From positions 62,001 to 126,000 of the forward strand of contig NZ_SNAQ03000003.1 of the NCBI RefSeq assembly GCF_004375085.3: a DNA stretch of 64,000 nt. The letters are read 5' to 3'. Position 1 is the stretch's first letter. Each line of letters starts with the position of its first letter. The DNA comes from Lewinella sp. W8. GTDB taxonomy: Bacteria; Bacteroidota; Bacteroidia; Chitinophagales; Saprospiraceae. The position numbers and the translations under genes were made by a program. The notes beneath the pieces were generated by a model. It had not been told where the DNA came from. It was given only the letters and a program-made list of their open reading frames with translations, and made no database searches. Shown in pieces: positions 1-64,000 of this stretch.

Positions 1-4
1 GGGT

Positions 5-622
5 ATGGCACTACAGGAAAATATGAAAGACGGGGAGAGCGAAGTAAAGGACTCCTCCTTTCTCCTCGTGGATGAACTCGCTCCTCTGAACCCCCAGTGG
101 ACGGCCGAAGAACTTGAGTTGGTCAGCCGGATCAAGGGGCGGATTTTCGTCGATGGTGAAGCCGGGGAAGGTATGGTGACGTCTACTTTCCGTTTTGACG
201 ACCTTTCCGAGATCGCTCGGGTTGGCGACATCATTGCGGCGGCCAATCAACCGGAAGAATCGGAGGGTGGTCCGCAGGGTATGGCCAGCGGCCTTTCCGG
301 TGCCGGCGGAATTTTCAAAACCAGTTTCGACTTGAAGAAGGGCCTTTTATCCATGAACAGCTCCGTCCCCGAAGACTTCAAGAACCCACTGGTTAATGAA
401 GAACTGGGAGAAGAAGCTATGGGGATGATGAAGATGATGTTTGAGGATGCGGCCTTTGTTTACACGATTAATCTACCCGGCAAGGTGAAAAAGGTCAAGG
501 GCTTTGAGGGCCACGAGGTAGAAGGCCAAAGCATCGTTCAGGTCTTTGACCTGCTGGAAATGATCGAAAAACCGGAGATGATGACGCCCGCCCTCACCGG
601 TGAGATAAAATTCAAGAAATAA
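5..622 (+). CDS. Unknown protein, possibly 5'-truncated by the window edge
   Basis: An open frame runs from an ATG at base 5 to a stop at 622 (205 aa). No signal peptide follows this ATG, and the frame is open to the window edge, so the true start may lie upstream. The C-terminal third (about residues 150-205) ends in hydrophobic and charged beta-like segments, a pattern I associate with secreted or lipoprotein-type unknowns of Bacteroidota. The middle is rich in Gly, Met and acidic residues. The next gene begins 12 bases after the stop, so the two are probably co-transcribed. I recognise no family and assign no function. Confidence 0.6.
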   Translation: MALQENMKDGESEVKDSSFLLVDELAPLNPQWTAEELELVSRIKGRIFVDGEAGEGMVTSTFRFDDLSEIARVGDIIAAANQPEESEGGPQGMASGLSGAGGIFKTSFDLKKGLLSMNSSVPEDFKNPLVNEELGEEAMGMMKMMFEDAAFVYTINLPGKVKKVKGFEGHEVEGQSIVQVFDLLEMIEKPEMMTPALTGEIKFKK

Positions 623-634
623 CCGATCAGCGTG

Positions 635-1054
635 ATGTTGGAGGACCTATGGAATTCTGCCCGCAAGGGCCTTGGCGACCTCGCCGGATCGGTGGGGGAG
701 GGTGCCCGGGAAAAATCACTGCAGGTGATTGAAGACTGGCTCCAGATTTTTCCTCAGCTGCAGGAATACGGCCTGGAGGTAACGAGTTTCGCGATGGGAC
801 TGGCGATTAGCCCCTCCATCAACGTGGAGTTGGTCGGCCGACACGAAGACTGGACCGACGAAGCCATCGCCGAACGCCTCCAGGCACACAAGGGAGAAAC
901 GGCCATCACCATGGTGTTTACCACCATCCGTACGGCCTACCGTCTGCACCGGCAGACCAAGGCTCCGCTCCGGGATCCCCTCATTCTTAAAATCATCGTC
1001 CGGATATCTCCGGAAGTGCGGGTGGTGCTGGGCGAGCCGGTGTTGGAAGATTAG
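635..1054 (+). CDS. Unknown small soluble protein
   Basis: This is a 139-aa protein starting at the ATG at 635; a GTG directly before it is an alternative. It has no signal peptide and no membrane span. The N-terminal 35 residues look helical and amphipathic. The rest alternates short helices and strands, with a conserved-looking centre around residues 60-120. It sits 12 bases after the preceding gene on the same strand, so the two probably form one transcription unit. I do not recognise the family. Confidence 0.6.
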   Translation: MLEDLWNSARKGLGDLAGSVGEGAREKSLQVIEDWLQIFPQLQEYGLEVTSFAMGLAISPSINVELVGRHEDWTDEAIAERLQAHKGETAITMVFTTIRTAYRLHRQTKAPLRDPLILKIIVRISPEVRVVLGEPVLED

Positions 1055-1131
1055 AGAGGACTGAAGGATCGAATGATTGACGGAAGGAATGGCGGAAGGA
1101 TTATCTTAGGGGTAGTCAAAAGAGTCTTGCA

Positions 1132-1713
1132 ATGAAGATTTTGAAGTACGTTATTGTAGCCCTTGCTGTTTTGATTGCTGGCTTTTTCCTGCTGGGAGTT
1201 ATCACTCCTCGGGTAAGCTATGATGCCGAAATCATGGTCGATAAGCCCCTGGCGGAAGCCTGGGCGGTGTCCCAGGACGAGGATAAGATGGCCGACTGGC
1301 TGGAAGGGTTCCAGAAAATTGAAGCGGTGAGTGGCACCCCCGGGACGGTCGGCGCCGTTTCCGATATTCACTTCAATACGGGTGGGGAAGCGGTCGTTAT
1401 CCGGGAAACGATCAAGGAAGTTAAACCCAATGAATCGGTGTCCATGTACTTCGAAACGGAATTCATGGACATGGATTACCGACTCTCCATGACCCCCATG
1501 GGGGAGCAAACCAAAATCACCACTTCCACGACGGCAGAAGGAAACGGCGCCTTCGCCAAATCCGTGATGTCGCTGATCAGCAGTTCCCTCAAGGGCCAGG
1601 AGGACGGTAACCTGGCCAACCTTAAGCAGGTGATCGAGAGCAACACCACGGATTACTTTCCCGTGGAAGAGGCAACCATGGAGGCGACGGCTGAGGAAAC
1701 TGAAGGAGAATAA
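1132..1713 (+). CDS. SRPBCC (START/polyketide-cyclase-like) membrane-anchored protein
   Basis: The 193-aa product opens with one hydrophobic segment (about residues 5-24), which could be a membrane anchor or uncleaved signal. A domain of about 140 residues follows with the layout of the SRPBCC ligand-binding fold. It starts with a strand carrying V-D-K-P, then a W-x-x-W-type helical stretch with W near 44 and 56, then a long antiparallel sheet and a C-terminal helix at about 130-165. Known members bind hydrophobic ligands; the ligand here cannot be read from sequence. The tail is Glu-rich. TATCTTAG at 1102, close to the TAnnTTTG box, could serve as its promoter. Confidence 0.72.
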   Translation: MKILKYVIVALAVLIAGFFLLGVITPRVSYDAEIMVDKPLAEAWAVSQDEDKMADWLEGFQKIEAVSGTPGTVGAVSDIHFNTGGEAVVIRETIKEVKPNESVSMYFETEFMDMDYRLSMTPMGEQTKITTSTTAEGNGAFAKSVMSLISSSLKGQEDGNLANLKQVIESNTTDYFPVEEATMEATAEETEGE

Positions 1714-1741
1714 TTCAGGTGCACTCACTATACCCCCTGCT

Positions 1742-2611
1742 ATGCAGCAAGAAATCAACGAACAACATACGGTTCCTCCTTTATCGGAGCGGGCGCGGCT
1801 GCAGGACTATGGCGTAGGAATTTTCGTTTCGGCGGCCACCAAGTCTGCCCTGAAAAAGGTCATAAAAAAGGGGTACGTTCGGGTTAACGGGAACGAAGCC
1901 ACTACCGCAACTTTCCTGCAGGGTGGGGAGCGCATCACACTCACCATTCCCGCAGATACAACACCTAGGAGGATATTTAATTTTTCCCTCGGGGTGCTAT
2001 ATGAAGATGAGCACCTGGCGGTGATCAACAAGCCTCCCGGCATTCAGGTGACGGGCAACCGCTTCCGGACCATTGTTAATGCCTTACCGCAAAATCTTCA
2101 GTGGAGTAGCATGCCGGATGCCGTTAAGCCGCACCCGGCGCACCGCCTGGATTTCGGCACCACGGGTATCCTCCTGGTGGGAAAAACCAGCCGCTGCACC
2201 CGGGCGCTCAATCAGCTTTTCAAAGAAAAGCGGGTAGAGAAAACCTACTTCGCCGTCACCATCGGGGAAATGTCCGGGAACGGGACCATCAATACACCGG
2301 TAGACGACCGAGCATCGGTTTCCCACTATGCGGTGACGCATTCGGTGCCTTCCAGCAGGTTCGGTCAGTTGAATCTGGTCAGGTTGACCCCCGAAACGGG
2401 GCGTCGCCACCAGCTGCGGAAACACCTGTCCGGACTCGGTCACCCCATCCTCGGCGACCAGGACTACGGAACTGATGGCCTGATCCTGATGGGCAAGGGG
2501 ATATACCTCCACGCACATGCGCTTCGCTTCGTGCACCCACACTCCCGGGAAGAAGTTTCGTTTACCTCACCACTCCCCGAGAAATTCAAAAAGATCTTCC
2601 ACCTGGACTAA
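1742..2611 (+). CDS. RluA-family RNA pseudouridine synthase with S4 domain
   Basis: The 289-aa protein has an N-terminal S4-type RNA-binding region (about residues 18-75), then the RluA/RluD catalytic domain. The catalytic motif HRLD with its essential Asp is at about residues 133-136, followed by F-G-T-T-G instead of the usual K-x-T-S-G. The downstream R-x-H-Q-L-R and H-P-I-L-G-D blocks are intact. It isomerises uridine to pseudouridine in rRNA or tRNA; the target site is not predictable. It is convergent with the next gene, with 32 bases between stops. Family assignment is firm. Confidence 0.9.
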   Translation: MQQEINEQHTVPPLSERARLQDYGVGIFVSAATKSALKKVIKKGYVRVNGNEATTATFLQGGERITLTIPADTTPRRIFNFSLGVLYEDEHLAVINKPPGIQVTGNRFRTIVNALPQNLQWSSMPDAVKPHPAHRLDFGTTGILLVGKTSRCTRALNQLFKEKRVEKTYFAVTIGEMSGNGTINTPVDDRASVSHYAVTHSVPSSRFGQLNLVRLTPETGRRHQLRKHLSGLGHPILGDQDYGTDGLILMGKGIYLHAHALRFVHPHSREEVSFTSPLPEKFKKIFHLD

Positions 2612-2643
2612 CCCTGCCCACTACCCGATACTCACTACCCATT

Positions 2644-3702
2644 TCACTCTAACACCTCCCGTTCCTTTCCCGCGACTTCGAGGATAAAGTCGGCGCCGTA
2701 CACACTGGCCGGGGTCTGGTAGCCGGTGCGAAAATGCTGGTTCAGTACCCGTTGGGTGATCATCAGTGCCGTGATGGCGGTCAGGGTGTAACCCTCCGGG
2801 GTTTTGAGGCGGGCCCGAACGGTTTGCTCGTTATTAGTGGCTTCCCCGTATACGTAGGCTTCCCCTTGCTCCCGGCGTTGATCACTGGGACCGGCGGGCC
2901 GGGCGGCAACTTGTCGGCGGAGGAGGTTTTTCACCAGCGACAGGCGGAGTAGCGGACCGATCCAACGGCTCCACTTCATGAATTTCTGCTGGGTGGGCGG
3001 AGCGGCGAAGTAAGTTTCAATGTTGCCGATGCCGGTGGTGTGGAAAGCGGTGAAAACGTCGCCCCAGGGGATGGTGACGGCCCGCAGGCTTTTCTGGGCG
3101 GTGAAGGGGAACTCCGCCGTTTTGTAGGCCGGGGGCACGGGGGTAATCTTTCCCTGCCGGCGCACGGCGCCGGGTTGCCCGAGGCTTTCCAGCATGGTCA
3201 TGGCCGTTCCGTGGCTCACGCCACCGCCCTTCCAGGCGAAGGCCAGCTTCAGGTCCGTGGCGGTGGGCAGCTGCTGTTTGAGGAAGGCGGCCAGGCAATC
3301 GGTGGGAACTACGTCAAAACCCACCCCGGGCATCATCATGATGTGGCGTTCCTTGGCCTCCTGGTCAAGGCTTTGTGCCGCGGCAAAGGCCTCGATTTCC
3401 CCGGTAATGTCCAGGTAGTGCGTTTCGGTATGCAGGCAGGCCCGGTGCATGGCGGCGGCGGTGAATTTGAAGGGCCCCGCGGCGTGCAGTACTACGGGGT
3501 AGGGAGCCAGGAGTTCCCGTAACCCGGATTCATCCTCCAGACTGACGGCGCAGTAGTCGTATCCGTAGGGTTCCGCCAGTTCCCGGAGTTTGTCGGCATT
3601 TCTACCCGCCAGGAGGGGGCGTAATCCGTAATCGGCCACAAACCGGGTGATGAGTTCTCCGGTATAACCGTAGGCTCCGTAAAGGACAAAATCGGCGGAC
3701 AT
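2644..3702 (-). CDS. Saccharopine dehydrogenase-like NAD(P)-dependent oxidoreductase
   Basis: The 352-aa protein begins with a Rossmann dinucleotide fold. The glycine-rich turn G-A-Y-G-Y-T-G is at residues 8-14 and a basic residue after the second strand (A-G-R-N) favours NADP. The rest resembles the saccharopine dehydrogenase/trans-acting enoyl reductase family, including the P-G-V-G-F-D-V-V-P-T-D block in the first half that is typical of it. Members reduce lipid or polyketide intermediates or are uncharacterised; no partner enzyme is adjacent. It starts with ATG, and an empty stretch of about 170 bases separates it from yqgE, whose stop lies upstream. Confidence 0.82.
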   Translation of the reverse strand: MSADFVLYGAYGYTGELITRFVADYGLRPLLAGRNADKLRELAEPYGYDYCAVSLEDESGLRELLAPYPVVLHAAGPFKFTAAAMHRACLHTETHYLDITGEIEAFAAAQSLDQEAKERHIMMMPGVGFDVVPTDCLAAFLKQQLPTATDLKLAFAWKGGGVSHGTAMTMLESLGQPGAVRRQGKITPVPPAYKTAEFPFTAQKSLRAVTIPWGDVFTAFHTTGIGNIETYFAAPPTQQKFMKWSRWIGPLLRLSLVKNLLRRQVAARPAGPSDQRREQGEAYVYGEATNNEQTVRARLKTPEGYTLTAITALMITQRVLNQHFRTGYQTPASVYGADFILEVAGKEREVLE

Positions 3703-3874
3703 AGCGTAAACAAGCTCTAAGTGGACAGAAGGTTGGCGGGCGGTGGCAACCGGTAATCTTTGCCCTACTGGTCAGCTCGGCACCTGCCTCCGGCCAAAAT
3801 ACGATTTATGACCGAGGCCAAGCGCATTGGCTGATTAACTACAATCCTATATCCTTAGACCTAAATCCTTAATC

Positions 3875-4429
3875 CTAATTATAATTAGGTTCCTCGTTCA
3901 TGTCCGCGATCACGGAAAAGGCATTGCCCTTGTGGTCCATCACCTGCGACCACAATTTCTGCGGATCGCTTTTGAAGACGTAGTTGGCGTAGGTGGGGGC
4001 GGTTACCCAGCTACCGAGAGAGAGTTCTTCTTCCAGCTGGTTTTCGCTCCAGCCGCTGTAGCCGACAAAAAAGCGAATGTCGCGGGGTTTGATGAGTTCC
4101 TGACGGATCAGGAATCGCAGTTGATTGTAGTCACCGCCCCAGTAAACCCCCTTGGCTACCTCGTCGCTGCCCTCGAGCAGATCGCCCTTGGCGTGCAGGT
4201 AATGAACGGTATCGGTGCCAACGGGCCCTCCGTAATAGATCGGGGCGTCGAACTCGGGAAAATCGTCCACCAGTTCGTCCACGCGCATGTCTACCTCACG
4301 GTTCAGAATGAAACCGATGCTGCCTTCCTTGCCGTGGTCTACCAGTAGCACGGCGGTGCGCTTGAAATTTTGGTCCAGCATGAAGGGTTCAGCCAACAGG
4401 ATGGTACCACTTTTGATCAGTTTACTCAT
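3875..4429 (-). CDS. yqgE: YqgE/AlgH family protein (UPF0301)
   Basis: The 184-aa protein matches the full length of the YqgE/AlgH family. Visible family blocks are the N-terminal G-T-I-L-L-A-E-P, then V-L-L-V-D-H-G-K-E-G-S-I-G-F-I-L-N-R, Y-Y-G-G-P-V at about residue 65, and F-V-G-Y-S-G-W in the second half. Biochemical function is not established; AlgH was linked to alginate regulation in Pseudomonas. The ATG start is well placed, and TAACTTTA upstream is a weak fit to the promoter box. Confidence 0.92.
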   Translation of the reverse strand: MSKLIKSGTILLAEPFMLDQNFKRTAVLLVDHGKEGSIGFILNREVDMRVDELVDDFPEFDAPIYYGGPVGTDTVHYLHAKGDLLEGSDEVAKGVYWGGDYNQLRFLIRQELIKPRDIRFFVGYSGWSENQLEEELSLGSWVTAPTYANYVFKSDPQKLWSQVMDHKGNAFSVIADMNEEPNYN

Positions 4430-4677
4430 GGCCCGGTGGGTTTGATTACGGGAGAAACGCTCATCACTCGCCTAAAGTTACCATTTTTGCTTTTCCTTAA
4501 GGCAATGCCGGGTTTGATGACCGGAGGCAGACAGTTTTGGGCGCGGGGCGCAGGTGCAAAGTGGTTGGGCTGAGGCTGAGGAGAAGGCGGAGGCTGAGGC
4601 TAAGACTGAGGAGAAGGATTAAGCGTAAACCCCGGAGTAGGCTTGCTCTGCAAGCTGGTCGTTTAATGTTAAATAAG

Positions 4678-4796
4678 TAAAGCCGGAGGGGACACACAAA
4701 GGAGCAACTCACTGCGTTCGTTGCACACTTCGTGGTCCGAGGGGAGACCCCAAACCTGGTCGAGACGTTCCACGTCGAGCCAATCCTGAAGCCGAA
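4678..4796. repeat. Direct repeat copy 1 (about 118 bp)
   Basis: This copy matches the one at 4966-5085 nearly base for base over its first 65 bases, then at roughly 80-85 percent. The two starts are 288 bases apart. Both begin TAAAGCCGGAGGGGACAC and run through GGTCGAGACG. Confidence 0.88.
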
Positions 4797-4965
4797 GTAG
4801 GCTAGCGCTGGGAAAGAAGGTTAAGAAGAAGAGACTGGAAAAGGTCTGCTCCGCAGGCCGGTCGTAGGAGCTAAGGCTCGAAACAATTCTCCGGAGTAGG
4901 TCTGCCCCCCGCCCAGTGGGAGATTGGTCGGGCAGGCGCAATCCGGTTGTTTGGTGAAAGGGAAA

Positions 4966-5085
4966 TAAAGCCGGAGGGGACACACAAAGGAGCAACTCAC
5001 TGCGTTCGTTGCACACTTCGTGGTCCGAGGGGAGGCCCCAAAACTGGTCGAGACGTTTCACGCCGTGCCAATCCCAGAACCGGAT
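4966..5085. repeat. Direct repeat copy 2 (about 118 bp)
   Basis: This is the second copy of the repeat at 4678-4796, in the same orientation. The first half is nearly identical to copy 1, and differences concentrate after base 5030. No open frame or hairpin explains its conservation. Confidence 0.88.
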
Positions 5086-5229
5086 GTCTCCCCGGAAAAA
5101 GCCTGCTTCCTCCAGCTAAAGGGGCAAGGGCAAGCCGGGCTTCGATTTTTTTTTACGGGGTGCCGTTCTTGGTGAAATGCCCCCAGGGCTCCGCCGAAAT
5201 CTTAAGATCAAATGATCGGGGAATGGCGA

Positions 5230-6075
5230 TTAACTTTCGTCGTCGCCATAGTCATCATCATCTTCCTCATCAATCATGTCGGGGTCGTCACCGTCGGAAT
5301 AATGTTGCAGCAACTTGCTCAGTGGGTCTTTCAACAGGGCGGCACCTACGCCTCCAATAAATAGGCCGACTGATCCAGCAGAGAGGATGGTATTCCACTG
5401 TTTCTTGTTCGTCCTGATTACTTCTTCTACCTTTCCGGCGTAGCGCTGTCGATAATCGTGATATTCTAGCCAGCCTTTCGCGAAATAAGGGTTGGCTTGT
5501 TGGCCGTTATGTACAATGGACCGCCACTCATGTCCGCTTAATCGATGGTTGGGATGAAGGCGGGAAAGTGCTTCGAAATCGGTATGGTCAAGGATGTCCT
5601 GGAAAAGTTGATTTCCGGCCGGAGAGCCTTCCTGTTGTAATAGTTGATGAAAGGTGGATGGTCTTGCCTCAATTAGCGCATCAAAAAAGATATCGATGGG
5701 ATTTCTTTTGGTTATTTGTCCAAGGGCCTCATATGATCTCATCAGTTGATGCTCCTTCCGGGCCAGTAGGGCGGCTTTTTTAACCACCTGCTTGTCTTCG
5801 GCTATACGTTCTTCCCACTGTGAAAGCAGGGTGAGAAAGCCGTACAGAATGCGGTTGCGTTCAACGTTGTCGCGCCTCATGCCGCGGATGAATTGCTTTT
5901 CCTCCGCGCGGTACTGATTGGAAAGGAGAAGGAAATCATCCTGCATATCTGCCGGGAGATCTCCGCCGGAAAAGATGGCTGAAAAAGCCTCGTCAATATT
6001 GTCTTCAGCAACGTATTCCCGAATGGACTGGATTATCCGCAAGGGTTTTGATTTTGTGGGTCCATGATGCCGCAA
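5230..6075 (-). CDS. EAD11-like (effector-associated domain) protein with C-terminal membrane span
   Basis: The 281-aa product has at about residues 12-95 a helical domain with the pattern of effector-associated domain 11. It shows I-R-E-Y-V-A-E-D-N-I-D-E-A-F, then L-L-S-N-Q-Y, then N-V-E-R-N-R-I as the last helix. EADs are homotypic adaptors that tether effectors to NTPase platforms in bacterial conflict systems. Residues 95-220 are helical and unrecognised. A hydrophobic segment at about 227-248 and a strongly acidic tail (E/D run at about 267-280) follow. There is no ATG before the domain. The start must be TTG, either 6075 or 6042, both overlapping the end of the 1129-aa gene upstream, so translation is probably coupled. 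The EAD call rests on pattern recognition alone. Confidence 0.72.
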   Translation of the reverse strand: MRHHGPTKSKPLRIIQSIREYVAEDNIDEAFSAIFSGGDLPADMQDDFLLLSNQYRAEEKQFIRGMRRDNVERNRILYGFLTLLSQWEERIAEDKQVVKKAALLARKEHQLMRSYEALGQITKRNPIDIFFDALIEARPSTFHQLLQQEGSPAGNQLFQDILDHTDFEALSRLHPNHRLSGHEWRSIVHNGQQANPYFAKGWLEYHDYRQRYAGKVEEVIRTNKKQWNTILSAGSVGLFIGGVGAALLKDPLSKLLQHYSDGDDPDMIDEEDDDDYGDDES

Positions 6076-9000
6076 GCTTCGTAGAAGTCCCGCAGATTTT
6101 TGGCGTCTCGTTCGTCCTCAGTGATCAGGGGCAGGTATTCCTCCATCTCTCGAGGGGAGAGGTATCCATTGTATCGTGGGGTGAGTTGCCACTGAACGCT
6201 ATTCTGGCAGTCTGCCGCCATGTTGCTTAATTCTTCCAGGGGGAATTCAGTTCCCAGGTCACCGCTCAGTGCCGCTCGGAAAAGCCGTTGGGCAAGGGTG
6301 AAAGATTGCATTCTTTGTAAGACAGTCCGGTCTTTACTGTTCCCATTTTTTATCCCAAGTTGGACTTCTCTGGCCAGAATACCGCTGGCCTCGAGTGCCG
6401 GGAATTCCCAGGGTTGGTAGTTGGAGTCCGGGTCATTCAAAGGAATGTAGGCAATCTGTTCCATGAACCGCAACGGAGCTAAAGTATTTGGTGCCGGACG
6501 CAAAAATGATAAAGAGGCATCCACGGAATAAGGCATCTCGCGCACCCCGGACCAGGTGGCTACGTCGGTTCTAAGCAGGGTGTTGGGGTCATACACGGTC
6601 ATCGGATTGGCCTCCATTCGATCACTGAAGTTGGTGAAACTCCCCTGACTGGCCAGGAAGGCGCTTTTTACTTCTGTCCACAGTTTTTCGTTATAAAACT
6701 CAGGATAGGCTTCGATGAAGTTGTAATCGGGGTCGGAAATCCGACCATCCTTGGCGTAATACCGGTAAAAGACAGGATAATAATTTTCAATCTGTGCTGC
6801 CAGTTTACCCGCAAACATGGTGTATCGCAAACTTTCCAAGGCATCCAGCCCCGATTGATTCGCAATGGTTACTATTGCCGAGTAGCGATACAAAAGATCC
6901 AGAATCTGGGCACTTTGTAAGGCCTCAGCCACTACGGGGTGGCCGGCTGCAAACTTGTCAACAAACCGGTCCAGGGCGATTACCTCGCACCCTACTTCCG
7001 TATCAATTAAGGCAGGGTGGGCTAAAATTTTCAATCCCGGTAATTCTTGCATGCTAAGCTTGATCATGGTGGCCGCCACGGGGCGGCCATCGGCGGCGTA
7101 GGCCAACGCCTGGTAGACAATATCTGCATCGTAACTACCGGCGTCGTGCTGGGTTCCGGAAGCGTCGGTAAGCTTGATCTCGATCCTTTTTCCCCGTCGC
7201 TCCCAGCTTATTTCCCGGATATCCACGTCGGTTTCCCCGGCGTTTTGGGCTTCTTGCCCAATGAGTACACCCCCGATGCGACGAAAGCCGCGCAAGGAAG
7301 TGAAGCTCCGGGCCCGGGAAGCAATCGAACTGGAACCCATTCGGGCATTGGGGCGTACGCGCCGTGGTTTAGGTTTTCTGTTGGTATTATTGGAGGCGGA
7401 CGGACCTCCTCCCAGACTACCGCCGCCACCACCACCACCGCCAGAGGGACTTACCGCTTCTTCCAGGAAACTCGGATTGTAAGCCACTTCATTGCTAATG
7501 CTGCCACTTACCGTATTCAGTTCGGCCCCCGGGCTGCCGGGGAACAACGATTTGTAAGAGTTTGCGTTATCCGCTAATGCTGCCATGGGCTCTCCTTGGC
7601 GTACGGCCATATTACGTAAGCTGTTATTCATGGTCCGGAGGTTGTCCGGGTGACGATCAATCCGATCCAAAAAGGGAGGGTTCTCCGCGATGTGGGCATT
7701 GAGTGCACTGGGTTCTGGAACCAGGCCAGAGCGATTAACTTCATATTGCATGAAGCGTTTAGGAGTACTGGTCGCGGAAGTGAATTTTTCTCTTGCGGTG
7801 GAAATCTTGGGTTCCGTCACCAAATCCCGCGTGTACTGCTCCATGTTGAGTTCCACCCAACTCTTGACGGTGCCGGCGCTCATACGTTTTGCCAGTCGTT
7901 TAGAGAGTTCACTACCCAAATCATTGGAGGAACTACGGAAGACTTCATTTGCGAAACCGTCAATCGTTTCAGAAATTGCCATGCCAAATACTTCCTTGGG
8001 GCTGGCGGGCCGACTGAAGGAAGCAACCTCTGCCCGGTATTTAGATTTAAGATCACTCCAAACACCTTTGGGGTACTGTTTCGCCTGGTTGCTTAAATAA
8101 TCCCGATAGCGTTGTCCAGCCGTGGTTTTTGGTTGTGGTTTTCCGTTTCCCTGAAGCGAATTGCGCTCAATGCTTTCGGTAAATAGGTCCGCCTGACTGC
8201 GATTGGTACTGGAGTGACCATGAAAATCTACGCTGCTTTCGTATACGGCAGCACGGGCGTTTTTGGCCTGGCTGGTTCGTCCACCCACCTTTTTGGCAGT
8301 TGGTGCATTCTGGTTGGCATGTGCCTGGTAAGACGATAAAATGTTGGTACGAACTGCATGGGCCCGCACCCGAAAATCAGCCAGCCGGTCAGTGGTTTGG
8401 AGGGCGGTACTTACGAGCTGTCGTGCGTAGGTTAATTCAAAGTCACGCGCCAGCGCATTAACGACTTCGTCGTCTTCTTCCGTCCATTCTTCCTCCGCAG
8501 GAATTTGGGCCACCATTGTTTTTTGCCAGTTGTCAATCTCATTACGTTCCGATTGGATCTGGAGATCTACCAACTGCCGCGCAGCATTACTTGCGGTGGT
8601 GCTCAGCGGTGTATGGGCTGCACCCAAAAAGGAAATCAACAGTAGGGCAATACCGATCCGGCGGAGGACTTTGTTGGAGCGATTGACCATTTTTACCATT
8701 CCCTCACTACCAATGATGCCTAGAATAGTGTTCCACCAACCGGAACTGCTCCCTTCATCGGGTTGATCACCGAGTTCATCCAGTACCCGGCGGTCAACAT
8801 CCGCCAGGACGTAGCTTCTTTGTAGGTCTTCGTCCGCTTTCCGCAGGTTCTTTAGGTACGCTGCTTTGCGCCGTATGTCCATCGCGCTTAGTTCACTATC
8901 TGAGATATTACCCACTCGAGAACCTTCCATTCGAACTTCCTGAATTGCCCTGCCGATCCTATCCATCTTGTCAGAAGGAGGCATGGGGGTTAGGCTTCCC

Positions 9001-9422
9001 TCCTTATATCGGTCAAGTAACTTGTCGTAAATACCTTTGGCCGTATGCTTACCCTGTCGGTAGAAGACTACAATAAGGATAACCGCCAGGATGCCCATCA
9101 TCCAAAGGAAACGCTCGCCTCTTATGGCATTTGACCATTCACTGAAATTGGTTAGCGCAACCAGTAAGCTGTCCACAAGTGTAGTGCTGTCAAACATTCT
9201 GGCCATCAGGTTCGTAACCTTAAAAGCTAAGCCGACGAGGAAGAACGTCCATGCGCCAACTAGGGTAGCGGATCGAAGAAAACTAAGGGCGCTGATCCAA
9301 CCCAACCTGGCCATTTCCGGTAATTGATGTTTGAATTCTCTTCTCTTGAAGAACGGAATCAACAATTTACCAACTGCAAGCGAAGAGATAAAGCAGAGCA
9401 GAGCGATAATGAAGATGGACAT
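6033..9422 (-). CDS. Large membrane protein of unknown family, partner of an EAD protein
   Basis: The 1129-aa protein starts with ATG and has predicted membrane spans at about residues 2-24, 45-70, 105-121 and 252-272. Residues 275-650 are polar, Ser/Ala/Arg-rich and probably helical. A run of nine glycines at about 659-668 is a linker to a C-terminal part (about 707-1129). That part opens with F-R-R-I-G-G-V-L-I-G and contains L-A-Y-A-A-D-G-R-P, H-P-A-L-I-D-T and D-R-F-V-D. These blocks look like a folded domain, but I cannot place it. The stop lies inside the downstream EAD-type gene, so the pair acts as one unit. A candidate effector/sensor cassette is my inference. Confidence 0.8.
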   Translation of the reverse strand: MSIFIIALLCFISSLAVGKLLIPFFKRREFKHQLPEMARLGWISALSFLRSATLVGAWTFFLVGLAFKVTNLMARMFDSTTLVDSLLVALTNFSEWSNAIRGERFLWMMGILAVILIVVFYRQGKHTAKGIYDKLLDRYKEGSLTPMPPSDKMDRIGRAIQEVRMEGSRVGNISDSELSAMDIRRKAAYLKNLRKADEDLQRSYVLADVDRRVLDELGDQPDEGSSSGWWNTILGIIGSEGMVKMVNRSNKVLRRIGIALLLISFLGAAHTPLSTTASNAARQLVDLQIQSERNEIDNWQKTMVAQIPAEEEWTEEDDEVVNALARDFELTYARQLVSTALQTTDRLADFRVRAHAVRTNILSSYQAHANQNAPTAKKVGGRTSQAKNARAAVYESSVDFHGHSSTNRSQADLFTESIERNSLQGNGKPQPKTTAGQRYRDYLSNQAKQYPKGVWSDLKSKYRAEVASFSRPASPKEVFGMAISETIDGFANEVFRSSSNDLGSELSKRLAKRMSAGTVKSWVELNMEQYTRDLVTEPKISTAREKFTSATSTPKRFMQYEVNRSGLVPEPSALNAHIAENPPFLDRIDRHPDNLRTMNNSLRNMAVRQGEPMAALADNANSYKSLFPGSPGAELNTVSGSISNEVAYNPSFLEEAVSPSGGGGGGGGSLGGGPSASNNTNRKPKPRRVRPNARMGSSSIASRARSFTSLRGFRRIGGVLIGQEAQNAGETDVDIREISWERRGKRIEIKLTDASGTQHDAGSYDADIVYQALAYAADGRPVAATMIKLSMQELPGLKILAHPALIDTEVGCEVIALDRFVDKFAAGHPVVAEALQSAQILDLLYRYSAIVTIANQSGLDALESLRYTMFAGKLAAQIENYYPVFYRYYAKDGRISDPDYNFIEAYPEFYNEKLWTEVKSAFLASQGSFTNFSDRMEANPMTVYDPNTLLRTDVATWSGVREMPYSVDASLSFLRPAPNTLAPLRFMEQIAYIPLNDPDSNYQPWEFPALEASGILAREVQLGIKNGNSKDRTVLQRMQSFTLAQRLFRAALSGDLGTEFPLEELSNMAADCQNSVQWQLTPRYNGYLSPREMEEYLPLITEDERDAKNLRDFYEACGIMDPQNQNPCG

Positions 9423-9755
9423 TGGGAGTGAGTTCTAAGCAGTGAGGCGTTCTCAAAAAGTCGGCTAAGGTTCAGGTTGACGTAATCGCAGTAAACCTGA
9501 AGAATTAGTCCATCAAGTTAGTAGGGTTTACGGATACTTCAAAGCGCATAAAGCACGTATTTCTACGCTATTCAGCTGATTTTTAAAGGTGTATGGTGCG
9601 ATTTGGATACTATGCATCGGGGATATTGTAAAATATATCATTCACGCATCCATCTCCATGACAGACCTATTTCCCTCATTTTCGCCTATTCATCCTCCCA
9701 TCCCGGGAACCTTGGCCACCCCTTCCTTGTTTATGCCCCGTATTCTCCCGAGAAC
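9423..9755. other. Divergent intergenic region between the membrane-protein cassette and mutS2
   Basis: This gap of 333 bases must hold the promoters for the minus-strand two-gene cassette and for mutS2. I find no exact TAnnTTTG box on either strand and no strong hairpin. The frame of mutS2 stays open upstream to 9603 but lacks family similarity, so I treat that part as non-coding. Confidence 0.5.
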
Positions 9756-12137
9756 ATGAATTTATTACCCAAAGACGCTTACGAAAAATTAGAGTTTGAC
9801 AAGGTGCTGGCCTTGCTCAGGGAACGCTGTAGTGGCGATATGGGCCGTGCGATGGCCGCCGAACTCCGCCCCTCCACCAAGGTTAAGGAAATTAACCGCT
9901 GGCTGGACGAAGTCATGGAATTCAAGCAGGGCACCGACGACCGGAATATGTTTACGGTGGGGGCCTACGACGACGTCAGCGAGGAGTTGAGAATGCTGGA
10001 AATTGAGGGGTACGTCCTCAGTGAGTCCGGCCTGGCCAAGCTGAATGTCTTGCTGCTGCAGGCCAAGGAAATATTTAATTTCTTTGGCAGCGAAGGTCGG
10101 CAAAAGACCTACGAAGCCCTTTTTGCCCTCGTAAGGCAGCTGCACTACGAGCAGGAGTTGTCGGCGGCCATCGAGCGGGTGATCGATAAGGACGGAGTCA
10201 TTCGTTCCGACGCATCGGACGAACTGGCCAGGATTCGCCGGCTCATCGGGAGTAAGCAACGGGAGGTAGAAAAGACTTTCCGTCAGGTAATTGAGAAGTA
10301 CCGGCGGGCGGGTTATCTGTCGGATACGGTGGAGAGCTTTCGGAACGGCCGACGGGTGTTGTCCGTGCCCAGCGAACACAAACGCAAGATTCGGGGAATC
10401 ATCCACGATGAGTCGGCCACCGGTAAGACGGCCTTCATCGAACCCGATGCCGTCATCGGCATCAATAATGATATTTTCGACTTCCAACAGGAAGAAAAGC
10501 GGGAGATATACCGCATCCTGCGGGAGCTTTCCGCCACGCTGCGGCCCTACGTTTCCCACATCACCGGCTACCGAGACCTGATTGCCTACCTGGATCTGGT
10601 GCAGGCCAAGGCCGTGCTGGCGCGACAGATGAAGGCCGAGCGCCCTAAGGTGGACCACCGGCCCACCATCGGGATCAAGGACGGGCGCCACCCCCTGCTC
10701 TTCCTGAAGAACAAGCAGTTCGGGCGTAAAACGGTCCCCTTTGACCTGAAGCTCACCGGAAAGAACCGGATTTTGATGCTTAGTGGGCCAAATGCGGGGG
10801 GTAAGTCCATTGCCATGAAATCCGTGGGCCTCCTGCAACTGATGGTCCAGTGTGGTATGCTGGTGAGCGTGGACGCAGAGTCGGAGATGGGGGTCTTCAA
10901 ACAAGTCTTCGCCGATATTGGTGACCAGCAAAGCATCGAAGACGACCTTTCCACCTACAGCAGCCGACTCAAGAACGCCCGGGAATTCCTGGAAGCCGCC
11001 GATGATCGCACCCTCGTACTGATTGACGAGTTTGGTTCCGGCACCGACCCGGCCAGCGGGGGAGCGATCGCCGAGGGTATTCTGGATGGACTCAATTACC
11101 GCAAGGTATACGGGGTCATCACCACCCACTACTCTAACCTGAAAATCTACGCTTACAAGACCAAGGGCATTGTCAACGGCGGAATGCATTTTGATAAGGA
11201 TACCCTCAGCCCGACCTACGAACTGAAAGTAGGCCGACCGGGGTCCAGCTACGCCTTCGAGATTGCGGGTAAGTCCGGTCTGCCCAAGCGGGTGCTGGAA
11301 TACGCGCGGAAGCGGGCGGGAAAAAATGAGCGTGCCGTGGACCAACTGCTGGTTGACCTGCAGCGCGAAAAGCAGGAGAGTGAGGAGCAGATCCAAAACC
11401 TGGAGCAGAAGCAAAAGACCCTTGATGCCCTGACCCGCACCTACGAAGAGCTCCACCGGGAGATGGAAGTGCGGCGGAAACGCATGAAGTTGGAGGCCAA
11501 GGAACAGGCGCTCCAGGAGACGGCGAAGTACAATAAGGAGATGGAAAACCTGATCCGAAAACTTCGCGAAGAGAAGAAAATTGAAGAGGCCAAGGAGGAA
11601 GCCAAGCGTCTGCGGCAAAAGCGGGAGAAAATCGGTGACCAGGTCACCGAACTGCGGGAGAATATCTACTACGCCCCAAGCCACAAGGACGAGGAACCGA
11701 TTCAGCCCGGAGATTTCGTGCGTCTCCGTGCGGGTGGTGCCACCGGAGAGGTAGAGAGCGTTAACAAGAAAAAGGCCGTCGTCATCGTCGGTGACCTGCG
11801 GCTTACCGTGAAACTACGGGACCTGGAAAAAACGAAGGATCAACTCACCCTACAGCGCAACAAGAGTGTGAGTAGTGACGTAGTTGGAGTGGCCACCTTC
11901 CAGAATAAGTTGGACGTCCGCGGCATGCGCTACGAGGAGGTACTGGCCACCACCGAGGCCTTCGTGGATCGTGCCCTGATGGCTAACGCCAGTCAGTTGC
12001 GGATCGTCCACGGCAAGGGATCCGGTACGCTTAAACGGGCGGTCCGGCAAAAGTTATCCGAGTACAACCACGACTTCACCCTCAGCCACCCGCCCCGGGA
12101 AATGGGAGGAGACGGCGTGACGATTGTGGAATTGTAG
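9756..12137 (+). CDS. mutS2: Endonuclease MutS2 with Smr domain
   Basis: The 793-aa protein starts at the ATG at 9756, where the family N-terminus M-N-L-L-P-K-D-A-Y-E-K-L begins. Helical core and clamp regions are followed by the MutS ATPase. Walker A G-P-N-A-G-G-K-S is at about 342-349, Walker B L-V-L-I-D-E-F-G-S-G-T-D-P near 423-435, and T-T-H-Y in the signature region. A long charged coiled coil (about 520-640), a KOW-like strand region (about 648-690) and a C-terminal Smr nuclease domain (about 716-793, with L-D-V-R-G and H-G-K-G-S-G) complete the architecture. MutS2 acts in suppression of recombination and in ribosome rescue; which role applies here is unknown. Confidence 0.95.
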   Translation: MNLLPKDAYEKLEFDKVLALLRERCSGDMGRAMAAELRPSTKVKEINRWLDEVMEFKQGTDDRNMFTVGAYDDVSEELRMLEIEGYVLSESGLAKLNVLLLQAKEIFNFFGSEGRQKTYEALFALVRQLHYEQELSAAIERVIDKDGVIRSDASDELARIRRLIGSKQREVEKTFRQVIEKYRRAGYLSDTVESFRNGRRVLSVPSEHKRKIRGIIHDESATGKTAFIEPDAVIGINNDIFDFQQEEKREIYRILRELSATLRPYVSHITGYRDLIAYLDLVQAKAVLARQMKAERPKVDHRPTIGIKDGRHPLLFLKNKQFGRKTVPFDLKLTGKNRILMLSGPNAGGKSIAMKSVGLLQLMVQCGMLVSVDAESEMGVFKQVFADIGDQQSIEDDLSTYSSRLKNAREFLEAADDRTLVLIDEFGSGTDPASGGAIAEGILDGLNYRKVYGVITTHYSNLKIYAYKTKGIVNGGMHFDKDTLSPTYELKVGRPGSSYAFEIAGKSGLPKRVLEYARKRAGKNERAVDQLLVDLQREKQESEEQIQNLEQKQKTLDALTRTYEELHREMEVRRKRMKLEAKEQALQETAKYNKEMENLIRKLREEKKIEEAKEEAKRLRQKREKIGDQVTELRENIYYAPSHKDEEPIQPGDFVRLRAGGATGEVESVNKKKAVVIVGDLRLTVKLRDLEKTKDQLTLQRNKSVSSDVVGVATFQNKLDVRGMRYEEVLATTEAFVDRALMANASQLRIVHGKGSGTLKRAVRQKLSEYNHDFTLSHPPREMGGDGVTIVEL

Positions 12138-12253
12138 GGTAATTGTATTTTTACCAAAGTTGATGCTATCCACCTCCCGGTTGCGAATCAGTGGCCATTC
12201 AGCTCTGTTCATTTTTGTTCATGGGCTGGCAAATAATTCATGCACAATCACTT

Positions 12254-13528
12254 ATGCAGTCCTCCCGAAGCCGTGTGGTAAATACCTTGATTTCCAGGAT
12301 TGAAGTCAAATTGGGTTGGGGACGAAGTACTGAATGGAGTAGTAGGGATTTTGAAAAGCTCAGTTTGCTGATCTTGGAAGAAACCGGTGAGCGGTTGAGT
12401 GTTTCCACACTGAAGCGGACCTGGGGACGTACGACTGGCGATAATCAACCAAGCGTTACCACCCTGAACATTCTCGCCCAGTTTGTCGGATACGACCACT
12501 GGAGAACCGTTCCCCTTGAAGAAGAGGAAGCACCCACGAAGAGGCAAATCATTGGGCTTTCCCGAATACCCTTGCTCCTTGGCGGAGGAATTATTTTTTG
12601 CTTGATTATTGGTGTTCTTTTGGGGAGCGGCTTTGGCGTTTCCGAAATCCCCAAACCCGATATCGACCCCGATCAAATTGAATTTTCGGTCAGTAAAGTT
12701 GCCTACGGTATTCCCAATACGGTTGTTTTCCGGTATGACCTGGGGGGGCAGCAGGTGGACACCCTAGAGCTCCAGCAATCCTGGGACGATAGCAGAAGGA
12801 AGGTGCTCAGTATTACCGATAGTCTGGTAACCGCCACTTACCTGAGTCCCGGTTATTTCAACGCCAAATTAATTGCGGATGGAAGGGTAGTCAAGCGGTA
12901 TAATCTGTATTTGCCCAGCGAGGGGTTTCAGGTATACGCTTTAGCGGACGGACAGGATGAATTCTATCGTCTTCCGGGAGAGTATTGGCATATTGACGAC
13001 AATCGGTTTGATTTTTCCCCGTCTTACTTCGCCTACCGAGAGGAAGCCTCCGTCGTGTATACTGAATTATTGAATTTACTGCCGAGTCCTCCCGTATCTC
13101 GGGATACCTTTTCCTTTATGGCCCGAATCAAACTGTCCAAAGCCCGCGTAGAATCTCCTTGTCACGGTATCGGGATCGCCATTGTAGGAAGTGAAGACGT
13201 GTACCGCTTCCAATCAGGCCAACTTGGCTGTTCTGGATACTTCAGCATGTATTTGGGGGGAGAGGTTGTGAACGGAGAGACGGAGGATTTATCCTATTTG
13301 GCGTTTCCCGCTGATGTATGGGTAGACATTTCCATCCAAAAACGGGGAAAACAGCTGGTGGTGAATTACCATGATCAGCGCCGGACGCTGAGCCATGAAC
13401 TTCCGGACATTGGAAAGATTGGAGGGGTTCGTCTTTACACCCAAGACCATATTTCCCTCAGGGTGCTGCGTTTCGAGGATAGTTCTGGCATCGTTGATTT
13501 ATTGAAAAGAAGTCGGGCAGTACGATGA
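12254..13528 (+). CDS. Single-span membrane protein with DNA-binding-like head and lectin-like C-terminus
   Basis: From the ATG at 12254 the product is 424 aa; in-frame GTG 12191 and ATG 12221 are alternatives. The first 90 residues contain D-F-E-K-L-S, then V-S-T-L-K-R-T-W-G-R, then L-N-I-L-A-Q-F-V-G-Y-x-x-W. This helical module recurs at the N-terminus of Bacteroidota membrane proteins and resembles a helix-turn-helix. A membrane span follows at about 108-130. The extracytoplasmic part ends in a beta-rich domain (about 270-410) resembling concanavalin-like/LamG folds. A membrane-tethered sensor or regulator fits this layout, but no ligand or target is visible. Confidence 0.75.
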   Translation: MQSSRSRVVNTLISRIEVKLGWGRSTEWSSRDFEKLSLLILEETGERLSVSTLKRTWGRTTGDNQPSVTTLNILAQFVGYDHWRTVPLEEEEAPTKRQIIGLSRIPLLLGGGIIFCLIIGVLLGSGFGVSEIPKPDIDPDQIEFSVSKVAYGIPNTVVFRYDLGGQQVDTLELQQSWDDSRRKVLSITDSLVTATYLSPGYFNAKLIADGRVVKRYNLYLPSEGFQVYALADGQDEFYRLPGEYWHIDDNRFDFSPSYFAYREEASVVYTELLNLLPSPPVSRDTFSFMARIKLSKARVESPCHGIGIAIVGSEDVYRFQSGQLGCSGYFSMYLGGEVVNGETEDLSYLAFPADVWVDISIQKRGKQLVVNYHDQRRTLSHELPDIGKIGGVRLYTQDHISLRVLRFEDSSGIVDLLKRSRAVR

Positions 13529-13665
13529 AATCGAGTCGAATAAATGGATATATGGTTGGATCAACTGACCGGACAAAGCCTCCATCTGCGGAAAAATGAG
13601 GAGTTTTCCGTTCCAATTGTCCACTAACCATAGCTTAACCAGCCAGATTCCCCTACTTTACCCGG

Positions 13666-14538
13666 ATGGAAGAATACGTGGCGCCGGAACTGGAAGAATG
13701 GTACCGACAGGGACATGAGACCGAAATTCTGAACCATCGGGTTTTCTATCGACGAGAGGGTGCAGGAATCCCCTTACTCTGCATCCACGGCTTCCCTACT
13801 TCCTCCTGGGATTTCGCCCCTCTGTGGCGGGAATTGACCGCAACGCACGACGTAATTGCTGCCGATTTGCTGGGACTGGGACGGTCAGAAAAGCCCGGAA
13901 CCATCACCGTGATGCTGCAGGCAGATGTTCTGGTAGGCTTGTGCGAATCGCTGGGAATCAAAGAGTTTCGGATCCTGGCCCACGATTTGGGGGACACGGT
14001 GGCCCAGGAATTACTGGCGCGCTTTGAGGAGGGAAGTCTGGGGATGACCATCCGCAGTTGCGTTTTTCTCAACGGTGGCATCTTTCCCGAAACCCACCGT
14101 CCGCGGCTGATTCAACAATTACTCCTGTCTCCACTGGGGCCATGGGTAGCCCAGCTGAGTACGGAACGAACCTTCCGTCGGAATATGAAAAACGTTTTCG
14201 GACGGCAAACCCCGCCGGGGGAAAGTTTTCTCCGGGGAAGCTGGCAACTACTGATCGAGAATAACGGACGACGAATGCTCCCCAAACTGATTCACTACAT
14301 GAGGGAAAGAGTCACGCACCGGGAGCGATGGGTGGGGCCACTCCGGCGGCACATCGTGCCGCACTGTCTCATCAACGGGGTGCTCGATCCGGTTTCCGGA
14401 GGACACGCTGCGGATCGCTACGAGGAGCTCATTCCAGACGCAAAGGTTTTTCGACTGCCGGTGGGGCATTACCCCCACGTTGAGCGACCCGAAGCGGTAG
14501 GCCAACTCATTAAGGGTTTTCATGAGACAATAAGCTAA
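13666..14538 (+). CDS. Alpha/beta hydrolase with Asp nucleophile (haloalkane dehalogenase/epoxide hydrolase-like)
   Basis: The 290-aa protein has the alpha/beta-hydrolase signature H-G-F-P-T-S-S-W-D-F near residue 43 (oxyanion-hole loop). The nucleophile elbow is A-H-D-L-G-D at about 105-110, so the nucleophile is Asp rather than Ser, as in haloalkane dehalogenases and epoxide hydrolases. The catalytic His is in G-H-Y-P-H-V-E-R-P near the C-terminus. Substrate is not predictable. A strong bidirectional terminator follows the stop. No enzyme of the same pathway is adjacent. Confidence 0.85.
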   Translation: MEEYVAPELEEWYRQGHETEILNHRVFYRREGAGIPLLCIHGFPTSSWDFAPLWRELTATHDVIAADLLGLGRSEKPGTITVMLQADVLVGLCESLGIKEFRILAHDLGDTVAQELLARFEEGSLGMTIRSCVFLNGGIFPETHRPRLIQQLLLSPLGPWVAQLSTERTFRRNMKNVFGRQTPPGESFLRGSWQLLIENNGRRMLPKLIHYMRERVTHRERWVGPLRRHIVPHCLINGVLDPVSGGHAADRYEELIPDAKVFRLPVGHYPHVERPEAVGQLIKGFHETIS

Positions 14539-14546
14539 CGAAACAT

Positions 14547-14583
14547 AAAAAGGGCCCTGACAACGATTGCCAGAGCCCTTTTT
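14547..14583. terminator. Bidirectional intrinsic terminator
   Basis: The arms AAAAAGGGC (14547-14555) and GCCCTTTTT (14575-14583) pair perfectly, with a further CTG/CAG pairing inside. The hairpin is flanked by an A-tract on one side and a T-tract on the other, so it can end transcription of the hydrolase gene (+) and of the coiled-coil gene (-). Confidence 0.9.
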
Positions 14584-14605
14584 ACCGAATGGAGCGCTTA
14601 AAGGA

Positions 14606-15292
14606 TTATCCTTCTTTTGTTTCGGTGGCTTCCACGCTCTTTTTCAGGGCCTCCAACCGGGCTTCCACCTTTTTGATGGCGGCCTCTCTTTTGGCAATGG
14701 CCTCTTCGGAAAGCTTACCTTCTTCTTTCTCCTTTTGGAGTTGCTCCTTAGCTTGGGCGAGGGCTACCTCGGCACGGCTCTGGGCGGCTTCACCTTCCCT
14801 TACCTTATCCTTGACGACCTCTTTTTTCTCCTGTACCTGCATTTTTGCGGCAGCGGCCCGTTCGGCTCCGAATTCACGGCCACTCAGCTCCCCCTTGTTT
14901 TTGCCGTAGGCATTTCCTTTCTGGCGGGCTTCTTCGGCTACTGCTTCAGCTTCCGACCTTGCTTCTTCGGCTTCTGACCTTGCTTCCTCGGCCTTGTCCT
15001 GTCCCTTTTGACGGGCTTCTTCGGCTTTGTCTTCTGCCTTCTGACGCTGTTCTTCCGCCTTGGCCTTAGCTTCTTCAGCTTTATCCTGTCCCTTCTGACG
15101 GGCTTCCTCGGCTTTGTCTTTTCCTTTCTGGCGGGCTTCTGCGGCTCGCTCAGCGCCTACCTGGGCGCGTTCTTCGGTGCGCTCAGCCTTTTTTTCTTTT
15201 CCTTTTCCCTGGCCCTGGGCCATGAGGGGAGAGCTGAAAACGGCCAACAGAAGAAATAGTGCCGTAAGCTTGATTTGATGCGTAAGTTTCAT
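14606..15292 (-). CDS. Exported Ala/Lys/Glu-rich coiled-coil repeat protein
   Basis: The 228-aa product has a cleavable signal peptide (hydrophobic core about 8-22, then M-A-Q). The rest is almost entirely charged helix. Residues 55-125 are built from 11-residue repeats of the type K-A-E-E-A-R-Q-K-G-Q-D, resembling late-embryogenesis-abundant or apolipophorin-like amphipathic helices. A second coiled coil spans about 150-220. Such proteins act as periplasmic stress protectants or envelope spacers; that is inference. It follows a small lipoprotein gene by 10 bases, so the two are one operon, ending at the bidirectional terminator. Confidence 0.8.
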   Translation of the reverse strand: MKLTHQIKLTALFLLLAVFSSPLMAQGQGKGKEKKAERTEERAQVGAERAAEARQKGKDKAEEARQKGQDKAEEAKAKAEEQRQKAEDKAEEARQKGQDKAEEARSEAEEARSEAEAVAEEARQKGNAYGKNKGELSGREFGAERAAAAKMQVQEKKEVVKDKVREGEAAQSRAEVALAQAKEQLQKEKEEGKLSEEAIAKREAAIKKVEARLEALKKSVEATETKEG

Positions 15293-15302
15293 GATGCTTG
15301 AT

Positions 15303-15530
15303 TTATTGATTTTCCTGATCGGAGAATAGGCCTTCGAGCTCCTTGAGGGCCATCTCGAGGGAATCCACGTCGGCGTCCAGGGTGGCCGCGGTGCTGTCGA
15401 GAGACGTGGCCATGGACTCCAGTTCGGTGATCTCCTCCTGAAGCTGGGCTTCTTCGGCGGAGGTGCCTCCGCCGCAGCCTACCCACAGCAGGGCAAAAAC
15501 CACGAGGGAAAAGAGTGAGTGAAACTTCAT
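15303..15530 (-). CDS. Small coiled-coil lipoprotein (Lpp-like)
   Basis: The 75-aa precursor has a lipoprotein signal ending at L-W-V-G-C, so the mature protein begins at Cys19. The mature part (about 56 residues) is a single heptad-patterned helix rich in Leu, Glu, Asp and Thr, comparable in size and design to the murein lipoprotein Lpp. It lacks the terminal Lys that attaches Lpp to peptidoglycan. It is the first gene of a two-gene operon with the repeat protein downstream. Envelope localisation is well supported; a spacer role is inference. Confidence 0.8.
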   Translation of the reverse strand: MKFHSLFSLVVFALLWVGCGGGTSAEEAQLQEEITELESMATSLDSTAATLDADVDSLEMALKELEGLFSDQENQ

Positions 15531-15679
15531 TGTTGGTTGAATTAGTGAGTTTTTCTGTTCAAAAGCGTGAAGGAAAGTTAATCCTATCCAAACTAGCTTT
15601 GCAAAAGCTAAGCCTATTGTGGCGAGCGAAATGGACGTTGGGGTGGTACTACATTTGAAAAATGACGAGGTCGATTGAC

Positions 15680-15835
15680 CTAGAATTCAAGGTCAAGGGT
15701 GGCGTCCTCCTGAGGGGAAGTCTGCTCCATCAATTCCTGCTTGGGCGTGGTGTCCAATTCCACCTCCGGATTGTCGCTCTGGGCGATGCCGATGGCCACG
15801 AGGATTATCCACAAAGAAAAGAAGGCGGCTTTCAT
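15680..15835 (-). CDS. Very small exported acidic protein
   Basis: A 51-aa product starts at the ATG at 15835; the frame stays open further upstream but without similarity to anything I know. Residues 2-19 form a typical signal peptide ending I-A-Q-S. The remaining 30 residues are acidic and Thr/Pro/Gln-rich with no predicted fold. The signal peptide and a clean start support a real gene, but its small size keeps confidence moderate. Confidence 0.5.
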   Translation of the reverse strand: MKAAFFSLWIILVAIGIAQSDNPEVELDTTPKQELMEQTSPQEDATLDLEF

Positions 15836-15940
15836 GGTTATACGTTGAAGTACACCCTTTTGACGTGCAAATGGGGGAGAAGTCACTTTTTCGTGCGTCC
15901 ATAGGAGTGTACACCTCATTTATTGCGCTAATCAGTAGCC

Positions 15941-16846
15941 ATGCAGCATCGATTTATACTTCTCTTCCTTTTCCTTACCGGACAATTATTTGCCCAGGGA
16001 AACCCAAAGTTCATTCTGGATGCGGACACCGGTAACGAAGTAGACGACCTTTACGCCATCGTCAGGGTCCTGATTGAGCCTGGCTGGGACCTACTTGGCG
16101 TCAATGCGACCCAGTGGCAAATCACCCACTGGCGGGAGGTGCCCAATTCGATGGAAAACAGTCATCGACTGAATCAGGTACTGATGGCTTACGTCCAGGA
16201 GAAGGATCGGGTGCCGACGTACCGCGGAGCGACCGCCCGGCTATTCGACTGGGGAAACAAATCCCAAACCTCACCGGCCTCCAACTTTATCGTGGAGGAG
16301 GCCCGGAAGATGCCCGAAGGAGAAAAATTAAACGTGGTGGCCCTGGGTGCGCTGACCAACGTGGCTTCGGCCCTCCTCGATGCGCCGGATATTGCTCCTA
16401 AGGTTCGCCTGTACTGGCTGGGATCGTCTTACGATTTCGGGGAGGGGACCATGAAAAATACCGATTTTAACAGCGTAATGGACATCCAGGCGGTGGACAT
16501 AATCCTGCATACCCCCGTTGAGACGCACATCATCCCCAATAACGTGGCGGTAGCCTTTGATATGACCTACGCGGAGACGAAGGAAAGACTTGCCGGTAAA
16601 CACGAGGTGTTTGATTATCTACTGTATCGATGGTTCCAGCACCTGGGGGGAGGGCGGCTGTCCCGTATTTTGTGGGACGTTGCCCTGGTGGAAGCCATTA
16701 TTCATCCGGAATGGGCGGAGAAAGTCAAAATCACCACCTCCAAGGAGCGGGGGAGCCGGGAGGTACATTATTACCGAAGCATTCAGGACGACCGCATGCG
16801 GGAAGATTTCTTTCGTACGCTACTGGCCTATTTTGCGAATGAATAA
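15941..16846 (+). CDS. Exported inosine-uridine-type nucleoside hydrolase
   Basis: The 301-aa precursor has a signal peptide (about 1-19, L-F-A-Q-G). The nucleoside hydrolase calcium-binding motif is D-A-D-T-G-N-E-V-D-D at residues 27-36, the family's DxDxxxxxDD block. The central V-A-L-G-A-L-T-N-V-A segment at about 128-137 is also typical. The enzyme cleaves the N-glycosidic bond of ribonucleosides, here probably in the periplasm for purine or pyrimidine salvage. Length is slightly short of the usual 310-330 residues but the N-terminal active site is complete. Confidence 0.88.
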   Translation: MQHRFILLFLFLTGQLFAQGNPKFILDADTGNEVDDLYAIVRVLIEPGWDLLGVNATQWQITHWREVPNSMENSHRLNQVLMAYVQEKDRVPTYRGATARLFDWGNKSQTSPASNFIVEEARKMPEGEKLNVVALGALTNVASALLDAPDIAPKVRLYWLGSSYDFGEGTMKNTDFNSVMDIQAVDIILHTPVETHIIPNNVAVAFDMTYAETKERLAGKHEVFDYLLYRWFQHLGGGRLSRILWDVALVEAIIHPEWAEKVKITTSKERGSREVHYYRSIQDDRMREDFFRTLLAYFANE

Positions 16847-16923
16847 TCAATTGTACCCGGGGATATTTTGTTCCTAATCAGCGGAATGCCTTAATTTCCT
16901 ACCCGAATTGATGCGCAGTATTC

Positions 16924-17730
16924 ATGGATAAGCAACTGAAAAGGGAACTCTTTGACCTCATCGCCGACGACAAGCTGGACGAGGCAATTGAGAAATTGCA
17001 GGACACCCTTCCCATGGATCATCCTTCCTTCATGCAGGTGATCAAACTGGCCCGTCGATTCCGGGAACTGGAAAGGAACACCCAGGACGCCATCATTGCG
17101 CTGGACGATGCCAGTCTGGCGAAGAACCAGATTTCCCATTCGCTGATCGGTATCCTTCAGGGAGTAGAAAATCGCCGTACGGATTCGTCTGCTGCCACGC
17201 CTGCGCCGCAGGCGCAGGAGAACCCGGCACCTGCGCATCGTCGCATTCTACCAAGAATCGACGATCCCGACGAGCCTAGCGGAACTCGGGAGCGTCGCCC
17301 CCCACCAACTGCTGCCGACCCCAGTGATGATGCTGCGGAAACGGAGCCAAACTTCTCTACGGCTTCCGCCGCCGCAGAGGGCAAGCTCGGATTTTTTGGG
17401 GACGTGACCTACGGTGGCTCCCCCAGTAAAAAAGAAACCGTGATCGAACTGCGGCACGGCTACGGGAAAACCTACCAGATGTGCCTGGAAGCCACCAAAC
17501 AGGCCGGCTTCAAGATGGAAACGGCCGACCGGACGGGGGGACAACTTACCGCCAGTTCCCCGGCTAATTTCATTACTTCCTTCGGCGAAAAACTACTGTT
17601 CTTTCTTACCCCCATTGACCGGGCGCGCACCCGAATACACATCATCGTGGACGCCCAGCTGCCGACGACCGTATTTGACTGGGGCCGGAACAAGAACAAG
17701 CTGAATGCCGTCCTGAGCCACCTCCGTTAA
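16924..17730 (+). CDS. EAD11-like domain fused to a small C-terminal alpha/beta domain
   Basis: The 268-aa protein begins with a helical domain (about 5-85) similar in pattern to the EAD11-like domains at 5230-6075 and 30356-31450. It shows L-F-D-L-I-A-D-D-K-L-D-E-A-I, then V-I-K-L-A-R-R-F-R-E-L-E-R, and ends at V-E-N-R. A Pro/Ala/Glu-rich linker (about 86-150) follows; part is encoded by GC-rich repeats. The C-terminal domain (about 155-268) has a helix with G-F-K-M-E, strand-rich T-A-S-S-P-A-N-F and a final D-W-G-R-N-K-N-K-L-N motif. I know similar D-W-G-K-N-type domains only as uncharacterised modules. Its stop overlaps that of the convergent threonine aldolase gene. An adaptor role is inferred. 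Confidence 0.72.
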   Translation: MDKQLKRELFDLIADDKLDEAIEKLQDTLPMDHPSFMQVIKLARRFRELERNTQDAIIALDDASLAKNQISHSLIGILQGVENRRTDSSAATPAPQAQENPAPAHRRILPRIDDPDEPSGTRERRPPPTAADPSDDAAETEPNFSTASAAAEGKLGFFGDVTYGGSPSKKETVIELRHGYGKTYQMCLEATKQAGFKMETADRTGGQLTASSPANFITSFGEKLLFFLTPIDRARTRIHIIVDAQLPTTVFDWGRNKNKLNAVLSHLR

Positions 17731-18749
17731 TCTTCAAGTGAGGTCAGGGTTTCGAGCACGTAATCAATCATGGGTTCGGTGACGTCGAGGTGGGTGGTGA
17801 AGCGGACGGTCTGCGGTCCGAAGGGGACGGCCTGAATGCCCCGTTCCGCCAGTTGGTCCAGGAAATCGCTGGCCTGACGATCACCGGCCAGGTGGAAGAT
17901 ACAGATGTTGGTCTCGGCCCGCTCTACGGCCTTGACGTAGGGCATCCGTTCGAGGGTGGCGGCCAGTCGTCTGGCGCGCGCATTGTCTTCGGCCAGCCGG
18001 TCTACGTGGTGCTGCAGGGCGAAGTGCCCGGCCGCGGCGAGGTAACCCGCCTGCCGCATGCCGCCGCCGATCACCTTGCGGTAGCGACGGGCCCGATCAA
18101 TCAACTCCTGGGGCCCCAACAGCAGACTCCCCACGGGAGCCCCGAGGCCCTTGCTCAGGCAGATGGAAATGGTGTCGAAGGTTGCCCCCCAGTCGGCGGG
18201 ACTTTCACCGGTTTCCACCAGCGCATTGAACAGCCGGGCACCATCCAGGTGGGCGGCCAGGCCATGCTCCCTGGCTTCTTTTACGAGTTCCCGGGCCTCC
18301 GGGAGCCGATAAATACTGCCACCGCCTTTGTTACAGGTGTTCTCAAGGACCAGCAACCGACTGATCGGAAGCCAGTCGTAGCGGGGTTTCACCGCCGCGG
18401 CTACCTGACCGGGAAGAATTTTTCCGCGTTCCCCCTGGATCAGATTGAGCGATACGCTGGAAATCATGCTGTACACCCCGCCTTCGTACTGGAAAATGTG
18501 ACTCTTTTCTTCACAAATTACCTCGTCGAGGGCCTGGGTATGGCACTTAATGGCCAATTGATTGGTCATGGTGCCGGAGGGACAAAACAGGGCGGCTTCC
18601 ATACCAAAGAGGTTGGCGGCAAACTCTTCCAGGGTATTCACGGTGGGATCCTGGCGGAAGACGTCATCGCCGACGGTGGCGGCGAACATGGCCTGGAGCA
18701 TTTCGGGCGTAGGCCGGGTGGCCGTATCGGAAGTCAGGTTTACTTGCAT
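17727..18749 (-). CDS. ltaE: Low-specificity L-threonine aldolase
   Basis: The 340-aa PLP enzyme shows the family start L-T-S-D-T-A-T-R-P-T at residues 4-13, the H-L-D-G-A-R-L-F-N segment, and the PLP-binding Lys in C-L-S-K-G-L-G-A-P-V-G-S near residue 198. It cleaves threonine or allo-threonine to glycine and acetaldehyde, feeding glycine and one-carbon metabolism. Full family length. Its stop codon overlaps the stop of the convergent gene by four bases. The start is ATG. Confidence 0.92.
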   Translation of the reverse strand: MQVNLTSDTATRPTPEMLQAMFAATVGDDVFRQDPTVNTLEEFAANLFGMEAALFCPSGTMTNQLAIKCHTQALDEVICEEKSHIFQYEGGVYSMISSVSLNLIQGERGKILPGQVAAAVKPRYDWLPISRLLVLENTCNKGGGSIYRLPEARELVKEAREHGLAAHLDGARLFNALVETGESPADWGATFDTISICLSKGLGAPVGSLLLGPQELIDRARRYRKVIGGGMRQAGYLAAAGHFALQHHVDRLAEDNARARRLAATLERMPYVKAVERAETNICIFHLAGDRQASDFLDQLAERGIQAVPFGPQTVRFTTHLDVTEPMIDYVLETLTSLED

Positions 18750-18786
18750 GCTTGAGTTTGAATCAACGGTAAGGTAGTAAAGCTGA

Positions 18787-19368
18787 TCAAGCCTGCTTCA
18801 ATTTGCCGGAAAACTGCTTACGAAATTTGCTCACCTTCGGGGTGATGACGAAGGTACAGTAGGAGTTGCGGTTGCCCACCTTGTTGTAGTAATCCTGATG
18901 GTAGTCTTCGGCGGCGTAGAAAACCTCGTGCGGATGCAACTCCGTCACCGCCGGAGCATCGTAGAGGTTCGGTACGATATTGGCCATAACGTCTTCGGCA
19001 ATTTCCTTTTGTGCTTCCGTCGTGTAGAAGATGGCGCTCCGATACTGTGGCCCCTTATCGTTGCCCTGTCGGTTGGGCGTAGTCGGATCGTGGGTGGCGA
19101 AGAACACCTCGATGACTTCCCGGGTTGAAATGACGGAAGGATCGAATTCCACCAGAACAACTTCTACGTGATCGGTGGTTTTGGAGCAGACGGCCTCGTA
19201 GTTTGCGGTCGCCTCGTCTCCACCGGAATAGCCACTGACCACTCGTTTGATGCCCTGGAGCTCAACGTAAACCGCCTCAACGCACCAAAAACACCCTCCA
19301 CCGAGGATGATGGTTTCGTGGTTTGGGGTATTGTCAACTGCTTTTACAACTTCTGCAAAATGTGCCAT
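18787..19368 (-). CDS. msrA: Peptide-methionine (S)-S-oxide reductase
   Basis: The 193-aa protein carries the MsrA catalytic motif G-C-F-W-C with catalytic Cys26, followed by the family blocks S-G-Y-S-G-G, Y-E-x-V-C and T-D-H-V-E-V. H-D-P-T-T-P-N-R-Q-G-N-D and Q-Y-R-S-A-I are also present. It reduces methionine-S-sulfoxide in oxidised proteins. No signal peptide is seen, so it is cytoplasmic. It stands 37 bases upstream of the threonine aldolase gene on the same strand and may be co-transcribed with it. Confidence 0.95.
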   Translation of the reverse strand: MAHFAEVVKAVDNTPNHETIILGGGCFWCVEAVYVELQGIKRVVSGYSGGDEATANYEAVCSKTTDHVEVVLVEFDPSVISTREVIEVFFATHDPTTPNRQGNDKGPQYRSAIFYTTEAQKEIAEDVMANIVPNLYDAPAVTELHPHEVFYAAEDYHQDYYNKVGNRNSYCTFVITPKVSKFRKQFSGKLKQA

Positions 19369-19580
19369 GATCGGGGAGTTTTTATTGATGTGTTGCTTCC
19401 CGGAAAGGGGAGAACACGGGAGCTCTTGGTAAATCCCCCGAGGGCGAGAATAGTTTTATGCGGAGCCCCAGAGTTTTGGTTCAACTACGGTTTTTGTCGC
19501 CCAATGTTGCCTACCTTTATTCTTCCCATTTACTCCGGTTTCCTGATCCGGGGCCATAACTGCCTTCTAACCAGCCCCAG

Positions 19581-22433
19581 GTGCAAAAAATCTTGACGCA
19601 TATCTTTCGAGCTCGTCCCGGAGAATGGGGGGCGATCTTGTTTTTGCAGGCGCTGATTTTCCTGATCATTGCCGTACTGCTGATCGTTAAGCCGACGGCC
19701 AGTGCGTTGTTCCTGTCGGAATATACTGCCGCGGGCTTACCCTATATGTTCATCCTTACGGGACTGGTGGCCGCCGTGGTCGCCACCGGGTATTCCTACG
19801 CCCTGCGGTACTATAGCCTGCTGCGGGTCATGGTAGCCAGTCTGGTGCTTTGCCAGCTCGTGCTAATCATCTGCGTATACCTGATGCAGTATCCGGTCTT
19901 CCGGCCGGGAGTAGCGATTACCCTGTACTTATGGGTCGGAATTTTCGGGGTTCTGGCGGCCAGCCAATTCTGGACGATGGCCAATTTCGTGTTTGACGTC
20001 CGTCAGGCCAAGCGTTTGTTTGGCCTCGTGGGGGCGGGCGCCATCGCCGGCGGAATTACGGGCGGCTACCTGACGACCCTGCTGGCCCGGCCCATCGGGG
20101 CCCGTTATCTGGTCCTGCTGGCTGCACTCCTCCTGATTTTGTGCCTCGTGCTGACCATCGTGATCTGGCAACGCTTTGTTAAGGTGCGCCGTAGTAAGCT
20201 GAGCCGGAGGAAAACCACCGCCGAGGAAAAGGCGGCACCCCACAAACTGATTTTCCAGAGCCGCTACCTGATGCTCCTCTGTGGAATCGTGGCCATGAGC
20301 GTGATCGTAGCCAAAATGGTCGACTATCAGTTCAGTGCCCTTGCCTCCCAACGGTTTGGCGACGAAGACCGGCTGGCGGCCTTCTTCGGCTTCTGGTATT
20401 CGGGTTTCAACATCATTGCTCTCGTCATCCAGTTGACGCTCACCCACCGGGTGGTGAATCTGGTGGGCGTAAGCGGCGCACTGTTGTTTCTGCCGGGTGG
20501 ACTGGGACTCGGTGCGCTGGTCATGCTGTTTGTGCCGGGACTGGGTGCCGCCACCTTCAGCCGCGCCGTGGACGGGAGCCTGAAACAAAGCCTGAGCCGT
20601 GCCAGTGCCGAAATGCTGTTCCTGCCCATTGACGAGGAAACGAAAAAGCGGGTGAAAACCTACATCGATGTTTTCGTGGATACCGTTGCCGGTGGCATCG
20701 GTGGCCTTTCCCTGATTTTCCTGACCAAAGCCCTTGGCGTTTCGGCCACTATGATCAGCTGGTTTGTTTTGATCATCGTAATCATCTGGCTGGTGCTCGT
20801 GTTGCTCATCCGGGAAGAATACATGGATGCTTTTCGGGAGCAGTTGGCGCATCTGCAACCCAAAAAAGAGCGCAGCAGAATGCGTAGCCGACACCGGAAG
20901 ATTATGGCCAGTTTCCTCAAGGTACTGGAAGAGGGAAAGCTGAGCGCCCACGAAAAAGAGCTGCTTTACGTACTCGACCGATCCGATGCCCTGCCGGAAA
21001 AGGCCATCGAAGCCCCCATTCGCCAATTGCTGCAGCACCCTTCGGCGAACATCCGCACCCGCGTCATCCGGAACCTGTACCTGCAGCCCCACACCGATTT
21101 TCTGAGCGAAATTTTGTGGCTGACCGAGGACGAAGACCCCAGCGTCCGGGCCGCGGCCTTCGAGTACCTGTTTTCCCGCACGGACCCCGGCGTGGCGGCA
21201 CTGGGTGCCCCTTTTCTAATGATGCCCGATCCCCACATCGCCGGCAGTGCACTGGTCGCGCTGGTCACCGAAGCGGCCATCAATCCCAAGATTTTCGAAG
21301 ACTGGCAGGTCGAGCAGAAACTTCGGGAAAAGATCAACCAGCTCGATGAAATGGACCCACCGGAACGGGAACAATGGTATCCCTATCTGCTGAGGGCCAG
21401 CAGTTGGTCCAAGTTTGAGTTGGGGCGGAACTTCATTGAGCGGAGCCTGGAACACGAGGATCCGGACCTGGTCCGGATGGCCATCGTAGCGGCCGGAGAG
21501 GCCAACCACGAAGATCTGATTCCTCCGCTGTTGCACCTTATCGTTCGGCCCAAACTGCGCAAAAACGTGATCGGGGCGCTGGAGCAATACGGAGCCGGAT
21601 TTACGGGCGTGCTTCCGGATATGATCAGGTCGGGCAAGCTATCCATTGAACAAATCCGCCGGTTACCCTCGATTCTTTGTCGGATGGATAGCCGGGCAGC
21701 CGTTGAATTGCTGCTCGACCTTCCCCGGCGTTACGTTCCCCTGGACATCGAAACCCGCTGGGAATCAATTCGTGGACTGAACATCATCCAACGGGATTTC
21801 CCCAATCGGAACATTCCCAACTGGAAAGTGCAGTACCTGCTTACTACGGAGGTCCGTCGCTATGACCGTCTGCAACAAGCCCTGTCCCTGCATCTGGATT
21901 TGCTCTCCTTCGGGCACTCGGAGGCCGAAATCGGATCCCGCCGGGGTATGATCAACCTGCTGAACCAACGTCTATCGGGAGGTTTTGACCGCATTATGCG
22001 TCTGCTCGGGATGCTCTATCCGCCCATCGACATCATTCCCGTACAACGCGCTCTGCAAGACGAGACCAGAAAGATCCAATTAAATGGTCTGGAGTTTTTG
22101 GACAATCTGCTCAATATTAACCACAAAAGGCTGTTGATGCCCACGCTGGAAATGCGGCAGCAACTCGCCCTGAAGACGGGTAATGAAGTAGTCGCAACCG
22201 ACGAACGGACCTTGCGCAAAGAGGAGTTTCGGGTATTGCGGCAATCACTACAGGGTAACGACGAACGCATCATTTTGGCCAGCCTGCACCTCATCGTGCA
22301 GTTGGCAGACACCAACTATCTGCCGCTGCTTCGGGCGAAAAGCCAGGAAAGCAAATTGTCTCCTCGCATCACCAGTGCCAGTCGGGAATCACTGATCAAG
22401 CTTCGGGAGGCGCTGTTGATGCGCCAGCACTAG
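19581..22433 (+). CDS. ADP/ATP-carrier-like (NTP transporter) membrane protein with HEAT-repeat tail
   Basis: The 950-aa protein starts at GTG 19581. The first 415 residues hold about 11-12 membrane spans with the look of the bacterial/plastid ATP:ADP translocase family within the MFS superfamily. W-T-M-A-N-F-V-F-D-V-R-Q-A-K-R-L-F-G with a following G-A-G-A-I-A-G-G is typical. A cytoplasmic region (about 430-950) follows, built of helical pairs with HEAT-like spacing, for example V-R-A-A-A-F-E-Y-L and I-R-T-R-V-I-R-N-L. Classic energy parasites use the transporter alone. In free-living Bacteroidota this fused form is known but its substrate is not. I would not assume ATP import. Confidence 0.82.
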   Translation: MQKILTHIFRARPGEWGAILFLQALIFLIIAVLLIVKPTASALFLSEYTAAGLPYMFILTGLVAAVVATGYSYALRYYSLLRVMVASLVLCQLVLIICVYLMQYPVFRPGVAITLYLWVGIFGVLAASQFWTMANFVFDVRQAKRLFGLVGAGAIAGGITGGYLTTLLARPIGARYLVLLAALLLILCLVLTIVIWQRFVKVRRSKLSRRKTTAEEKAAPHKLIFQSRYLMLLCGIVAMSVIVAKMVDYQFSALASQRFGDEDRLAAFFGFWYSGFNIIALVIQLTLTHRVVNLVGVSGALLFLPGGLGLGALVMLFVPGLGAATFSRAVDGSLKQSLSRASAEMLFLPIDEETKKRVKTYIDVFVDTVAGGIGGLSLIFLTKALGVSATMISWFVLIIVIIWLVLVLLIREEYMDAFREQLAHLQPKKERSRMRSRHRKIMASFLKVLEEGKLSAHEKELLYVLDRSDALPEKAIEAPIRQLLQHPSANIRTRVIRNLYLQPHTDFLSEILWLTEDEDPSVRAAAFEYLFSRTDPGVAALGAPFLMMPDPHIAGSALVALVTEAAINPKIFEDWQVEQKLREKINQLDEMDPPEREQWYPYLLRASSWSKFELGRNFIERSLEHEDPDLVRMAIVAAGEANHEDLIPPLLHLIVRPKLRKNVIGALEQYGAGFTGVLPDMIRSGKLSIEQIRRLPSILCRMDSRAAVELLLDLPRRYVPLDIETRWESIRGLNIIQRDFPNRNIPNWKVQYLLTTEVRRYDRLQQALSLHLDLLSFGHSEAEIGSRRGMINLLNQRLSGGFDRIMRLLGMLYPPIDIIPVQRALQDETRKIQLNGLEFLDNLLNINHKRLLMPTLEMRQQLALKTGNEVVATDERTLRKEEFRVLRQSLQGNDERIILASLHLIVQLADTNYLPLLRAKSQESKLSPRITSASRESLIKLREALLMRQH

Positions 22434-22444
22434 CCCCGGTGAGG

Positions 22445-23341
22445 CTACTGTACGTCCACCATGCGGTAGGCTTCGATCACTTTCATTTCTCCGGACTTTC
22501 CACCCTCACTATTCCCGTGTTCCATGCCCAGAATGCCGCGGAAACCCTTGTCGTGAATGTGCTGCAACACGTTACCGTAGTTGATTTCCCCCGTGGTGGG
22601 TTCTTTCCGCCCCGGATTGTCCCCGATCTGGTAGTAGGCGATTTCATCCCAGGCTAGATCGATGTTCGGGATCAGGTTCCCTTCCTGGATTTGCTGGTGG
22701 TAGATGTCGAAGAGAATTTTGCAGGCCGGGCTGTCCACGGCCTTACAGATTTCGTAGGCCTGAGCGGCCTTGGTCAGGAAGAGGCCGGGGTGGTCCCGGT
22801 AGTTGAGGGGCTCCAACACCATCACCAGCCCGTGGGGCTCCAGAATGGCGGCCCCCTGCTTGAGGGTCTCCACTACGTTGGCCGTCTGGTAGCCCATTTC
22901 CAGGCGCATATTGACGAAGCCGGGCACCACCGTCATCCAGGTCGCATGGCAGCGTTTGGCTACCTCCACGGACTCCCTGATGCTTTGCAGAAAAGCGTCC
23001 CGGTGTTCTCCCGCACCGAGGGTGAGGGTGGGCTGGGTCCAGTTAATTTTGTTGGCCACAAATACCCCCATACGCATGTCGCGTTTGGCCAGCAGCTCGC
23101 CGATTTTCTTCTGCACGTCGACGTCCCGGTTGGGCATGCCGTTATCCTCCCAGGCGGTGAAGCCCATGTCCGCCGACCAGCGGATTTGATCCAGGATATC
23201 ATCTCCGGCGTGATGCTTGAACATATTATGGTGGGGGGCAAAGGCAGCGGTAAATTTTTCGGCCTTCACGGAGGCGATGGAGGGGGAGGCGGCCACAAAG
23301 GGCAGGCCAGCGGTTAGCTTGAGCGCATCACGGCGTTGCAT
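22445..23341 (-). CDS. Tat-exported hydroxypyruvate isomerase-like TIM-barrel protein
   Basis: The 298-aa precursor begins M-Q-R-R-D-A-L-K-L, a twin-arginine signal, with hydrophobic core to about residue 22. The rest is an AP-endonuclease-2-type TIM barrel as in hydroxypyruvate isomerase. It carries metal ligands in V-L-E-P-L-N-Y, the I-L-F-D-I-Y-H-Q-Q block, Q-I-G-D-N-P-G-R-x-E-P and a terminal G-M-E-H-G. Substrate outside the cytoplasm is unlikely to be hydroxypyruvate; a sugar or polyol isomerase/epimerase is more plausible. It starts with ATG. Confidence 0.85.
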   Translation of the reverse strand: MQRRDALKLTAGLPFVAASPSIASVKAEKFTAAFAPHHNMFKHHAGDDILDQIRWSADMGFTAWEDNGMPNRDVDVQKKIGELLAKRDMRMGVFVANKINWTQPTLTLGAGEHRDAFLQSIRESVEVAKRCHATWMTVVPGFVNMRLEMGYQTANVVETLKQGAAILEPHGLVMVLEPLNYRDHPGLFLTKAAQAYEICKAVDSPACKILFDIYHQQIQEGNLIPNIDLAWDEIAYYQIGDNPGRKEPTTGEINYGNVLQHIHDKGFRGILGMEHGNSEGGKSGEMKVIEAYRMVDVQ

Positions 23342-23409
23342 AATCGAAGAGTTTGGATGAAGGTAGAGTAGAAGAAGAATATGAAGCTGGCTATGTTACC
23401 ACGGGCGTT

Positions 23410-23433
23410 GCCCCCGGCAGAGCATAAGGGGGC
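23410..23433. terminator. Possible hairpin downstream of the 1943-aa gene
   Basis: Six-base GC arms GCCCCC and GGGGGC enclose a 12-base loop about 90 bases past the stop of the large minus-strand gene. There is no T-tract, so it may slow rather than end transcription. Confidence 0.3.
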
Positions 23434-23524
23434 CGACCTTTTGTCGCGGACGCAGGTGCCGGCTTTAGGCCAGGACGCCAGCCAGGTTGAGGTACCCTGA
23501 AATACTGGTTGGGCTACCTGCAGG

Positions 23525-26500
23525 CTACCGGTTATCGATCAGGCTTCCCGCTTTTCCGTTATATCCCCGTCCTCCCGTGTTGCCTTCCCGGCCCGGTGCC
23601 CCCGGTTTCTGGAAATTAGTGGGGCAGGGGGGGAGCACCCTGGGCTCCGCGGCGTTGCCACCGCGACCACCCTGGCCACCCTGTCCGCCCCGGCCACTGA
23701 TGCCGGGGTTGGCGCTGAACTTGATCAGTTGATTAAGGTTGGTCGCCCCCGAATATTTTAGCGGGAAGCCAAAGCGCTCAATGACCAGGTTACCACCGTT
23801 TCCACCGTTACCACCGCGGCCACCCTGGCCCCCTGCGCCACCGGATCCGGCGGGGCAAAGCAGCGCACAGCTGCCGTTACCTCCCCGGCCACCCTGACCT
23901 CCATCTCCACCCTGACCACCGTTCTGGCCATCCAGGGTTACGACCATTCCGTCGAGGCGGAGAATCGTGGCAAAATTAATGCGCAGGTTGGGCCCGGACT
24001 GTCCGTCCACGCCGTCCCGGCCGGCCTGGCCCGGGCGCCCCTGAGCGCAGTCCGCGCCGGCGTTAGCACCATTACTGCCGGGAGAGGCTTGACGCGCAAC
24101 GGATTTTTCACTTGTGATCTGCAGCACGCCGTCAATGTCTACACTTTCGGCAATGATGATGAATTCCCGCACGTCAGCGGCCAGTTCGATCACGGCGTCA
24201 CCCTCCACAATGAAGCGGTCCACCCGCAGGGGAGAGGCCGCCTGGGTTAATCGACGGCGTTCGCCGGAACGTAAAATAAACGTACTGGCGTTGGCTTCCC
24301 GCGGTAGGCGGATGGTGAGGTAACCTGCGTCCGCGGAGGGCGGCCCCTGTTGGGTCTGTGGCGTCCGCTGCACGGGGTCGCGAAGATTGACCGTACGGTC
24401 CTGATATCCGGAATAGGAGGCGGTCACGAGGAGGTCTTCTTCCCCTGCTTCGGGGACGCTCAGCTGGTAAATTCCCGTAATCTCATCGGTATTCACCACT
24501 TCCTGCGAGTTCCCCCGCTCCACCACCAGGCGGGCACCGGTAATCACACTACCGTCGGCATCATCCACCACCTGGATGATGATATTATTGGCGGAGGGAT
24601 TGTCAATGGGGGGCGAGGTCGACTGGAAATACAGGGGAACGGTGCTCGAGGAAAGATCCTCTGCCGCAATTAACTGGAAGCCATATCCGGCAGGAGAAAT
24701 CAAATAGCCCGAGACTTCTTCGGGGGTTGGGGCCAATTCAATTACCCCGCTGGGGGTCGTGATGAGAGAAATGGCGGGAAGCGGGTTCTGTCGATTTCTC
24801 AGGAATGAAGCCAGTCGGGTTCTGAGATTGGGAGCCGTTTCTCCCCGACGGATGGGATACACAACCACTCCGGCTCCGGCAATGGGCTGTCGGGTGGTTT
24901 CGTCCAGGAGTTTTATCAGGAGCCTGGTCTCCTCGGTCGTGGTTTGCGGGGGCTGCTGTACGGGAACCTGCTGGGTGGGTGCCCAGACGTGACGGAAGGC
25001 AATGGTCTTTGCGGCTTCGGTCACCCAGTCCCCCGCCTTAAATTCCTCGATGATCACCCGCAAAGAATCAGAAGTTCCCTCAAAATCACCGCCTTCCAAA
25101 TCGATGGACGCCGTGGTGAGGTCCGGGTCAATTTCGATGGGAAATAAGTCAGGACTTTCCCCACTGGCAATTACCGCCAGAATACCCCTTCGCTGTGAGG
25201 TGGAAGACTGGAGGTAATAGCTGGTGGTAATTCTTAACCCTCCGTCCGCTAATTCGGCTCCGTTGATGTCCACTACCCGGGTGGCCTCCCGGTCCAGCAA
25301 GGTGGCGAGGTTTGGCCGGTAAGACAGGGTGTCGAAGTATTGATCCCACATACCTCCGGAATAATCTTCCCGCAACCGGTTCTTGGCCACGTTGGAACCT
25401 TCCTCCGCCCGGATGGCGTAATACCGCATCAGTCCGCCCAAATGCCCGAAATTAAGCTGCATGCCAAGTAATTCTGCATTGGTGGAATCGATACTGAAGT
25501 TGATCTGCCGTTCGTACCAGTGCAGGAGCAGCCCCCAGAAATTATCGTCATCCCCCAGCGTATCCAGTCCGGGAAGATGCTCGGTATTGAAGAATTCGGC
25601 GCACTCGTTGTAGATGCCGATGAGCTGGTTGATCTCGGCCAGGGTGTATCGGCCATCAGGGTAGGCCTCCTGGGCCTCCACGATCTTGTCCTTGAAGGTG
25701 GCGTACTCTCCGTTGTCGTAGGCCGTCAGGGCCTGTACGTGCGCTCGGGCGTAATCACTGGTCGGCCCCCGGTCTTCGGCAATCAAATCCAGTACCGGAT
25801 AGTCCTCCATGGCCGAATACAAATCCTGAGTATTGTGCCACCGGTACAGCGCGAAGAGCAGGAAAAGCACAATCCAGAAGCTCACCCCGATCATCATCGG
25901 AAACCACTTCGGTTTGTCAAAGGTAATTTCTTCTTCTTCCTCTTCCGGAGCGTCTTTTTCACCCAGATTCGTAGGCTCGGGACGGAAATATTCCTCGAGG
26001 GTGGGGGGCTCCGAAAGGGTTTGCTCGGGGGAAATGTTGGAGGATTGCGCGCGCTCGGAAACGTAATCGTCCAGCTTTGCGGCCAGGGCCAGCAGCCCGT
26101 CGGCGAGATTTTGTTCCCCGAAGCGGAAGGGGGTTGATTTGGTGGTCGCTCGTTGCTTGGTCTGCTTGAGCGGCGGCGGACTGCTCATCTTCAGGATGGA
26201 CAGGTTCTGGTCCCTTAAACGCTCATGTTCTTCGGCGTACTGCGGCGCACGTTCATTGATGAATCCCGCCAGGTAGCCCAGCGCCTGGGTGTACTGTTTT
26301 CTCTCTACAAAGGCTTCCACGATTACGCTGGGGAGCTCTTCGCTGGCCGGCTCTTGCCCGGCCGTCGCCTGGCCGGCCTCCGCCTGGCGAAGCAGTTCCA
26401 GCAGGCCCATCGCGGCTCGGTTCCGTTCTATTTCCTTTTCCTGGTAGGCGATCATCCCGGAGCGCCAGCGTTTCTCCAGGTCTGCTGCCTGGTTCTGTAA

Positions 26501-29356
26501 CATTGCCAACTCGTTCAGGGAAAGTCTTTCCTGGGACTCTCCAACGGCCAGCGCTCCTTCAATGGCGGGAAGAAGTTCCCCCCTGGCCAGGGTTTCCCGC
26601 ACGCGAACGAATTCACTTTCCTCTGCGGGGGCGGCTCCATAATTGTCGGGGGCTTCCTTTTCGATCAACGATAACCATTCCAGTATCGCCAATGTGACCC
26701 GATTGGTGGCGATGCTGGACTCTTCTGGGCTTAACACCCCCCGCCGGTTATCGTACTCAATGCCAGAAACGCGGAACCGATAGAAGTAGCATTCGTCCAG
26801 ATAAGCCGAAAAATCACTAGTCAAAATGGGCTGGATCACTTCCAGGGCGGCTCTGGGCTCACCTTTCACCAGCGCTTTCCTGCTACGCTTCAGTCCATCT
26901 TCCAGGGCCTCCATGGCGGCACCTTTCAGCGAAGCTTGCTCAGCACCCTTTCCGGAAGTATCCTGGTATTCCCGTTCAATTTCTCGTTCCAGATCATCGA
27001 GTAGGGCGTCGTCCAGGACGTCGGCATCAATGAGGTAGTGAAGTTCCTTCTTAAGTTGATTATCCCCCTTGTTGAGGAGGTAGCGCTGAACGACCAGGAT
27101 GTTGTCCAGCTGCTGTTCGGCGTACCCTCCCGCCGCGGCGGGCCGGGCCCGCCGTAATTCCTCGGCTACGGTTTCCCGGGCTAGCCGTTCGACCTCCGGG
27201 TCGATGCCCTCCAACAGGTCTTCCCGGACCCCGCTACTGATGTAACCCTCGTCCAGGGCGGGCCAACGACTGATTTTTAGTAGGTTATCGTAGTTGACCT
27301 CTACGTCCTGCGAAGACAAGCTGTGTCCGATGGCCACCGTCAGGTCAAGGTTGGGGTTGGGGTACACGGCCAGCGCCCGGGCCCAGGTTTGTAGTGCCGG
27401 ATCGGTGGCGAAATAATCCATCACGTCCTCTCCGTCCCGCCACCGGAAGTCTTTGATGGATTCGTCAATCCGCTTTTCCCGCATCTTCTCCCGGAAGTGG
27501 TCAAAGTTTCCACCGAGCTCTAGTTGATGGTTTTCCAGCTTTTCGGCGGCCAGGAAGATGCCCTCGCTGTCGCTCGGAAACAGCCCGAAGTGTTGGAAAA
27601 GGAGTTTTTCCTGAAACCCCCAGTCTACGGGCGCGATGGGCGTAAGGATCAGCCGTTGGGGGAAGGCCGAAATCCACTGCAGGTGATGGGGGGCAATGCT
27701 GGGCACCCCCTTGGCGGCATGATCGAGTAACTCGTGGGCGTCGCCGAGAATGAGCAACCGCTGCCCCCCGAACCTCTGGGCGAGTTCTTCGATGGCTAAC
27801 CCGTCCGGTTCCCGCTCGTTCCAGCACCGGTTCAGCTGGTGCTGGTAGTAGTAGACCTCCGCGTAGACGTCCCGCCGGGTAAGCTCGGCGGAAAGGCGCC
27901 GAAAGAGCCGACCCCGGTGACTTTTCGGGTCCACCTCGTCGATCAGCAGGACGTATTCACTGGCAAAACTCTTGGCGGAGAAGCGGGCGTTGGGAAAACC
28001 ACCACTGTTGATGGTTGCTTTAAGCGTGGCGGGCACGTTCAGTACCCTGGCGCCTTCCTCACTGGCCCGCTCCCGCATGGCCCGGGCCAGCCGCAGATGG
28101 CTGGTCTCCAGGGGGATGTTTTTTGTCTGACTTACCCAGGGAATCTTGTAGGGTGGCCGGTCGGGGGCCACGGCAAGCACCCGTTCTTCGGCTCGCTTGC
28201 GCAATTCGGCTTCTTCCCGGGCAGCCTGCTCCAGTTCTTTGACTTGCTTCCACCACCGACGAAAACCCCAAACAAATAGCAGTAGCCATAGTCCGCCAAG
28301 TGTCCACGGCAGCCAGGAACGGATGCCGGCGTTGCGGTCGTGGGTAACGGGAAGGAAGGCATAGGTGGGCACCGTCACCTTTTCGATTCCGGTGAGTACG
28401 TCCGTGAGGTGGGTAATCTCACAGGGAGCTACCGCCCGCCGAAGGGATACCGTCACCGCAATTTCATATCGTTTCTCGGCGGGGAGCTTAATCGCCAGGG
28501 TACGGTCTCGTCCCTGACTTTCCCCGTCCACGGTCCATTTGTATTCGTAATCCTCGGGGCGGTAGCCCAGGGTGGCGAGTAGCTCATCGTCGAAAAGCGC
28601 CGTAAAATCGTATTCGTTTTCGGGGGAGTAATCGGCCAGACTTTCCGGTAGTTCGATGCCGATCAGGGGGGGAGGGTTGCTGCACCGGACGTCGAGATAC
28701 TTGATGGTCCGACCATTACTGCTGGTCTGGGGCGCCCACACCTCCAGGGTGATTAACTGCTGGGCCGCTTCGTCCACAATCGGGGCGACCCGGTAGGGTA
28801 GGTCCCAGTTGGTGCTGTCCACGAGGATCGTGTCTCCCGTCGGGCCACTGGTGACGGTCCAGGTCCACCGCAGGTCCGTGCTGTCCAGTCCCGGAAAGTA
28901 GGAACTGTTGGTAAAGACGATGGCTTCGTCGATCCGGGCCGTGTTCGGCCCGGTAATGCTTACCGTAGTTTCGCCCGTGGTCCGTAAATAATCCCGGATG
29001 AGGAAGAAGGAGATGGCGGCCAGGGCAAAAGACGCCAGCATGACGTAGGGCCAGGCCCGGTCGAACCACCGCCGGACTTTCTTATCCGTCGTCTGCTCTC
29101 CTGCCGCTTGCGGATGTCCGATAACCGGACGGGTTTCCTTCAGCTCCTCGAGGTAGGTCGCGAAAATTCGGGCAAAAACGGCCTGTTCCCCACCATTCTT
29201 GCACAACGCCGGCCCCAGAATCAACCCCAGCTCCTCGGGCTTTTTCAGCCGGTCAGGACCAAAGGCCCGCAATAGCCGGTACACCCGCAGCCGGTCGGCG
29301 GGGGTGATCTCGAAGCCAGCGGCTTCGAGCCGGAGGAACAATCCCTCCAGGGGCAA
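23525..29356 (-). CDS. Giant CoxE/vWA-like membrane protein with collagen-like tail (MoxR partner)
   Basis: The 1943-aa protein starts at TTG 29356; no in-frame ATG precedes it after the stop at about 29395. Residues 1-72 are a helical domain like the N-terminus of CoxE-type MoxR partners. A membrane span (about 103-120), two PKD-like beta domains (about 130-335) and a second span (about 349-364) follow. A cytoplasmic vWA-like domain spans about 466-620, with D-E-V-D-P in place of the DxSxS metal site. A long helical region leads to a third span (about 1150-1170). Two carboxypeptidase-regulatory-like modules lie near 1475 and 1592, and G-G-x-G/G-x-G repeats at about 1770-1925. It is the last gene of the MoxR operon. 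Role in conflict signalling is inferred. Confidence 0.83.
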   Translation of the reverse strand: MPLEGLFLRLEAAGFEITPADRLRVYRLLRAFGPDRLKKPEELGLILGPALCKNGGEQAVFARIFATYLEELKETRPVIGHPQAAGEQTTDKKVRRWFDRAWPYVMLASFALAAISFFLIRDYLRTTGETTVSITGPNTARIDEAIVFTNSSYFPGLDSTDLRWTWTVTSGPTGDTILVDSTNWDLPYRVAPIVDEAAQQLITLEVWAPQTSSNGRTIKYLDVRCSNPPPLIGIELPESLADYSPENEYDFTALFDDELLATLGYRPEDYEYKWTVDGESQGRDRTLAIKLPAEKRYEIAVTVSLRRAVAPCEITHLTDVLTGIEKVTVPTYAFLPVTHDRNAGIRSWLPWTLGGLWLLLFVWGFRRWWKQVKELEQAAREEAELRKRAEERVLAVAPDRPPYKIPWVSQTKNIPLETSHLRLARAMRERASEEGARVLNVPATLKATINSGGFPNARFSAKSFASEYVLLIDEVDPKSHRGRLFRRLSAELTRRDVYAEVYYYQHQLNRCWNEREPDGLAIEELAQRFGGQRLLILGDAHELLDHAAKGVPSIAPHHLQWISAFPQRLILTPIAPVDWGFQEKLLFQHFGLFPSDSEGIFLAAEKLENHQLELGGNFDHFREKMREKRIDESIKDFRWRDGEDVMDYFATDPALQTWARALAVYPNPNLDLTVAIGHSLSSQDVEVNYDNLLKISRWPALDEGYISSGVREDLLEGIDPEVERLARETVAEELRRARPAAAGGYAEQQLDNILVVQRYLLNKGDNQLKKELHYLIDADVLDDALLDDLEREIEREYQDTSGKGAEQASLKGAAMEALEDGLKRSRKALVKGEPRAALEVIQPILTSDFSAYLDECYFYRFRVSGIEYDNRRGVLSPEESSIATNRVTLAILEWLSLIEKEAPDNYGAAPAEESEFVRVRETLARGELLPAIEGALAVGESQERLSLNELAMLQNQAADLEKRWRSGMIAYQEKEIERNRAAMGLLELLRQAEAGQATAGQEPASEELPSVIVEAFVERKQYTQALGYLAGFINERAPQYAEEHERLRDQNLSILKMSSPPPLKQTKQRATTKSTPFRFGEQNLADGLLALAAKLDDYVSERAQSSNISPEQTLSEPPTLEEYFRPEPTNLGEKDAPEEEEEEITFDKPKWFPMMIGVSFWIVLFLLFALYRWHNTQDLYSAMEDYPVLDLIAEDRGPTSDYARAHVQALTAYDNGEYATFKDKIVEAQEAYPDGRYTLAEINQLIGIYNECAEFFNTEHLPGLDTLGDDDNFWGLLLHWYERQINFSIDSTNAELLGMQLNFGHLGGLMRYYAIRAEEGSNVAKNRLREDYSGGMWDQYFDTLSYRPNLATLLDREATRVVDINGAELADGGLRITTSYYLQSSTSQRRGILAVIASGESPDLFPIEIDPDLTTASIDLEGGDFEGTSDSLRVIIEEFKAGDWVTEAAKTIAFRHVWAPTQQVPVQQPPQTTTEETRLLIKLLDETTRQPIAGAGVVVYPIRRGETAPNLRTRLASFLRNRQNPLPAISLITTPSGVIELAPTPEEVSGYLISPAGYGFQLIAAEDLSSSTVPLYFQSTSPPIDNPSANNIIIQVVDDADGSVITGARLVVERGNSQEVVNTDEITGIYQLSVPEAGEEDLLVTASYSGYQDRTVNLRDPVQRTPQTQQGPPSADAGYLTIRLPREANASTFILRSGERRRLTQAASPLRVDRFIVEGDAVIELAADVREFIIIAESVDIDGVLQITSEKSVARQASPGSNGANAGADCAQGRPGQAGRDGVDGQSGPNLRINFATILRLDGMVVTLDGQNGGQGGDGGQGGRGGNGSCALLCPAGSGGAGGQGGRGGNGGNGGNLVIERFGFPLKYSGATNLNQLIKFSANPGISGRGGQGGQGGRGGNAAEPRVLPPCPTNFQKPGAPGREGNTGGRGYNGKAGSLIDNR

Positions 29357-29414
29357 TATGTGGGTTGGTTCTGCGATGACGATGGTCGTTGTTCAGCAAT
29401 CCGTGTGGTCGGCC

Positions 29415-30359
29415 TTAGCCGTAAAGCTCCCGGAGTTTCTGGCGGTCTTCTTCGGTTTTGACGAGGATGGACAGCTGGTGAATGCCGGGTTGAACGTTGT
29501 CAATCTTGCCGTCGGGATTCATCACCGCCAGCATCCGCAACCAGGCGATCAGTTCGGCCGTGGACGGTTTCTTTCGCAAGTCCTGGGCCTGCAGATCCTG
29601 AAAATACTTGATCAGGTCCTTGAGGGCAGACTCGGTGTACCGATTGTGCTCCCCCAGCTGGGCCTTGGCGATTCGCAGGAGGGTTTCGGCGTCGGGGCGC
29701 TCGATGTGGTGGAATACGCAACGCCGCAGAAAGGCGTTGGGGAGGTTCTTTTCCGAGTTGGACGTCATGATGATGACGATCCGCCGCTCGGGATTGGCCG
29801 TAATCCGGCGGTTGCCCTGTTCCCGAACCTCAAAGGTGTAATGCTTGATCTCGTTGAGCAGGTCATTGGGCAGATCCCTTGGGGCCTTATCGATCTCGTC
29901 AATGAGCACAACGCTGCTCTGATCTAGATGCTCCTCTCCGCGTAAGGGAAAATCTGGAGCAGCGTCGCTCCGGGAGCGGGCGATGGCCAGCCCCAGGGCC
30001 TGGAGCTTCAAAAAGTGACGAACCTGTGCGGATTCGGCGTCCCCTTCCTTGAGGTTGGCGGCCCGGAAGTGCCCGAGGGCATCGTAAGTATAAAACAGGT
30101 CCCGGGCCTCCACGGTCGTTTTCGTATTAAAGATGTGGGGGGTGGGCGCAAAATTAAGCCCGTGCGCATCGTTGGCGGCCGCCAGGTCCGCGGCCACTTT
30201 GTAGGCCAGCTCCGTCTTTCCGGTGCCAGGGGCGCCGGTCACCAGCAGCGGCTGCCCGAGGGCAATGGCCGTCTCCACGGCAAGCCGCAATTCGTCGGTC
30301 AGGATGTATTTGGCCGGCTCGAAGGCCGGCGGCCGGGCGTCGCGGATGGTGAAGCTCAT
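29415..30359 (-). CDS. MoxR-family AAA+ ATPase
   Basis: The 314-aa protein starts at ATG 30359, overlapping the previous stop as ATGA, so translation is coupled to the EAD-iSTAND gene. Walker A is G-A-P-G-T-G-K-T at 42-49 and Walker B is V-V-L-I-D-E-I-D-K near 148-156. Sensor 1 is in M-T-S-N-S-E-K and an arginine finger lies in F-L-R-R-C. The lid domain has the MoxR-type P-S-T-A-E-L-I-A-W segment. MoxR ATPases work with vWA proteins as chaperone-like metal-dependent machines. Here the vWA-like partner is encoded 58 bases downstream. Confidence 0.92.
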   Translation of the reverse strand: MSFTIRDARPPAFEPAKYILTDELRLAVETAIALGQPLLVTGAPGTGKTELAYKVAADLAAANDAHGLNFAPTPHIFNTKTTVEARDLFYTYDALGHFRAANLKEGDAESAQVRHFLKLQALGLAIARSRSDAAPDFPLRGEEHLDQSSVVLIDEIDKAPRDLPNDLLNEIKHYTFEVREQGNRRITANPERRIVIIMTSNSEKNLPNAFLRRCVFHHIERPDAETLLRIAKAQLGEHNRYTESALKDLIKYFQDLQAQDLRKKPSTAELIAWLRMLAVMNPDGKIDNVQPGIHQLSILVKTEEDRQKLRELYG

Positions 30360-31450
30360 GATATTAGCTTTTCGTTGTAATCGTTGATGAGGCGCTGGAT
30401 CTCGGGGTTGATCACGGCCATGTAATGGGGGGTATCCGGGTCGAAGATGCTTTCTCCGAAAATGCGGGGGTTGTCTCCCTCGGTGAGGACCTTCCGGTAG
30501 CGTTTCAACCAGTTGACGACGTCGTCGCACCAGACCTTCTCAAATTCCGAAATGACGCAGGCCCCCGCAATGTCCTGGACGGCTTGCCGGACGGATTCGG
30601 CGCGTTCCGCCCGCCTTTCGTTGAACTCAAAGGAGAAGAAAAACAGAAACTGGGGCGCGGATTCTGGAAGGGGATGACTGCGGATATGTTCGATGAACCA
30701 GGTGACGGTTTCGGCAGCCAGCTCCGGCTTTCGGTCCTGGTCTTCCAGCCGGAAGAAAACGGTAACGATATCCCCCTTCTCCAGCGCGTTCACGCGGGGA
30801 GAGTTTTCCCAGAAATACTGAAGGGTTTTATCCATCAGTGGCCCGTGGGCGTCCGCGTTAAGTCCGGCCTTATCGTAAAGTCTTACCAGAATTTCCTGGC
30901 GATACTCTTCGGGTTTTCGGCGGCGGGAAACCACGTAGGGAGTCAGCCGTTCCACGGAAACGGGGTTGAGGAGATCCGGGTTATCGATGTCCCGGAAGTG
31001 TCCCATCAGATCGTGGGCCACCCGCTCGAAAAAGTGTTCGTGCTCGTGGCGATCGTCTCCCTGGAGGATGAAGAATTGACACTGCTCGTCACTACAGCGG
31101 AAATCCAGCAAATCATCCATCTGGTCTTCCCGGTTGATGGTGTAGGCATGAAAGATGTCCACCGGATGTCTTTCCGGCAGTCCGGCGGGGTCCTCCTGGC
31201 GATTTTCGATGGAGCTAACCAGTCGTAACAGATCGCCGGCTACCTGAGCCCGGTAGGTGCTCACGTGAAACTCCAGGATCTCTCCGTTCGTGATTCGCCG
31301 CTCCTGGTCGTTGTGGCGGGAGGTCAGCTGCACCACCGCATCTTCCCTTTCCGGAGCCACTTGCTGCACCACGGACCGTAGCTGCACCAGGGCAGCATCG
31401 ATATCGGGTAAAGCAACGAGGTCTCGAATCTCCTTAAACGCGGAGGACAT
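30356..31450 (-). CDS. EAD11-like plus inactive-STAND (iSTAND) protein
   Basis: The 364-aa protein starts with ATG and opens with an EAD11-like helical domain (about 1-85: I-R-D-L-V-A-x-x-D-I-D-A-A-L, ending I-E-N-R). The following region (about 97-360) resembles the iSTAND domain. It begins H-A-Y-T-I-N-R, then strand F-F-I-L-Q-G-D-D-R-H-E-H-E-H-F-F at about 126-141 sits where a STAND NTPase would have its P-loop, but no G-K-S/T is present. It ends in a winged-helix-like or helical stretch. Known iSTAND proteins couple EAD-bearing partners to MoxR systems. It is first in the three-gene operon; promoter not identified. Confidence 0.78.
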   Translation of the reverse strand: MSSAFKEIRDLVALPDIDAALVQLRSVVQQVAPEREDAVVQLTSRHNDQERRITNGEILEFHVSTYRAQVAGDLLRLVSSIENRQEDPAGLPERHPVDIFHAYTINREDQMDDLLDFRCSDEQCQFFILQGDDRHEHEHFFERVAHDLMGHFRDIDNPDLLNPVSVERLTPYVVSRRRKPEEYRQEILVRLYDKAGLNADAHGPLMDKTLQYFWENSPRVNALEKGDIVTVFFRLEDQDRKPELAAETVTWFIEHIRSHPLPESAPQFLFFFSFEFNERRAERAESVRQAVQDIAGACVISEFEKVWCDDVVNWLKRYRKVLTEGDNPRIFGESIFDPDTPHYMAVINPEIQRLINDYNEKLIS

Positions 31451-31744
31451 AGTATGGGTAGGCTGTGATGTAGTCGGAAAAATACAATGTTTTCCGTCAA
31501 TTGCAACGGCGTGCGGGTGCCGGGAATTTTGGCAAGGAGCAAAAATGATGGGGCGGGCAGCCCAAGGGTCGCTTAATTCCCACTAACCTGGCCATCCGGG
31601 CAACCCTGGCACCTGCCCCTCGGGCCCACTAAATGGACGACTTTGCTCGGCTTCTTCTCGCTTGGTTTCAAGCGCTTCAATGCTGGAATCGCTGTGTCCA
31701 AAAAGAACAGCCGGACGATGGGAAGACGTGCTCCAGATAATGAA
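31451..31744. other. Gene-free spacer upstream of the MoxR operon
   Basis: This spacer must contain the MoxR operon promoter, since the operon is transcribed leftward from here. The closest box is GGAAAAATA near 31480, a poor match. A degenerate copy of the dispersed CACCTGC motif lies at about 31609-31625. No reading frame is convincing. Confidence 0.5.
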
Positions 31745-31790
31745 ATGGCCCGGAAAGTGAGTAGGATATTCCAACTTCTTTCCGGGCCAT
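31745..31790 (-). terminator. Hairpin terminator of the outer-membrane barrel gene
   Basis: Perfect 13-bp arms ATGGCCCGGAAAG (31745-31757) and CTTTCCGGGCCAT (31778-31790) enclose a 20-base loop, 25 bases beyond the stop of the barrel gene. Read on the minus strand, it is followed by a short T-rich stretch. Confidence 0.7.
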
Positions 31791-31814
31791 CGTCACCTTA
31801 CGATCTTCTCGGCC

Positions 31815-34484
31815 TTAGAGACGGTAGAAGAAGGTGCAGAGGAAGTAGCGACCGAGGGCGTCGCTGGTCGTTTCGGAGTTCACGAAGGCCTGGGCCGTCC
31901 GGTTGATGACGGTGTTCTGATCGAGGAGGTCGAAGGCGGCAATCCGGAAGTAGTGACGCGCCTTCTTGAAGGGCCGTACCTCCAGGGCGGCACGGAGATC
32001 AGGAATGTCGGTGCTTCCGGTGAAGCCCGCATCTTCGAAGAAGCGGTACAGGAAGCGGGTTTCCAGACGCCAGCGGGGATTGACCTCCAGCTCAAATTGC
32101 GCCAGTAGGTCGTGGGTCACGGTTTCAATGACGGGCGAAGTATCATCACTGAAGGCGTTGCGGTTGGTGGTGTAGGTGTAGCCCAGTTTGATGAAGCTGT
32201 CCTCGTTCAGCTCCGAGGTGATGTTACCCCCGAGGGAGGCCGTGGTGGAGATGTTCGTTTGGCTTTCTCCGTCGACAAAGCCCTGGCCCCGGCTGCCGAT
32301 AATGCTGGCGTCCACCCGGAATTCCCCGTTGATGAAGTTCATGCCGATGGTCGAGCCGAAGAAGGCGTTACCCGTCCAGGCGTGGCTGACGTTTACCGTT
32401 TGGTAAATCTGCTGCCCGCGGGTGAAGGTCACGGAGTTACCGAAGGCATTGTCCGTGTAGGTGGCCGAGAGGTTGGCGTTGGCGCTGATGGCGCGGTACT
32501 GATCGTTGAACCAGAGGAAGGTCCGGAAGGAGTGGCGTACGGCGGGTTCCAGATCGGCGTTACCGATGGTGACCCGACCGGTGCTTCCGGGTTGAGCGAT
32601 GGTCTGCAGCTGGTTAACGGAGGGTGCGCTTACGCTGGTGTTGAAGCTGGAACTGAAGAAGCCCTTCTTCAGGCGCAGGCGGAGTCGTGCGTTGGGCAGA
32701 ATGTAGTTGAAGCGTTCGCTGCGCATGACGTCGCCCTCCAGGCCCAGCTCTTTGCTCTGGTATCCCGTGCCGAAAGAGAAGTTATTGCCCCGGCCGAAGG
32801 GGTGGACCAGCGAGACGGTACCCGTGTATCCGTTCCAGGTTCTGGTCAGGAGGTTCTCGGTTTCGTCCTCGTCGAGGCGGAAGTCATAATCTCCTTCGTT
32901 CTGATCAAATTCGTAGTTGGTCGTCAATGACAGGCGCCACTTTTCCGAGAGGGGTTCGGTGAAGTTCAGTCGCCCGCCGTAGGAAGTGTTGACGGTCAGC
33001 TGGTCCTGGAATTGCTGGCCGTTGGCCAGCGCACCGGGGATGGCGAGTTCTTCGCCCAGTCCGGCGGTGGTCAGGATCAGGTCGTTGGTCGTTTCGTTGT
33101 AGCTACCGTCCACGGAAGCCTGGAAGGTCCGGCCTTCCTCTTTGCCGATCCGGGTGTTGTAGCTGGCTCGAATGTCACCTCCGGGGCGTTCGTTGGTCGT
33201 CCGCTGATCAACGCTGTAGTCTTCGGTGAAATCTTCGCCTTCAATGATGGTGTTGGCCAGGCTGTTGTTGGCCCCGCCGGTGATGAAACCGGAACCGTTT
33301 ACCCGCAGCCGGCCCACGCTGTCCACTTTTTGCCGGTATTCAAAACCGATGCGGTGGCTGTAGCTGTCGCTGGCGTTGGTCTGTACGGTTTCGGTGTTTC
33401 GTTTGTCGTCGGCCCGGGTAAAGGCTTCCCGGGTGGTGGCCTGCTGGGCCTGGGTGCGGTCGAAGAGGGCGTAGTCGGCGGTCAGCTGACCGTTCTTGCC
33501 GATCGAGCGGCCGAAGTTGACGCCGGCAGCCAGGCTTCGGTTTTGTCCAGCGGCATCGCCGCCGCTGACGGGCAGGTTGCCGTCGTCACCGAAGCGGGTG
33601 AAGCGGCCGCGGCCGGAATTGCCGTTAAATTCGGCGATCTCGTCTCCGGAGAAACCTACCCGGTTGATGTTGTTGATGGTTCCGAGAATACCGAGCTGGG
33701 AAACGTCGCTGATGCGGAAACCCTTACCCCCGGCCTGGTATCGCTCCTCCGTACCGTAACCGGCGTAGAGGTCACCAAATACTTTGGCCTTGAATTCGTC
33801 CTTCATCTCCAGGTTGATGGTGGTGTTGTCCTGTCCGTCGTCTACCCCCGAGACTTCCTCGGCGTCCGTCTGCTGGTCAAAGACTTCGACGTTCTGAACG
33901 GCCTTGGCGTCAAGGTTTTGCGTAAGCAGGGTAGAGTTACCGGCGAAGAAGGGCTTACCGTTGATCAGCACTTCGTTGACGGGTCTTCCCCGCCAGGTGA
34001 TTTGCCCGTTGGCGTCCACGCTCATTCCGGGAAGTCGACGCAGGAGGTCTTCCACCACGGCATTTTCGCCCACGGCGAACGCATCGGCGTCGTACATCAT
34101 CGTGTCGCCCTTCATCCGGATTGGAATGCGGTCGGCGGTTACTTCCACGCCGTTGAGGAAGAAGCCGGCGGGGTACATTTTGAGTTCACCGAGACCGAGA
34201 AACTGGTCATCTTCGGTGATGTTGAGTTTTTGGTCGGGGCGCTCATAACCGAGGAAAGTCACGCGGAGCAGGTACTCTCCGGGTTTTACGTTCTGCATCA
34301 GAAATTCTCCCTTGCCGTCGGTAGTACCGAAGGCGGTCAGGAGGCTGTCGGTGCTGCGCAGCAGTACGGCGTTGGCACCCGGAAGGGTCATGCCGGTGGT
34401 ATCCACCACGGTGGCACTGATTTCAGTCTGGGCCACTGCAAACAAGGACGAAAAGACTAAAAGCAGGGTAAAAAGGTTTCTCAT
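31815..34484 (-). CDS. Outer-membrane beta-barrel (TonB-dependent-receptor-like) protein
   Basis: The 889-aa precursor has a signal peptide (1-18), a carboxypeptidase-regulatory-like beta-sandwich (about 20-105) and a plug domain (about 125-225) with W-R-G-R-P-V-N-E-V-L-I-N-G. A long barrel of alternating strands ends in F-F-Y-R-L. This is the Bacteroidota outer-membrane barrel family that resembles TonB receptors. No TonB box is obvious. It stands in line with two GLPGLI genes, the usual companions of this family. Cargo or substrate is unknown; peptide or metal handling has been suggested for relatives. Confidence 0.88.
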   Translation of the reverse strand: MRNLFTLLLVFSSLFAVAQTEISATVVDTTGMTLPGANAVLLRSTDSLLTAFGTTDGKGEFLMQNVKPGEYLLRVTFLGYERPDQKLNITEDDQFLGLGELKMYPAGFFLNGVEVTADRIPIRMKGDTMMYDADAFAVGENAVVEDLLRRLPGMSVDANGQITWRGRPVNEVLINGKPFFAGNSTLLTQNLDAKAVQNVEVFDQQTDAEEVSGVDDGQDNTTINLEMKDEFKAKVFGDLYAGYGTEERYQAGGKGFRISDVSQLGILGTINNINRVGFSGDEIAEFNGNSGRGRFTRFGDDGNLPVSGGDAAGQNRSLAAGVNFGRSIGKNGQLTADYALFDRTQAQQATTREAFTRADDKRNTETVQTNASDSYSHRIGFEYRQKVDSVGRLRVNGSGFITGGANNSLANTIIEGEDFTEDYSVDQRTTNERPGGDIRASYNTRIGKEEGRTFQASVDGSYNETTNDLILTTAGLGEELAIPGALANGQQFQDQLTVNTSYGGRLNFTEPLSEKWRLSLTTNYEFDQNEGDYDFRLDEDETENLLTRTWNGYTGTVSLVHPFGRGNNFSFGTGYQSKELGLEGDVMRSERFNYILPNARLRLRLKKGFFSSSFNTSVSAPSVNQLQTIAQPGSTGRVTIGNADLEPAVRHSFRTFLWFNDQYRAISANANLSATYTDNAFGNSVTFTRGQQIYQTVNVSHAWTGNAFFGSTIGMNFINGEFRVDASIIGSRGQGFVDGESQTNISTTASLGGNITSELNEDSFIKLGYTYTTNRNAFSDDTSPVIETVTHDLLAQFELEVNPRWRLETRFLYRFFEDAGFTGSTDIPDLRAALEVRPFKKARHYFRIAAFDLLDQNTVINRTAQAFVNSETTSDALGRYFLCTFFYRL

Positions 34485-34585
34485 AAGGCTGGGGTTATTG
34501 GAAGGAAAGTGAACGTGGCGATGGGGGAGCAGGCATGCCCGGAAGCATCGGTGCGGCGGGAATGTCTGCTCCTCCAGCGCAAAAA

Positions 34586-35341
34586 TTAATTTCTACCTCT
34601 TTGCCAACTGCGGCGACGGCGTTCCATCATTTCGCGGGCACGGGCCATTTCTTTTTCGAATTTCTCGCGGGTAATGACCTGCTCGTCGGCGGGGCGCTCG
34701 ATGGTCAGGGCTTCTCCGCTGGGTTGCATGGTCAGCATTTTGTACTCGGTGTAGCGGCCCTCATTTTGCACTTTGAGGTACACAATGGCGCCGGGCAGAC
34801 CACCGTAGCCGCGGGGACCGACGCTTACGGGAATGCTGGGGGTGTAGTAGGCGGTGAGCGTGTCTCCCTCAATGCTTACGGCCGTGGCCAGCTTGGTGGG
34901 CAGGGGGATTTCCCGCATACCGATGTCGGCCTTGGCGATGTTCCACTTCGGGGCGACCCACTCGTCCTCCATAATGAAGGCGCGATCCATCACCCGACGG
35001 CGGTCGGTAACCGTGGAGTCTTTCAGGTTGGTGTAGTAGATGTCGGGGTTCTCCTGGTTGCGCATCCACCAGCCGCCACGACCACCTCCGCCGGTGTTTT
35101 CGGCCGGCAACTGCTGATAACTGAAGGCTTCTTCGTTGAAGGTCACCCGGCCCACCCGGTCAAATTCACCGTCGGCCATCCGCTTCATGATTTCGTCCTT
35201 GCGGTCTTTGGGCATCCAGTCGCCCATCTCAAAGTAGTAGCGTTCGTTGTAGTCAATGGTGCCACTGGAGATTTGCGCCCGAAGGGCGGGGGCAAAAAAC
35301 AACATTAGCAGGGCGATCAGGGGTAATTTCGTGTACTTCAT
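34586..35341 (-). CDS. GLPGLI family secreted protein
   Basis: The 251-aa precursor has a signal peptide (about 1-22, ending R-A-Q). Its namesake motif reads G-L-P-G-A-I-V-Y-L near residues 180-188, followed by the typical beta-rich end and a Met/Arg-rich amphipathic C-terminus (about 215-251). GLPGLI proteins are exported Bacteroidota proteins of unknown function, usually next to an outer-membrane barrel gene, as here. It lies 101 bases upstream of the barrel gene on the same strand. Confidence 0.9.
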   Translation of the reverse strand: MKYTKLPLIALLMLFFAPALRAQISSGTIDYNERYYFEMGDWMPKDRKDEIMKRMADGEFDRVGRVTFNEEAFSYQQLPAENTGGGGRGGWWMRNQENPDIYYTNLKDSTVTDRRRVMDRAFIMEDEWVAPKWNIAKADIGMREIPLPTKLATAVSIEGDTLTAYYTPSIPVSVGPRGYGGLPGAIVYLKVQNEGRYTEYKMLTMQPSGEALTIERPADEQVITREKFEKEMARAREMMERRRRSWQRGRN

Positions 35342-35441
35342 ACAGCCTTAAATGATTCTTCTTTAAAAAAGATGCGCAAAACTGCGGCAAACAGTATGCT
35401 CATTGGCCGTTTTAACCGAAGAAATCGACGAACGACACTTT

Positions 35442-36218
35442 TTACTGGACACCCCGTATCATCATCCGTTTAACCGACCCCTGTCGTTTCTTCCATTCTT
35501 TACGAAATTTCTCCTGTCCGATCGCTTTTCCCTCGCTCGGAGGGGTAATGGACAGCGGCTCTCCGCTCAGGGAAATCCCGGTGGCCTGATAGCGATAATT
35601 CCGACTGCCATTTTTCACTTCCAGGGTAATGATGGCCCCGGGCAGACCAAAGTAGTTTTTCGGCCCTACCTGCACGGGAAGGGAGGGGGCGTAACCGGCC
35701 CGCAGCGTGTCACCGGTAGTGGCGGAAATGCCCGTGGCGACCAGGAGATCCAGGCCGGCGGTGGCTTCGCTGGGAGAAATTTTCTCCTTGGTGAGGGTCC
35801 AGTCAATGGTTTCCGTTTCGCCGGATACGAGAAATTGTTTGTCGAAGATGTAGTCGGTGTTGGTCACGGTACCGGCCTTGACGTCGGTGTGGTGATGGGT
35901 AAGGTTGGCCGGACCGGTTTCGACCACAATCGTCATGCCGCCAGCGGTTTCCATTTGGTTGCGACTGTGCTCTTTTTCCTGTTCCACGAAGTTAAATCCG
36001 TCGGGCGTAAAGGTGGCCAGATAGGTGTCCGTAAAGGCACCACTGGCGGCCATTTTGGCCATCATTTCTTTCAGCTCCTTGTTGACCGTTTCGCCCTGTC
36101 CGGCATCCACGTTAACCTGACTGGTCCGGATGTAGGTAATCGTGCCGTATTCTACCTGGGCGCTGAGGTGAAGGCCGAAAAGAAAGAATACCAGAAAGAT
36201 GAGGAAGTATTTATGCAT
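35442..36218 (-). CDS. GLPGLI family secreted protein (second paralogue)
   Basis: The 258-aa precursor has a signal peptide (about 1-20, L-S-A-Q). The motif F-G-L-P-G-A-I-I-T-L-E-V lies near 190-200, and the C-terminal tail is Lys/Arg-rich. It shares the overall layout of the preceding paralogue but is clearly diverged, especially in the central region. It is the first gene of the minus-strand set with the other GLPGLI gene and the barrel. The divergent two-component system is 300 bases away and may regulate it. Confidence 0.9.
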   Translation of the reverse strand: MHKYFLIFLVFFLFGLHLSAQVEYGTITYIRTSQVNVDAGQGETVNKELKEMMAKMAASGAFTDTYLATFTPDGFNFVEQEKEHSRNQMETAGGMTIVVETGPANLTHHHTDVKAGTVTNTDYIFDKQFLVSGETETIDWTLTKEKISPSEATAGLDLLVATGISATTGDTLRAGYAPSLPVQVGPKNYFGLPGAIITLEVKNGSRNYRYQATGISLSGEPLSITPPSEGKAIGQEKFRKEWKKRQGSVKRMMIRGVQ

Positions 36219-36466
36219 TTTGCCAAGCGTTGAATGAGTGTTTAAGGTTGTGGTTAGACAAATCGTGAAGGACTCTCAGCAGATGGCGCAAGCGCAGGTG
36301 CAATGTCCCTGGGAAATGCCGCGTATCCCGTCAGTTGACCGGAGGATTACGCCATTCGTCGTCGGGGTGGGGTGAATAACCGGCGAGCCAGAATGGATTC
36401 ACCTCACCGCCAACGATTACAAAAGTAATCACGGACAACCCGCGCCAGGGTTAGCGATTCCCAAAC
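36219..36466. other. Divergent regulatory region, GLPGLI genes versus two-component system
   Basis: No gene is seen. A degenerate dispersed-repeat motif (GGCGCAAGCGCAGGTGCAA) lies at 36285-36303. The part nearest the kinase gene contains the direct repeat listed separately. Confidence 0.5.
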
Positions 36467-36486
36467 AAGGTTAATTAAGGTTAATT
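36467..36486 (+). promoter_or_regulatory. Candidate response-regulator operator (tandem direct repeat)
   Basis: AAGGTTAATT occurs twice without gap at 36467-36476 and 36477-36486. That is a period of ten bases, one helical turn, about 39 bases before the kinase ATG. OmpR/PhoB-type regulators bind such direct repeats, and the downstream regulator is of that type, so autoregulation is plausible. Confidence 0.55.
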
Positions 36487-36524
36487 TGCTTGTTTTCAGT
36501 GGTTTAGGGCATTTTCTTTGCTGT

Positions 36525-37916
36525 ATGCAACGACAGAAAATTTCCTTCTCGCTCATCATGATGCTCCTGGCCTCCCTTTTGGTTGTGTGGTGGTATCAGT
36601 CCTTTGCCAGTGACCGCGACCAGCTGCGGGACGCCGTGGAAACGGAGGTGAACCGCATCATCAGTGAAGACTTTGTGGTCCACGGACTGCGGGCCATGAT
36701 CATTAATCAGGTGGATATCGATCAGCCCAATGTGAAATTTGAGGTTCAACCGGACAGATTACCCGCCGAACTGCGAAAGCGGAAGGCGGCGGCTACCGGA
36801 CTCCGGTTCCCCGACGTTAAGGTGGAGCAATTTGAAAAAAGTGAAGATGGACTGCCCAAACTGGTCACCATCTCCGTGGACCAGCTAGGGGAGCAGGTGA
36901 CCTCCAGGTTTTTCTTCCGGGAAGATGGTGTTTCGCTGGATGAACTGCCCGAAATGGTAGAGAAGAAAATCCAGGAAAAATTTGGGGTGCTTTTATTCGC
37001 CATTAAAGACGGGGAGGCACCGGATAATGTGGTGGTTACCGCCCGAAGTATCAATTCTCAATTTTCGAATAATGCCCGGCAGTACGAGATGCTCGGTTAC
37101 GCTCGCCAGCTAATGCTGGGTATGTTGCCGGAGTTTCTCTTTGGTTTTTTTCTCTTTGGTGCAACGGGATTTTCGTTCGCCACGGCCTACCGCAACCTTC
37201 GGGACCAGGAGATTCAGCTCCGGCAGAAGGACGCTCTGGTGGCCAACGTGGCGCACGAACTCAAAACACCGATTGCCACGGTTGGCGTGGCCCTGGAGGC
37301 GCTGAACCTCTTTGGCGCCGATGACGACCCCGTGCGGAGAGCAGATTACCTTTCGATTGGTCAATCGGAACTCAAGCGGTTGGACCAAATGGCGGATCGC
37401 GCCATCGATGCGTTGCAGGCCGGTGCGCTGGACGCCCGGCTGGAGAAGGAGGAAGTAGACCTGGAAAAGGTGATCCAGGAGTCCTGGCGGGGACTGCGGC
37501 TGCGCTACGAATTGGAAGACCACCAGTTGCAGCTGGACGTACATACCAACCCCGTACTGTGGGCGGACCCCAACTATCTTTTCCACCTCGTGTACAACCT
37601 CCTGGATAACGCCTGCAAGTACGGAGGAGACCCCCGGGATATTCGGGTGGTCCTGACCGGTGGGGAGGCTTCGCTGAGTCTGTCCGTAGCGGATAATGGC
37701 CCGGGTATTCCGCTGGCTGAACGGAGCAGGGTCTTTGAGCGTTTTTACCGCATTGTCCGTCCCGATGAGGGGCACCGGACCAAGGGACACGGCCTGGGAC
37801 TTAGTTTTGTCCGGCAGATTGTCGAAGCCCACCGTGGATGGATCAGTCTGGAAAATGCCAGCTCCGTTGGCGGCGCCTTATTTACCGTAGAACTACCCCG
37901 TTTTGACCGACCTTAA
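36525..37916 (+). CDS. Sensor histidine kinase
   Basis: The 463-aa protein begins at ATG 36525; a start at 36486 is possible but adds an unlikely extension. Membrane spans at about 6-26 and 193-220 enclose a periplasmic sensor of about 170 residues of no known fold. The phospho-acceptor His244 is in V-A-H-E-L-K-T-P. The ATPase has the N box N-L-L-D-N-A-C-K-Y-G, G1 D-N-G-P-G-I-P and G2 G-H-G-L-G-L-S. It overlaps the downstream regulator gene by 14 bases. Confidence 0.93.
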   Translation: MQRQKISFSLIMMLLASLLVVWWYQSFASDRDQLRDAVETEVNRIISEDFVVHGLRAMIINQVDIDQPNVKFEVQPDRLPAELRKRKAAATGLRFPDVKVEQFEKSEDGLPKLVTISVDQLGEQVTSRFFFREDGVSLDELPEMVEKKIQEKFGVLLFAIKDGEAPDNVVVTARSINSQFSNNARQYEMLGYARQLMLGMLPEFLFGFFLFGATGFSFATAYRNLRDQEIQLRQKDALVANVAHELKTPIATVGVALEALNLFGADDDPVRRADYLSIGQSELKRLDQMADRAIDALQAGALDARLEKEEVDLEKVIQESWRGLRLRYELEDHQLQLDVHTNPVLWADPNYLFHLVYNLLDNACKYGGDPRDIRVVLTGGEASLSLSVADNGPGIPLAERSRVFERFYRIVRPDEGHRTKGHGLGLSFVRQIVEAHRGWISLENASSVGGALFTVELPRFDRP

Positions 37917-38670
37917 GGTACTGTACGTAGAGGATGAAGCCCTGTTAGGGCGCATTGTAAAGGAAAGCCTGGAGAGCCGGGGCCTGAGTATCGACTGGTT
38001 CGTTGACCGGAAAGCGGCCAGTAAGGCCCTGGATGCCCTGGACCGCTACGATATTGCCGTTCTGGACGTACAGTTGCCGGGAGACGATGGTTTCGCCATC
38101 GGTCGGCACATTCGCGAGCAGCGGCAGGATTTACCCATTCTGTACTTGACGGCGCGAGTGGCGGCCAAGGACGCCCTGGAAGGCTTTGCCGCCGGAGGTA
38201 ACGATTACGTACGTAAGCCCTTCAGTATGGAAGAACTGCTGGTAAGGATGCAGAACCTCGTGGACATGAATCGGTCAAAGTCACAGAAGAATGGCCTTGC
38301 CCCCGCAAAGCCGCGGGAAGCCAAAGCCGCTTCGGGCTCGGAAGAGGTGTATCGCTTTTCCAGTTTCCTGTTTGATTACCGTTCCCTGAAACTGCTCAGG
38401 TACGTGGGAGATGAAGTGGCCGAAGAGTTTTTGCTCACCCACCGGGAGGCGGAACTCCTCCGCTTTTTCCTGCGCTCGCGGGGGCAAGCCGTCATTGAGC
38501 GGAAACGCATCCTGCTTGACCTGTGGCAGGACGACGGTTTCTTCAATTCCCGAACCCTGGACGTTTACGTGCGCAAATTGCGCTCGATGCTCATGAAGGA
38601 CACGGCGGTCAAGATTCTCACCCTCCGGGGAGTGGGCTACCGCTTCGTGGTGGAAAAGGGGAAGGATTGA
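37903..38670 (+). CDS. OmpR-family response regulator
   Basis: The 255-aa regulator starts at TTG 37903, giving M-T-D-L-K-V-L-Y-V-E-D-E, the standard receiver opening. The phospho-acceptor is Asp55 in V-L-D-V-Q-L-P, with the conserved Thr in Y-L-T-A-R and Lys in R-K-P-F. The C-terminal winged helix (about 150-252) has L-T-H-R-E-A-E-L-L and the recognition region S-R-T-L-D-V-Y-V-R-K-L-R, ending G-V-G-Y-R-F. It overlaps the kinase gene and should form a pair with it. Confidence 0.93.
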   Translation: MTDLKVLYVEDEALLGRIVKESLESRGLSIDWFVDRKAASKALDALDRYDIAVLDVQLPGDDGFAIGRHIREQRQDLPILYLTARVAAKDALEGFAAGGNDYVRKPFSMEELLVRMQNLVDMNRSKSQKNGLAPAKPREAKAASGSEEVYRFSSFLFDYRSLKLLRYVGDEVAEEFLLTHREAELLRFFLRSRGQAVIERKRILLDLWQDDGFFNSRTLDVYVRKLRSMLMKDTAVKILTLRGVGYRFVVEKGKD

Positions 38671-38704
38671 AGGAGGGAGGGATTGAAGGATTGAAGAATT
38701 GCTT

Positions 38705-38845
38705 GGTCGAGCACTTCCAGAGCGAGTGCCGAAGGATGGAAGGATTGCCCCGGTCGAGCACTTCCAGTGCGAGTACCGAAGGATGGAAGGATTGCCCCGC
38801 CGAGTACTCCCCGTGCGAGTGTCGATGCTGACCCCCGAACCAGTT
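38705..38845. repeat. 47-bp tandem repeat, three units plus a detached copy
   Basis: Units start at 38705, 38752 and 38799, exactly 47 bases apart. Each contains a small hairpin of the form GCACT-TCC-AGTGC followed by CGAAGGATGGAAGGATTGCC. Unit 3 decays after 20 bases. A detached copy of the hairpin part lies at 38909-38932. Confidence 0.85.
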
Positions 38846-38869
38846 AACCCCTGCCATACCCAAATACTC

Positions 38870-38893
38870 TGCACCTGCGCTCCGCGCCAAAAG
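38870..38893 (-). repeat. Dispersed GC-rich motif copy
   Basis: On the minus strand this reads TTTTGGCGCGGAGCGCAGG followed by TGCA. It is a near match to the motif at 4535, 56481, 57429 and 59585. Confidence 0.7.
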
Positions 38894-39108
38894 ATGGAAG
38901 GATTGCCCGGTCGTGCACTTCCAGTGCGAGTGGGGAACGACACAACCAGTGATTTAGGGAGCTATTGGCCAAAAAGAGAATTTGACCCTTCGATTCAATC
39001 TACAGATATTGGGATTACCGTCGATGCCGAAGTATTCTTCGGCGGGACAACCAGGAGGAACGCAAAAACGTTCTACCTTTAGCCTGCAAACAAAATACTT
39101 CCCGCCAT

Positions 39109-39357
39109 ATGACGGCAACCGAACGAGAAGACTGGATTAGCCGCGTTGATAAAGCCCTGGATGACGTGCGCCCCCACCTGGCGATCGATGGTGGAAACAT
39201 TGAGGTGGTGAGCATTTCGGATGCTAAGATTGTGGAAATCAAGTGGTTGGGTGCCTGTAATGGCTGTAGTATGACCGCGATGACCATGAAGGCGGGCGTA
39301 GAAGAAACCCTGAAGCGAAGTCTCCCCGAAATCGCCGGCGTAGTGGCGGTAAACTGA
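39109..39357 (+). CDS. NifU-like Fe-S scaffold (C-terminal domain type)
   Basis: The 82-aa protein matches a stand-alone NifU C-terminal domain. It shows R-P-H-L-A-I-D-G-G-N-I-E-V-V, then L-G-A-C-N-G-C-S-M with the C-x-x-C cluster ligands, and the ending L-P-E-I-A-G-V-V-A-V. It carries or assembles iron-sulfur clusters in the cytosol. It is the first gene of a tight three-gene group with rsmE 9 bases downstream. Confidence 0.93.
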   Translation: MTATEREDWISRVDKALDDVRPHLAIDGGNIEVVSISDAKIVEIKWLGACNGCSMTAMTMKAGVEETLKRSLPEIAGVVAVN

Positions 39358-39366
39358 TCGACGCCC

Positions 39367-40071
39367 GTGCAATTATTTTATGACCCCGACATCCGGCCGG
39401 GAATTTTTGAGTTGCGTGAGGCGGAAGCCCGTCACGTCACCCAGGTGCTGCGTAAGCGGGTGGGAGACGAGCTTACCCTGGTGGACGGGAAGGGAAGTTG
39501 GTTCCGGGCGGTGATTTCCGATTTAGGGAAGCGGCGCTGCGTCCTGGAAGTAGAACCCGCCTTCGATTATGCCCCACGGGCCAGTCACCGACTTTCCCTT
39601 TACGTGGCTCCGACAAAAAACATTGACCGTTTTGAGTGGATGCTGGAAAAGGCCACCGAAATCGGGGTAGACGAGATTTTCCCCATCATTAGTGATCACA
39701 GCGAACGCAGCCGGTTGCGTCCGGACCGGCTCGAACGGGTGCTGGAGTCGGCCATGAAGCAAAGCCTGCGCGCCTGGCTTCCGGTGCTGCATCCCGCTGG
39801 GAAATTCGCCGAGGTGATGCCGGAGTTGCCGGCAGAAACGGCTGGTTTTTTCGCCTACCTTGGTGACCGTGAAGTTCCGCTGCTGCGGGATACCTGCCCG
39901 ACCGGTCAGGACGTTAGAGTATTCATTGGCCCGGAAGGCGGGTTCAGTCCCTCCGAAGCGGAGCTGGCGAAATCCCGGGGATACGCGTGGGTAAGTCTGG
40001 GGCCCAACCGCTTGCGGACCGAAACCGCCGCCATCACCGCCGTTTTGACCGTTGAACAAAAGAATTGGTAA
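39367..40071 (+). CDS. rsmE: 16S rRNA (uracil-1498-N3)-methyltransferase
   Basis: The 234-aa protein starts at GTG 39367. It has the PUA-like N-terminal part with H-V-T-Q-V-L-R, then the SPOUT methyltransferase domain. This carries K-A-T-E-I-G-V-D-E-I, the E-R-S-R-L segment, the M-K-Q-S-L-R-A-W-L-P block and the knot signature F-I-G-P-E-G-G-F-S with L-G-x-N-R-L-R-T-E-T-A. It methylates U1498 of 16S rRNA with SAM. Spacing of 9 and 3 bases to neighbours indicates an operon. Confidence 0.95.
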   Translation: MQLFYDPDIRPGIFELREAEARHVTQVLRKRVGDELTLVDGKGSWFRAVISDLGKRRCVLEVEPAFDYAPRASHRLSLYVAPTKNIDRFEWMLEKATEIGVDEIFPIISDHSERSRLRPDRLERVLESAMKQSLRAWLPVLHPAGKFAEVMPELPAETAGFFAYLGDREVPLLRDTCPTGQDVRVFIGPEGGFSPSEAELAKSRGYAWVSLGPNRLRTETAAITAVLTVEQKNW

Positions 40072-40074
40072 ACT

Positions 40075-40755
40075 ATGTTGCAAAAGATGCTGCTCGTTTT
40101 TCTCCTTCCACTTTGCTTGCTGGGAATGTCTTCCTGGACGGATGCTCCCCGGGTAGAGACGGCCAATTTGCGGCTGGGGCTTTTGAAATACAACGGAGGA
40201 GGGGACTGGTATTCCAATCCCACGGCCCTGCCAAATCTGGCCGCCTTCTGCAACGACCAACTGGGCACCAGGTTCGCCACCGATTACGGTACGGTGGAGG
40301 TGGGCAGTGCCGAACTGTTTAATTATCCCTGGATTCACATGACGGGCCACGGTAACGTGGTGTTCAACGCCGGGGAAGCGGAAAACCTGCGCAATTATCT
40401 CATCGCCGGAGGGTTTCTGCACATCGACGACAATTACGGTATGGATCCCTACGTGCGGGTGGCCCTTCAGCAGGTTTTCCCGGAATTAAGCCTGGTGGAA
40501 CTTCCGTTTGATCATCCGGTCTATCATCAGACCTTTGACTTCAATAACGGGCTGCCAAAAATCCACGAGCACGATGGGGAATCTCCTCAGGGCTACGGTC
40601 TTTTCTACGAAGATCGGCTGGTGGTGTTCTATTCCTTTCAGTGCGATCTTGGGGATGGTTGGGAAGACGAATCGGTGCATAAAGATCCACCGGAAATTCG
40701 GCGGGCCGCCCTGGAGATGGGGGCCAACCTGATCGAGTTTGCCTTTGAGCAATAG
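40075..40755 (+). CDS. DUF4159 domain protein, exported
   Basis: The 226-aa product has a hydrophobic N-terminus (about 4-20) that acts as signal peptide or anchor. The DUF4159 domain follows, beginning L-R-Y/G-L-L-K-Y-N-G-G-G-D-W-Y. It contains Y-P-W-I-H-M-T-G-H-G-N, then G-G-F-L-H-I-D-D-N-Y-G and the F-D-H-P-V-Y-H segment. The fold resembles glutamine-amidotransferase-like ThuA domains; activity is unknown. It directly follows rsmE, an arrangement recurrent in Bacteroidota. Confidence 0.88.
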   Translation: MLQKMLLVFLLPLCLLGMSSWTDAPRVETANLRLGLLKYNGGGDWYSNPTALPNLAAFCNDQLGTRFATDYGTVEVGSAELFNYPWIHMTGHGNVVFNAGEAENLRNYLIAGGFLHIDDNYGMDPYVRVALQQVFPELSLVELPFDHPVYHQTFDFNNGLPKIHEHDGESPQGYGLFYEDRLVVFYSFQCDLGDGWEDESVHKDPPEIRRAALEMGANLIEFAFEQ

Positions 40756-40764
40756 CCCACGGGA

Positions 40765-41796
40765 CTATTTCCTGGACCTGGCCAACCGGGCAAGTTTCTT
40801 GTCGTTTTCTACAATCTTGTAAAAGGCATTAAATCGGTTTAGAAACCGTTTACGGTGTCGTTTGCTCAGGTCGGGATGGTTTTCCACCAGGGCAATCAGC
40901 TCTCCCTTTTTTTCCCGGAACACCTTTCCCGCTTTCATAATCTCTTCTTCGGTGACGTCCCGCCCCAAATAGATCGGTTCCTGCACGGACTCGATATCGA
41001 GGGATTCGTGGGGCACGGCATAGCTGGTGCCCACCAGTCCGCAGTAGTCAAAATCGTAGGGAATGGGAATGATGTCCAGCGACCCCTTGGGGTTGATGAA
41101 TTCCACGTTGTGGAGATTGTAGACGTTCCAGTCCGTGTTTAAGATCATGTAGTTAAAGAGGGTCATGTTTACGTAGGCCTCCCGTTGCAGTCCTGCCGTA
41201 CTGGCGCGTTTGGATTTCAATTCCCGGCCTTCGTACCGGGCACAGAGTTGTTCTTCATCTTCAATCAGGAAGCCCGTAATCAGTTCAGTCTGGTTGCGTT
41301 TGCCTTCGCCGGCCTGGGTGTCTCCACCATTGATGACGAGATTCAGCGGCACGATGCGATGGGTATGAGGACTAACGATACGGTGCAGGTCGTACACGAG
41401 TTTTTCGCGGCGTAGGTATCCCAGTCCCAATTCTGAATTACTGCACTGAAGCACCATTTTCAGATCGTTGATGTCGCTAAAGCCGGCCAGGCGGAGATCG
41501 GCTTTTTTCAGCTTGATCTTCAGGGAGGGGTTCTGACATACTTCCAGGCGCATATTGCCACGAGACCGGATTTTGCCACGAATTTGCACCGGGTCGCCGA
41601 TCCCCATGACGGTGATGGTTACGGGTTGATAGATTTTCTTTTTCTTGTTTCGCATGAGTTGCTTCCAGTCCGTGTTCATCATAAACTGGATGTCTTCACC
41701 CTCCGCGTGCAATTTGTCGAACAGCGAGGACTGGGCGGCCAGCAGGCCGCTCATTACGAAAAGCAGGAAGAGTAGGGTAGACTTGAGGGATTTCAT
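40765..41796 (-). CDS. Exported CotH-like (protein-kinase-fold) protein
   Basis: The 343-aa precursor has a signal peptide (1-21, L-A-A-Q). The central part shows features of CotH-type kinases: R-G-K-I-R-S-R-G-N at about residue 73, P-S-L-K-I-K-L-K, a long helical middle, then N-T-D-W-N-V-Y-N-L-H-N and the metal-binding-like I-P-Y-D-F-D-Y-C-G. Known CotH kinases phosphorylate secreted proteins. Catalytic residues here cannot be confirmed by eye, so activity is uncertain. It is convergent with the DUF4159 gene. Confidence 0.7.
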   Translation of the reverse strand: MKSLKSTLLFLLFVMSGLLAAQSSLFDKLHAEGEDIQFMMNTDWKQLMRNKKKKIYQPVTITVMGIGDPVQIRGKIRSRGNMRLEVCQNPSLKIKLKKADLRLAGFSDINDLKMVLQCSNSELGLGYLRREKLVYDLHRIVSPHTHRIVPLNLVINGGDTQAGEGKRNQTELITGFLIEDEEQLCARYEGRELKSKRASTAGLQREAYVNMTLFNYMILNTDWNVYNLHNVEFINPKGSLDIIPIPYDFDYCGLVGTSYAVPHESLDIESVQEPIYLGRDVTEEEIMKAGKVFREKKGELIALVENHPDLSKRHRKRFLNRFNAFYKIVENDKKLARLARSRK

Positions 41797-41966
41797 AAGG
41801 CGAATTTAGGCTGAGAGCCGAGGGAAAGGAGAAAAACAATGGGTAAACGTAGGGAAAACTACGACAAACGGGTGGTTTATGGTATCCCTTTACGGTGGGC
41901 GGGGATGAACATAACGGTTGATTCCTAATTATTCCCCTTAGTTCGACGCGATTAAAACACCGCCTT

Positions 41967-44444
41967 ATGCATTTGAAAAACCGTCACATATTCCGGTTGT
42001 GGCTCATAATTTTTGGGATAGTCGGGAGCTTTACGTCCCTTCTTTGCCAGCCGAGTCTGGATACAACTGATCTGGAAGCCTTTTTGGGAGCCTATCAGGT
42101 AGAAAAGATATACGTTGCTCACGATAAACCCAGTTACGCTCCGGGGGAAACCATCTGGTGTAAAGTGTATCTGGTGGACGGCCAGCGACACCAGAGCTTT
42201 TCGGGGACTCCGGTGGTCTACGTAGACTGGATTTCCCCTGCGGGGAAGGCCATCAAAAGTTATACTTTGCAGGTGGTAAAGGGTTATGCCCTGCTCGACA
42301 TTCCGACGGAAGACCGGGATACCACCGGCGCTTACACTTTGAGGGCCTACACTCAATTTCAGCGCAACTTCGGACCACAATTTTATTTCCAAAAGGAAAT
42401 TGACTTACTGGATTTCCGAAGCACCAAAGAGGAGGAGCGAGCCACTGATAGCACTTCCCTGGCGGTGAGCTTTTTCCCCGAAGGTGGACATCTGGTGGAA
42501 GGACTGGAATCTACGGTGGCGTTCCGGGCGGAGAACGCCGACCGGGAGGGCGTCAATATCGAAGGTGTTCTGGTCAATCAGGCGGGTGCGAAGGTTGGTG
42601 AGGTGTTTGGCCTCCACGAGGGCATTGGTCTGATCAAACTCATTCCGCAAGCCAACGAACGATACTTCATTCGGACTACCTATGGTGGACAGGCTCATGA
42701 ATTTACCTTACCCCCAGCGCTGCCCGAGGGCTTCGTGCTGAAGGTGAGCACCCGATCCAGTAAGGAGGTCCGGTTGTCCATCAAAGCCAACTTGGTGGAG
42801 GGAACTAAGGGCTGTTTGCTCGTCGGGCATCTGCGGGGAGAGGTGTTTTTGGTGCAGGAGCTGGACGGGAGCCCCGCCATGACGCTGACCCTTGCGAAGG
42901 AAGAAGTCCCCAGTGGTTTGATGCACTTTACCCTGTTTGACGGACAGGGCAGACCGGTAGCCGAACGGCTGGCCTTTAATAAAAATCCCACCGAAAGCGT
43001 ATCTCTTTCCCCGGAAACCGATGAGGAGTTTTATGGTACCCGCCGGCCAGTAAGGCTGAAGCTAGAGGGCTTGTCGCCACAATTGGACTCTGCGACCACG
43101 GTAAGCCTCAGCGTGTACTACGATGAAGCCGCAACGGCCGGCATCCGGGGATTGGACATTAAAAATTACCTGTGGCTACAGTCAGAACTTCGAGGCAACA
43201 TCAACAATATCGGACAGTACTTTACGGAAGATAGTCCCCGCATCAATACGTTGTTGGACCTGATTTTAATGACGCACGGATGGCGCAAATTCAACTGGCA
43301 GGACATTCTCCAGCGAAAGAAACCAAGGATTGTCCTTCCGCCCGAAGAACACCTAACGATTGCCGGAAAGGTAACCCGGCTGGAACGGGACAAACCCGTA
43401 CGGGCCGAGGTGCAGCTGAGTGTTTTGTCACCCGCCTACTTTTCCGCCCTGAACGTAACTACGGAGGAGGACGGCATTTTTGCCTTCCGGGGATTTGATT
43501 TCCGCGACACCGTAGACGTTCTCCTGCAGGCCAACGTTTACAACGAGCGGCAGGTGGAAAAACTACGGGAGGGGGAATTTCGCAGAACGGGAAGTCGCTT
43601 CGTCGATATTGCCCTGCTGGATGTTGACCAGCCGGAAATCCAATTGGAGTACAACATCTCCGCTAAAATCTACTTCCCGGAAACCCTCAAGCGATATGCC
43701 TACCTGGTGGCACAGGAGCGGGCTTCGGTGCAGGATCCTACCTCGGCTTTTTCGGTCAACCTTGACGAGGTTACCGTTAGCTCCGGCCGCAACCGGGCCC
43801 AGATCAGGGAACAGGAAATCGAAAACCTCTACGACGAAAAGGGCCTTTTCTACTTCGGTACGACCCAAAAGTTCCGGGCCGACGACCCGCAATTTGCTGA
43901 CTTTAAGTACCGCACGGTTTTTGATCAGATCGGCCACATTGTCCCCCGAGCCTACATGGTCACCGCTGGCGGGCGCCCGAGAGTATTATACGGTTCTCCC
44001 GTGAATGGAGTTGAGCCAACCTTAGTGGTGGACGGTACCATTGCGTCGGCTTCTTCTCTACTGAACCTTAATCCGAATGATATTGCGGTCATTGACGTAC
44101 TGGAAGGGGATTACGCCAAATTATACGACGACGATGGCGTCGTGATCTCTCTGGTAACCAAGCGCCCCGAAAACATCAAGCGGCCCAACCCCGGAATCAA
44201 AACACTGACTCATCCCGGCTTTTATCGGGCACGGACTTTCTTCAGTCCGGATTACGCCACCTTTACGTCCGAAGACGCAGATTATCGTACTACTCTCTAC
44301 TGGGAGCCGGAACTTAACCCCGAAGCCCAGGCTGAAGTGGAATTTTATACGGGTGATCGCCCGGGGAGATATACCGTTTGGGTAGAAGGAATCACCGCCG
44401 CGGGACTGCCGTTTACGGGGAGAACTTCATTTGTAATCAGGTAG
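41967..44444 (+). CDS. Exported MG2-domain / TonB-plug-like protein, copy 1
   Basis: The 825-aa precursor has a signal peptide (about 8-26). The first domain (about 38-145) is macroglobulin MG2-like: Y-V-A-H-D-K-P-S-Y-A-P-G-E-T-I-W-C-K-V-Y-L-V-D, then T-G-A-Y-T-L-R-A-Y-T-Q-F. Beta-sandwich repeats follow, including a carboxypeptidase-regulatory-like module (about 470-530). The C-terminal third contains a TonB-plug-like stretch: L-N-P-N-D-I-A-V-I-D-V-L-E-G-D-Y-A near 705. It ends in a compact beta domain with W-V-E-G-I-T. Envelope localisation is clear. Function is unknown; TonB-linked surface structures are suspected for the family. Confidence 0.82.
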   Translation: MHLKNRHIFRLWLIIFGIVGSFTSLLCQPSLDTTDLEAFLGAYQVEKIYVAHDKPSYAPGETIWCKVYLVDGQRHQSFSGTPVVYVDWISPAGKAIKSYTLQVVKGYALLDIPTEDRDTTGAYTLRAYTQFQRNFGPQFYFQKEIDLLDFRSTKEEERATDSTSLAVSFFPEGGHLVEGLESTVAFRAENADREGVNIEGVLVNQAGAKVGEVFGLHEGIGLIKLIPQANERYFIRTTYGGQAHEFTLPPALPEGFVLKVSTRSSKEVRLSIKANLVEGTKGCLLVGHLRGEVFLVQELDGSPAMTLTLAKEEVPSGLMHFTLFDGQGRPVAERLAFNKNPTESVSLSPETDEEFYGTRRPVRLKLEGLSPQLDSATTVSLSVYYDEAATAGIRGLDIKNYLWLQSELRGNINNIGQYFTEDSPRINTLLDLILMTHGWRKFNWQDILQRKKPRIVLPPEEHLTIAGKVTRLERDKPVRAEVQLSVLSPAYFSALNVTTEEDGIFAFRGFDFRDTVDVLLQANVYNERQVEKLREGEFRRTGSRFVDIALLDVDQPEIQLEYNISAKIYFPETLKRYAYLVAQERASVQDPTSAFSVNLDEVTVSSGRNRAQIREQEIENLYDEKGLFYFGTTQKFRADDPQFADFKYRTVFDQIGHIVPRAYMVTAGGRPRVLYGSPVNGVEPTLVVDGTIASASSLLNLNPNDIAVIDVLEGDYAKLYDDDGVVISLVTKRPENIKRPNPGIKTLTHPGFYRARTFFSPDYATFTSEDADYRTTLYWEPELNPEAQAEVEFYTGDRPGRYTVWVEGITAAGLPFTGRTSFVIR

Positions 44445-44521
44445 CTGACTTCTCCGTCAAGGATTGAACTCGCTGCCTGGAATTGGGCTTTTATTTATTC
44501 TGAACATCAAACCCGGACCTT

Positions 44522-47104
44522 ATGAAAGCTGCAGCACCTCGGGCAGTCCTCTTCCTCCTTCTATGGCATTTTGCCTTTACCAGTGCTTTACCCCTGAACG
44601 GGCAGATTACCTTCATCACCCCGGATGATATTGAGGAATACATCAGCACCTATCAGGCCGAAAAAGTCTACGTCGCCCACGATAAACCAAATTATGCTCC
44701 CGGAGAAACAATTTGGTCTAAGGTTTATCTCGTGGATGGTCAGCTGCATCAGCGCTTTGGCGGCACTCCGGTGGTCTACGTCGACTGGATCTCGCCGGAA
44801 GGCCAGGTGAAAACCAGCTATACACTCCAACTGAATGATGGATATGCGTTGCTGGATATTCCTACCGATGAACGGGACCCCACCGGGGTGTATATCCTGA
44901 GGGCCTACACCCAGTTTCAACGCAACTTTGGTCCCGAAGCCTTCTTTCAAAAGGAAATCAGGTTACTTGACTTTCGGGAGGATGCTACGGAAGCGTCCAC
45001 GGCCCGCAAGTCAAAGTTTGAGGTACGATTTTTTCCCGAGGGTGGACACCTGTTGGAAGGTCTACCGTCAAAAGTAGCTTTCCTCGCGACCGACGAGCGC
45101 GGAAATGTCGTAAACCTGGAGGGCGTGCTCATCAATCAGGATGGAGAAGAAATTCTGCGGACTGCTTCCATCCACGAAGGCATCGGGCTCCTGAAGTTTG
45201 CACCCCTGCCCGCAACGAGCTATACGTTCAAAACCCGTTACGGGGGCAAGGATCAACAGTTTAAGTTACCAGATGTCCTCGGAGAGGGAGCCGTCTTGTC
45301 GATCAATTCACGCTCTTCGGAAGCCATTCAGATCAGAACGGCCGCCACAGGTGAGGAGGGCTTGTCAAAGTATTTGCTGGTGGGGCATCTGAGGGGTAGG
45401 GTTTTTCTGCAGCACGAATTTTCCGCCGGATCGTCCTTCGAGTTTTCGATTGACAAATCTGAAGTACCCAGTGGATTGCTCCATTTTACCCTATTCGACC
45501 CGAAATTTCGTCCCGTAGCGGAACGACTGACGTTTAACAAGAACCCGGCAGAGCAAGTGTTTCTGAACCTGAAGCCCAAGCACGAAGAGTACGGCCTTCG
45601 GAAAGAAGTAGTCCTAGATTTTCCCTCTGAATTTCTCCGCGAGGATACCGAGGGAAATGCCTCGGTCAGCGTCTATCTGGACGAAGCCGGAATGGAAAGC
45701 ATCCGGGGACTGGACATCAGAAACTACTTGTGGCTTCAGTCGGAGCTGCGGGGAAACATCAACAACATTGGCCAGTATTTTCGGGAGGATAGTCCGCGGA
45801 TAAATGAGTTGCTGGATTTGGTGCTCCTTACCCACGGGTGGCGAAAGTTTGACTGGCAGGACGTCCTCGCCGGCTATATGCCTTCGATTGAATTCTTACC
45901 GGAGGAGCATCTCACATTTTCGGGACAGGTAACGAAGCAGGGGAGAAATAAACCGGTGCAGTCCGAAGTCCTTTTCAACGTTTTGGACACGGAGTATTTC
46001 ACTTCCCTATCCGTTGCGACCGAGGAGGACGGACAGTTTTCCTTCACGGGCTTTAACTTCAGGGACACCGTAGAAATTCGCCTGCAGGCCAATGTTTTGG
46101 GTAAGCGGAAAGCAGCCAAAAGATCGGAGAGTGAATTCAGCAAGTCCGGCAACAGCAACGTTGACGTGGAAGTAACCCGAAAAACCCATCCGGAAGTCTT
46201 ACCCGCCCTGGCCTACCCGAACGAAGTGTATTACCCGGAAGCCCTCCAGCGGTATGCCTATGAGGTAGCAAAGGACCAGGCCTACTTACGAGATTCTTCG
46301 ACGGCTTTCTCCGTTGATCTGGAAGAAGTAGTCGTCAATAGCGGACGTTCACCGGGAGAAATTCGGGAGAATAAAATCAAAAACCTCTACGAGAAACTGG
46401 AGTATAATTATTTCTCCAGATCAACCAAGGTCCTACTGGAGGAACCCCAGTGGAAGGGATTCAAATACCAGACGGTATTTGATCTGATTGCCCACGTAGT
46501 CCCCTCCGTAATCATGGACAATACCGGTGGCCGAACCACGCTAAAGCGTTTTTACCGGGTGGATCGGGGACAGGACCAATTAAGCTCTGCGTCCGGAGGA
46601 ATGAATCCAAACGATATTGCTGCTTCTTCGGCGGCAAATCTATTGTCGGGAGCTGACGAGGGCTTAGTGCCCATTTTCCTGAATGGATCCCTGACGCCAA
46701 TTACTTACAATTACGCCCTGCAAATCGACCCGGAGCAAGTGGCGGTAGTGGAATCATGGCTACCGCAGGGCCTGATGAATCCCGAGGACCGCCGTCCCTT
46801 TGGGGTTTACCTCTTCATGAAGGACCCCAACAATATATCGATTAAGACACCGGGAGTACTGGCCTTCAGTCACCCCGGTTTCTACCAGTCGCGTACCTTT
46901 TTCAGCCCTGATTACGCCAGCTTTTCTTCCGATCAGGCCGACGTTCGTACCACCCTGCACTGGGATCCTGAATTCACGCTAAAGGAAAAGGGGCAACTAA
47001 GATTTTACACGGGAGATCGTCCCGGACAATACACCGTGTGGGTGGAAGGCATCACCACTACGGGGATTCCCTTTACGGGAAAAACGGTTTTCAACGTTCG
47101 TTAA
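44522..47104 (+). CDS. Exported MG2-domain / TonB-plug-like protein, copy 2
   Basis: This 860-aa protein is a tandem paralogue of the preceding gene. It has a signal peptide (about 7-29), an MG2 domain with Y-V-A-H-D-K-P-N-Y-A-P-G-E-T-I-W-S-K-V and the same order of modules. The shared R-N-Y-L-W-L-Q-S-E-L-R-G-N-I-N-N-I-G-Q-Y core lies near 395-415. The plug-like region is extended by about 35 residues relative to copy 1. The paralogues agree most in the MG2 and central parts and least in the C-terminal linker. The 77-base gap suggests one operon. Confidence 0.82.
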   Translation: MKAAAPRAVLFLLLWHFAFTSALPLNGQITFITPDDIEEYISTYQAEKVYVAHDKPNYAPGETIWSKVYLVDGQLHQRFGGTPVVYVDWISPEGQVKTSYTLQLNDGYALLDIPTDERDPTGVYILRAYTQFQRNFGPEAFFQKEIRLLDFREDATEASTARKSKFEVRFFPEGGHLLEGLPSKVAFLATDERGNVVNLEGVLINQDGEEILRTASIHEGIGLLKFAPLPATSYTFKTRYGGKDQQFKLPDVLGEGAVLSINSRSSEAIQIRTAATGEEGLSKYLLVGHLRGRVFLQHEFSAGSSFEFSIDKSEVPSGLLHFTLFDPKFRPVAERLTFNKNPAEQVFLNLKPKHEEYGLRKEVVLDFPSEFLREDTEGNASVSVYLDEAGMESIRGLDIRNYLWLQSELRGNINNIGQYFREDSPRINELLDLVLLTHGWRKFDWQDVLAGYMPSIEFLPEEHLTFSGQVTKQGRNKPVQSEVLFNVLDTEYFTSLSVATEEDGQFSFTGFNFRDTVEIRLQANVLGKRKAAKRSESEFSKSGNSNVDVEVTRKTHPEVLPALAYPNEVYYPEALQRYAYEVAKDQAYLRDSSTAFSVDLEEVVVNSGRSPGEIRENKIKNLYEKLEYNYFSRSTKVLLEEPQWKGFKYQTVFDLIAHVVPSVIMDNTGGRTTLKRFYRVDRGQDQLSSASGGMNPNDIAASSAANLLSGADEGLVPIFLNGSLTPITYNYALQIDPEQVAVVESWLPQGLMNPEDRRPFGVYLFMKDPNNISIKTPGVLAFSHPGFYQSRTFFSPDYASFSSDQADVRTTLHWDPEFTLKEKGQLRFYTGDRPGQYTVWVEGITTTGIPFTGKTVFNVR

Positions 47105-47109
47105 GCGGA

Positions 47110-48222
47110 CTAATCTCCCGCAATCCGGTTGAAGATGGCCTCCTTGTCCCCCAGAAGCCCGCCACCGTAAAACTTGTTGTCCTGGATGAGGAGGACTTCT
47201 CCCATGTTGCCGAACTTGATCGAACTGTCAATGGCAATTACCCGTCCGTCAAAATAGGAGCGGATGGCTTCGAAGGAAGTGTGTCCCACAATTATTCTGG
47301 AGGCTCCCATGCGCTTCAGAATCCAGTTGAGGTCTTTTTCAGTGGTTTCCTCTTCCATGAAGTAACCCCGGTACCATAACGGACCTTCCCGCTGGTAGAG
47401 TAGCGCAAGCTTTCCGGATCTACCGGTGGCTTCCACAATGTTACCGTCAATAAGGTACTTATGGTAAAGGTGGTTCAGGTTGTCCAGATCATCGTCAATG
47501 GCCTTGACCACTTCCTTACTCAGGCCTCCATGTACGAAGACGAGATCGTTGATCTTTACCGCGAGCGGCAGGCTCCGTAACCACTTTCCCAGGTAGGTAT
47601 CGGGACCGTACAACTGCTGGTAGGTACGCGTCATCAGCGCACTCGTGATCCGGTAGTTGCGGTGAACGTAGCGGTCATCACCCTCCAGGATCATGGTTTC
47701 GTGGTTGCCCAGCAGAAAATGGAGCTTACCCCCGGCTGCTTCGGCCTGAAGCTGCAGATTGTGCAGCAACCAAAGTGTCTGGTTCACCTGATCCCCCCGA
47801 TCAAAAACGTCTCCTACCACCACAAGGTGGCCTTCTCCAAAGGCCCAGTTTTGGTTTTCGTCAATGATGCCGTGGGTTTCCAGCAGCTTTCGTGCTACCG
47901 GGTACTGACCGTGAATGTCGCTGATGGCCGCAATCTTTTTCACTCCCTTGTAAACCACGGATTCGGGCAGTTTAAACTCCCGTTCGGGGTCCACCAATTC
48001 CGGACGAAACGAAGCAAAATCGGGTAGTGCTGCCTCCGTAATCTCCGCCCAACTAACGCTTTCCTTCGTTTTCTCGTCAATATTCGCCCAGTAAGCCGTC
48101 AGTCCCTCTTCTCCGTAGATAAGGTACGGGCCGTCAGGACCGGTTGCCTCCTCCTGAGCGGACAAGGAAAAGGCGGACAACAGGGCCCAGAACAAAAGGA
48201 AGGATAATTTTGGGTAGCGCAA
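47110..48222 (-). CDS. Exported calcineurin-like metallophosphoesterase
   Basis: The 370-aa precursor starts at TTG 48222 (no ATG fits) with a signal peptide (about 1-22, L-S-A-Q). All metallophosphatase motifs are present in order: D-I-H-G, G-D-V-F-D-R-G-D, G-N-H-E-T, a central H-G-G and the late G-H-T-S. The order and the R-G-D spacing match bacterial Shewanella-like/PPP-type phosphatases (Shelphs), which act on protein or small phosphate esters outside the cytoplasm. It is convergent with MG2 copy 2, six bases between stops. Confidence 0.88.
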   Translation of the reverse strand: MRYPKLSFLLFWALLSAFSLSAQEEATGPDGPYLIYGEEGLTAYWANIDEKTKESVSWAEITEAALPDFASFRPELVDPEREFKLPESVVYKGVKKIAAISDIHGQYPVARKLLETHGIIDENQNWAFGEGHLVVVGDVFDRGDQVNQTLWLLHNLQLQAEAAGGKLHFLLGNHETMILEGDDRYVHRNYRITSALMTRTYQQLYGPDTYLGKWLRSLPLAVKINDLVFVHGGLSKEVVKAIDDDLDNLNHLYHKYLIDGNIVEATGRSGKLALLYQREGPLWYRGYFMEEETTEKDLNWILKRMGASRIIVGHTSFEAIRSYFDGRVIAIDSSIKFGNMGEVLLIQDNKFYGGGLLGDKEAIFNRIAGD

Positions 48223-48396
48223 AATATAATCGGTAGGTTAGGAGGAGTAACGTAACAAACATTGTGACGGTTCTCTCCCTTAACCGTCACTTAACAATAT
48301 GTGAAAGTCACTTCATCCCTTTTTGGGCCTACCTCCCCTTACCGAAAACAATCTGTTCCGTTGGGATAATCCGGTCATTTTGGCGGGACAAATCCG

Positions 48397-48404
48397 TATC
48401 TTTG
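48397..48404 (+). promoter_or_regulatory. Bacteroidota -7 box upstream of queD-folE
   Basis: TATCTTTG fits TAnnTTTG exactly and lies 19 bases before the queD ATG. TTTG at 48378-48381 is the only upstream partner, at 15 bases, shorter than usual. Confidence 0.6.
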
Positions 48405-48423
48405 CGCCCTAAAATTGAGGTTC

Positions 48424-48852
48424 ATGCTGTATCTGACCCGAAGAGAGACCTTCAATGCTGCCCATAAACTTCACATTCCGGAGTGGTCTGACCAGAAAAA
48501 CCGGGAAGTTTTTGGCAAATGTTCCAATCCCAACTGGCATGGCCATAACTACCAGTTGTTCGTAACCGTTGCCGGAGAACCCGACCCGCAACTGGGGTTC
48601 GTGATGGACGCCAAGAAGCTATCCGTGATCATCAAGGAAGAAATTATTGACGACGTTGATCACGCCAACTTTAACCTCGACGTGAGCTGGTTTCCGAAGA
48701 ACCTGCAGCCCACCACCGAGAATATGGTCTTCATTTTTTGGCAAAGGATTGAGCAGCGCGTCAACGAAGCGGGCGCTCGTTTGTATTCTATCCGACTTCA
48801 GGAAACTGAGAATATTTACGCCGAGTATTTCGGCCCCGAAGGAAGAAAATAA
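48424..48852 (+). CDS. queD: 6-pyruvoyl-tetrahydropterin synthase / QueD family
   Basis: The 142-aa enzyme starts at ATG 48424; an upstream in-frame TTG is less likely. It carries F-N-A-A-H-K-L-H with the first zinc His, then the catalytic Cys in G-K-C-S-N-P-N-W-H-G-H-N-Y with the other two zinc His, and the later L-D-H-A-N-F-N and E-N-I-Y-A-E-Y blocks. It converts dihydroneopterin triphosphate, the product of the next gene, to carboxy- or pyruvoyl-tetrahydropterin. Queuosine or pterin synthesis are both possible; no queC/queE is near. folE follows by 3 bases. Confidence 0.93.
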   Translation: MLYLTRRETFNAAHKLHIPEWSDQKNREVFGKCSNPNWHGHNYQLFVTVAGEPDPQLGFVMDAKKLSVIIKEEIIDDVDHANFNLDVSWFPKNLQPTTENMVFIFWQRIEQRVNEAGARLYSIRLQETENIYAEYFGPEGRK

Positions 48853-48855
48853 GTT

Positions 48856-49452
48856 ATGTCCTTTTCCCACTTGCTGCAATACGACGAAGAGACCACGGAT
48901 CAACTTTCCGAAAACTTTACCCACATCATTTCGGGCATCGGCGAAGAAGTGGAACGGGAGGGTTTGATCAAAACCCCCGTACGCGCAGCAAAAGCTATGC
49001 AGTTTCTGACGCAGGGCTACGGTCTCGATGCCCGCGAAATTCTGCGTTCGGCCATGTTCGCCGAAGATTACTCAGAAATGGTCATCGTTAAGGACATCGA
49101 ACTTTACAGCCTCTGCGAACACCATATGTTGCCCTTCTTCGGCAAGGCTCACGTGGCCTATATCCCCGATGGTTACATCGTTGGTCTGTCAAAAATCCCG
49201 CGGGTCATTGACGTTTTTGCCCGTCGTTTGCAGGTGCAGGAACGGCTGACCGACCAGGTGCTGCAGGCCATCCAGGAAACCCTGCAACCCCTCGGGGTAG
49301 CCGTGGTGATTGAGGCCCACCACATGTGCATGATGATGCGTGGGGTCCAGAAGCAGAATTCCGTCACCACCACCAGTGCCTTTACCGGTGCCTTCAAATC
49401 GGAGCGGACCCGCAACGAGTTCCTCAAGTTGATTACCAGCGATTTGTCCTGA
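48856..49452 (+). CDS. folE: GTP cyclohydrolase I
   Basis: The 198-aa enzyme has the type I cyclohydrolase motifs. Zinc and active-site residues are in [13 protein letters not shown], followed by [14 protein letters not shown]. The Q-E-R-L-T-D-Q region and the late H-M-C-M-M-M-R-G-V segment with the third zinc ligand are present. It makes 7,8-dihydroneopterin triphosphate from GTP, first step of folate and queuosine pathways. Three-base spacing to queD shows a shared transcript and metabolic link. Confidence 0.96.
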
Positions 49453-49540
49453 TCCGGGGCCAGAAGTTTCTGGTCTAAAATTGGTCGTTGACCGGGAAAA
49501 TCAATCTGAATTATCCCAGAGAAATTGGGGATAATGACGG

Positions 49541-49668
49541 TCCCGAGTTTTGCTTCGCAGCTACCTGCGGTGGTCGCTAAGCTCGTCGGGATCATCTATT
49601 GTTATAGCATGCGGCGTCCCGAGTTCCGTTTTGCTCCTCGGGATCGCCGATTCTTATAGCATGCGGCG
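49541..49668. repeat. Two-unit repeat with hairpins ahead of fhs
   Basis: Units 49541-49616 and 49617-49668 both start TCCCGAG, contain a CTCGTCGGGA or CTCGGGA return arm, and end in the identical 15-mer TTATAGCATGCGGCG. The rest of 49453-49788 shows TATCTTGA at 49747, an imperfect promoter box for fhs. Confidence 0.75.
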
Positions 49669-49788
49669 GAGCGCGGGTGCCGGCGTCGCCGGTAGGGCCA
49701 TGGTACTGGGTAAGCACTTACGGACAGCATTTTCCGTCAGGGGTACTATCTTGACCGCCAAATGCGGTATCCCGCCAAAAAGCCCACC

Positions 49789-51456
49789 ATGACCGACCTG
49801 TCCATCGCCAATTCCGTTACTCCCTTGCACATTCGTGACGTCGCGGAAAAACTATCCCTACCGGAAGAAGACCTTGAGCTCTACGGTCGGCATAAGGCCA
49901 AAATCCCGCTTTCCTTCATCGATCACGGAAAGATCACCAACAGCAGGCTCATCCTCGTTTCGGCCATTTCCCCTACGCCCGCCGGAGAAGGGAAAACCAC
50001 GATGTCCATCGGCTTAAATGAAGGACTGAACCGGTTGGGAAAGAAGTCCGTAGTGGTGCTCCGGGAACCGTCACTGGGTCCCGTCTTCGGCATCAAGGGC
50101 GGTGCCACGGGCGGTGGTTACGCCCAGGTGCTGCCCATGGAGGACATCAACCTTCACTTTACCGGAGACTTTTCGGCCATTGAGAAGGCGCATAATCTGC
50201 TGGCCGCCATCATTGACAATAACCTGCAATCAAAAACCAATTCCCTCAACCTCGACCCTCGCACCATCTCCTGGAAACGGGTAATGGACATGAACGACCG
50301 CGCACTACGCCACACCATCGTCGGCCTGGGCGGCACCAGTTCGGGCATCCCGCGGGAGACGGGCTTTGACATTACGGCCGCTTCCGAAATCATGGCCATT
50401 CTCTGTCTGGCCGACGATTTGGAAGACCTCAAATTCCGGATCGGTAACATCTTTGTGGGCTACACCTTCGACAAAAAGCCCATCTACGCCCGGGACCTGA
50501 AGGCTGAAGGCGCCATGACCACTCTCCTCAAGGATGCCATCAAACCAAATCTGGTCCAGACCATCGAAGGCAACCCCGCCATCATCCACGGTGGGCCCTT
50601 CGCTAATATCGCTCAGGGTACCAATTCCGTTATTGCCACCAGGATGGGAATGTCGCTCGCGGATTACACCGTTACCGAAGCCGGTTTCGGATTTGATCTG
50701 GGTGCGGAAAAATTCTTCGACATCAAGTGCCAGGCAGCGGGCTTACGGCCGCGGGCCGTTGTGCTGACGGCCACCATCCGGGCACTGAAATATCACGGGG
50801 GTGCCGCCCTTTCTGACCTCACGACACCCGATCTCGAAGCACTGAAAAAGGGCCTGCCTAATCTGGAAAAACACCTGGAAAATATTCGCCTGTTCAACCT
50901 AACGCCGGTCGTCGCCATCAATCGCTTTACCTCGGATACGGACGAGGAAATCGCCCTGGTCCGGGAAGCCGTTACGGCACTGGACGTACACGTTGCGGTG
51001 GCTGAAGTTTGGGCCAAGGGTGGGGAAGGTGCCCTGGACCTGGCCGAACGGGTCCTGGAGGTCATCAAGGAAGACGCAGACTCCTTTACTCCACTCTACG
51101 ACTGGAACATGAGCGTTAAGGATAAAATCGAAACGATCGCCACTAAGATTTACGGCGCCAAATACGTCGATTACGCCGCTAAGGCGAAAAGAGATTTACG
51201 CACCATCGCCGATCTCGGCCTGGACCATTTGGCCGTTTGCGTCGCGAAAACCCAAAAATCCTTATCGGACAACCCCAAACTACTGGGGCGCCCCAAAGAT
51301 TTTGTCATCACCGTTCGCGAAATTGAAATTGCCGCCGGTGCCGGATTCCTGATCCCCATCACCGGTAACATCATGCGGATGCCCGGACTGCCGGCTCATC
51401 CGGCCTCCGAGAATATTGACATCGATAACGAAGGTAACATCACGGGACTGTTCTGA
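49789..51456 (+). CDS. fhs: Formate-tetrahydrofolate ligase
   Basis: From ATG 49789 the protein is 555 aa, the standard length; ATG 49762 would add nine residues. It has the P-loop T-P-A-G-E-G-K-T-T, the family segment G-I-K-G-G-A-T-G-G-G-Y, then H-G-G-P-F-A-N-I-A and T-E-A-G-F-G-F-D-L-G. It ends in I-T-G-N-I-M-R-M-P-G-L-P. It makes 10-formyl-THF from formate, ATP and THF, supplying one-carbon units. Context (folE, threonine aldolase elsewhere) fits one-carbon metabolism but is not an operon. Confidence 0.97.
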   Translation: MTDLSIANSVTPLHIRDVAEKLSLPEEDLELYGRHKAKIPLSFIDHGKITNSRLILVSAISPTPAGEGKTTMSIGLNEGLNRLGKKSVVVLREPSLGPVFGIKGGATGGGYAQVLPMEDINLHFTGDFSAIEKAHNLLAAIIDNNLQSKTNSLNLDPRTISWKRVMDMNDRALRHTIVGLGGTSSGIPRETGFDITAASEIMAILCLADDLEDLKFRIGNIFVGYTFDKKPIYARDLKAEGAMTTLLKDAIKPNLVQTIEGNPAIIHGGPFANIAQGTNSVIATRMGMSLADYTVTEAGFGFDLGAEKFFDIKCQAAGLRPRAVVLTATIRALKYHGGAALSDLTTPDLEALKKGLPNLEKHLENIRLFNLTPVVAINRFTSDTDEEIALVREAVTALDVHVAVAEVWAKGGEGALDLAERVLEVIKEDADSFTPLYDWNMSVKDKIETIATKIYGAKYVDYAAKAKRDLRTIADLGLDHLAVCVAKTQKSLSDNPKLLGRPKDFVITVREIEIAAGAGFLIPITGNIMRMPGLPAHPASENIDIDNEGNITGLF

Positions 51457-51484
51457 ATTCAGGTTGTTCCGTGAGGTTTCATCT

Positions 51485-51503
51485 GCGATTCCTGCGGAAT
51501 CGC
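51485..51503. repeat. Short perfect hairpin beside element A
   Basis: GCGATTCC-TGC-GGAATCGC lies 28 bases past the fhs stop and ends 21 bases before the start of element A. The same hairpin with a TTG loop has identical spacing beside element B (61231-61249). Confidence 0.75.
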
Positions 51504-51524
51504 GGCAGTTCGGGGAGACGCACG

Positions 51525-52014
51525 GTAGCGGCAGGGATTTTGTGGGATGGCATAGAGTTATACCCCTTCTAGAAGCTATAGTTTGTCCCGTAATATTTTA
51601 GTCCAAATTTTCTGGGTTCTGGAGTTCTTGAAAATCTTGATCACCTGAAAGTCGAAATCATCCACCCTAGGGGTAAATGCCTGGTGTCGCCTTTCCCCGA
51701 AAGGCGACCACTCCATCAAAGAAGGAAGAATTGTACAAGATCGATTGGCCACATTCTTTCGCGGAAGGTCCTTTAGTTATCCCAGTCTGATTCGGTTTCC
51801 TTTCGGGGAAAGGAAACACCACCTGCCTCCAATCATTTGATATTTCCTTAAGTGGGAGTCAAGATAAGTCTGTAGTCTGTCAGACTACTGGCCACAAACC
51901 TAAAGGTGAAAAAAGTATTCGTGGGGCACAGAGTACAAAGCATACTACGGTCGTAGCTCTACGCCACGGTAAGGGTTATAACTTTGCGCTAACCCACAAT
52001 TTTCCTGCCGCTAC
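51525..52014. mobile_element. MITE-like structured element, copy A
   Basis: This non-coding block of 490 bp is bounded by imperfect terminal inverted repeats (30 of 39 bases agree) beginning GTAGCGGCAGG. It aligns along its whole length with the reverse complement of 61271-61787. Inside are two perfect 10-bp-stem hairpins, 51686-51708 (loop CCC) and 51795-51817 (loop GGG), separated by about 86 bases. The stretch 51761-51820 is identical in both copies. No transposase gene and no clear target-site duplication are seen, so a non-autonomous element or structured RNA is inferred. Confidence 0.75.
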
Positions 52015-52112
52015 TAGAAAATTCAAGGGCTTGGTTGCCGAATGATTCATTCACGGAGCAGCCTAGTTCTAAAAGGTAGAGACCAAATTCTCCCCGGACG
52101 GCACTCGGAGCG

Positions 52113-52805
52113 TCAGCTCGTTTGCCCCAAATGCTGGATTTCAATACGGTTCCTCCCCAGCTTGATCATTTCTCGCTTTTCCATGGTTTTGAGCAAGCGC
52201 GAGATGGCTTCCCGACTGACGTGTAGATCGTCAGCAATCTGCTGGTGGGTAGTGGAAATGGTCGTCCCGTCCGTCAGGGAGGCCTTTTTAGTCAGGTAGT
52301 CCAGTAATCGGGAATCCAGCTGGTTGAAGGTGACCTGATCGATGGTCGTTACCAGTTCGTTCATCCGCTGGTCGTAGGCCAGCAGGACAAAATTCTTCCA
52401 GCTTTTGTACTTCATCATCCACTCATCCAGCACCCGTTGGGGCAGAGCAAGTATCGTGGTGTCTTCTTCGGCTACCGCCCGGATCTCACTTTGCTTGTCC
52501 ATCATGCAGCACGAAAAGGTCATCGTACAACTGTCCCCCCGGGTTAAGTAGTAGAGGAACAGCTCAGTTCCGTCTTCGTACTGTCGGCTGATTTTGATGG
52601 TCCCACTCAAGATCAACGGAAGCATCCGTACGTAAACCCCGTAATCCATAATTACCTGGCCCTCCCGGAAGCGGTGAATTTTTCCCATTTCTGCGATGGC
52701 GTCTTGCAGTTCAGGTTCACTGAAGTCAGGAAAATACTGACGGACCTGGTCGGGAGTAAGCTGGTCTTGCATTTGATAAATTTTGGGAGAATAACGCATG
52801 AACAT
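52113..52805 (-). CDS. Crp/Fnr family transcription regulator
   Basis: The 230-aa protein has a cyclic-nucleotide-binding-like domain (about 20-130) with F-R-E-G-Q-V-I-M-D-Y-G. A helical stalk follows, then a C-terminal winged helix (about 165-225) with the recognition segment I-A-D-D-L-H-V-S-R-E-A-I-S-R-L. Cysteines in F-S-C-C-M-M are within the sensor domain but not in an FNR cluster arrangement. ATGs at 52805, 52799 and 52772 are all possible starts. Target genes are unknown; the adjacent dynamin gene is a candidate. Confidence 0.9.
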   Translation of the reverse strand: MFMRYSPKIYQMQDQLTPDQVRQYFPDFSEPELQDAIAEMGKIHRFREGQVIMDYGVYVRMLPLILSGTIKISRQYEDGTELFLYYLTRGDSCTMTFSCCMMDKQSEIRAVAEEDTTILALPQRVLDEWMMKYKSWKNFVLLAYDQRMNELVTTIDQVTFNQLDSRLLDYLTKKASLTDGTTISTTHQQIADDLHVSREAISRLLKTMEKREMIKLGRNRIEIQHLGQTS

Positions 52806-52846
52806 ATGAAGGAGTTTTCATGTATTGGCTCCAAACGGAAGATTTT

Positions 52847-52871
52847 TGCACCCTGCACTCCGTGCCCAAAA
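52847..52871 (-). repeat. Degenerate dispersed GC-rich motif
   Basis: On the minus strand TTTTGGGCAC...GCAGGGTGCA resembles the dispersed motif, with changes in both arms. It sits between the regulator gene and the end of the dynamin gene. Confidence 0.45.
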
Positions 52872-52878
52872 CACGGCC

Positions 52879-54603
52879 TTACTCACTCGCCAAACTCTGC
52901 TCCATGTTGTTGAGTTCTTCCTTGATTTCGGCGTAAGTTCCCTCAAGAATGGCGAGGTTCTTTTCTTCCCGGGCGAGCATCTCGTCGAAGCGGCCAAAGT
53001 TCCCCTCAATCCGCCGACTCAGGGTGCTGATGTAGCTTTTCAACTTCTCCTCCAGTTCACTGGCCAGTCGCCCGCGACCTTCCTGGATTTCCTGTTCGAA
53101 ACCCTCCACGATTTTTCGCCGCTTTCCCCGGGTACTGAACCCGGCAAACAGCACGCCGATCGTGGTCAGGATCCCCCCGGTAATGTCCAGTACCGGCAGA
53201 CTGCCTACGGCCATCAGGATTACCCCCAGGGCCGCAACGCCACTACCGGCGGCGAGGTTAGGCGCCAGATTTTCCTTGCCGGCGAAGATGGACTCGTCGG
53301 TGAAGTTTTCCGTTTTGGAGACAAAGCGGTTGAACTGATCCTGCAGATCGCGGAGCACGTTTTCCCTCCGCTCGGCAATGTCGCTGAAGATGTCGTGGTC
53401 ATTCTTGAGGATGGTTTCACTCGACCGGATTTTCAGGTCAATGACCTTGACCATCTGTTGAATGGTCTCCGCCAGGTCCACCACGTTGTCGTTCAGTCTG
53501 GCCTTCAGCTTGGTGTTCAGTTCCTCTTCCAGGGAAGAGGCCAGTCCCTCCAGCCAGTCTTTGGCCCCGGGCGTACTGCCAAAAGTGCTGGCAATGCTGC
53601 GGCGCATCAGCCCCAGAATGCTCAGTCCATTCCGGACTTCATTGACCCGTTCACGGGTGATGCCGTCGTAGGTGAGCAGTAGGTTTTCTACCATCAGGTC
53701 AACCTGCTTGTTGCTCTGGCCAACCTGTTCTTCCAGGGTTTCCTGGATGTCCTTGCGAAAATGAGTATCCGCCTCAAACTGCGTCCTTCTGATCATGAGG
53801 CCGTCGGCGATCCTGCCGTTGATGGTTTGGGCGGTGGTCACACTGTTGATGAGCTTCAGGCGGGGGGCACGCCCCCCGGTAATGTTCTGGCTGATGTAGT
53901 CCCGCAGCGGCGCAAAACCGGTATCCGCTCCTCCCTCCTGTTCCGCCTTGGCGCTGACGGCGAATACCTGCGGGGTCTCAATACCTTCCTTACGGGCCTT
54001 CTCGGCCACCCCTTCCAGGTTGACGCGCAGTTCCTCTGCGGTGGCCAGGTCCTTCTGTTGCAGCACGAAGACGATTTTCTTCCGCCAGTCGCCGTGAATA
54101 AACTGAAAGAAATCCCAGGCCGACTGCCGGTAAGGGTTCTTGGCCTCAAAGACGAAGACGATCAGGTCACTGGCGGGAATGAATTGTTCGGTGATCTCCT
54201 GGTGCTTTTCGACGATCGTATTGGTGCCCGGCGTATCGACGATGGCAATTTCACGCAGAATGTCGACGGGGAGGAAGATCTTTTTGAGGAAGGGATTGAC
54301 CATCACTTCCCGCTTTTCCTCTCCGTAGATGATTTGCTGGATGGTGTCCGTCATGGGCTGAGGGGCCGCCTTGGCAATTTCCTCCCCAGTTGCGAGCAGG
54401 GCGTTGACGAAGCTGGATTTTCCCGCTTTCACCTCCCCGACGATGACGAACATAAAGGGCTCAAAGATGCGGTTTCGCAGCTCGCTGACCGTCTGGGCCA
54501 TCTCTTCGTGTCCGATCCGGATGGTGAGCTCGTGGAGATTTTTGATGATCTCCTCTAATCTGGCCCGTGTGGCCTGAAGTTTCGCGTCGATTAATTGCGA
54601 CAT
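52879..54603 (-). CDS. Bacterial dynamin-like GTPase
   Basis: The 574-aa protein has a dynamin GTPase core with G1 G-E-V-K-A-G-K-S-S near 56-64, a switch-I Thr in M-T-D-T, and G3 D-T-P-G-T-N-T near 123-129. Q-Q-K-D-L stands in place of the usual T/N-K-x-D. Long helices follow (about 290-470). Two hydrophobic segments at about 447-485 (A-A-L-G-V-I-L-M-A-V-G and T-T-I-G-V-L-F-A-G) form a membrane paddle, and a final coiled coil ends at 574. Bacterial dynamins remodel or seal membranes, in some cases during phage infection. No second dynamin is adjacent. Confidence 0.9.
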   Translation of the reverse strand: MSQLIDAKLQATRARLEEIIKNLHELTIRIGHEEMAQTVSELRNRIFEPFMFVIVGEVKAGKSSFVNALLATGEEIAKAAPQPMTDTIQQIIYGEEKREVMVNPFLKKIFLPVDILREIAIVDTPGTNTIVEKHQEITEQFIPASDLIVFVFEAKNPYRQSAWDFFQFIHGDWRKKIVFVLQQKDLATAEELRVNLEGVAEKARKEGIETPQVFAVSAKAEQEGGADTGFAPLRDYISQNITGGRAPRLKLINSVTTAQTINGRIADGLMIRRTQFEADTHFRKDIQETLEEQVGQSNKQVDLMVENLLLTYDGITRERVNEVRNGLSILGLMRRSIASTFGSTPGAKDWLEGLASSLEEELNTKLKARLNDNVVDLAETIQQMVKVIDLKIRSSETILKNDHDIFSDIAERRENVLRDLQDQFNRFVSKTENFTDESIFAGKENLAPNLAAGSGVAALGVILMAVGSLPVLDITGGILTTIGVLFAGFSTRGKRRKIVEGFEQEIQEGRGRLASELEEKLKSYISTLSRRIEGNFGRFDEMLAREEKNLAILEGTYAEIKEELNNMEQSLASE

Positions 54604-54778
54604 GGTGCTGTTTTATCTACCGCCCGAATTAGGGTGGTGACTCGGTATTTCCTTCGCCGTAAGGTAAGCATTTGCCCAACGACCTTCGCGAAGGTAGGCG
54701 GTTACGGAAGCTAGGACGATGAAATGAGCGCGGAGTAACATCGAAGTGTTTGCCGGTGACTTCAACGGAATAGCCGTT

Positions 54779-54786
54779 TATCTTTG
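54779..54786 (+). promoter_or_regulatory. Bacteroidota -7 box for the serine hydrolase gene
   Basis: TATCTTTG matches TAnnTTTG exactly and ends 18 bases before the ATG at 54805. This also argues against a TTG start at 54784, which overlaps the box. Confidence 0.65.
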
Positions 54787-54804
54787 ACCACAAATTATTC
54801 CCGC

Positions 54805-56334
54805 ATGTCACTCGTCCATCATTTTGTCATTAATACCAGGAACATAGCCTTATTGGTGTTCCTTTTCGTGCTCTTCCTCCCCCTCACCGCACAAGACGCC
54901 GAGCAGTTCCGGGAAGGCGCCCGCCAGGCTCTCGAGGCTTTTGACGCCCCCGGTTTTGCGGTGGGTATCATTAAGGATGGGGAGGTCGTCCTCTCCGAGG
55001 GCTTCGGCACCAGAACGATCCGCAAGGAGGAGCCGGTGGACGGCCAGACTCTATTCGCCATTGCCTCCAATACCAAGGCCTTCATCGCTACGGCCATCAC
55101 TAAGTTGCACGAGGAAGGGCAGTTGGACCTGGATGCACCAGTGCAGACCTACTTGCCCTATTTTCAATTGTACGACGAGTACGTAAGTCAGCACACTACC
55201 GTCCGGGATTTACTCTGTCACCGGGTCGGTCTGGGTACCTTCAGCGGTGACGCCATCTGGTATAAATCCGAGAAGAGCGCCGAGGAAATCGTGCGCCAGA
55301 TCCGTCATTTGCCGCAGGCCTACGAATGGCGGGGCGGCTACGGATACACAAATCTGATGTTCATCACGGCCGGTGAGGTGATTCGGGCGGTGACGGGCAA
55401 AAGTTGGGCGGAATACGTGCGCGATAATTTCCTCGATCCGCTCGAGATGGCACGTACCCAAACCAGTGTCTTGCCGTTGAGCAACATGGACAACGTCGCC
55501 ACTCCGCACATCACCCAACGAAACAATTTGCCGATCAACATGGCTCCCTGGGAAGCCTCCGGAGCGGCGGGCGGCCTCATCTCGTGTACCGACGACATGC
55601 TGAAGTGGCTGGGTGCTCAGTTGGACCCTCTGCGGTCCGAGGCTGAGGGTATTTTTCCCGCCGAAGCGCGCCATACCTGCATGCGGCCCCACAATCCGAC
55701 CGGAAGGGATAATTTTTACAGTGCTGGCCTGGGGTGGTTCCTCTACGTCCATGGCGGCGAAATCATCGTGACCCACGGCGGGGGATACGACGGGATGTAT
55801 TCCAACGTGATCATGATCCCGAGTCGTAAAATCGGCATCGTGGTGTTGTCCAACAGCATGACGGGGGTTGCCTCGACCCTGGCCCGCTACATTCGGGATA
55901 GCTACCTCGGCCTGGACACAGAAGGCTGGTTGGAGACCGCCGTGAAACGCGAAGCGAGGGGCCGCGAAGCCTGGCAAAAGAAGGTCAGCGCCCCCGCTGA
56001 ACATCGCGTGATGGGCACCAGGCCGAGCCTTGCCCCGGAAGAACTCGTGGGCATTTATCAAGACCCGCTCTACGGCGAAATCTTGATCGGTACCGGTGAG
56101 GATGGCCGCTTGACGCTGTCTTTCCAAGGCGCACCTGCGCTGAGCGCACGGCTCGATCACTGGCATTACGACACCTACTGGCTAGACTGGGAGGAAGAAC
56201 ACGCCTGGTTCAAGGAGGGCACCGTGCGCTTTGACGTTGACAATAATCGGCAAGTAACGGGCATCCGGTTCGACGTGCCAAACGACGACATCTTTTTCGA
56301 GGAGATTAAGATGGAGAAGGTGGGGGAGGAGTAG
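54805..56334 (+). CDS. Exported serine hydrolase (class C beta-lactamase fold)
   Basis: The 509-aa precursor starts at ATG 54805 with a signal peptide (about 12-32, L-T-A-Q). The catalytic S-x-x-K is S-N-T-K near residue 93, the Y-x-N motif is Y-G-Y-T-N near 182, and the third element is H-G-G-G-Y near 327. A C-terminal beta domain of the DUF3471 type (about 410-505) follows. Such proteins hydrolyse D-amino-acid peptides, esters or beta-lactams; this subgroup is not defined by substrate. The C-terminal domain includes a GC-rich stretch resembling the dispersed motif at about 56131. Confidence 0.9.
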   Translation: MSLVHHFVINTRNIALLVFLFVLFLPLTAQDAEQFREGARQALEAFDAPGFAVGIIKDGEVVLSEGFGTRTIRKEEPVDGQTLFAIASNTKAFIATAITKLHEEGQLDLDAPVQTYLPYFQLYDEYVSQHTTVRDLLCHRVGLGTFSGDAIWYKSEKSAEEIVRQIRHLPQAYEWRGGYGYTNLMFITAGEVIRAVTGKSWAEYVRDNFLDPLEMARTQTSVLPLSNMDNVATPHITQRNNLPINMAPWEASGAAGGLISCTDDMLKWLGAQLDPLRSEAEGIFPAEARHTCMRPHNPTGRDNFYSAGLGWFLYVHGGEIIVTHGGGYDGMYSNVIMIPSRKIGIVVLSNSMTGVASTLARYIRDSYLGLDTEGWLETAVKREARGREAWQKKVSAPAEHRVMGTRPSLAPEELVGIYQDPLYGEILIGTGEDGRLTLSFQGAPALSARLDHWHYDTYWLDWEEEHAWFKEGTVRFDVDNNRQVTGIRFDVPNDDIFFEEIKMEKVGEE

Positions 56335-56386
56335 ATGCCAAATGATGCATCGTAGGAAGTCGAACATTCTTTTATCAAGCAATAGA

Positions 56387-56460
56387 GCATTCTCCTCCTA
56401 GGCGTCGAGTCAAGGGGCGGACGCAGTCGCCTATTGACGAGCTCCTCGGAGGTGTAATGC
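56387..56460. repeat. 74-nt imperfect palindrome downstream of the serine hydrolase
   Basis: The outer arms GCATT and AATGC, the CCTCC/GGAGG pair and the inner GTCAA/TTGAC and GGCG/CGCC pairs form a long bulged hairpin. It has no T-tract. The whole 56335-56628 gap contains only this and one dispersed motif. Confidence 0.6.
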
Positions 56461-56480
56461 AGGATCAAGGATCAATTTTA

Positions 56481-56504
56481 TTTGGGCGCGCAGCGCAGGT
56501 GCAA
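56481..56504 (+). repeat. Dispersed GC-rich motif copy
   Basis: TTTGGGCGC, then three variable bases (GCA), then GCGCAGGTGCAA. It is nearly identical to copies at 4535 and 57429; on the minus strand the same motif is at 59585 and 38870. Confidence 0.8.
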
Positions 56505-56628
56505 AGAAGTTGCTATTGGCGCATTATTTATTTCGGTTTGTTAAGCGATATGCTGTCCATCCGGTTGATCGTTCCCATAATGAGTCAACGACTCGTAAAT
56601 AAGATAACCATACACCTTAAGCGTAGAT

Positions 56629-57423
56629 ATGTTCCAGATGGGTTCCTCCCAATTTATTTTCGGTGCCCTCACCGTAATCATTATGGGAATATTTTTAAGG
56701 TCGCCTACTTCTACGACCTCTATGTGTTACACCGTAAAGGGCTTCAATCTTTACGCATACGATACAACCCCCAATATTTTCGAGGCAAAGGTCCTCGCGG
56801 AAGGAAAGGAAGTATACCAACTGGTGGACACTACGGGAACTAAAAATCTTGTGGAAGAAAATGTGGTTTATTTGTGCCAGGTTGAGCGTGTCTTCAAGGG
56901 GAAATCCATCCGTGACACCATAGTGCTTTACTGGAAAATTGATTTTCAAGTGTGGTGGATACCAAGAGTAGGTAAAGAATATATCCTTTACCTGGATTTC
57001 GCTCGGGAAATTACCAACGGGGGGAAGAGCATTTACGAATTTGGCTCTTGCCACCCCGATTTGTTGGCGGGAACTGATGAATACGCAGAGTACGTGATGG
57101 CGCTTAACCATTTGAGCAGGAAGGAATCGACTCGGTTTACTTCAAGAACATCTTTTGTAGAATACTATGATGACCCTTCGGCCCCAAATATCAGGACCCT
57201 GACCGGCGGATTCAGGAACGGGCGGCGACACGGAACGTGGATATTTTACAAACCCTACATCAATTTTTTGAGCGATTCTATCCCGGAGCCGAAGGAGGCG
57301 CTAACCCTTACTTACGAACGGGGGCGATTATTGGACGTAAAGGCCCAGATTGACGATGACCTTACCGCGCCTTTTGTGTCGGGTTGGTATAACCATTATC
57401 GGAGTAAGTTAAACAAGGAATGA
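56629..57423 (+). CDS. Unknown membrane-anchored protein with MORN-like end
   Basis: The 264-aa product has an N-terminal hydrophobic segment (about 8-23) that may be a signal or anchor; ATG 56638 is an alternative start. Residues 45-150 are beta-rich with a V-E-R-V-F-K-G-K-S segment like those in NTR/TIMP-type or copper-binding-like folds. The last 70 residues include G-G-F-R-N-G-R-R-H-G-T-W-I-F-Y, one MORN-like repeat, and L-T-Y-E-R-G-R-L. I do not recognise the family. Codon use looks less GC-rich than neighbours. It is flanked on both sides by copies of the dispersed motif. Confidence 0.65.
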   Translation: MFQMGSSQFIFGALTVIIMGIFLRSPTSTTSMCYTVKGFNLYAYDTTPNIFEAKVLAEGKEVYQLVDTTGTKNLVEENVVYLCQVERVFKGKSIRDTIVLYWKIDFQVWWIPRVGKEYILYLDFAREITNGGKSIYEFGSCHPDLLAGTDEYAEYVMALNHLSRKESTRFTSRTSFVEYYDDPSAPNIRTLTGGFRNGRRHGTWIFYKPYINFLSDSIPEPKEALTLTYERGRLLDVKAQIDDDLTAPFVSGWYNHYRSKLNKE

Positions 57424-57428
57424 TTTTA

Positions 57429-57452
57429 TTTGGGCGCGTAGCGCAGGTGCCA
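57429..57452 (+). repeat. Dispersed GC-rich motif copy
   Basis: TTTGGGCGC, GTA, GCGCAGGTGCCA begins five bases after the preceding stop codon. With the copy at 56481 it brackets the gene between them. Confidence 0.8.
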
Positions 57453-57546
57453 GGTACGCCCGAATTACATCCTTTTACATTCATTTACGGTGGAAAGTAG
57501 GACACCCGGTGACCCCAGGTGACTTTAGCGAAAAATCTGACCACCC

Positions 57547-59049
57547 ATGATCATTTCGCTTTCCCGTAGATGCCTTACCCTGACCCTGCTCTGCTTTTCT
57601 TTCCTGTTCTCGGCTTGCCACGGACAGGAAGTGCCCGACCCCGGTGCTGCGGACGCCCCCCAGCTCCAGCAAATCCGCGAGCTGGTGAGCACCTACGCCG
57701 ACTACGGCGAATTTAACGGCGCGGTGCTGGTTGCCCACCGGGGTAAAGTAGTATTTCAAGAGGCCTACGGCCAGGCCAACATGGAATGGGATATTCCCAA
57801 TACCACCGATACCCGATTCCGGATTGGCTCCATTTCCAAGCAATTTGCGGCGGTGGTGGTCCTGCAACTGGCCGCAGAAGGAAAACTCGATTTGCACGTT
57901 CCAATCAACACCTACCTGCCGGACTATCCGGCGAACAACGGCCAGCAAGTAACCCTACACCACCTGTTGACGCATACGGCCGGTATTCCCAATAACTACC
58001 CCTCCACTAAGCCAGCCATGAATCGACCGGATGCCTACACGGCCCACATGCTAGTGGAGGAATTCGCCGCCCTTCCGCTGGAGTTCACCCCCGGCGAGCG
58101 CTTCGAGTATTCCAACGCAGGATACAACCTGATCGGTTACCTGCTGGAAATCGTGAGCGGTTCGTCCTACGAAGAGCTTCTCCAGGAGCGGATCTTCACT
58201 CCGCTGGGTATGAAAAACTCTGGCTTCGAGCGGCACCGCGCACTGTCCGATCGCCGGGCTTCGGGATACTTTCAGGCGTGGGGAGAATACTACAACGCCA
58301 ACCACGTGGATATGTCCACCGTCTTTGCGGCCGGTGCCCTGTATTCGACCGTGGAGGATTTATTCCTCTGGGATCGGGCACTGTACTCCGGGGACCTGCT
58401 CCCCGAAGCCTACCGTGACCTCATGTTTGAGCGCCACGTCCCGGACCCGAGTTACGATGCGCACTACGGCTACGGCTGGAGCGTCAAAGAAAAACCCCTC
58501 GGCGATTCGGGGGAGGAGGTGCTGACCCTCAGTCATGATGGCGTGATTGACGGATTTTGTGCCCTTCTCACCAGGATTCCCTCCCGGGAGGCCATCGTAA
58601 TCCTGCTCAGCAACGTGCGGCGGGCACCCCTGAATACCATGACCAAAGGGCTCATGGGCATTCTCTACGATCAGCCCTACAGTTTCCCCCGTCGGTCCGT
58701 GGCCTATTCCACCCTGGAGGTAATCAATGCGGAGGGAATAGAGGCAGGAATTCGGTATTTCCATTCGGTTAAGGACGACGAAGGCCACTACCTGATCGAA
58801 GACGAGCTCAACATCATCAGCTACCGGCTGCTGAACGCGGACCGGGCGGACCTGGCCGCCCGGGTCCTGGAACTCGGCATCGAGCAGTACCCCGAGGCCT
58901 TTAACCTGTACGATAGCTACGGGGAAGTCCTCCGTAAACTGGGCCGGATCGATGGCTCGATTGCCAACTACCGGAAGTCACTAGAGCTCAATCCAGAGAA
59001 TACGAATGCGGTGGAGATGCTAAAGGAAATGGGTGTTACTCCAGATTAG
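57547..59049 (+). CDS. Serine hydrolase lipoprotein (beta-lactamase fold) with TPR tail
   Basis: The 500-aa precursor has a lipoprotein signal ending L-F-S-A-C near residue 25. The catalytic S-x-x-K is S-I-S-K near 98-101, Y-S-N near 186 serves as the second motif, and L-S-H-D-G near 328 is the third. The C-terminal region (about 400-497) contains helical pairs with a TPR signature (A-N-Y-R-K-S-L-E-L-N-P). Class C beta-lactamase-like hydrolases with TPR tails are frequent in Bacteroidota; substrate unknown. It is a different subtype from the hydrolase at 54805. Confidence 0.9.
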   Translation: MIISLSRRCLTLTLLCFSFLFSACHGQEVPDPGAADAPQLQQIRELVSTYADYGEFNGAVLVAHRGKVVFQEAYGQANMEWDIPNTTDTRFRIGSISKQFAAVVVLQLAAEGKLDLHVPINTYLPDYPANNGQQVTLHHLLTHTAGIPNNYPSTKPAMNRPDAYTAHMLVEEFAALPLEFTPGERFEYSNAGYNLIGYLLEIVSGSSYEELLQERIFTPLGMKNSGFERHRALSDRRASGYFQAWGEYYNANHVDMSTVFAAGALYSTVEDLFLWDRALYSGDLLPEAYRDLMFERHVPDPSYDAHYGYGWSVKEKPLGDSGEEVLTLSHDGVIDGFCALLTRIPSREAIVILLSNVRRAPLNTMTKGLMGILYDQPYSFPRRSVAYSTLEVINAEGIEAGIRYFHSVKDDEGHYLIEDELNIISYRLLNADRADLAARVLELGIEQYPEAFNLYDSYGEVLRKLGRIDGSIANYRKSLELNPENTNAVEMLKEMGVTPD

Positions 59050-59080
59050 GATGTTTAGATGGTCGAGGAAGGTTATTTAC

Positions 59081-59662
59081 TTAAATAGTTGCCGCCATCG
59101 GCCCCAAACAAAACAGCGCATCCAGCACCGACAAACCCCCCAGAAAACCGTGCCGCTCGGTGAAGACCTGGGGGTATTCCGGCGGCTGAAACTCCCGGAG
59201 GCGTTGCGCTGATTCCCGCAGGAGCGTAAGCGAGAATGCTTCACTGGGCTCCGGGACGACCGGCCACTGGAGGAGGCGACAAACGGTGGCCGTCAGGCTT
59301 TCGTTGAGCGCCCACAGGGTGGGGGGGCGCTGGCGGGCGGCGGCGAATACCTCCTCGGCGTAGTACTCGAAGTAAGGGGCGCGGCCGTAGGCCGTGCGGA
59401 TGGACTGCTCGTGCTCCCGCCACCAGTCGCGGCGGTAGCTGATGCGGACCTCCCGGATGGGCATCTTCTGGTGCTTTCCCTTCTCCAGGGGGACGCTCAG
59501 TGGCATCCGGCCGTTGGGGCCGGCGATGTGGCACCGGTTGCGGAGGCCGCCCTTCTGGTAATTTTCTTGCGCTTCCCAGGTCCAGGCACCTGCGCTTGCG
59601 CCCAAAAGAAACCACGAAAATGGGGGAAAGTACGCCGTGGTGGTGTGAAGTGAATTTGACAT
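59081..59662 (-). CDS. WbqC-like family protein
   Basis: The 193-aa protein matches the WbqC-like family: Y-F-P-P-F-S-W-F near residue 11, the middle L-R-N-R-C-H-I-A-G-P-N-G and L-S-V-P-L-E-K-G. The R-R-D-W-W-R-E-H and Y-Y-A-E-E-V blocks follow, then the F-L-G-G-L-S-V-L-D-A-L-F end. WbqC relatives occur in polysaccharide clusters but their activity is unknown. Residues 19-27 are encoded by a copy of the dispersed GC-rich motif, giving L-G-A-S-A-G-A-W, which looks like an insertion tolerated in the protein. Confidence 0.88.
   Translation of the reverse strand: MSNSLHTTTAYFPPFSWFLLGASAGAWTWEAQENYQKGGLRNRCHIAGPNGRMPLSVPLEKGKHQKMPIREVRISYRRDWWREHEQSIRTAYGRAPYFEYYAEEVFAAARQRPPTLWALNESLTATVCRLLQWPVVPEPSEAFSLTLLRESAQRLREFQPPEYPQVFTERHGFLGGLSVLDALFCLGPMAATI
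59585..59607 (-). repeat. Dispersed GC-rich motif inside a coding sequence
   Basis: On the minus strand it reads TTTTGGGCGC, AA, GCGCAGGTGCC, inside the N-terminal codons of the WbqC-like gene. Confidence 0.7.
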
Positions 59663-59691
59663 AACAAAATGGCCGCTATCGTGTTAGAAGG

Positions 59692-59699
59692 CAAAGCTA
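59692..59699 (-). promoter_or_regulatory. -7 box for the WbqC-like gene
   Basis: TAGCTTTG on the minus strand fits TAnnTTTG, 29 bases before the start codon at 59662. It falls before the ATG at 59705 of the divergent gene and helps choose that start. Confidence 0.55.
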
Positions 59700-59704
59700 A
59701 CGCA

Positions 59705-60169
59705 ATGGACGAGTCCTCCACCTCAATATTCGAACGCAACGTTGATCCCATTCACCAGGCACTCTTTACCCTGGGGGCGGTGTTGGTGGTGGACATCCTC
59801 GGTTCCGGGGTGGCGGCGGCCACGGAAGACGTCGAGACTAACCTTTTTCCCTGGCTCTGTGCGGCGAGCTTCCTCCTGTTTTTTGCCCTGTTTAACGCCA
59901 TTCTCTCGGCCTCCGCGCCCAATATGCTGCGCTACTGGCAGCGAAGCATTTACTCCTTCATGGGACTGGCCCTGGGATCGGGCCTCCTGGCCTGGGCCTT
60001 CAGCTCCCTGACCATTTCCGAAGCGGGCTCCTACCGGTGGATTTTCATTGTGGTTACAGTGGGCTACTTGGTGTTTCTCTCCATGATTGCCTTCCTGAAA
60101 AAGATCGTCACTTTCGCGCAAAAGGAGGAGTGGAACAAACCCAAATTCCGGCAGAAGAAGCGGCGGTAA
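59705..60169 (+). CDS. Four-span inner-membrane protein of unknown family
   Basis: From ATG 59705 the product is 154 aa; ATG 59669 would add 12 residues but overlaps the promoter of the divergent gene. Four hydrophobic segments lie at about 18-37, 46-68, 78-98 and 107-130, followed by a basic tail (K-P-K-F-R-Q-K-K-R-R). No enzymatic motif is visible. The divergent WbqC-like gene shares this intergenic region. A small helper membrane protein of unknown role. Confidence 0.75.
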   Translation: MDESSTSIFERNVDPIHQALFTLGAVLVVDILGSGVAAATEDVETNLFPWLCAASFLLFFALFNAILSASAPNMLRYWQRSIYSFMGLALGSGLLAWAFSSLTISEAGSYRWIFIVVTVGYLVFLSMIAFLKKIVTFAQKEEWNKPKFRQKKRR

Positions 60170-60267
60170 GGTTGTTGACCACGCAGCGACGGATGAACGG
60201 TGATAAACTTCCCGTTCCCCGGGGGCGTTAGCTTGCCATTCAAGTTACCCCCTAATTACCTCCGACC

Positions 60268-60693
60268 ATGATCGTGAATTTGCGCCGCATTGACGATGAC
60301 TACAATATTGAAGCCACCAATGAAGACGGCCTGACCGTGCAGACCGACGGATCACCGGACATCGGTGGCCACAACGCCGCTTTTCGCCCCATGCAAATGC
60401 TGCTGGCCTCCCTGGGGGGCTGTTCCTCCATTGACGTCATTTACCTGCTACGCAAGCAACGGCAGCAGCTGGACGACCTCCAGGTTCAGGTAAGCGCCCA
60501 ACGCCGGGACGAAGAACCGCGGATTTTTACCGACATCCACGTTGCCTACAAACTGTACGGCGACCTGGACGATAAGAAAGCCGAACGCGCCTGCCGCTTG
60601 AGTATGGAAAAGATGTGCTCGGTCAGCCTCATGCTTAAGGCCGGTGGGGTGAAGTTTACCTGGGACTACGAAGTCCTCCCCGCCGAGAAATAG
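60268..60693 (+). CDS. OsmC/Ohr family protein
   Basis: The 141-aa protein has the OsmC layout: strand-rich N-terminus, then F-R-P-M-Q-M-L-L-A-S-L-G-G-C-S-S-I-D with the first redox Cys at about residue 52. A long helix and a second conserved Cys follow in the helix A-C-R-L-S-M-E-K-M-C-S-V. Such proteins reduce organic hydroperoxides with a dihydrolipoyl or thiol partner. It is followed by a GNAT gene only 6 bases later, so the two are co-transcribed. Confidence 0.9.
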   Translation: MIVNLRRIDDDYNIEATNEDGLTVQTDGSPDIGGHNAAFRPMQMLLASLGGCSSIDVIYLLRKQRQQLDDLQVQVSAQRRDEEPRIFTDIHVAYKLYGDLDDKKAERACRLSMEKMCSVSLMLKAGGVKFTWDYEVLPAEK

Positions 60694-60699
60694 TAGTCC

Positions 60700-61224
60700 A
60701 TGTTGGTGCGGGAATTAAGGACCGAGCGTTTGATTCTCCGGCCGTTCCGGCCGGAAGACGCCGAGGCGCTGTACCGCCTGAATGGCGACCCCGAAGTCAT
60801 GCGCTGGCTACCCAAAGACGAAATATTCGCTTCCCTAGAGGAGGCGGAAAATTTCCTCCGGGATTACCTGCGGGCCGCGGAGACCTGGCCCTTTGCCCGC
60901 TGGGCCGTAACCGCGAAAGTTTCCGGTGATTTTCTGGGCTGGTGCGGTCTGCGGGAGCAGGCTAACGGACGGGTGGACCTGGGCTACCGCTTGCTGCGGG
61001 AACACTGGGGGAAGGGCTACGCCACGGAATCCAGTCAGGCTTGGCTGGCCTACGGTTTCGACCAGGGAGGGCTTACGTCTATCATCGCGCGTACGGCTGC
61101 CGGCAACGCCCGCAGTCAGCGCACCCTGGAGAAGCTGGGCTTCCGCCTGGAGGGATCGTTTACGGACGAGGACGAGGGTTGGGAAGGATTGCTTTACCGG
61201 TGTGATCGATTGATCAACCCCTAG
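60700..61224 (+). CDS. GNAT acetyltransferase (RimJ/RimL-like)
   Basis: The 174-aa protein begins with the RimJ/L-type opening L-R-T-E-R-L-I-L-R-P-F. It has D-L-G-Y-R-L-L-R-E-H-W-G-K-G-Y-A-T-E with the acetyl-CoA pyrophosphate loop near residue 105, and the A-G-N-A-R-S-Q-R-T-L-E-K-L-G-F end block. It transfers acetyl from acetyl-CoA to an amino group, commonly a protein N-terminus or small amine. Six bases separate it from the OsmC gene. Confidence 0.92.
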   Translation: MLVRELRTERLILRPFRPEDAEALYRLNGDPEVMRWLPKDEIFASLEEAENFLRDYLRAAETWPFARWAVTAKVSGDFLGWCGLREQANGRVDLGYRLLREHWGKGYATESSQAWLAYGFDQGGLTSIIARTAAGNARSQRTLEKLGFRLEGSFTDEDEGWEGLLYRCDRLINP

Positions 61225-61230
61225 CGTAAT

Positions 61231-61249
61231 GCGATTCCTTGGGAATCGC
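61231..61249. repeat. Short perfect hairpin beside element B
   Basis: GCGATTCC-TTG-GGAATCGC lies seven bases after the GNAT stop and ends 21 bases before element B. The spacing equals that of the hairpin beside element A. Confidence 0.75.
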
Positions 61250-61270
61250 AGCCGATAAAGATGATGCACC

Positions 61271-61787
61271 GTAGGGACAAGGCATGTGTTGGTTAGCACA
61301 AAGTTGTAACCCATGTAGTGGCGTTGAGTTACGACTGTATATTGCATTGTACTCTGTGCTCCATGAAGTATTTCCTTTGCTACCTTCAGGTGTGTCGGAT
61401 CGTCAGTGAACCGTAGCCATTAGTCTAATGAGTTAATCACCTATTCTGAATTATTCCTCTTGAGGAAATTAGCAAATAATTGAGGTTAAATGGTGTTTCC
61501 TTTCCCCGAAAGGAAACCGAATCAGACTGGGATAACTAAAGGACCTTCCGCAAAAGAATGTGACAAATCGATCTTGTCTAATCTTACTTTCTTTGCTGGT
61601 GTGGTCGCCTTTCGGGGAAAGGCGACCACACCAAGATTTTCCAAAGGGTGGGTGATTTCGACCTTCAGATGATCATACCTATCAAGACGCCCGGAACCTA
61701 AAAATTTAGACTACAATATTACTGGACACAATTTAGCCTCTAGAAGGTGTATAACTCTACGCCATCCCACACATACCTTGTCCCTAC
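61271..61787. mobile_element. MITE-like structured element, copy B (inverted relative to A)
   Basis: This 517-bp block has imperfect terminal inverted repeats (30 of 39 bases) starting GTAGGGACAAGG. It aligns as reverse complement to 51525-52014 across its length. Its inner hairpins are 61495-61517 and 61597-61633; the latter has a perfect 17-bp stem and GGG loop. Stretch 61492-61551 is identical to the complement of 51761-51820. No coding capacity is seen. Same interpretation as copy A. Confidence 0.75.
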
Positions 61788-61859
61788 TGTGGCGGAAGAT
61801 GTGCCTTGTCCCGATTGTGGCGGAAGATATGCCTTGTCCCGATTATAGTGAAAGGCCCT
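61776..61859. repeat. 28-bp tandem triplication of the element end
   Basis: Units at 61776, 61804 and 61832 each read CCTTGTCCC followed by GATT or TACT and TGTGGCGGAAGAT; the third unit decays. The first unit includes the end of element B, so the array extends outward from the element boundary. Confidence 0.8.
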
Positions 61860-61940
61860 GCAAAAAAGAATATCGATCTAAGATCACCAGAAGCAGGACC
61901 AAAGGTGCTGCGTACCCTTTGAAGAACGTAGGAGTGATCC

Positions 61941-62768
61941 CTACTTCCCCAACCGGTCTACCGCGGCGGACAGTCGATTGATCAGCTTGGTCTGGGCCGC
62001 AATGGTTTCCTTGAGGTCCTTCATTTCGTCCTGCACGTAGCGCTGGATGTTCTGGGGGGAGGGGAGGAAGGGCGTGATTCTTGCCCGGACGTACCAGATT
62101 TCGCGGAGGTCAGACAGCGATACCCGGTAGGGTTCGTAGAAGTTGTTGTCCGCAAACAGCTCCAGCTCCTTGCTTTCGGCGATGAAGTTGTGCACCCGCC
62201 GGATGGCCACGTCGCTGCGCGTAACGATGATGTAGGCGTAGTTATCCTTGATTCCGCTTTCCCACAGGGTCGGTTCCAGGAAGGAGCACACCACTTTGTC
62301 GCCCTCGAAGAGCGTGGGCTCCATACTGTCTCCCGGAACGTCAAAGCTCCGGTGGGTGCCGACCTTATACTTATAGTCGGGCAGGCTGTAGGTGGGCAGA
62401 TCCTGAACGAAGGAAGGATCCCCTAATTCAGAAGCGTAGACGGACTGGGCGGGCAGTGGCACGTGCACGATGAGTTCGTCGTCGTTGGGGGTCTGGATGG
62501 TGGTCAGAACCCGGAAACTCTGGTTGGTTTCCTCGGTCATGAACATGGGGCCATCACCGGTCATGATGTAGACCGGGTTCATTTTGTAGGTGGCGATGGC
62601 CTTGCGGAGGAGCTCGATGGTAACGTCGCGCCGCCCCTTGAGGATTTCCGAAAGGGACTGGGGGAGGTAATCCAACGAGAGGGCAAACTGCCGACTGGAA
62701 CGAACGCGTTTCTCTTCCCGCAGCTTGTTGTGGCACTTGATGAATCGCTGCGAGACGACGTTATTCAT
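61941..62768 (-). CDS. LexA/S24-like regulator with HTH, probably not self-cleaving
   Basis: From ATG 62768 the protein is 275 aa. Residues 1-65 carry a phage-repressor-like HTH (S-R-Q-F-A-L-S-L-D-Y-L-P-Q-S-L-S-E-I-L-K-G). The S24-type domain (about 135-235) has V-P-G-D-S-M-E-P-T with the Ser nucleophile position. The residue expected to be the general-base Lys appears as Arg in V-A-I-R-R-V-H, so self-cleavage is doubtful. A C-terminal helix (about 245-275) is coiled-coil-like. It is probably a transcription regulator of an unknown regulon. Confidence 0.82.
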   Translation of the reverse strand: MNNVVSQRFIKCHNKLREEKRVRSSRQFALSLDYLPQSLSEILKGRRDVTIELLRKAIATYKMNPVYIMTGDGPMFMTEETNQSFRVLTTIQTPNDDELIVHVPLPAQSVYASELGDPSFVQDLPTYSLPDYKYKVGTHRSFDVPGDSMEPTLFEGDKVVCSFLEPTLWESGIKDNYAYIIVTRSDVAIRRVHNFIAESKELELFADNNFYEPYRVSLSDLREIWYVRARITPFLPSPQNIQRYVQDEMKDLKETIAAQTKLINRLSAAVDRLGK

Positions 62769-62803
62769 AATCGGTGAGTAGTTGGTTAGCCCTGAGTGTG
62801 ATT

Positions 62804-62833
62804 CAAATATAAACGCAAAGAACGTTACTCCAA
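62804..62833 (-). promoter_or_regulatory. Promoter of the S24-like regulator gene
   Basis: On the minus strand, TTG (62833-62831), a 19-base spacer and TATATTTG (62811-62804) match the Bacteroidota pattern TTG-N19-TAnnTTTG. The start codon lies 35 bases downstream. This is the best promoter match in the window. Confidence 0.75.
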
Positions 62834-62935
62834 TAGTGACGAAAGAAAAAAATCGCACTTTTTTGCGAATAAGATGAAAACAATGATTTTTCTTTTCCCA
62901 ATTCCCGAATTCCGGCTGGGTTTTATCTTGCCCTC

Positions 62936-64000
62936 ATGACCATCCGTTCCAAACTTCCTACCGTCGGGACCACCATTTTCACCGTCATGAGCAGACTGGC
63001 GGCGGAACACGGTGCCATCAACCTGTCTCAGGGCTTCCCGAACTATGAAGTAGATCAGCGACTGAAGGATCTGGTCAACCACTACGTACAACGGGGCTTC
63101 AATCAGTACGCCCCCATGACCGGGGTACCCGAACTGCGGGAGGCCATTGCCCGTAAAAAAGAAATCGTCTACGGCGCCTCCTTGGACCCCGACCGGGAAA
63201 TCACGGTGACCAACGGCGCCACGGAGGCCATCTACGGTGCGATTGCGGCCCTGATCCATCCCGGTGACGAGGTCATCATCTTCGAGCCGGCCTACGACAG
63301 CTATGGCCCGGCCATCCGCCTCAGTGGGGGGAAGGTGGTACCCTTTCGGTTGCTCAGTCCGGATTACCGCATCGACTGGGCGGCCGTACGCCAAAGGGTA
63401 ACCGACCGCACCCGGATGATCATCATCAATTCCCCCCATAATCCGACCGGAACCACCCTAAAGTCCGCCGATCTGGAAGCCCTGCGGACAATCGTGGCGG
63501 GAACCGATATACTGATTTTGTCCGACGAGGTCTACCAGCACCTGATTTTCGACGGCGAACGGCACGAGAGCATTCTGCGGTATCCGGATTTGTACCAACG
63601 GGCCATCGTAACGATGTCGTTCGGGAAAACCTTCCACGCTACGGGATGGCGGATTGGCTACGCCATCGCCCCGCCGGTCCTGACGGAGGAGATACGAAAG
63701 GTCCATCAGTTCAATACCTTCAGCATCAACCGACCGCTCCAACACGCCCTGGCGGATTACCTGGCGGAGCCCGATCACTACCTCCAACTGGCGGACTTCT
63801 TCCAGCGCAAACGCGACCTGTTTGCGGCCGCCATGCAGGACACCCCCTTTGAGATGCTGCATTCGTCCGGAACCTACTTCATGCTGGCCCGTTACCGCGA
63901 CCTGCCCGCGCTGGATGATCAGGCCTTTGCCCGGTGGCTGACCCGGGAACGAGGCGTGGCCGTGATTCCGATGTCTTCTTTTTACTCTGATGAAACCGAC
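62936..64000 (+). CDS. Class I/II aminotransferase (methionine/kynurenine type), 3' end cut by the window
   Basis: A frame opens at ATG 62936 and runs to the window end (355 codons, no stop). It begins S-K-L-P-T-V-G-T-T-I-F-T-V-M-S-R-L-A, then I-N-L-S-Q-G-F-P-N-Y. It has N-S-P-H-N-P-T-G with the substrate-binding Asn, S-D-E-V-Y near 200 and the PLP Lys in S-F-G-K-T-F-H-A-T-G-W-R near 230. The pattern suits YbdL/methionine aminotransferase-like enzymes. About 25-30 residues are missing at the C-terminus. Confidence 0.93.
   Translation, partial: MTIRSKLPTVGTTIFTVMSRLAAEHGAINLSQGFPNYEVDQRLKDLVNHYVQRGFNQYAPMTGVPELREAIARKKEIVYGASLDPDREITVTNGATEAIYGAIAALIHPGDEVIIFEPAYDSYGPAIRLSGGKVVPFRLLSPDYRIDWAAVRQRVTDRTRMIIINSPHNPTGTTLKSADLEALRTIVAGTDILILSDEVYQHLIFDGERHESILRYPDLYQRAIVTMSFGKTFHATGWRIGYAIAPPVLTEEIRKVHQFNTFSINRPLQHALADYLAEPDHYLQLADFFQRKRDLFAAAMQDTPFEMLHSSGTYFMLARYRDLPALDDQAFARWLTRERGVAVIPMSSFYSDETD

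Follow-up and report, generated by a model that had tools for sequence, protein, structure and literature searches.

Within the 64,000-nt window (the whole stretch of DNA analyzed; all coordinates are positions in it, position 1 being its first letter), three neighboring genes occupy the minus strand from 31450 to 23525. Gene 1 (P0001; 31450-30356) encodes a 364-aa EAD11-iSTAND protein (P1), gene 2 (P0002; 30359-29415) a 314-aa MoxR-type AAA+ ATPase (P2), and gene 3 (P0003; 29356-23525), which begins 58 nt past gene 2 at an uncertain TTG start, a 1,943-aa membrane protein with a vWA-like domain (P3). The original prediction of one minus-strand unit with overlapping genes 1 and 2 was borne out: all open reading frames lie where it placed them, and the overlap is 4 nt. 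The order iSTAND-MoxR-vWA recurs more than by chance, being kept in 58 of 80 loci that were found through MoxR (present by construction), were counted with HMMs iterated on these same loci, and in part coincide with earlier-sampled places (e.g., L079 with L068, L109 with L062, and L135 with L051). iSTAND itself is patchily distributed, present in 24 of 148 genomes (our own and relatives). In none of 20 congeners do the two flanking genes have their best homologues side by side, and therefore no empty site was found among them; in eight (G001, G004, G007, G009, G012, G013, G017, and G020) the two homologues share a contig about 180 to 460 kb apart, and in the others, as read from tables, they lie on different contigs or one flank lacks a close match.

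P1 combines the two domains first proposed for it, both above their Pfam cut-offs: an EAD11 adaptor domain (residues 5-82; 31205..31438, minus strand; PF19964, 28.6 bits, cut-off 26) and an iSTAND domain (residues 103-272; 30635..31144, minus strand; PF19995, 39.3 bits, cut-off 24). In the alignment of P1 relatives (A4, our own included) iSTAND is found in 15 of 15 proteins and EAD11 in 13 of 15. Walker A (GK[ST]) is absent from the iSTAND segment of P1 and from all 62 aligned segments (our own plus 61 full-length proteins), the sole regular-expression match lying elsewhere, in L150; the third component is thus an inactive STAND domain, as in iSTAND MoxR-vWA ternary systems. Output-type domains sit on these 62 iSTAND proteins, namely, EAD11 (26), DUF4062 (9), CHAT (7), TIR_2 (7), and Pkinase (3).

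The adjacent P2 has the catalytic motifs of the ATPase of such systems. Its assignment as a MoxR AAA+ ATPase was upheld by Pfam AAA and AAA_5 matches above cut-off, by the Walker A core PGTGKT and the motifs DE[IV]DKAPRD and FLRR (conserved in 18 of 18 sequences), and by midasin as best whole-chain match among solved chains, where no single stretch passes alone. MadB of the MADS system is the best NCBIfam match of P2, but at 79.8 bits against a cut-off of 475 P2 is not a member. PADLOC models match P2 only as a general AAA+ protein (TRIP13, IetA; best 5e-8) and do not match P1 or P3 at E 1; PHROGs have no match for P3, its tail, or three other window proteins.

The central part of P3 (residues 396-800; 26957..28171, minus strand) is predicted to be a cytosolic vWA-like domain without a MIDAS, together with a helical region. 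P3 had been called CoxE/vWA-like, and this reading, for which P3 has no Pfam vWA or CoxE match, is supported by predicted structure and by profile-profile comparison. The AlphaFold2 model of residues 396-800 is a high-confidence prediction of a Rossmann domain plus helices (pLDDT 94.1, pTM 0.90), and hhalign aligns the core with CoxE-type vWA (96%, E 3e-9; four proteins aligned, three of them matching VWA_CoxE); both point to the vWA partner that a ternary system has. Neither missing domain matches nor a gene order confined to this strain, which would have spoken against the original prediction, was encountered, because EAD11, iSTAND, MoxR, and a CoxE-type vWA-like partner are all supported and the order is conserved far beyond the strain. 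Among 65 vWA-like proteins (our own included), 61 have a core of at least 330 aa, and in none of these 61 is DxSxS present, indicating loss of the MIDAS. In the iSTAND systems of Kaur 2020, passages of PMC7159879 describe an intact MIDAS for most ternary systems without making it obligatory: both aspartates are retained in most vWA domains, with exceptions named in FtsH and beta-propeller systems.

A search of the core profile against the sequences of solved structures gave a single irrelevant hit (E 0.54). Foldseek returned no hit for the core at E 0.001; the top probability among the 50 matches listed belongs to chain G of the NorQD complex (0.91, E 0.027), presumably NorD. This match and the CoxE homology found by hhalign count toward the ternary-system reading favored below and also suit a MoxR-vWA chaperone with a housekeeping task, the assembly or loading of an envelope complex, similar to NorQD or CoxDE. 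In NorQD (PMC13036017), too, a MoxR-type ring acts on a partner with an N-terminal domain, a linker, and a vWA domain, but NorD retains its MIDAS and serves nitric oxide reductase, and, unlike for P3, no membrane helices are mentioned in passages of that paper ("transmembrane" occurs 0 times). The DxSxS of a NorQD/CoxDE-type metal-insertion partner is lacking here, and the patchy spread of iSTAND, a far tail of P3 that is not shared even by the congeneric L079 (Neolewinella agarilytica), and the ties to EAD11, TIR, and CHAT all argue against a housekeeping role, which we consider quite unlikely.

Predicted membrane helices, three in all, bracket the core of P3 (all features minus strand). An N-terminal region conserved among relatives (residues 1-95; 29072..29356) is likened by position only to the CoxE-type N-terminal domain, the four-helix form of which is described in PMC7159879 as a tendency, not an obligatory feature. 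It is followed by helix 1 (residues 102-120; 28997..29053; hydropathy 1.93), a predicted extracytoplasmic loop (residues 121-346; 28319..28996), and a weak, Trp/Leu-rich helix 2 (residues 347-365; 28262..28318), whose hydropathy of 1.30 escapes a threshold of 1.4 and which precedes basic residues; K and R are more abundant behind helix 2 than ahead of it in 53 of the 61 vWA-like proteins. PKD domains, present in 7 of 18 whole giant proteins and absent from our P3, would lie in the loop between helices 1 and 2. Helix 3 (residues 1152-1170; 25847..25903; hydropathy 2.41) leads into a predicted extracytoplasmic region (residues 1171-1345; 25322..25846) that forms helices in an otherwise poor model and is similar in L079 and G081. 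At a hydropathy of at least 1.8, helix 1 is found in 53 of 61 proteins, helix 2 in 40 of 61, and helix 3 in 43 of 54, against control segments in 1 of 61 cores, 1 of 79 MoxR proteins, and 2 of 63 iSTAND proteins; a count at 1.3 was discarded because controls pass too (21 of 61, 17 of 79, and 21 of 63, respectively). Judged from hydropathy and charge only, the N-terminal region, core, and EAD11 copies of P3 would be cytoplasmic and the loop and tail outside; the loss of one helix would flip the tail to the other side.

The view that a vWA partner embedded in the membrane and bearing an extracytoplasmic tail is unlike described systems does not stand: according to passages of PMC7159879, about 28% of iSTAND systems have membrane segments at the N terminus, and PEGA, OmpA, PASTA, and Sel1 domains occur downstream of a membrane segment.

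EAD11 also occurs in P3 and elsewhere in the genome. P3 scores 74.9 bits for EAD11 over the whole protein and holds two copies, the weaker at 26660..26881 (minus strand; 31.2 bits; only partial with a profile that we built) and the best stretch at 26381..26605 (minus strand; about residues 919-992; 52.7 bits). The window also encodes two separate EAD11 proteins that are possible partners, of 268 aa (16924..17730, plus strand; 56.8 bits) and 281 aa (5230..6075, minus strand; 38.6 bits); the original prediction had overlooked these genes and the copies in P3. Across the genome there are one iSTAND and 18 EAD11 matches, including EAD11-TIR and EAD11-OmpA fusions, so that a core component shares its EAD with other proteins, as in ternary systems. 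EAD11 occurs in 21 of 24 iSTAND-bearing and 30 of 124 other genomes, a count that ignores relatedness and is pushed up by the frequent presence of EAD11 on iSTAND proteins themselves. Among 18 giant proteins no EAD11 was seen in 17, the local profile being convincing only in our own P3. A pairing of P1 with P3 by EAD11 closeness was unsupported, their copies not being mutually closest.

The tail of P3 is poorly modeled (pLDDT 42) and includes a carboxypeptidase-regulatory-like stretch (residues 1596-1656; 24389..24571, minus strand; 20.9 bits, below the Pfam cut-off of 32.3) and a Gly-rich end (residues 1775-1943, 30% Gly; 23528..24034, minus strand). Among 84 giant proteins (repeats and our own included), residues 1500-1943 have no relative, nor does the Gly-rich end at E 0.001 with the low-complexity filter on or off. 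Such a variable C-terminal region is a feature of ternary systems, and 54 tails (our own plus 53; contig-cut proteins, L115, and L101 left out) carry 96 Pfam families. Frequent among the best 25 of these 96 are FGE-sulfatase (17 tails), WG repeats (7), and WD40 (6), a list that would miss enzymes present in three tails or fewer.

In two relatives, L109 (where helix 1 is weak, at a hydropathy of 1.38) and L135, a diversity-generating retroelement (DGR) is aimed at the tail, as seen from repeat pairs and from RVT_1 genes found by Pfam. Mismatches within the pairs fall at template A in 8 of 8 and 9 of 9 cases in the best 80-nt windows, and in 92% of 12 mismatches in a scan with 100-nt windows. 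The 64,000-nt window has no template/variable repeat pair, and the one RVT_1 match of its genome is on another contig. Repeat hits at L136 and L148 were dropped as tandem repeats by eye that fail a stricter scan. No reverse transcriptase matched a strict regular expression, whereas Pfam showed two; the expression is inadequate, and such genes may therefore be missed at other loci.

How the tail works is where published readings conflict, a variable vWA tail being an effector in Kaur 2020 (PMC7159879) and a sensor in PMC10907252. On the former view, iSTAND would be the cytoplasmic sensor of an invader, and MoxR-vWA would deploy the tail, with the cell wall or envelope as its target here; passages of PMC8195603 (suggesting nucleic-acid receptors) and PMC12839542 likewise make iSTAND the sensor. 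Enzymes do occur in giant proteins (caspase in 3 of 18, Amidase_3 in 1 of 18), and where sister loci have vWA as a gene of its own, their large protein bears caspase, EAD11, and amidase or pYEATS. An effector tail nonetheless seems unlikely to us, since several of the commonest tail families among those listed are binding-type folds, the tail is diversified by a retroelement in two relatives, and output-type domains sit on the iSTAND proteins.

The locus belongs among the iSTAND MoxR-vWA ternary conflict systems already published (Kaur 2020, PMC7159879). Shared features are an iSTAND protein with an N-terminal EAD, MoxR, a CoxE-type vWA protein with a variable C-terminal region, membrane segments, envelope-associated domains, and FGS as the commonest tail domain. 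As far as passages of that paper go, this branch differs in lacking DxSxS throughout and in nearly general membrane bracketing, to which our own P3 adds two EAD11 copies and the Gly-rich tail. DxSxS-less cores, bracketing helices, and exchangeable post-helix tails are apparently undescribed, and the supplement of PMC7159879 may list some of the proteins. The iSTAND2 and TERNS3 MoxR-vWA systems (PMC8195603) also have three parts, EADs, and effectors, but passages on them give other third components and a vWA-L protein with effectors on a separate gene. In Thiohalocapsa PB-PSB1 and others, DGR-diversified putative antigen sensors (PMC10907252) likewise include a variable vWA tail that is proposed to sense, with MoxR passing the signal to an effector, and at the DGR 9 locus there are membrane regions and the target has a periplasmic CLec; in passages of that paper the loci are, by contrast, VMAP or unclassified, and in some MoxR-linked targets the N terminus is extended by a stretch with no known domain, which may be our MIDAS-less vWA core.

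The three genes probably encode an immune-type switch, and the data suggest that P3 may sense something beyond the cytoplasm and relay the signal inward. We favor, at a probability of roughly 0.55, a membrane branch of the iSTAND-MoxR-vWA ternary conflict systems with an outward sensor tail and cytosolic outputs (TIR, CHAT, or EAD11-recruited). Alongside computed domain content, MIDAS loss, operon conservation, tail exchange, retroelement targeting in two relatives, and EAD11 repertoire, we infer the topology of P3, the direction of signaling, all contacts, and the anti-invader or self/non-self role. The tail or loop of P3 outside the cytoplasm would bind a ligand, and the change would travel via the membrane helices to the vWA-like core, held by the MoxR ring. 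ATP-driven remodeling, comparable to that proposed for NorQ on the NorD linker, could then rearrange the complex with the iSTAND protein, and effectors of the cytosol that are linked to EAD11, EAD11-TIR for example, might be recruited or set free through EAD11-EAD11 contacts at the inner membrane face.

Recognition of neighbors would fit the outward binding modules and the retroelement variation just as recognition of phage would, and kin recognition is named as an alternative in a passage of PMC10907252. A receptor by which multicellular or aggregating bacteria tell self from non-self or recognize contact, instead of an antiviral defense, nonetheless strikes us as quite improbable, and nothing here sets it apart from defense. 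Within the favored sensor reading, a broader proposal is tentative and on balance doubtful: an undelineated, widespread class of transmembrane receptors in which an outer domain, interchangeable and sometimes hypermutated by a retroelement, is connected through a helix-bracketed, MIDAS-less vWA core to a MoxR ring and an iSTAND hub and, via EAD adaptors, to TIR or caspase-type outputs. The predicted topology of this branch has the membrane separating the tail from the output domains, and if the sensor reading is true, these proteins would be bacterial receptors that face outward for recognition and have TIR or caspase-type outputs in the cytosol.

The three minus-strand genes of the original prediction are present, and the domains proposed for the first two hold. 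Gene 1 (30356..31450, 364 aa) carries an EAD11 and an iSTAND domain, each passing its Pfam cut-off. Gene 2 (29415..30359, 314 aa), taken to be a MoxR-type enzyme, is an AAA+ ATPase: the motifs PGTGKT, DE[IV]DKAPRD and FLRR are kept in 18/18 members of its family, and midasin chains are the best-scoring solved structures for its profile (7e-17 over the whole chain; no single stretch passes by itself). MadB, its top NCBIfam match, was rejected, being far under the cut-off. The vWA-like reading of gene 3 (23525..29356, 1943 aa; protein P3, the giant) was upheld by the predicted fold of its core and by profile comparison with CoxE-type proteins; a Pfam scan gave no vWA match. Gene 3 also holds two EAD11 copies, one of them weak, which had been overlooked.

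The P3 core (residues 396-800) was predicted from 61 sequences with a pLDDT of 94.1 and a pTM of 0.90, and its order of strands and helices follows vWA Rossmann domain topology, with a helical region behind it. Its profile matches four CoxE-type proteins of sister loci with 96% probability (E 3e-9), and three of those four match Pfam VWA_CoxE. Foldseek with the core model returned nothing at E 0.001; the highest probability among the 50 matches listed belongs to chain G of a NorQD complex (0.91, E 0.027), presumably NorD. All 61 cores lack the MIDAS motif DxSxS in the stretch scanned for it near strand 1.

Conservation of the gene order beyond this strain, a check set in the original prediction, was borne out. 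Searching genome contigs with a MoxR-alignment profile yielded at least 594 stretches, at least 550 of them confirmed, and among the best 80 loci 58 have the order iSTAND-MoxR-vWA (54 simple, 4 with a split or doubled match). The other 22 comprise 8 iSTAND-MoxR, 8 MoxR-vWA and 6 other patterns; a contig end falls inside the apparent giant gene at L094, L096 and L105, and no giant lies downstream of MoxR at L081, L083, L084, L114 and L141. Depositor labels of MoxR loci include Bacteroidetes, Acidobacteria, Gemmatimonadetes, cyanobacterial genera and proteobacterial groups. iSTAND is matched in 24 of the 148 genomes of our strain and its relatives, above cut-off in 22, and a P3-like giant stands at 18 of the 29 iSTAND loci taken. 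Four loci from the same taxonomic family (L052, L055, L067, L072) instead have a separate vWA-like gene 3' of MoxR and then at least one larger gene; the membrane form, with its fused MIDAS-less core, thus coexists with a separate-vWA-gene form. Larger proteins at the two such loci scanned, L052 and L067, bear caspase and EAD11 plus pYEATS or amidase domains, and EAD11 is found on the large protein of both forms. One of them (L052:2719-10254, minus strand; 2512 aa) has caspase matches in two stretches, EAD11 in four, and one pYEATS domain.

Membrane helices are predicted in most giants, with hydropathy peaks of at least 1.8 for helix 1 in 53/61, helix 2 in 40/61 and helix 3 in 43/54 proteins, against 1/61 cores, 1/79 MoxR and 2/63 iSTAND proteins as controls. 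Peaks in P3 are 1.93, 1.30 and 2.41; helix 3 was counted within 300 residues past the core, which leaves out that of P3, starting about 375 residues past it. In 53/61 giants the residues following helix 2 are richer in lysine and arginine than those preceding it. With the core cytosolic, the predicted helices would therefore place the tail outside the cytoplasm, a sequence-based topology that depends on helices weak in some proteins. The L109 giant has a weak helix 1 (1.38), and in the L135 giant the three helices peak at 2.09, 1.64 and 1.71.

The tails themselves are diverse. Among the 25 of 96 families listed for 54 tails, the commonest are FGE-sulfatase (17), CarboxypepD_reg (12), WG repeats (7), WD40 (6) and TSP_3 (6), and of 18 giants 3 have a caspase and 1 an Amidase_3 domain. 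The far tail of P3, which ends in a stretch with 30% glycine, is not shared with the congener Neolewinella agarilytica (L079), found no relative among 84 giants (repeats and itself counted) with or without a low-complexity filter, and gave no useful structural model. Retroelement-type repeat pairs occur at two places among 109 stretches (L049-L157, some places represented more than once), L109 (= L062) and L135 (= L051), and not in the window. Mismatches in the best 80-nt windows fall at template A in 8/8 and 9/9 cases, as do 92% of 12 in 100-nt windows. At both places the giant gene carries the variable copy at its 3' end, inside an FGE-sulfatase domain, with RVT_1 genes downstream; at L135 (1680-10834) the retroelement is flanked by the vWA giant on one side and, farther downstream, by a MoxR gene on the other.

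Domains on 62 iSTAND proteins (E 0.001) are iSTAND (58), EAD11 (26), DUF4062 (9), CHAT (7), TIR_2 (7), Pkinase (3) and Trypsin_2 (1). Our genome encodes one iSTAND. Its EAD11 matches number 18, of which P1, the gene 1 product, has one and P3 two; the remaining 15 are elsewhere. EAD11 is fused to TIR_2 and to OmpA among ten proteins scanned; in an EAD11-LRR protein it scored 23.5 bits, under the cut-off of that scan. Elsewhere in this genome an EAD11-TIR gene adjoins a second TIR gene (L160:4707-6305), and a 578-aa caspase gene adjoins one for a protein of 698 aa that bears EAD11 at its C terminus (L158:2578-6440). Of the 15 other EAD11 genes, two are no more than about 26 kb away from the system, versus 0.12 expected (Poisson P 0.007, the distance having been picked post hoc). 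At 5230-9422 (minus strand) a 281-aa EAD11 protein and the end of a 1129-aa protein overlap; the larger one shows hydrophobic stretches by eye and matches nothing in Pfam or PHROGs, and the pair is perhaps another EAD11-linked unit. A 268-aa EAD11 protein (16924-17730, plus strand), its C-terminal part matching no assigned domain, follows a nucleoside hydrolase-like gene (15941-16846), and a Dynamin_N-type GTPase (52879-54603, minus strand) adjoins a gene that is Crp-like by eye (52113-52805). EAD11 occurs in 51/148 genomes, 21/24 with iSTAND versus 30/124 without (Fisher 6e-9, relatedness ignored), a value inflated because iSTAND proteins themselves carry EAD11.

Which end senses and which responds has been read both ways. 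Kaur 2020 (PMC7159879) makes the vWA tail the effector and assigns sensing to the third component, and PMC8195603 and PMC12839542 cast iSTAND as sensor; PMC10907252 proposes the opposite for DGR targets, one with a periplasmic target domain, making the tail the sensor. This membrane MIDAS-less branch was not found described in the openly accessible main texts searched on iSTAND, MoxR-vWA and EAD11 systems. Taken together, the predicted topology, the binding-type folds of tails, their targeting by a retroelement and the presence of output-type domains on iSTAND proteins lead us to favor the tail as sensor in this membrane branch, with the tail as effector less probable. For NorQD, PMC13036017 proposes that the ring rotates the vWA domain, stretching a linker to the N-terminal domain; by analogy, the membrane hairpin may be the counterpart of that linker in the membrane branch.
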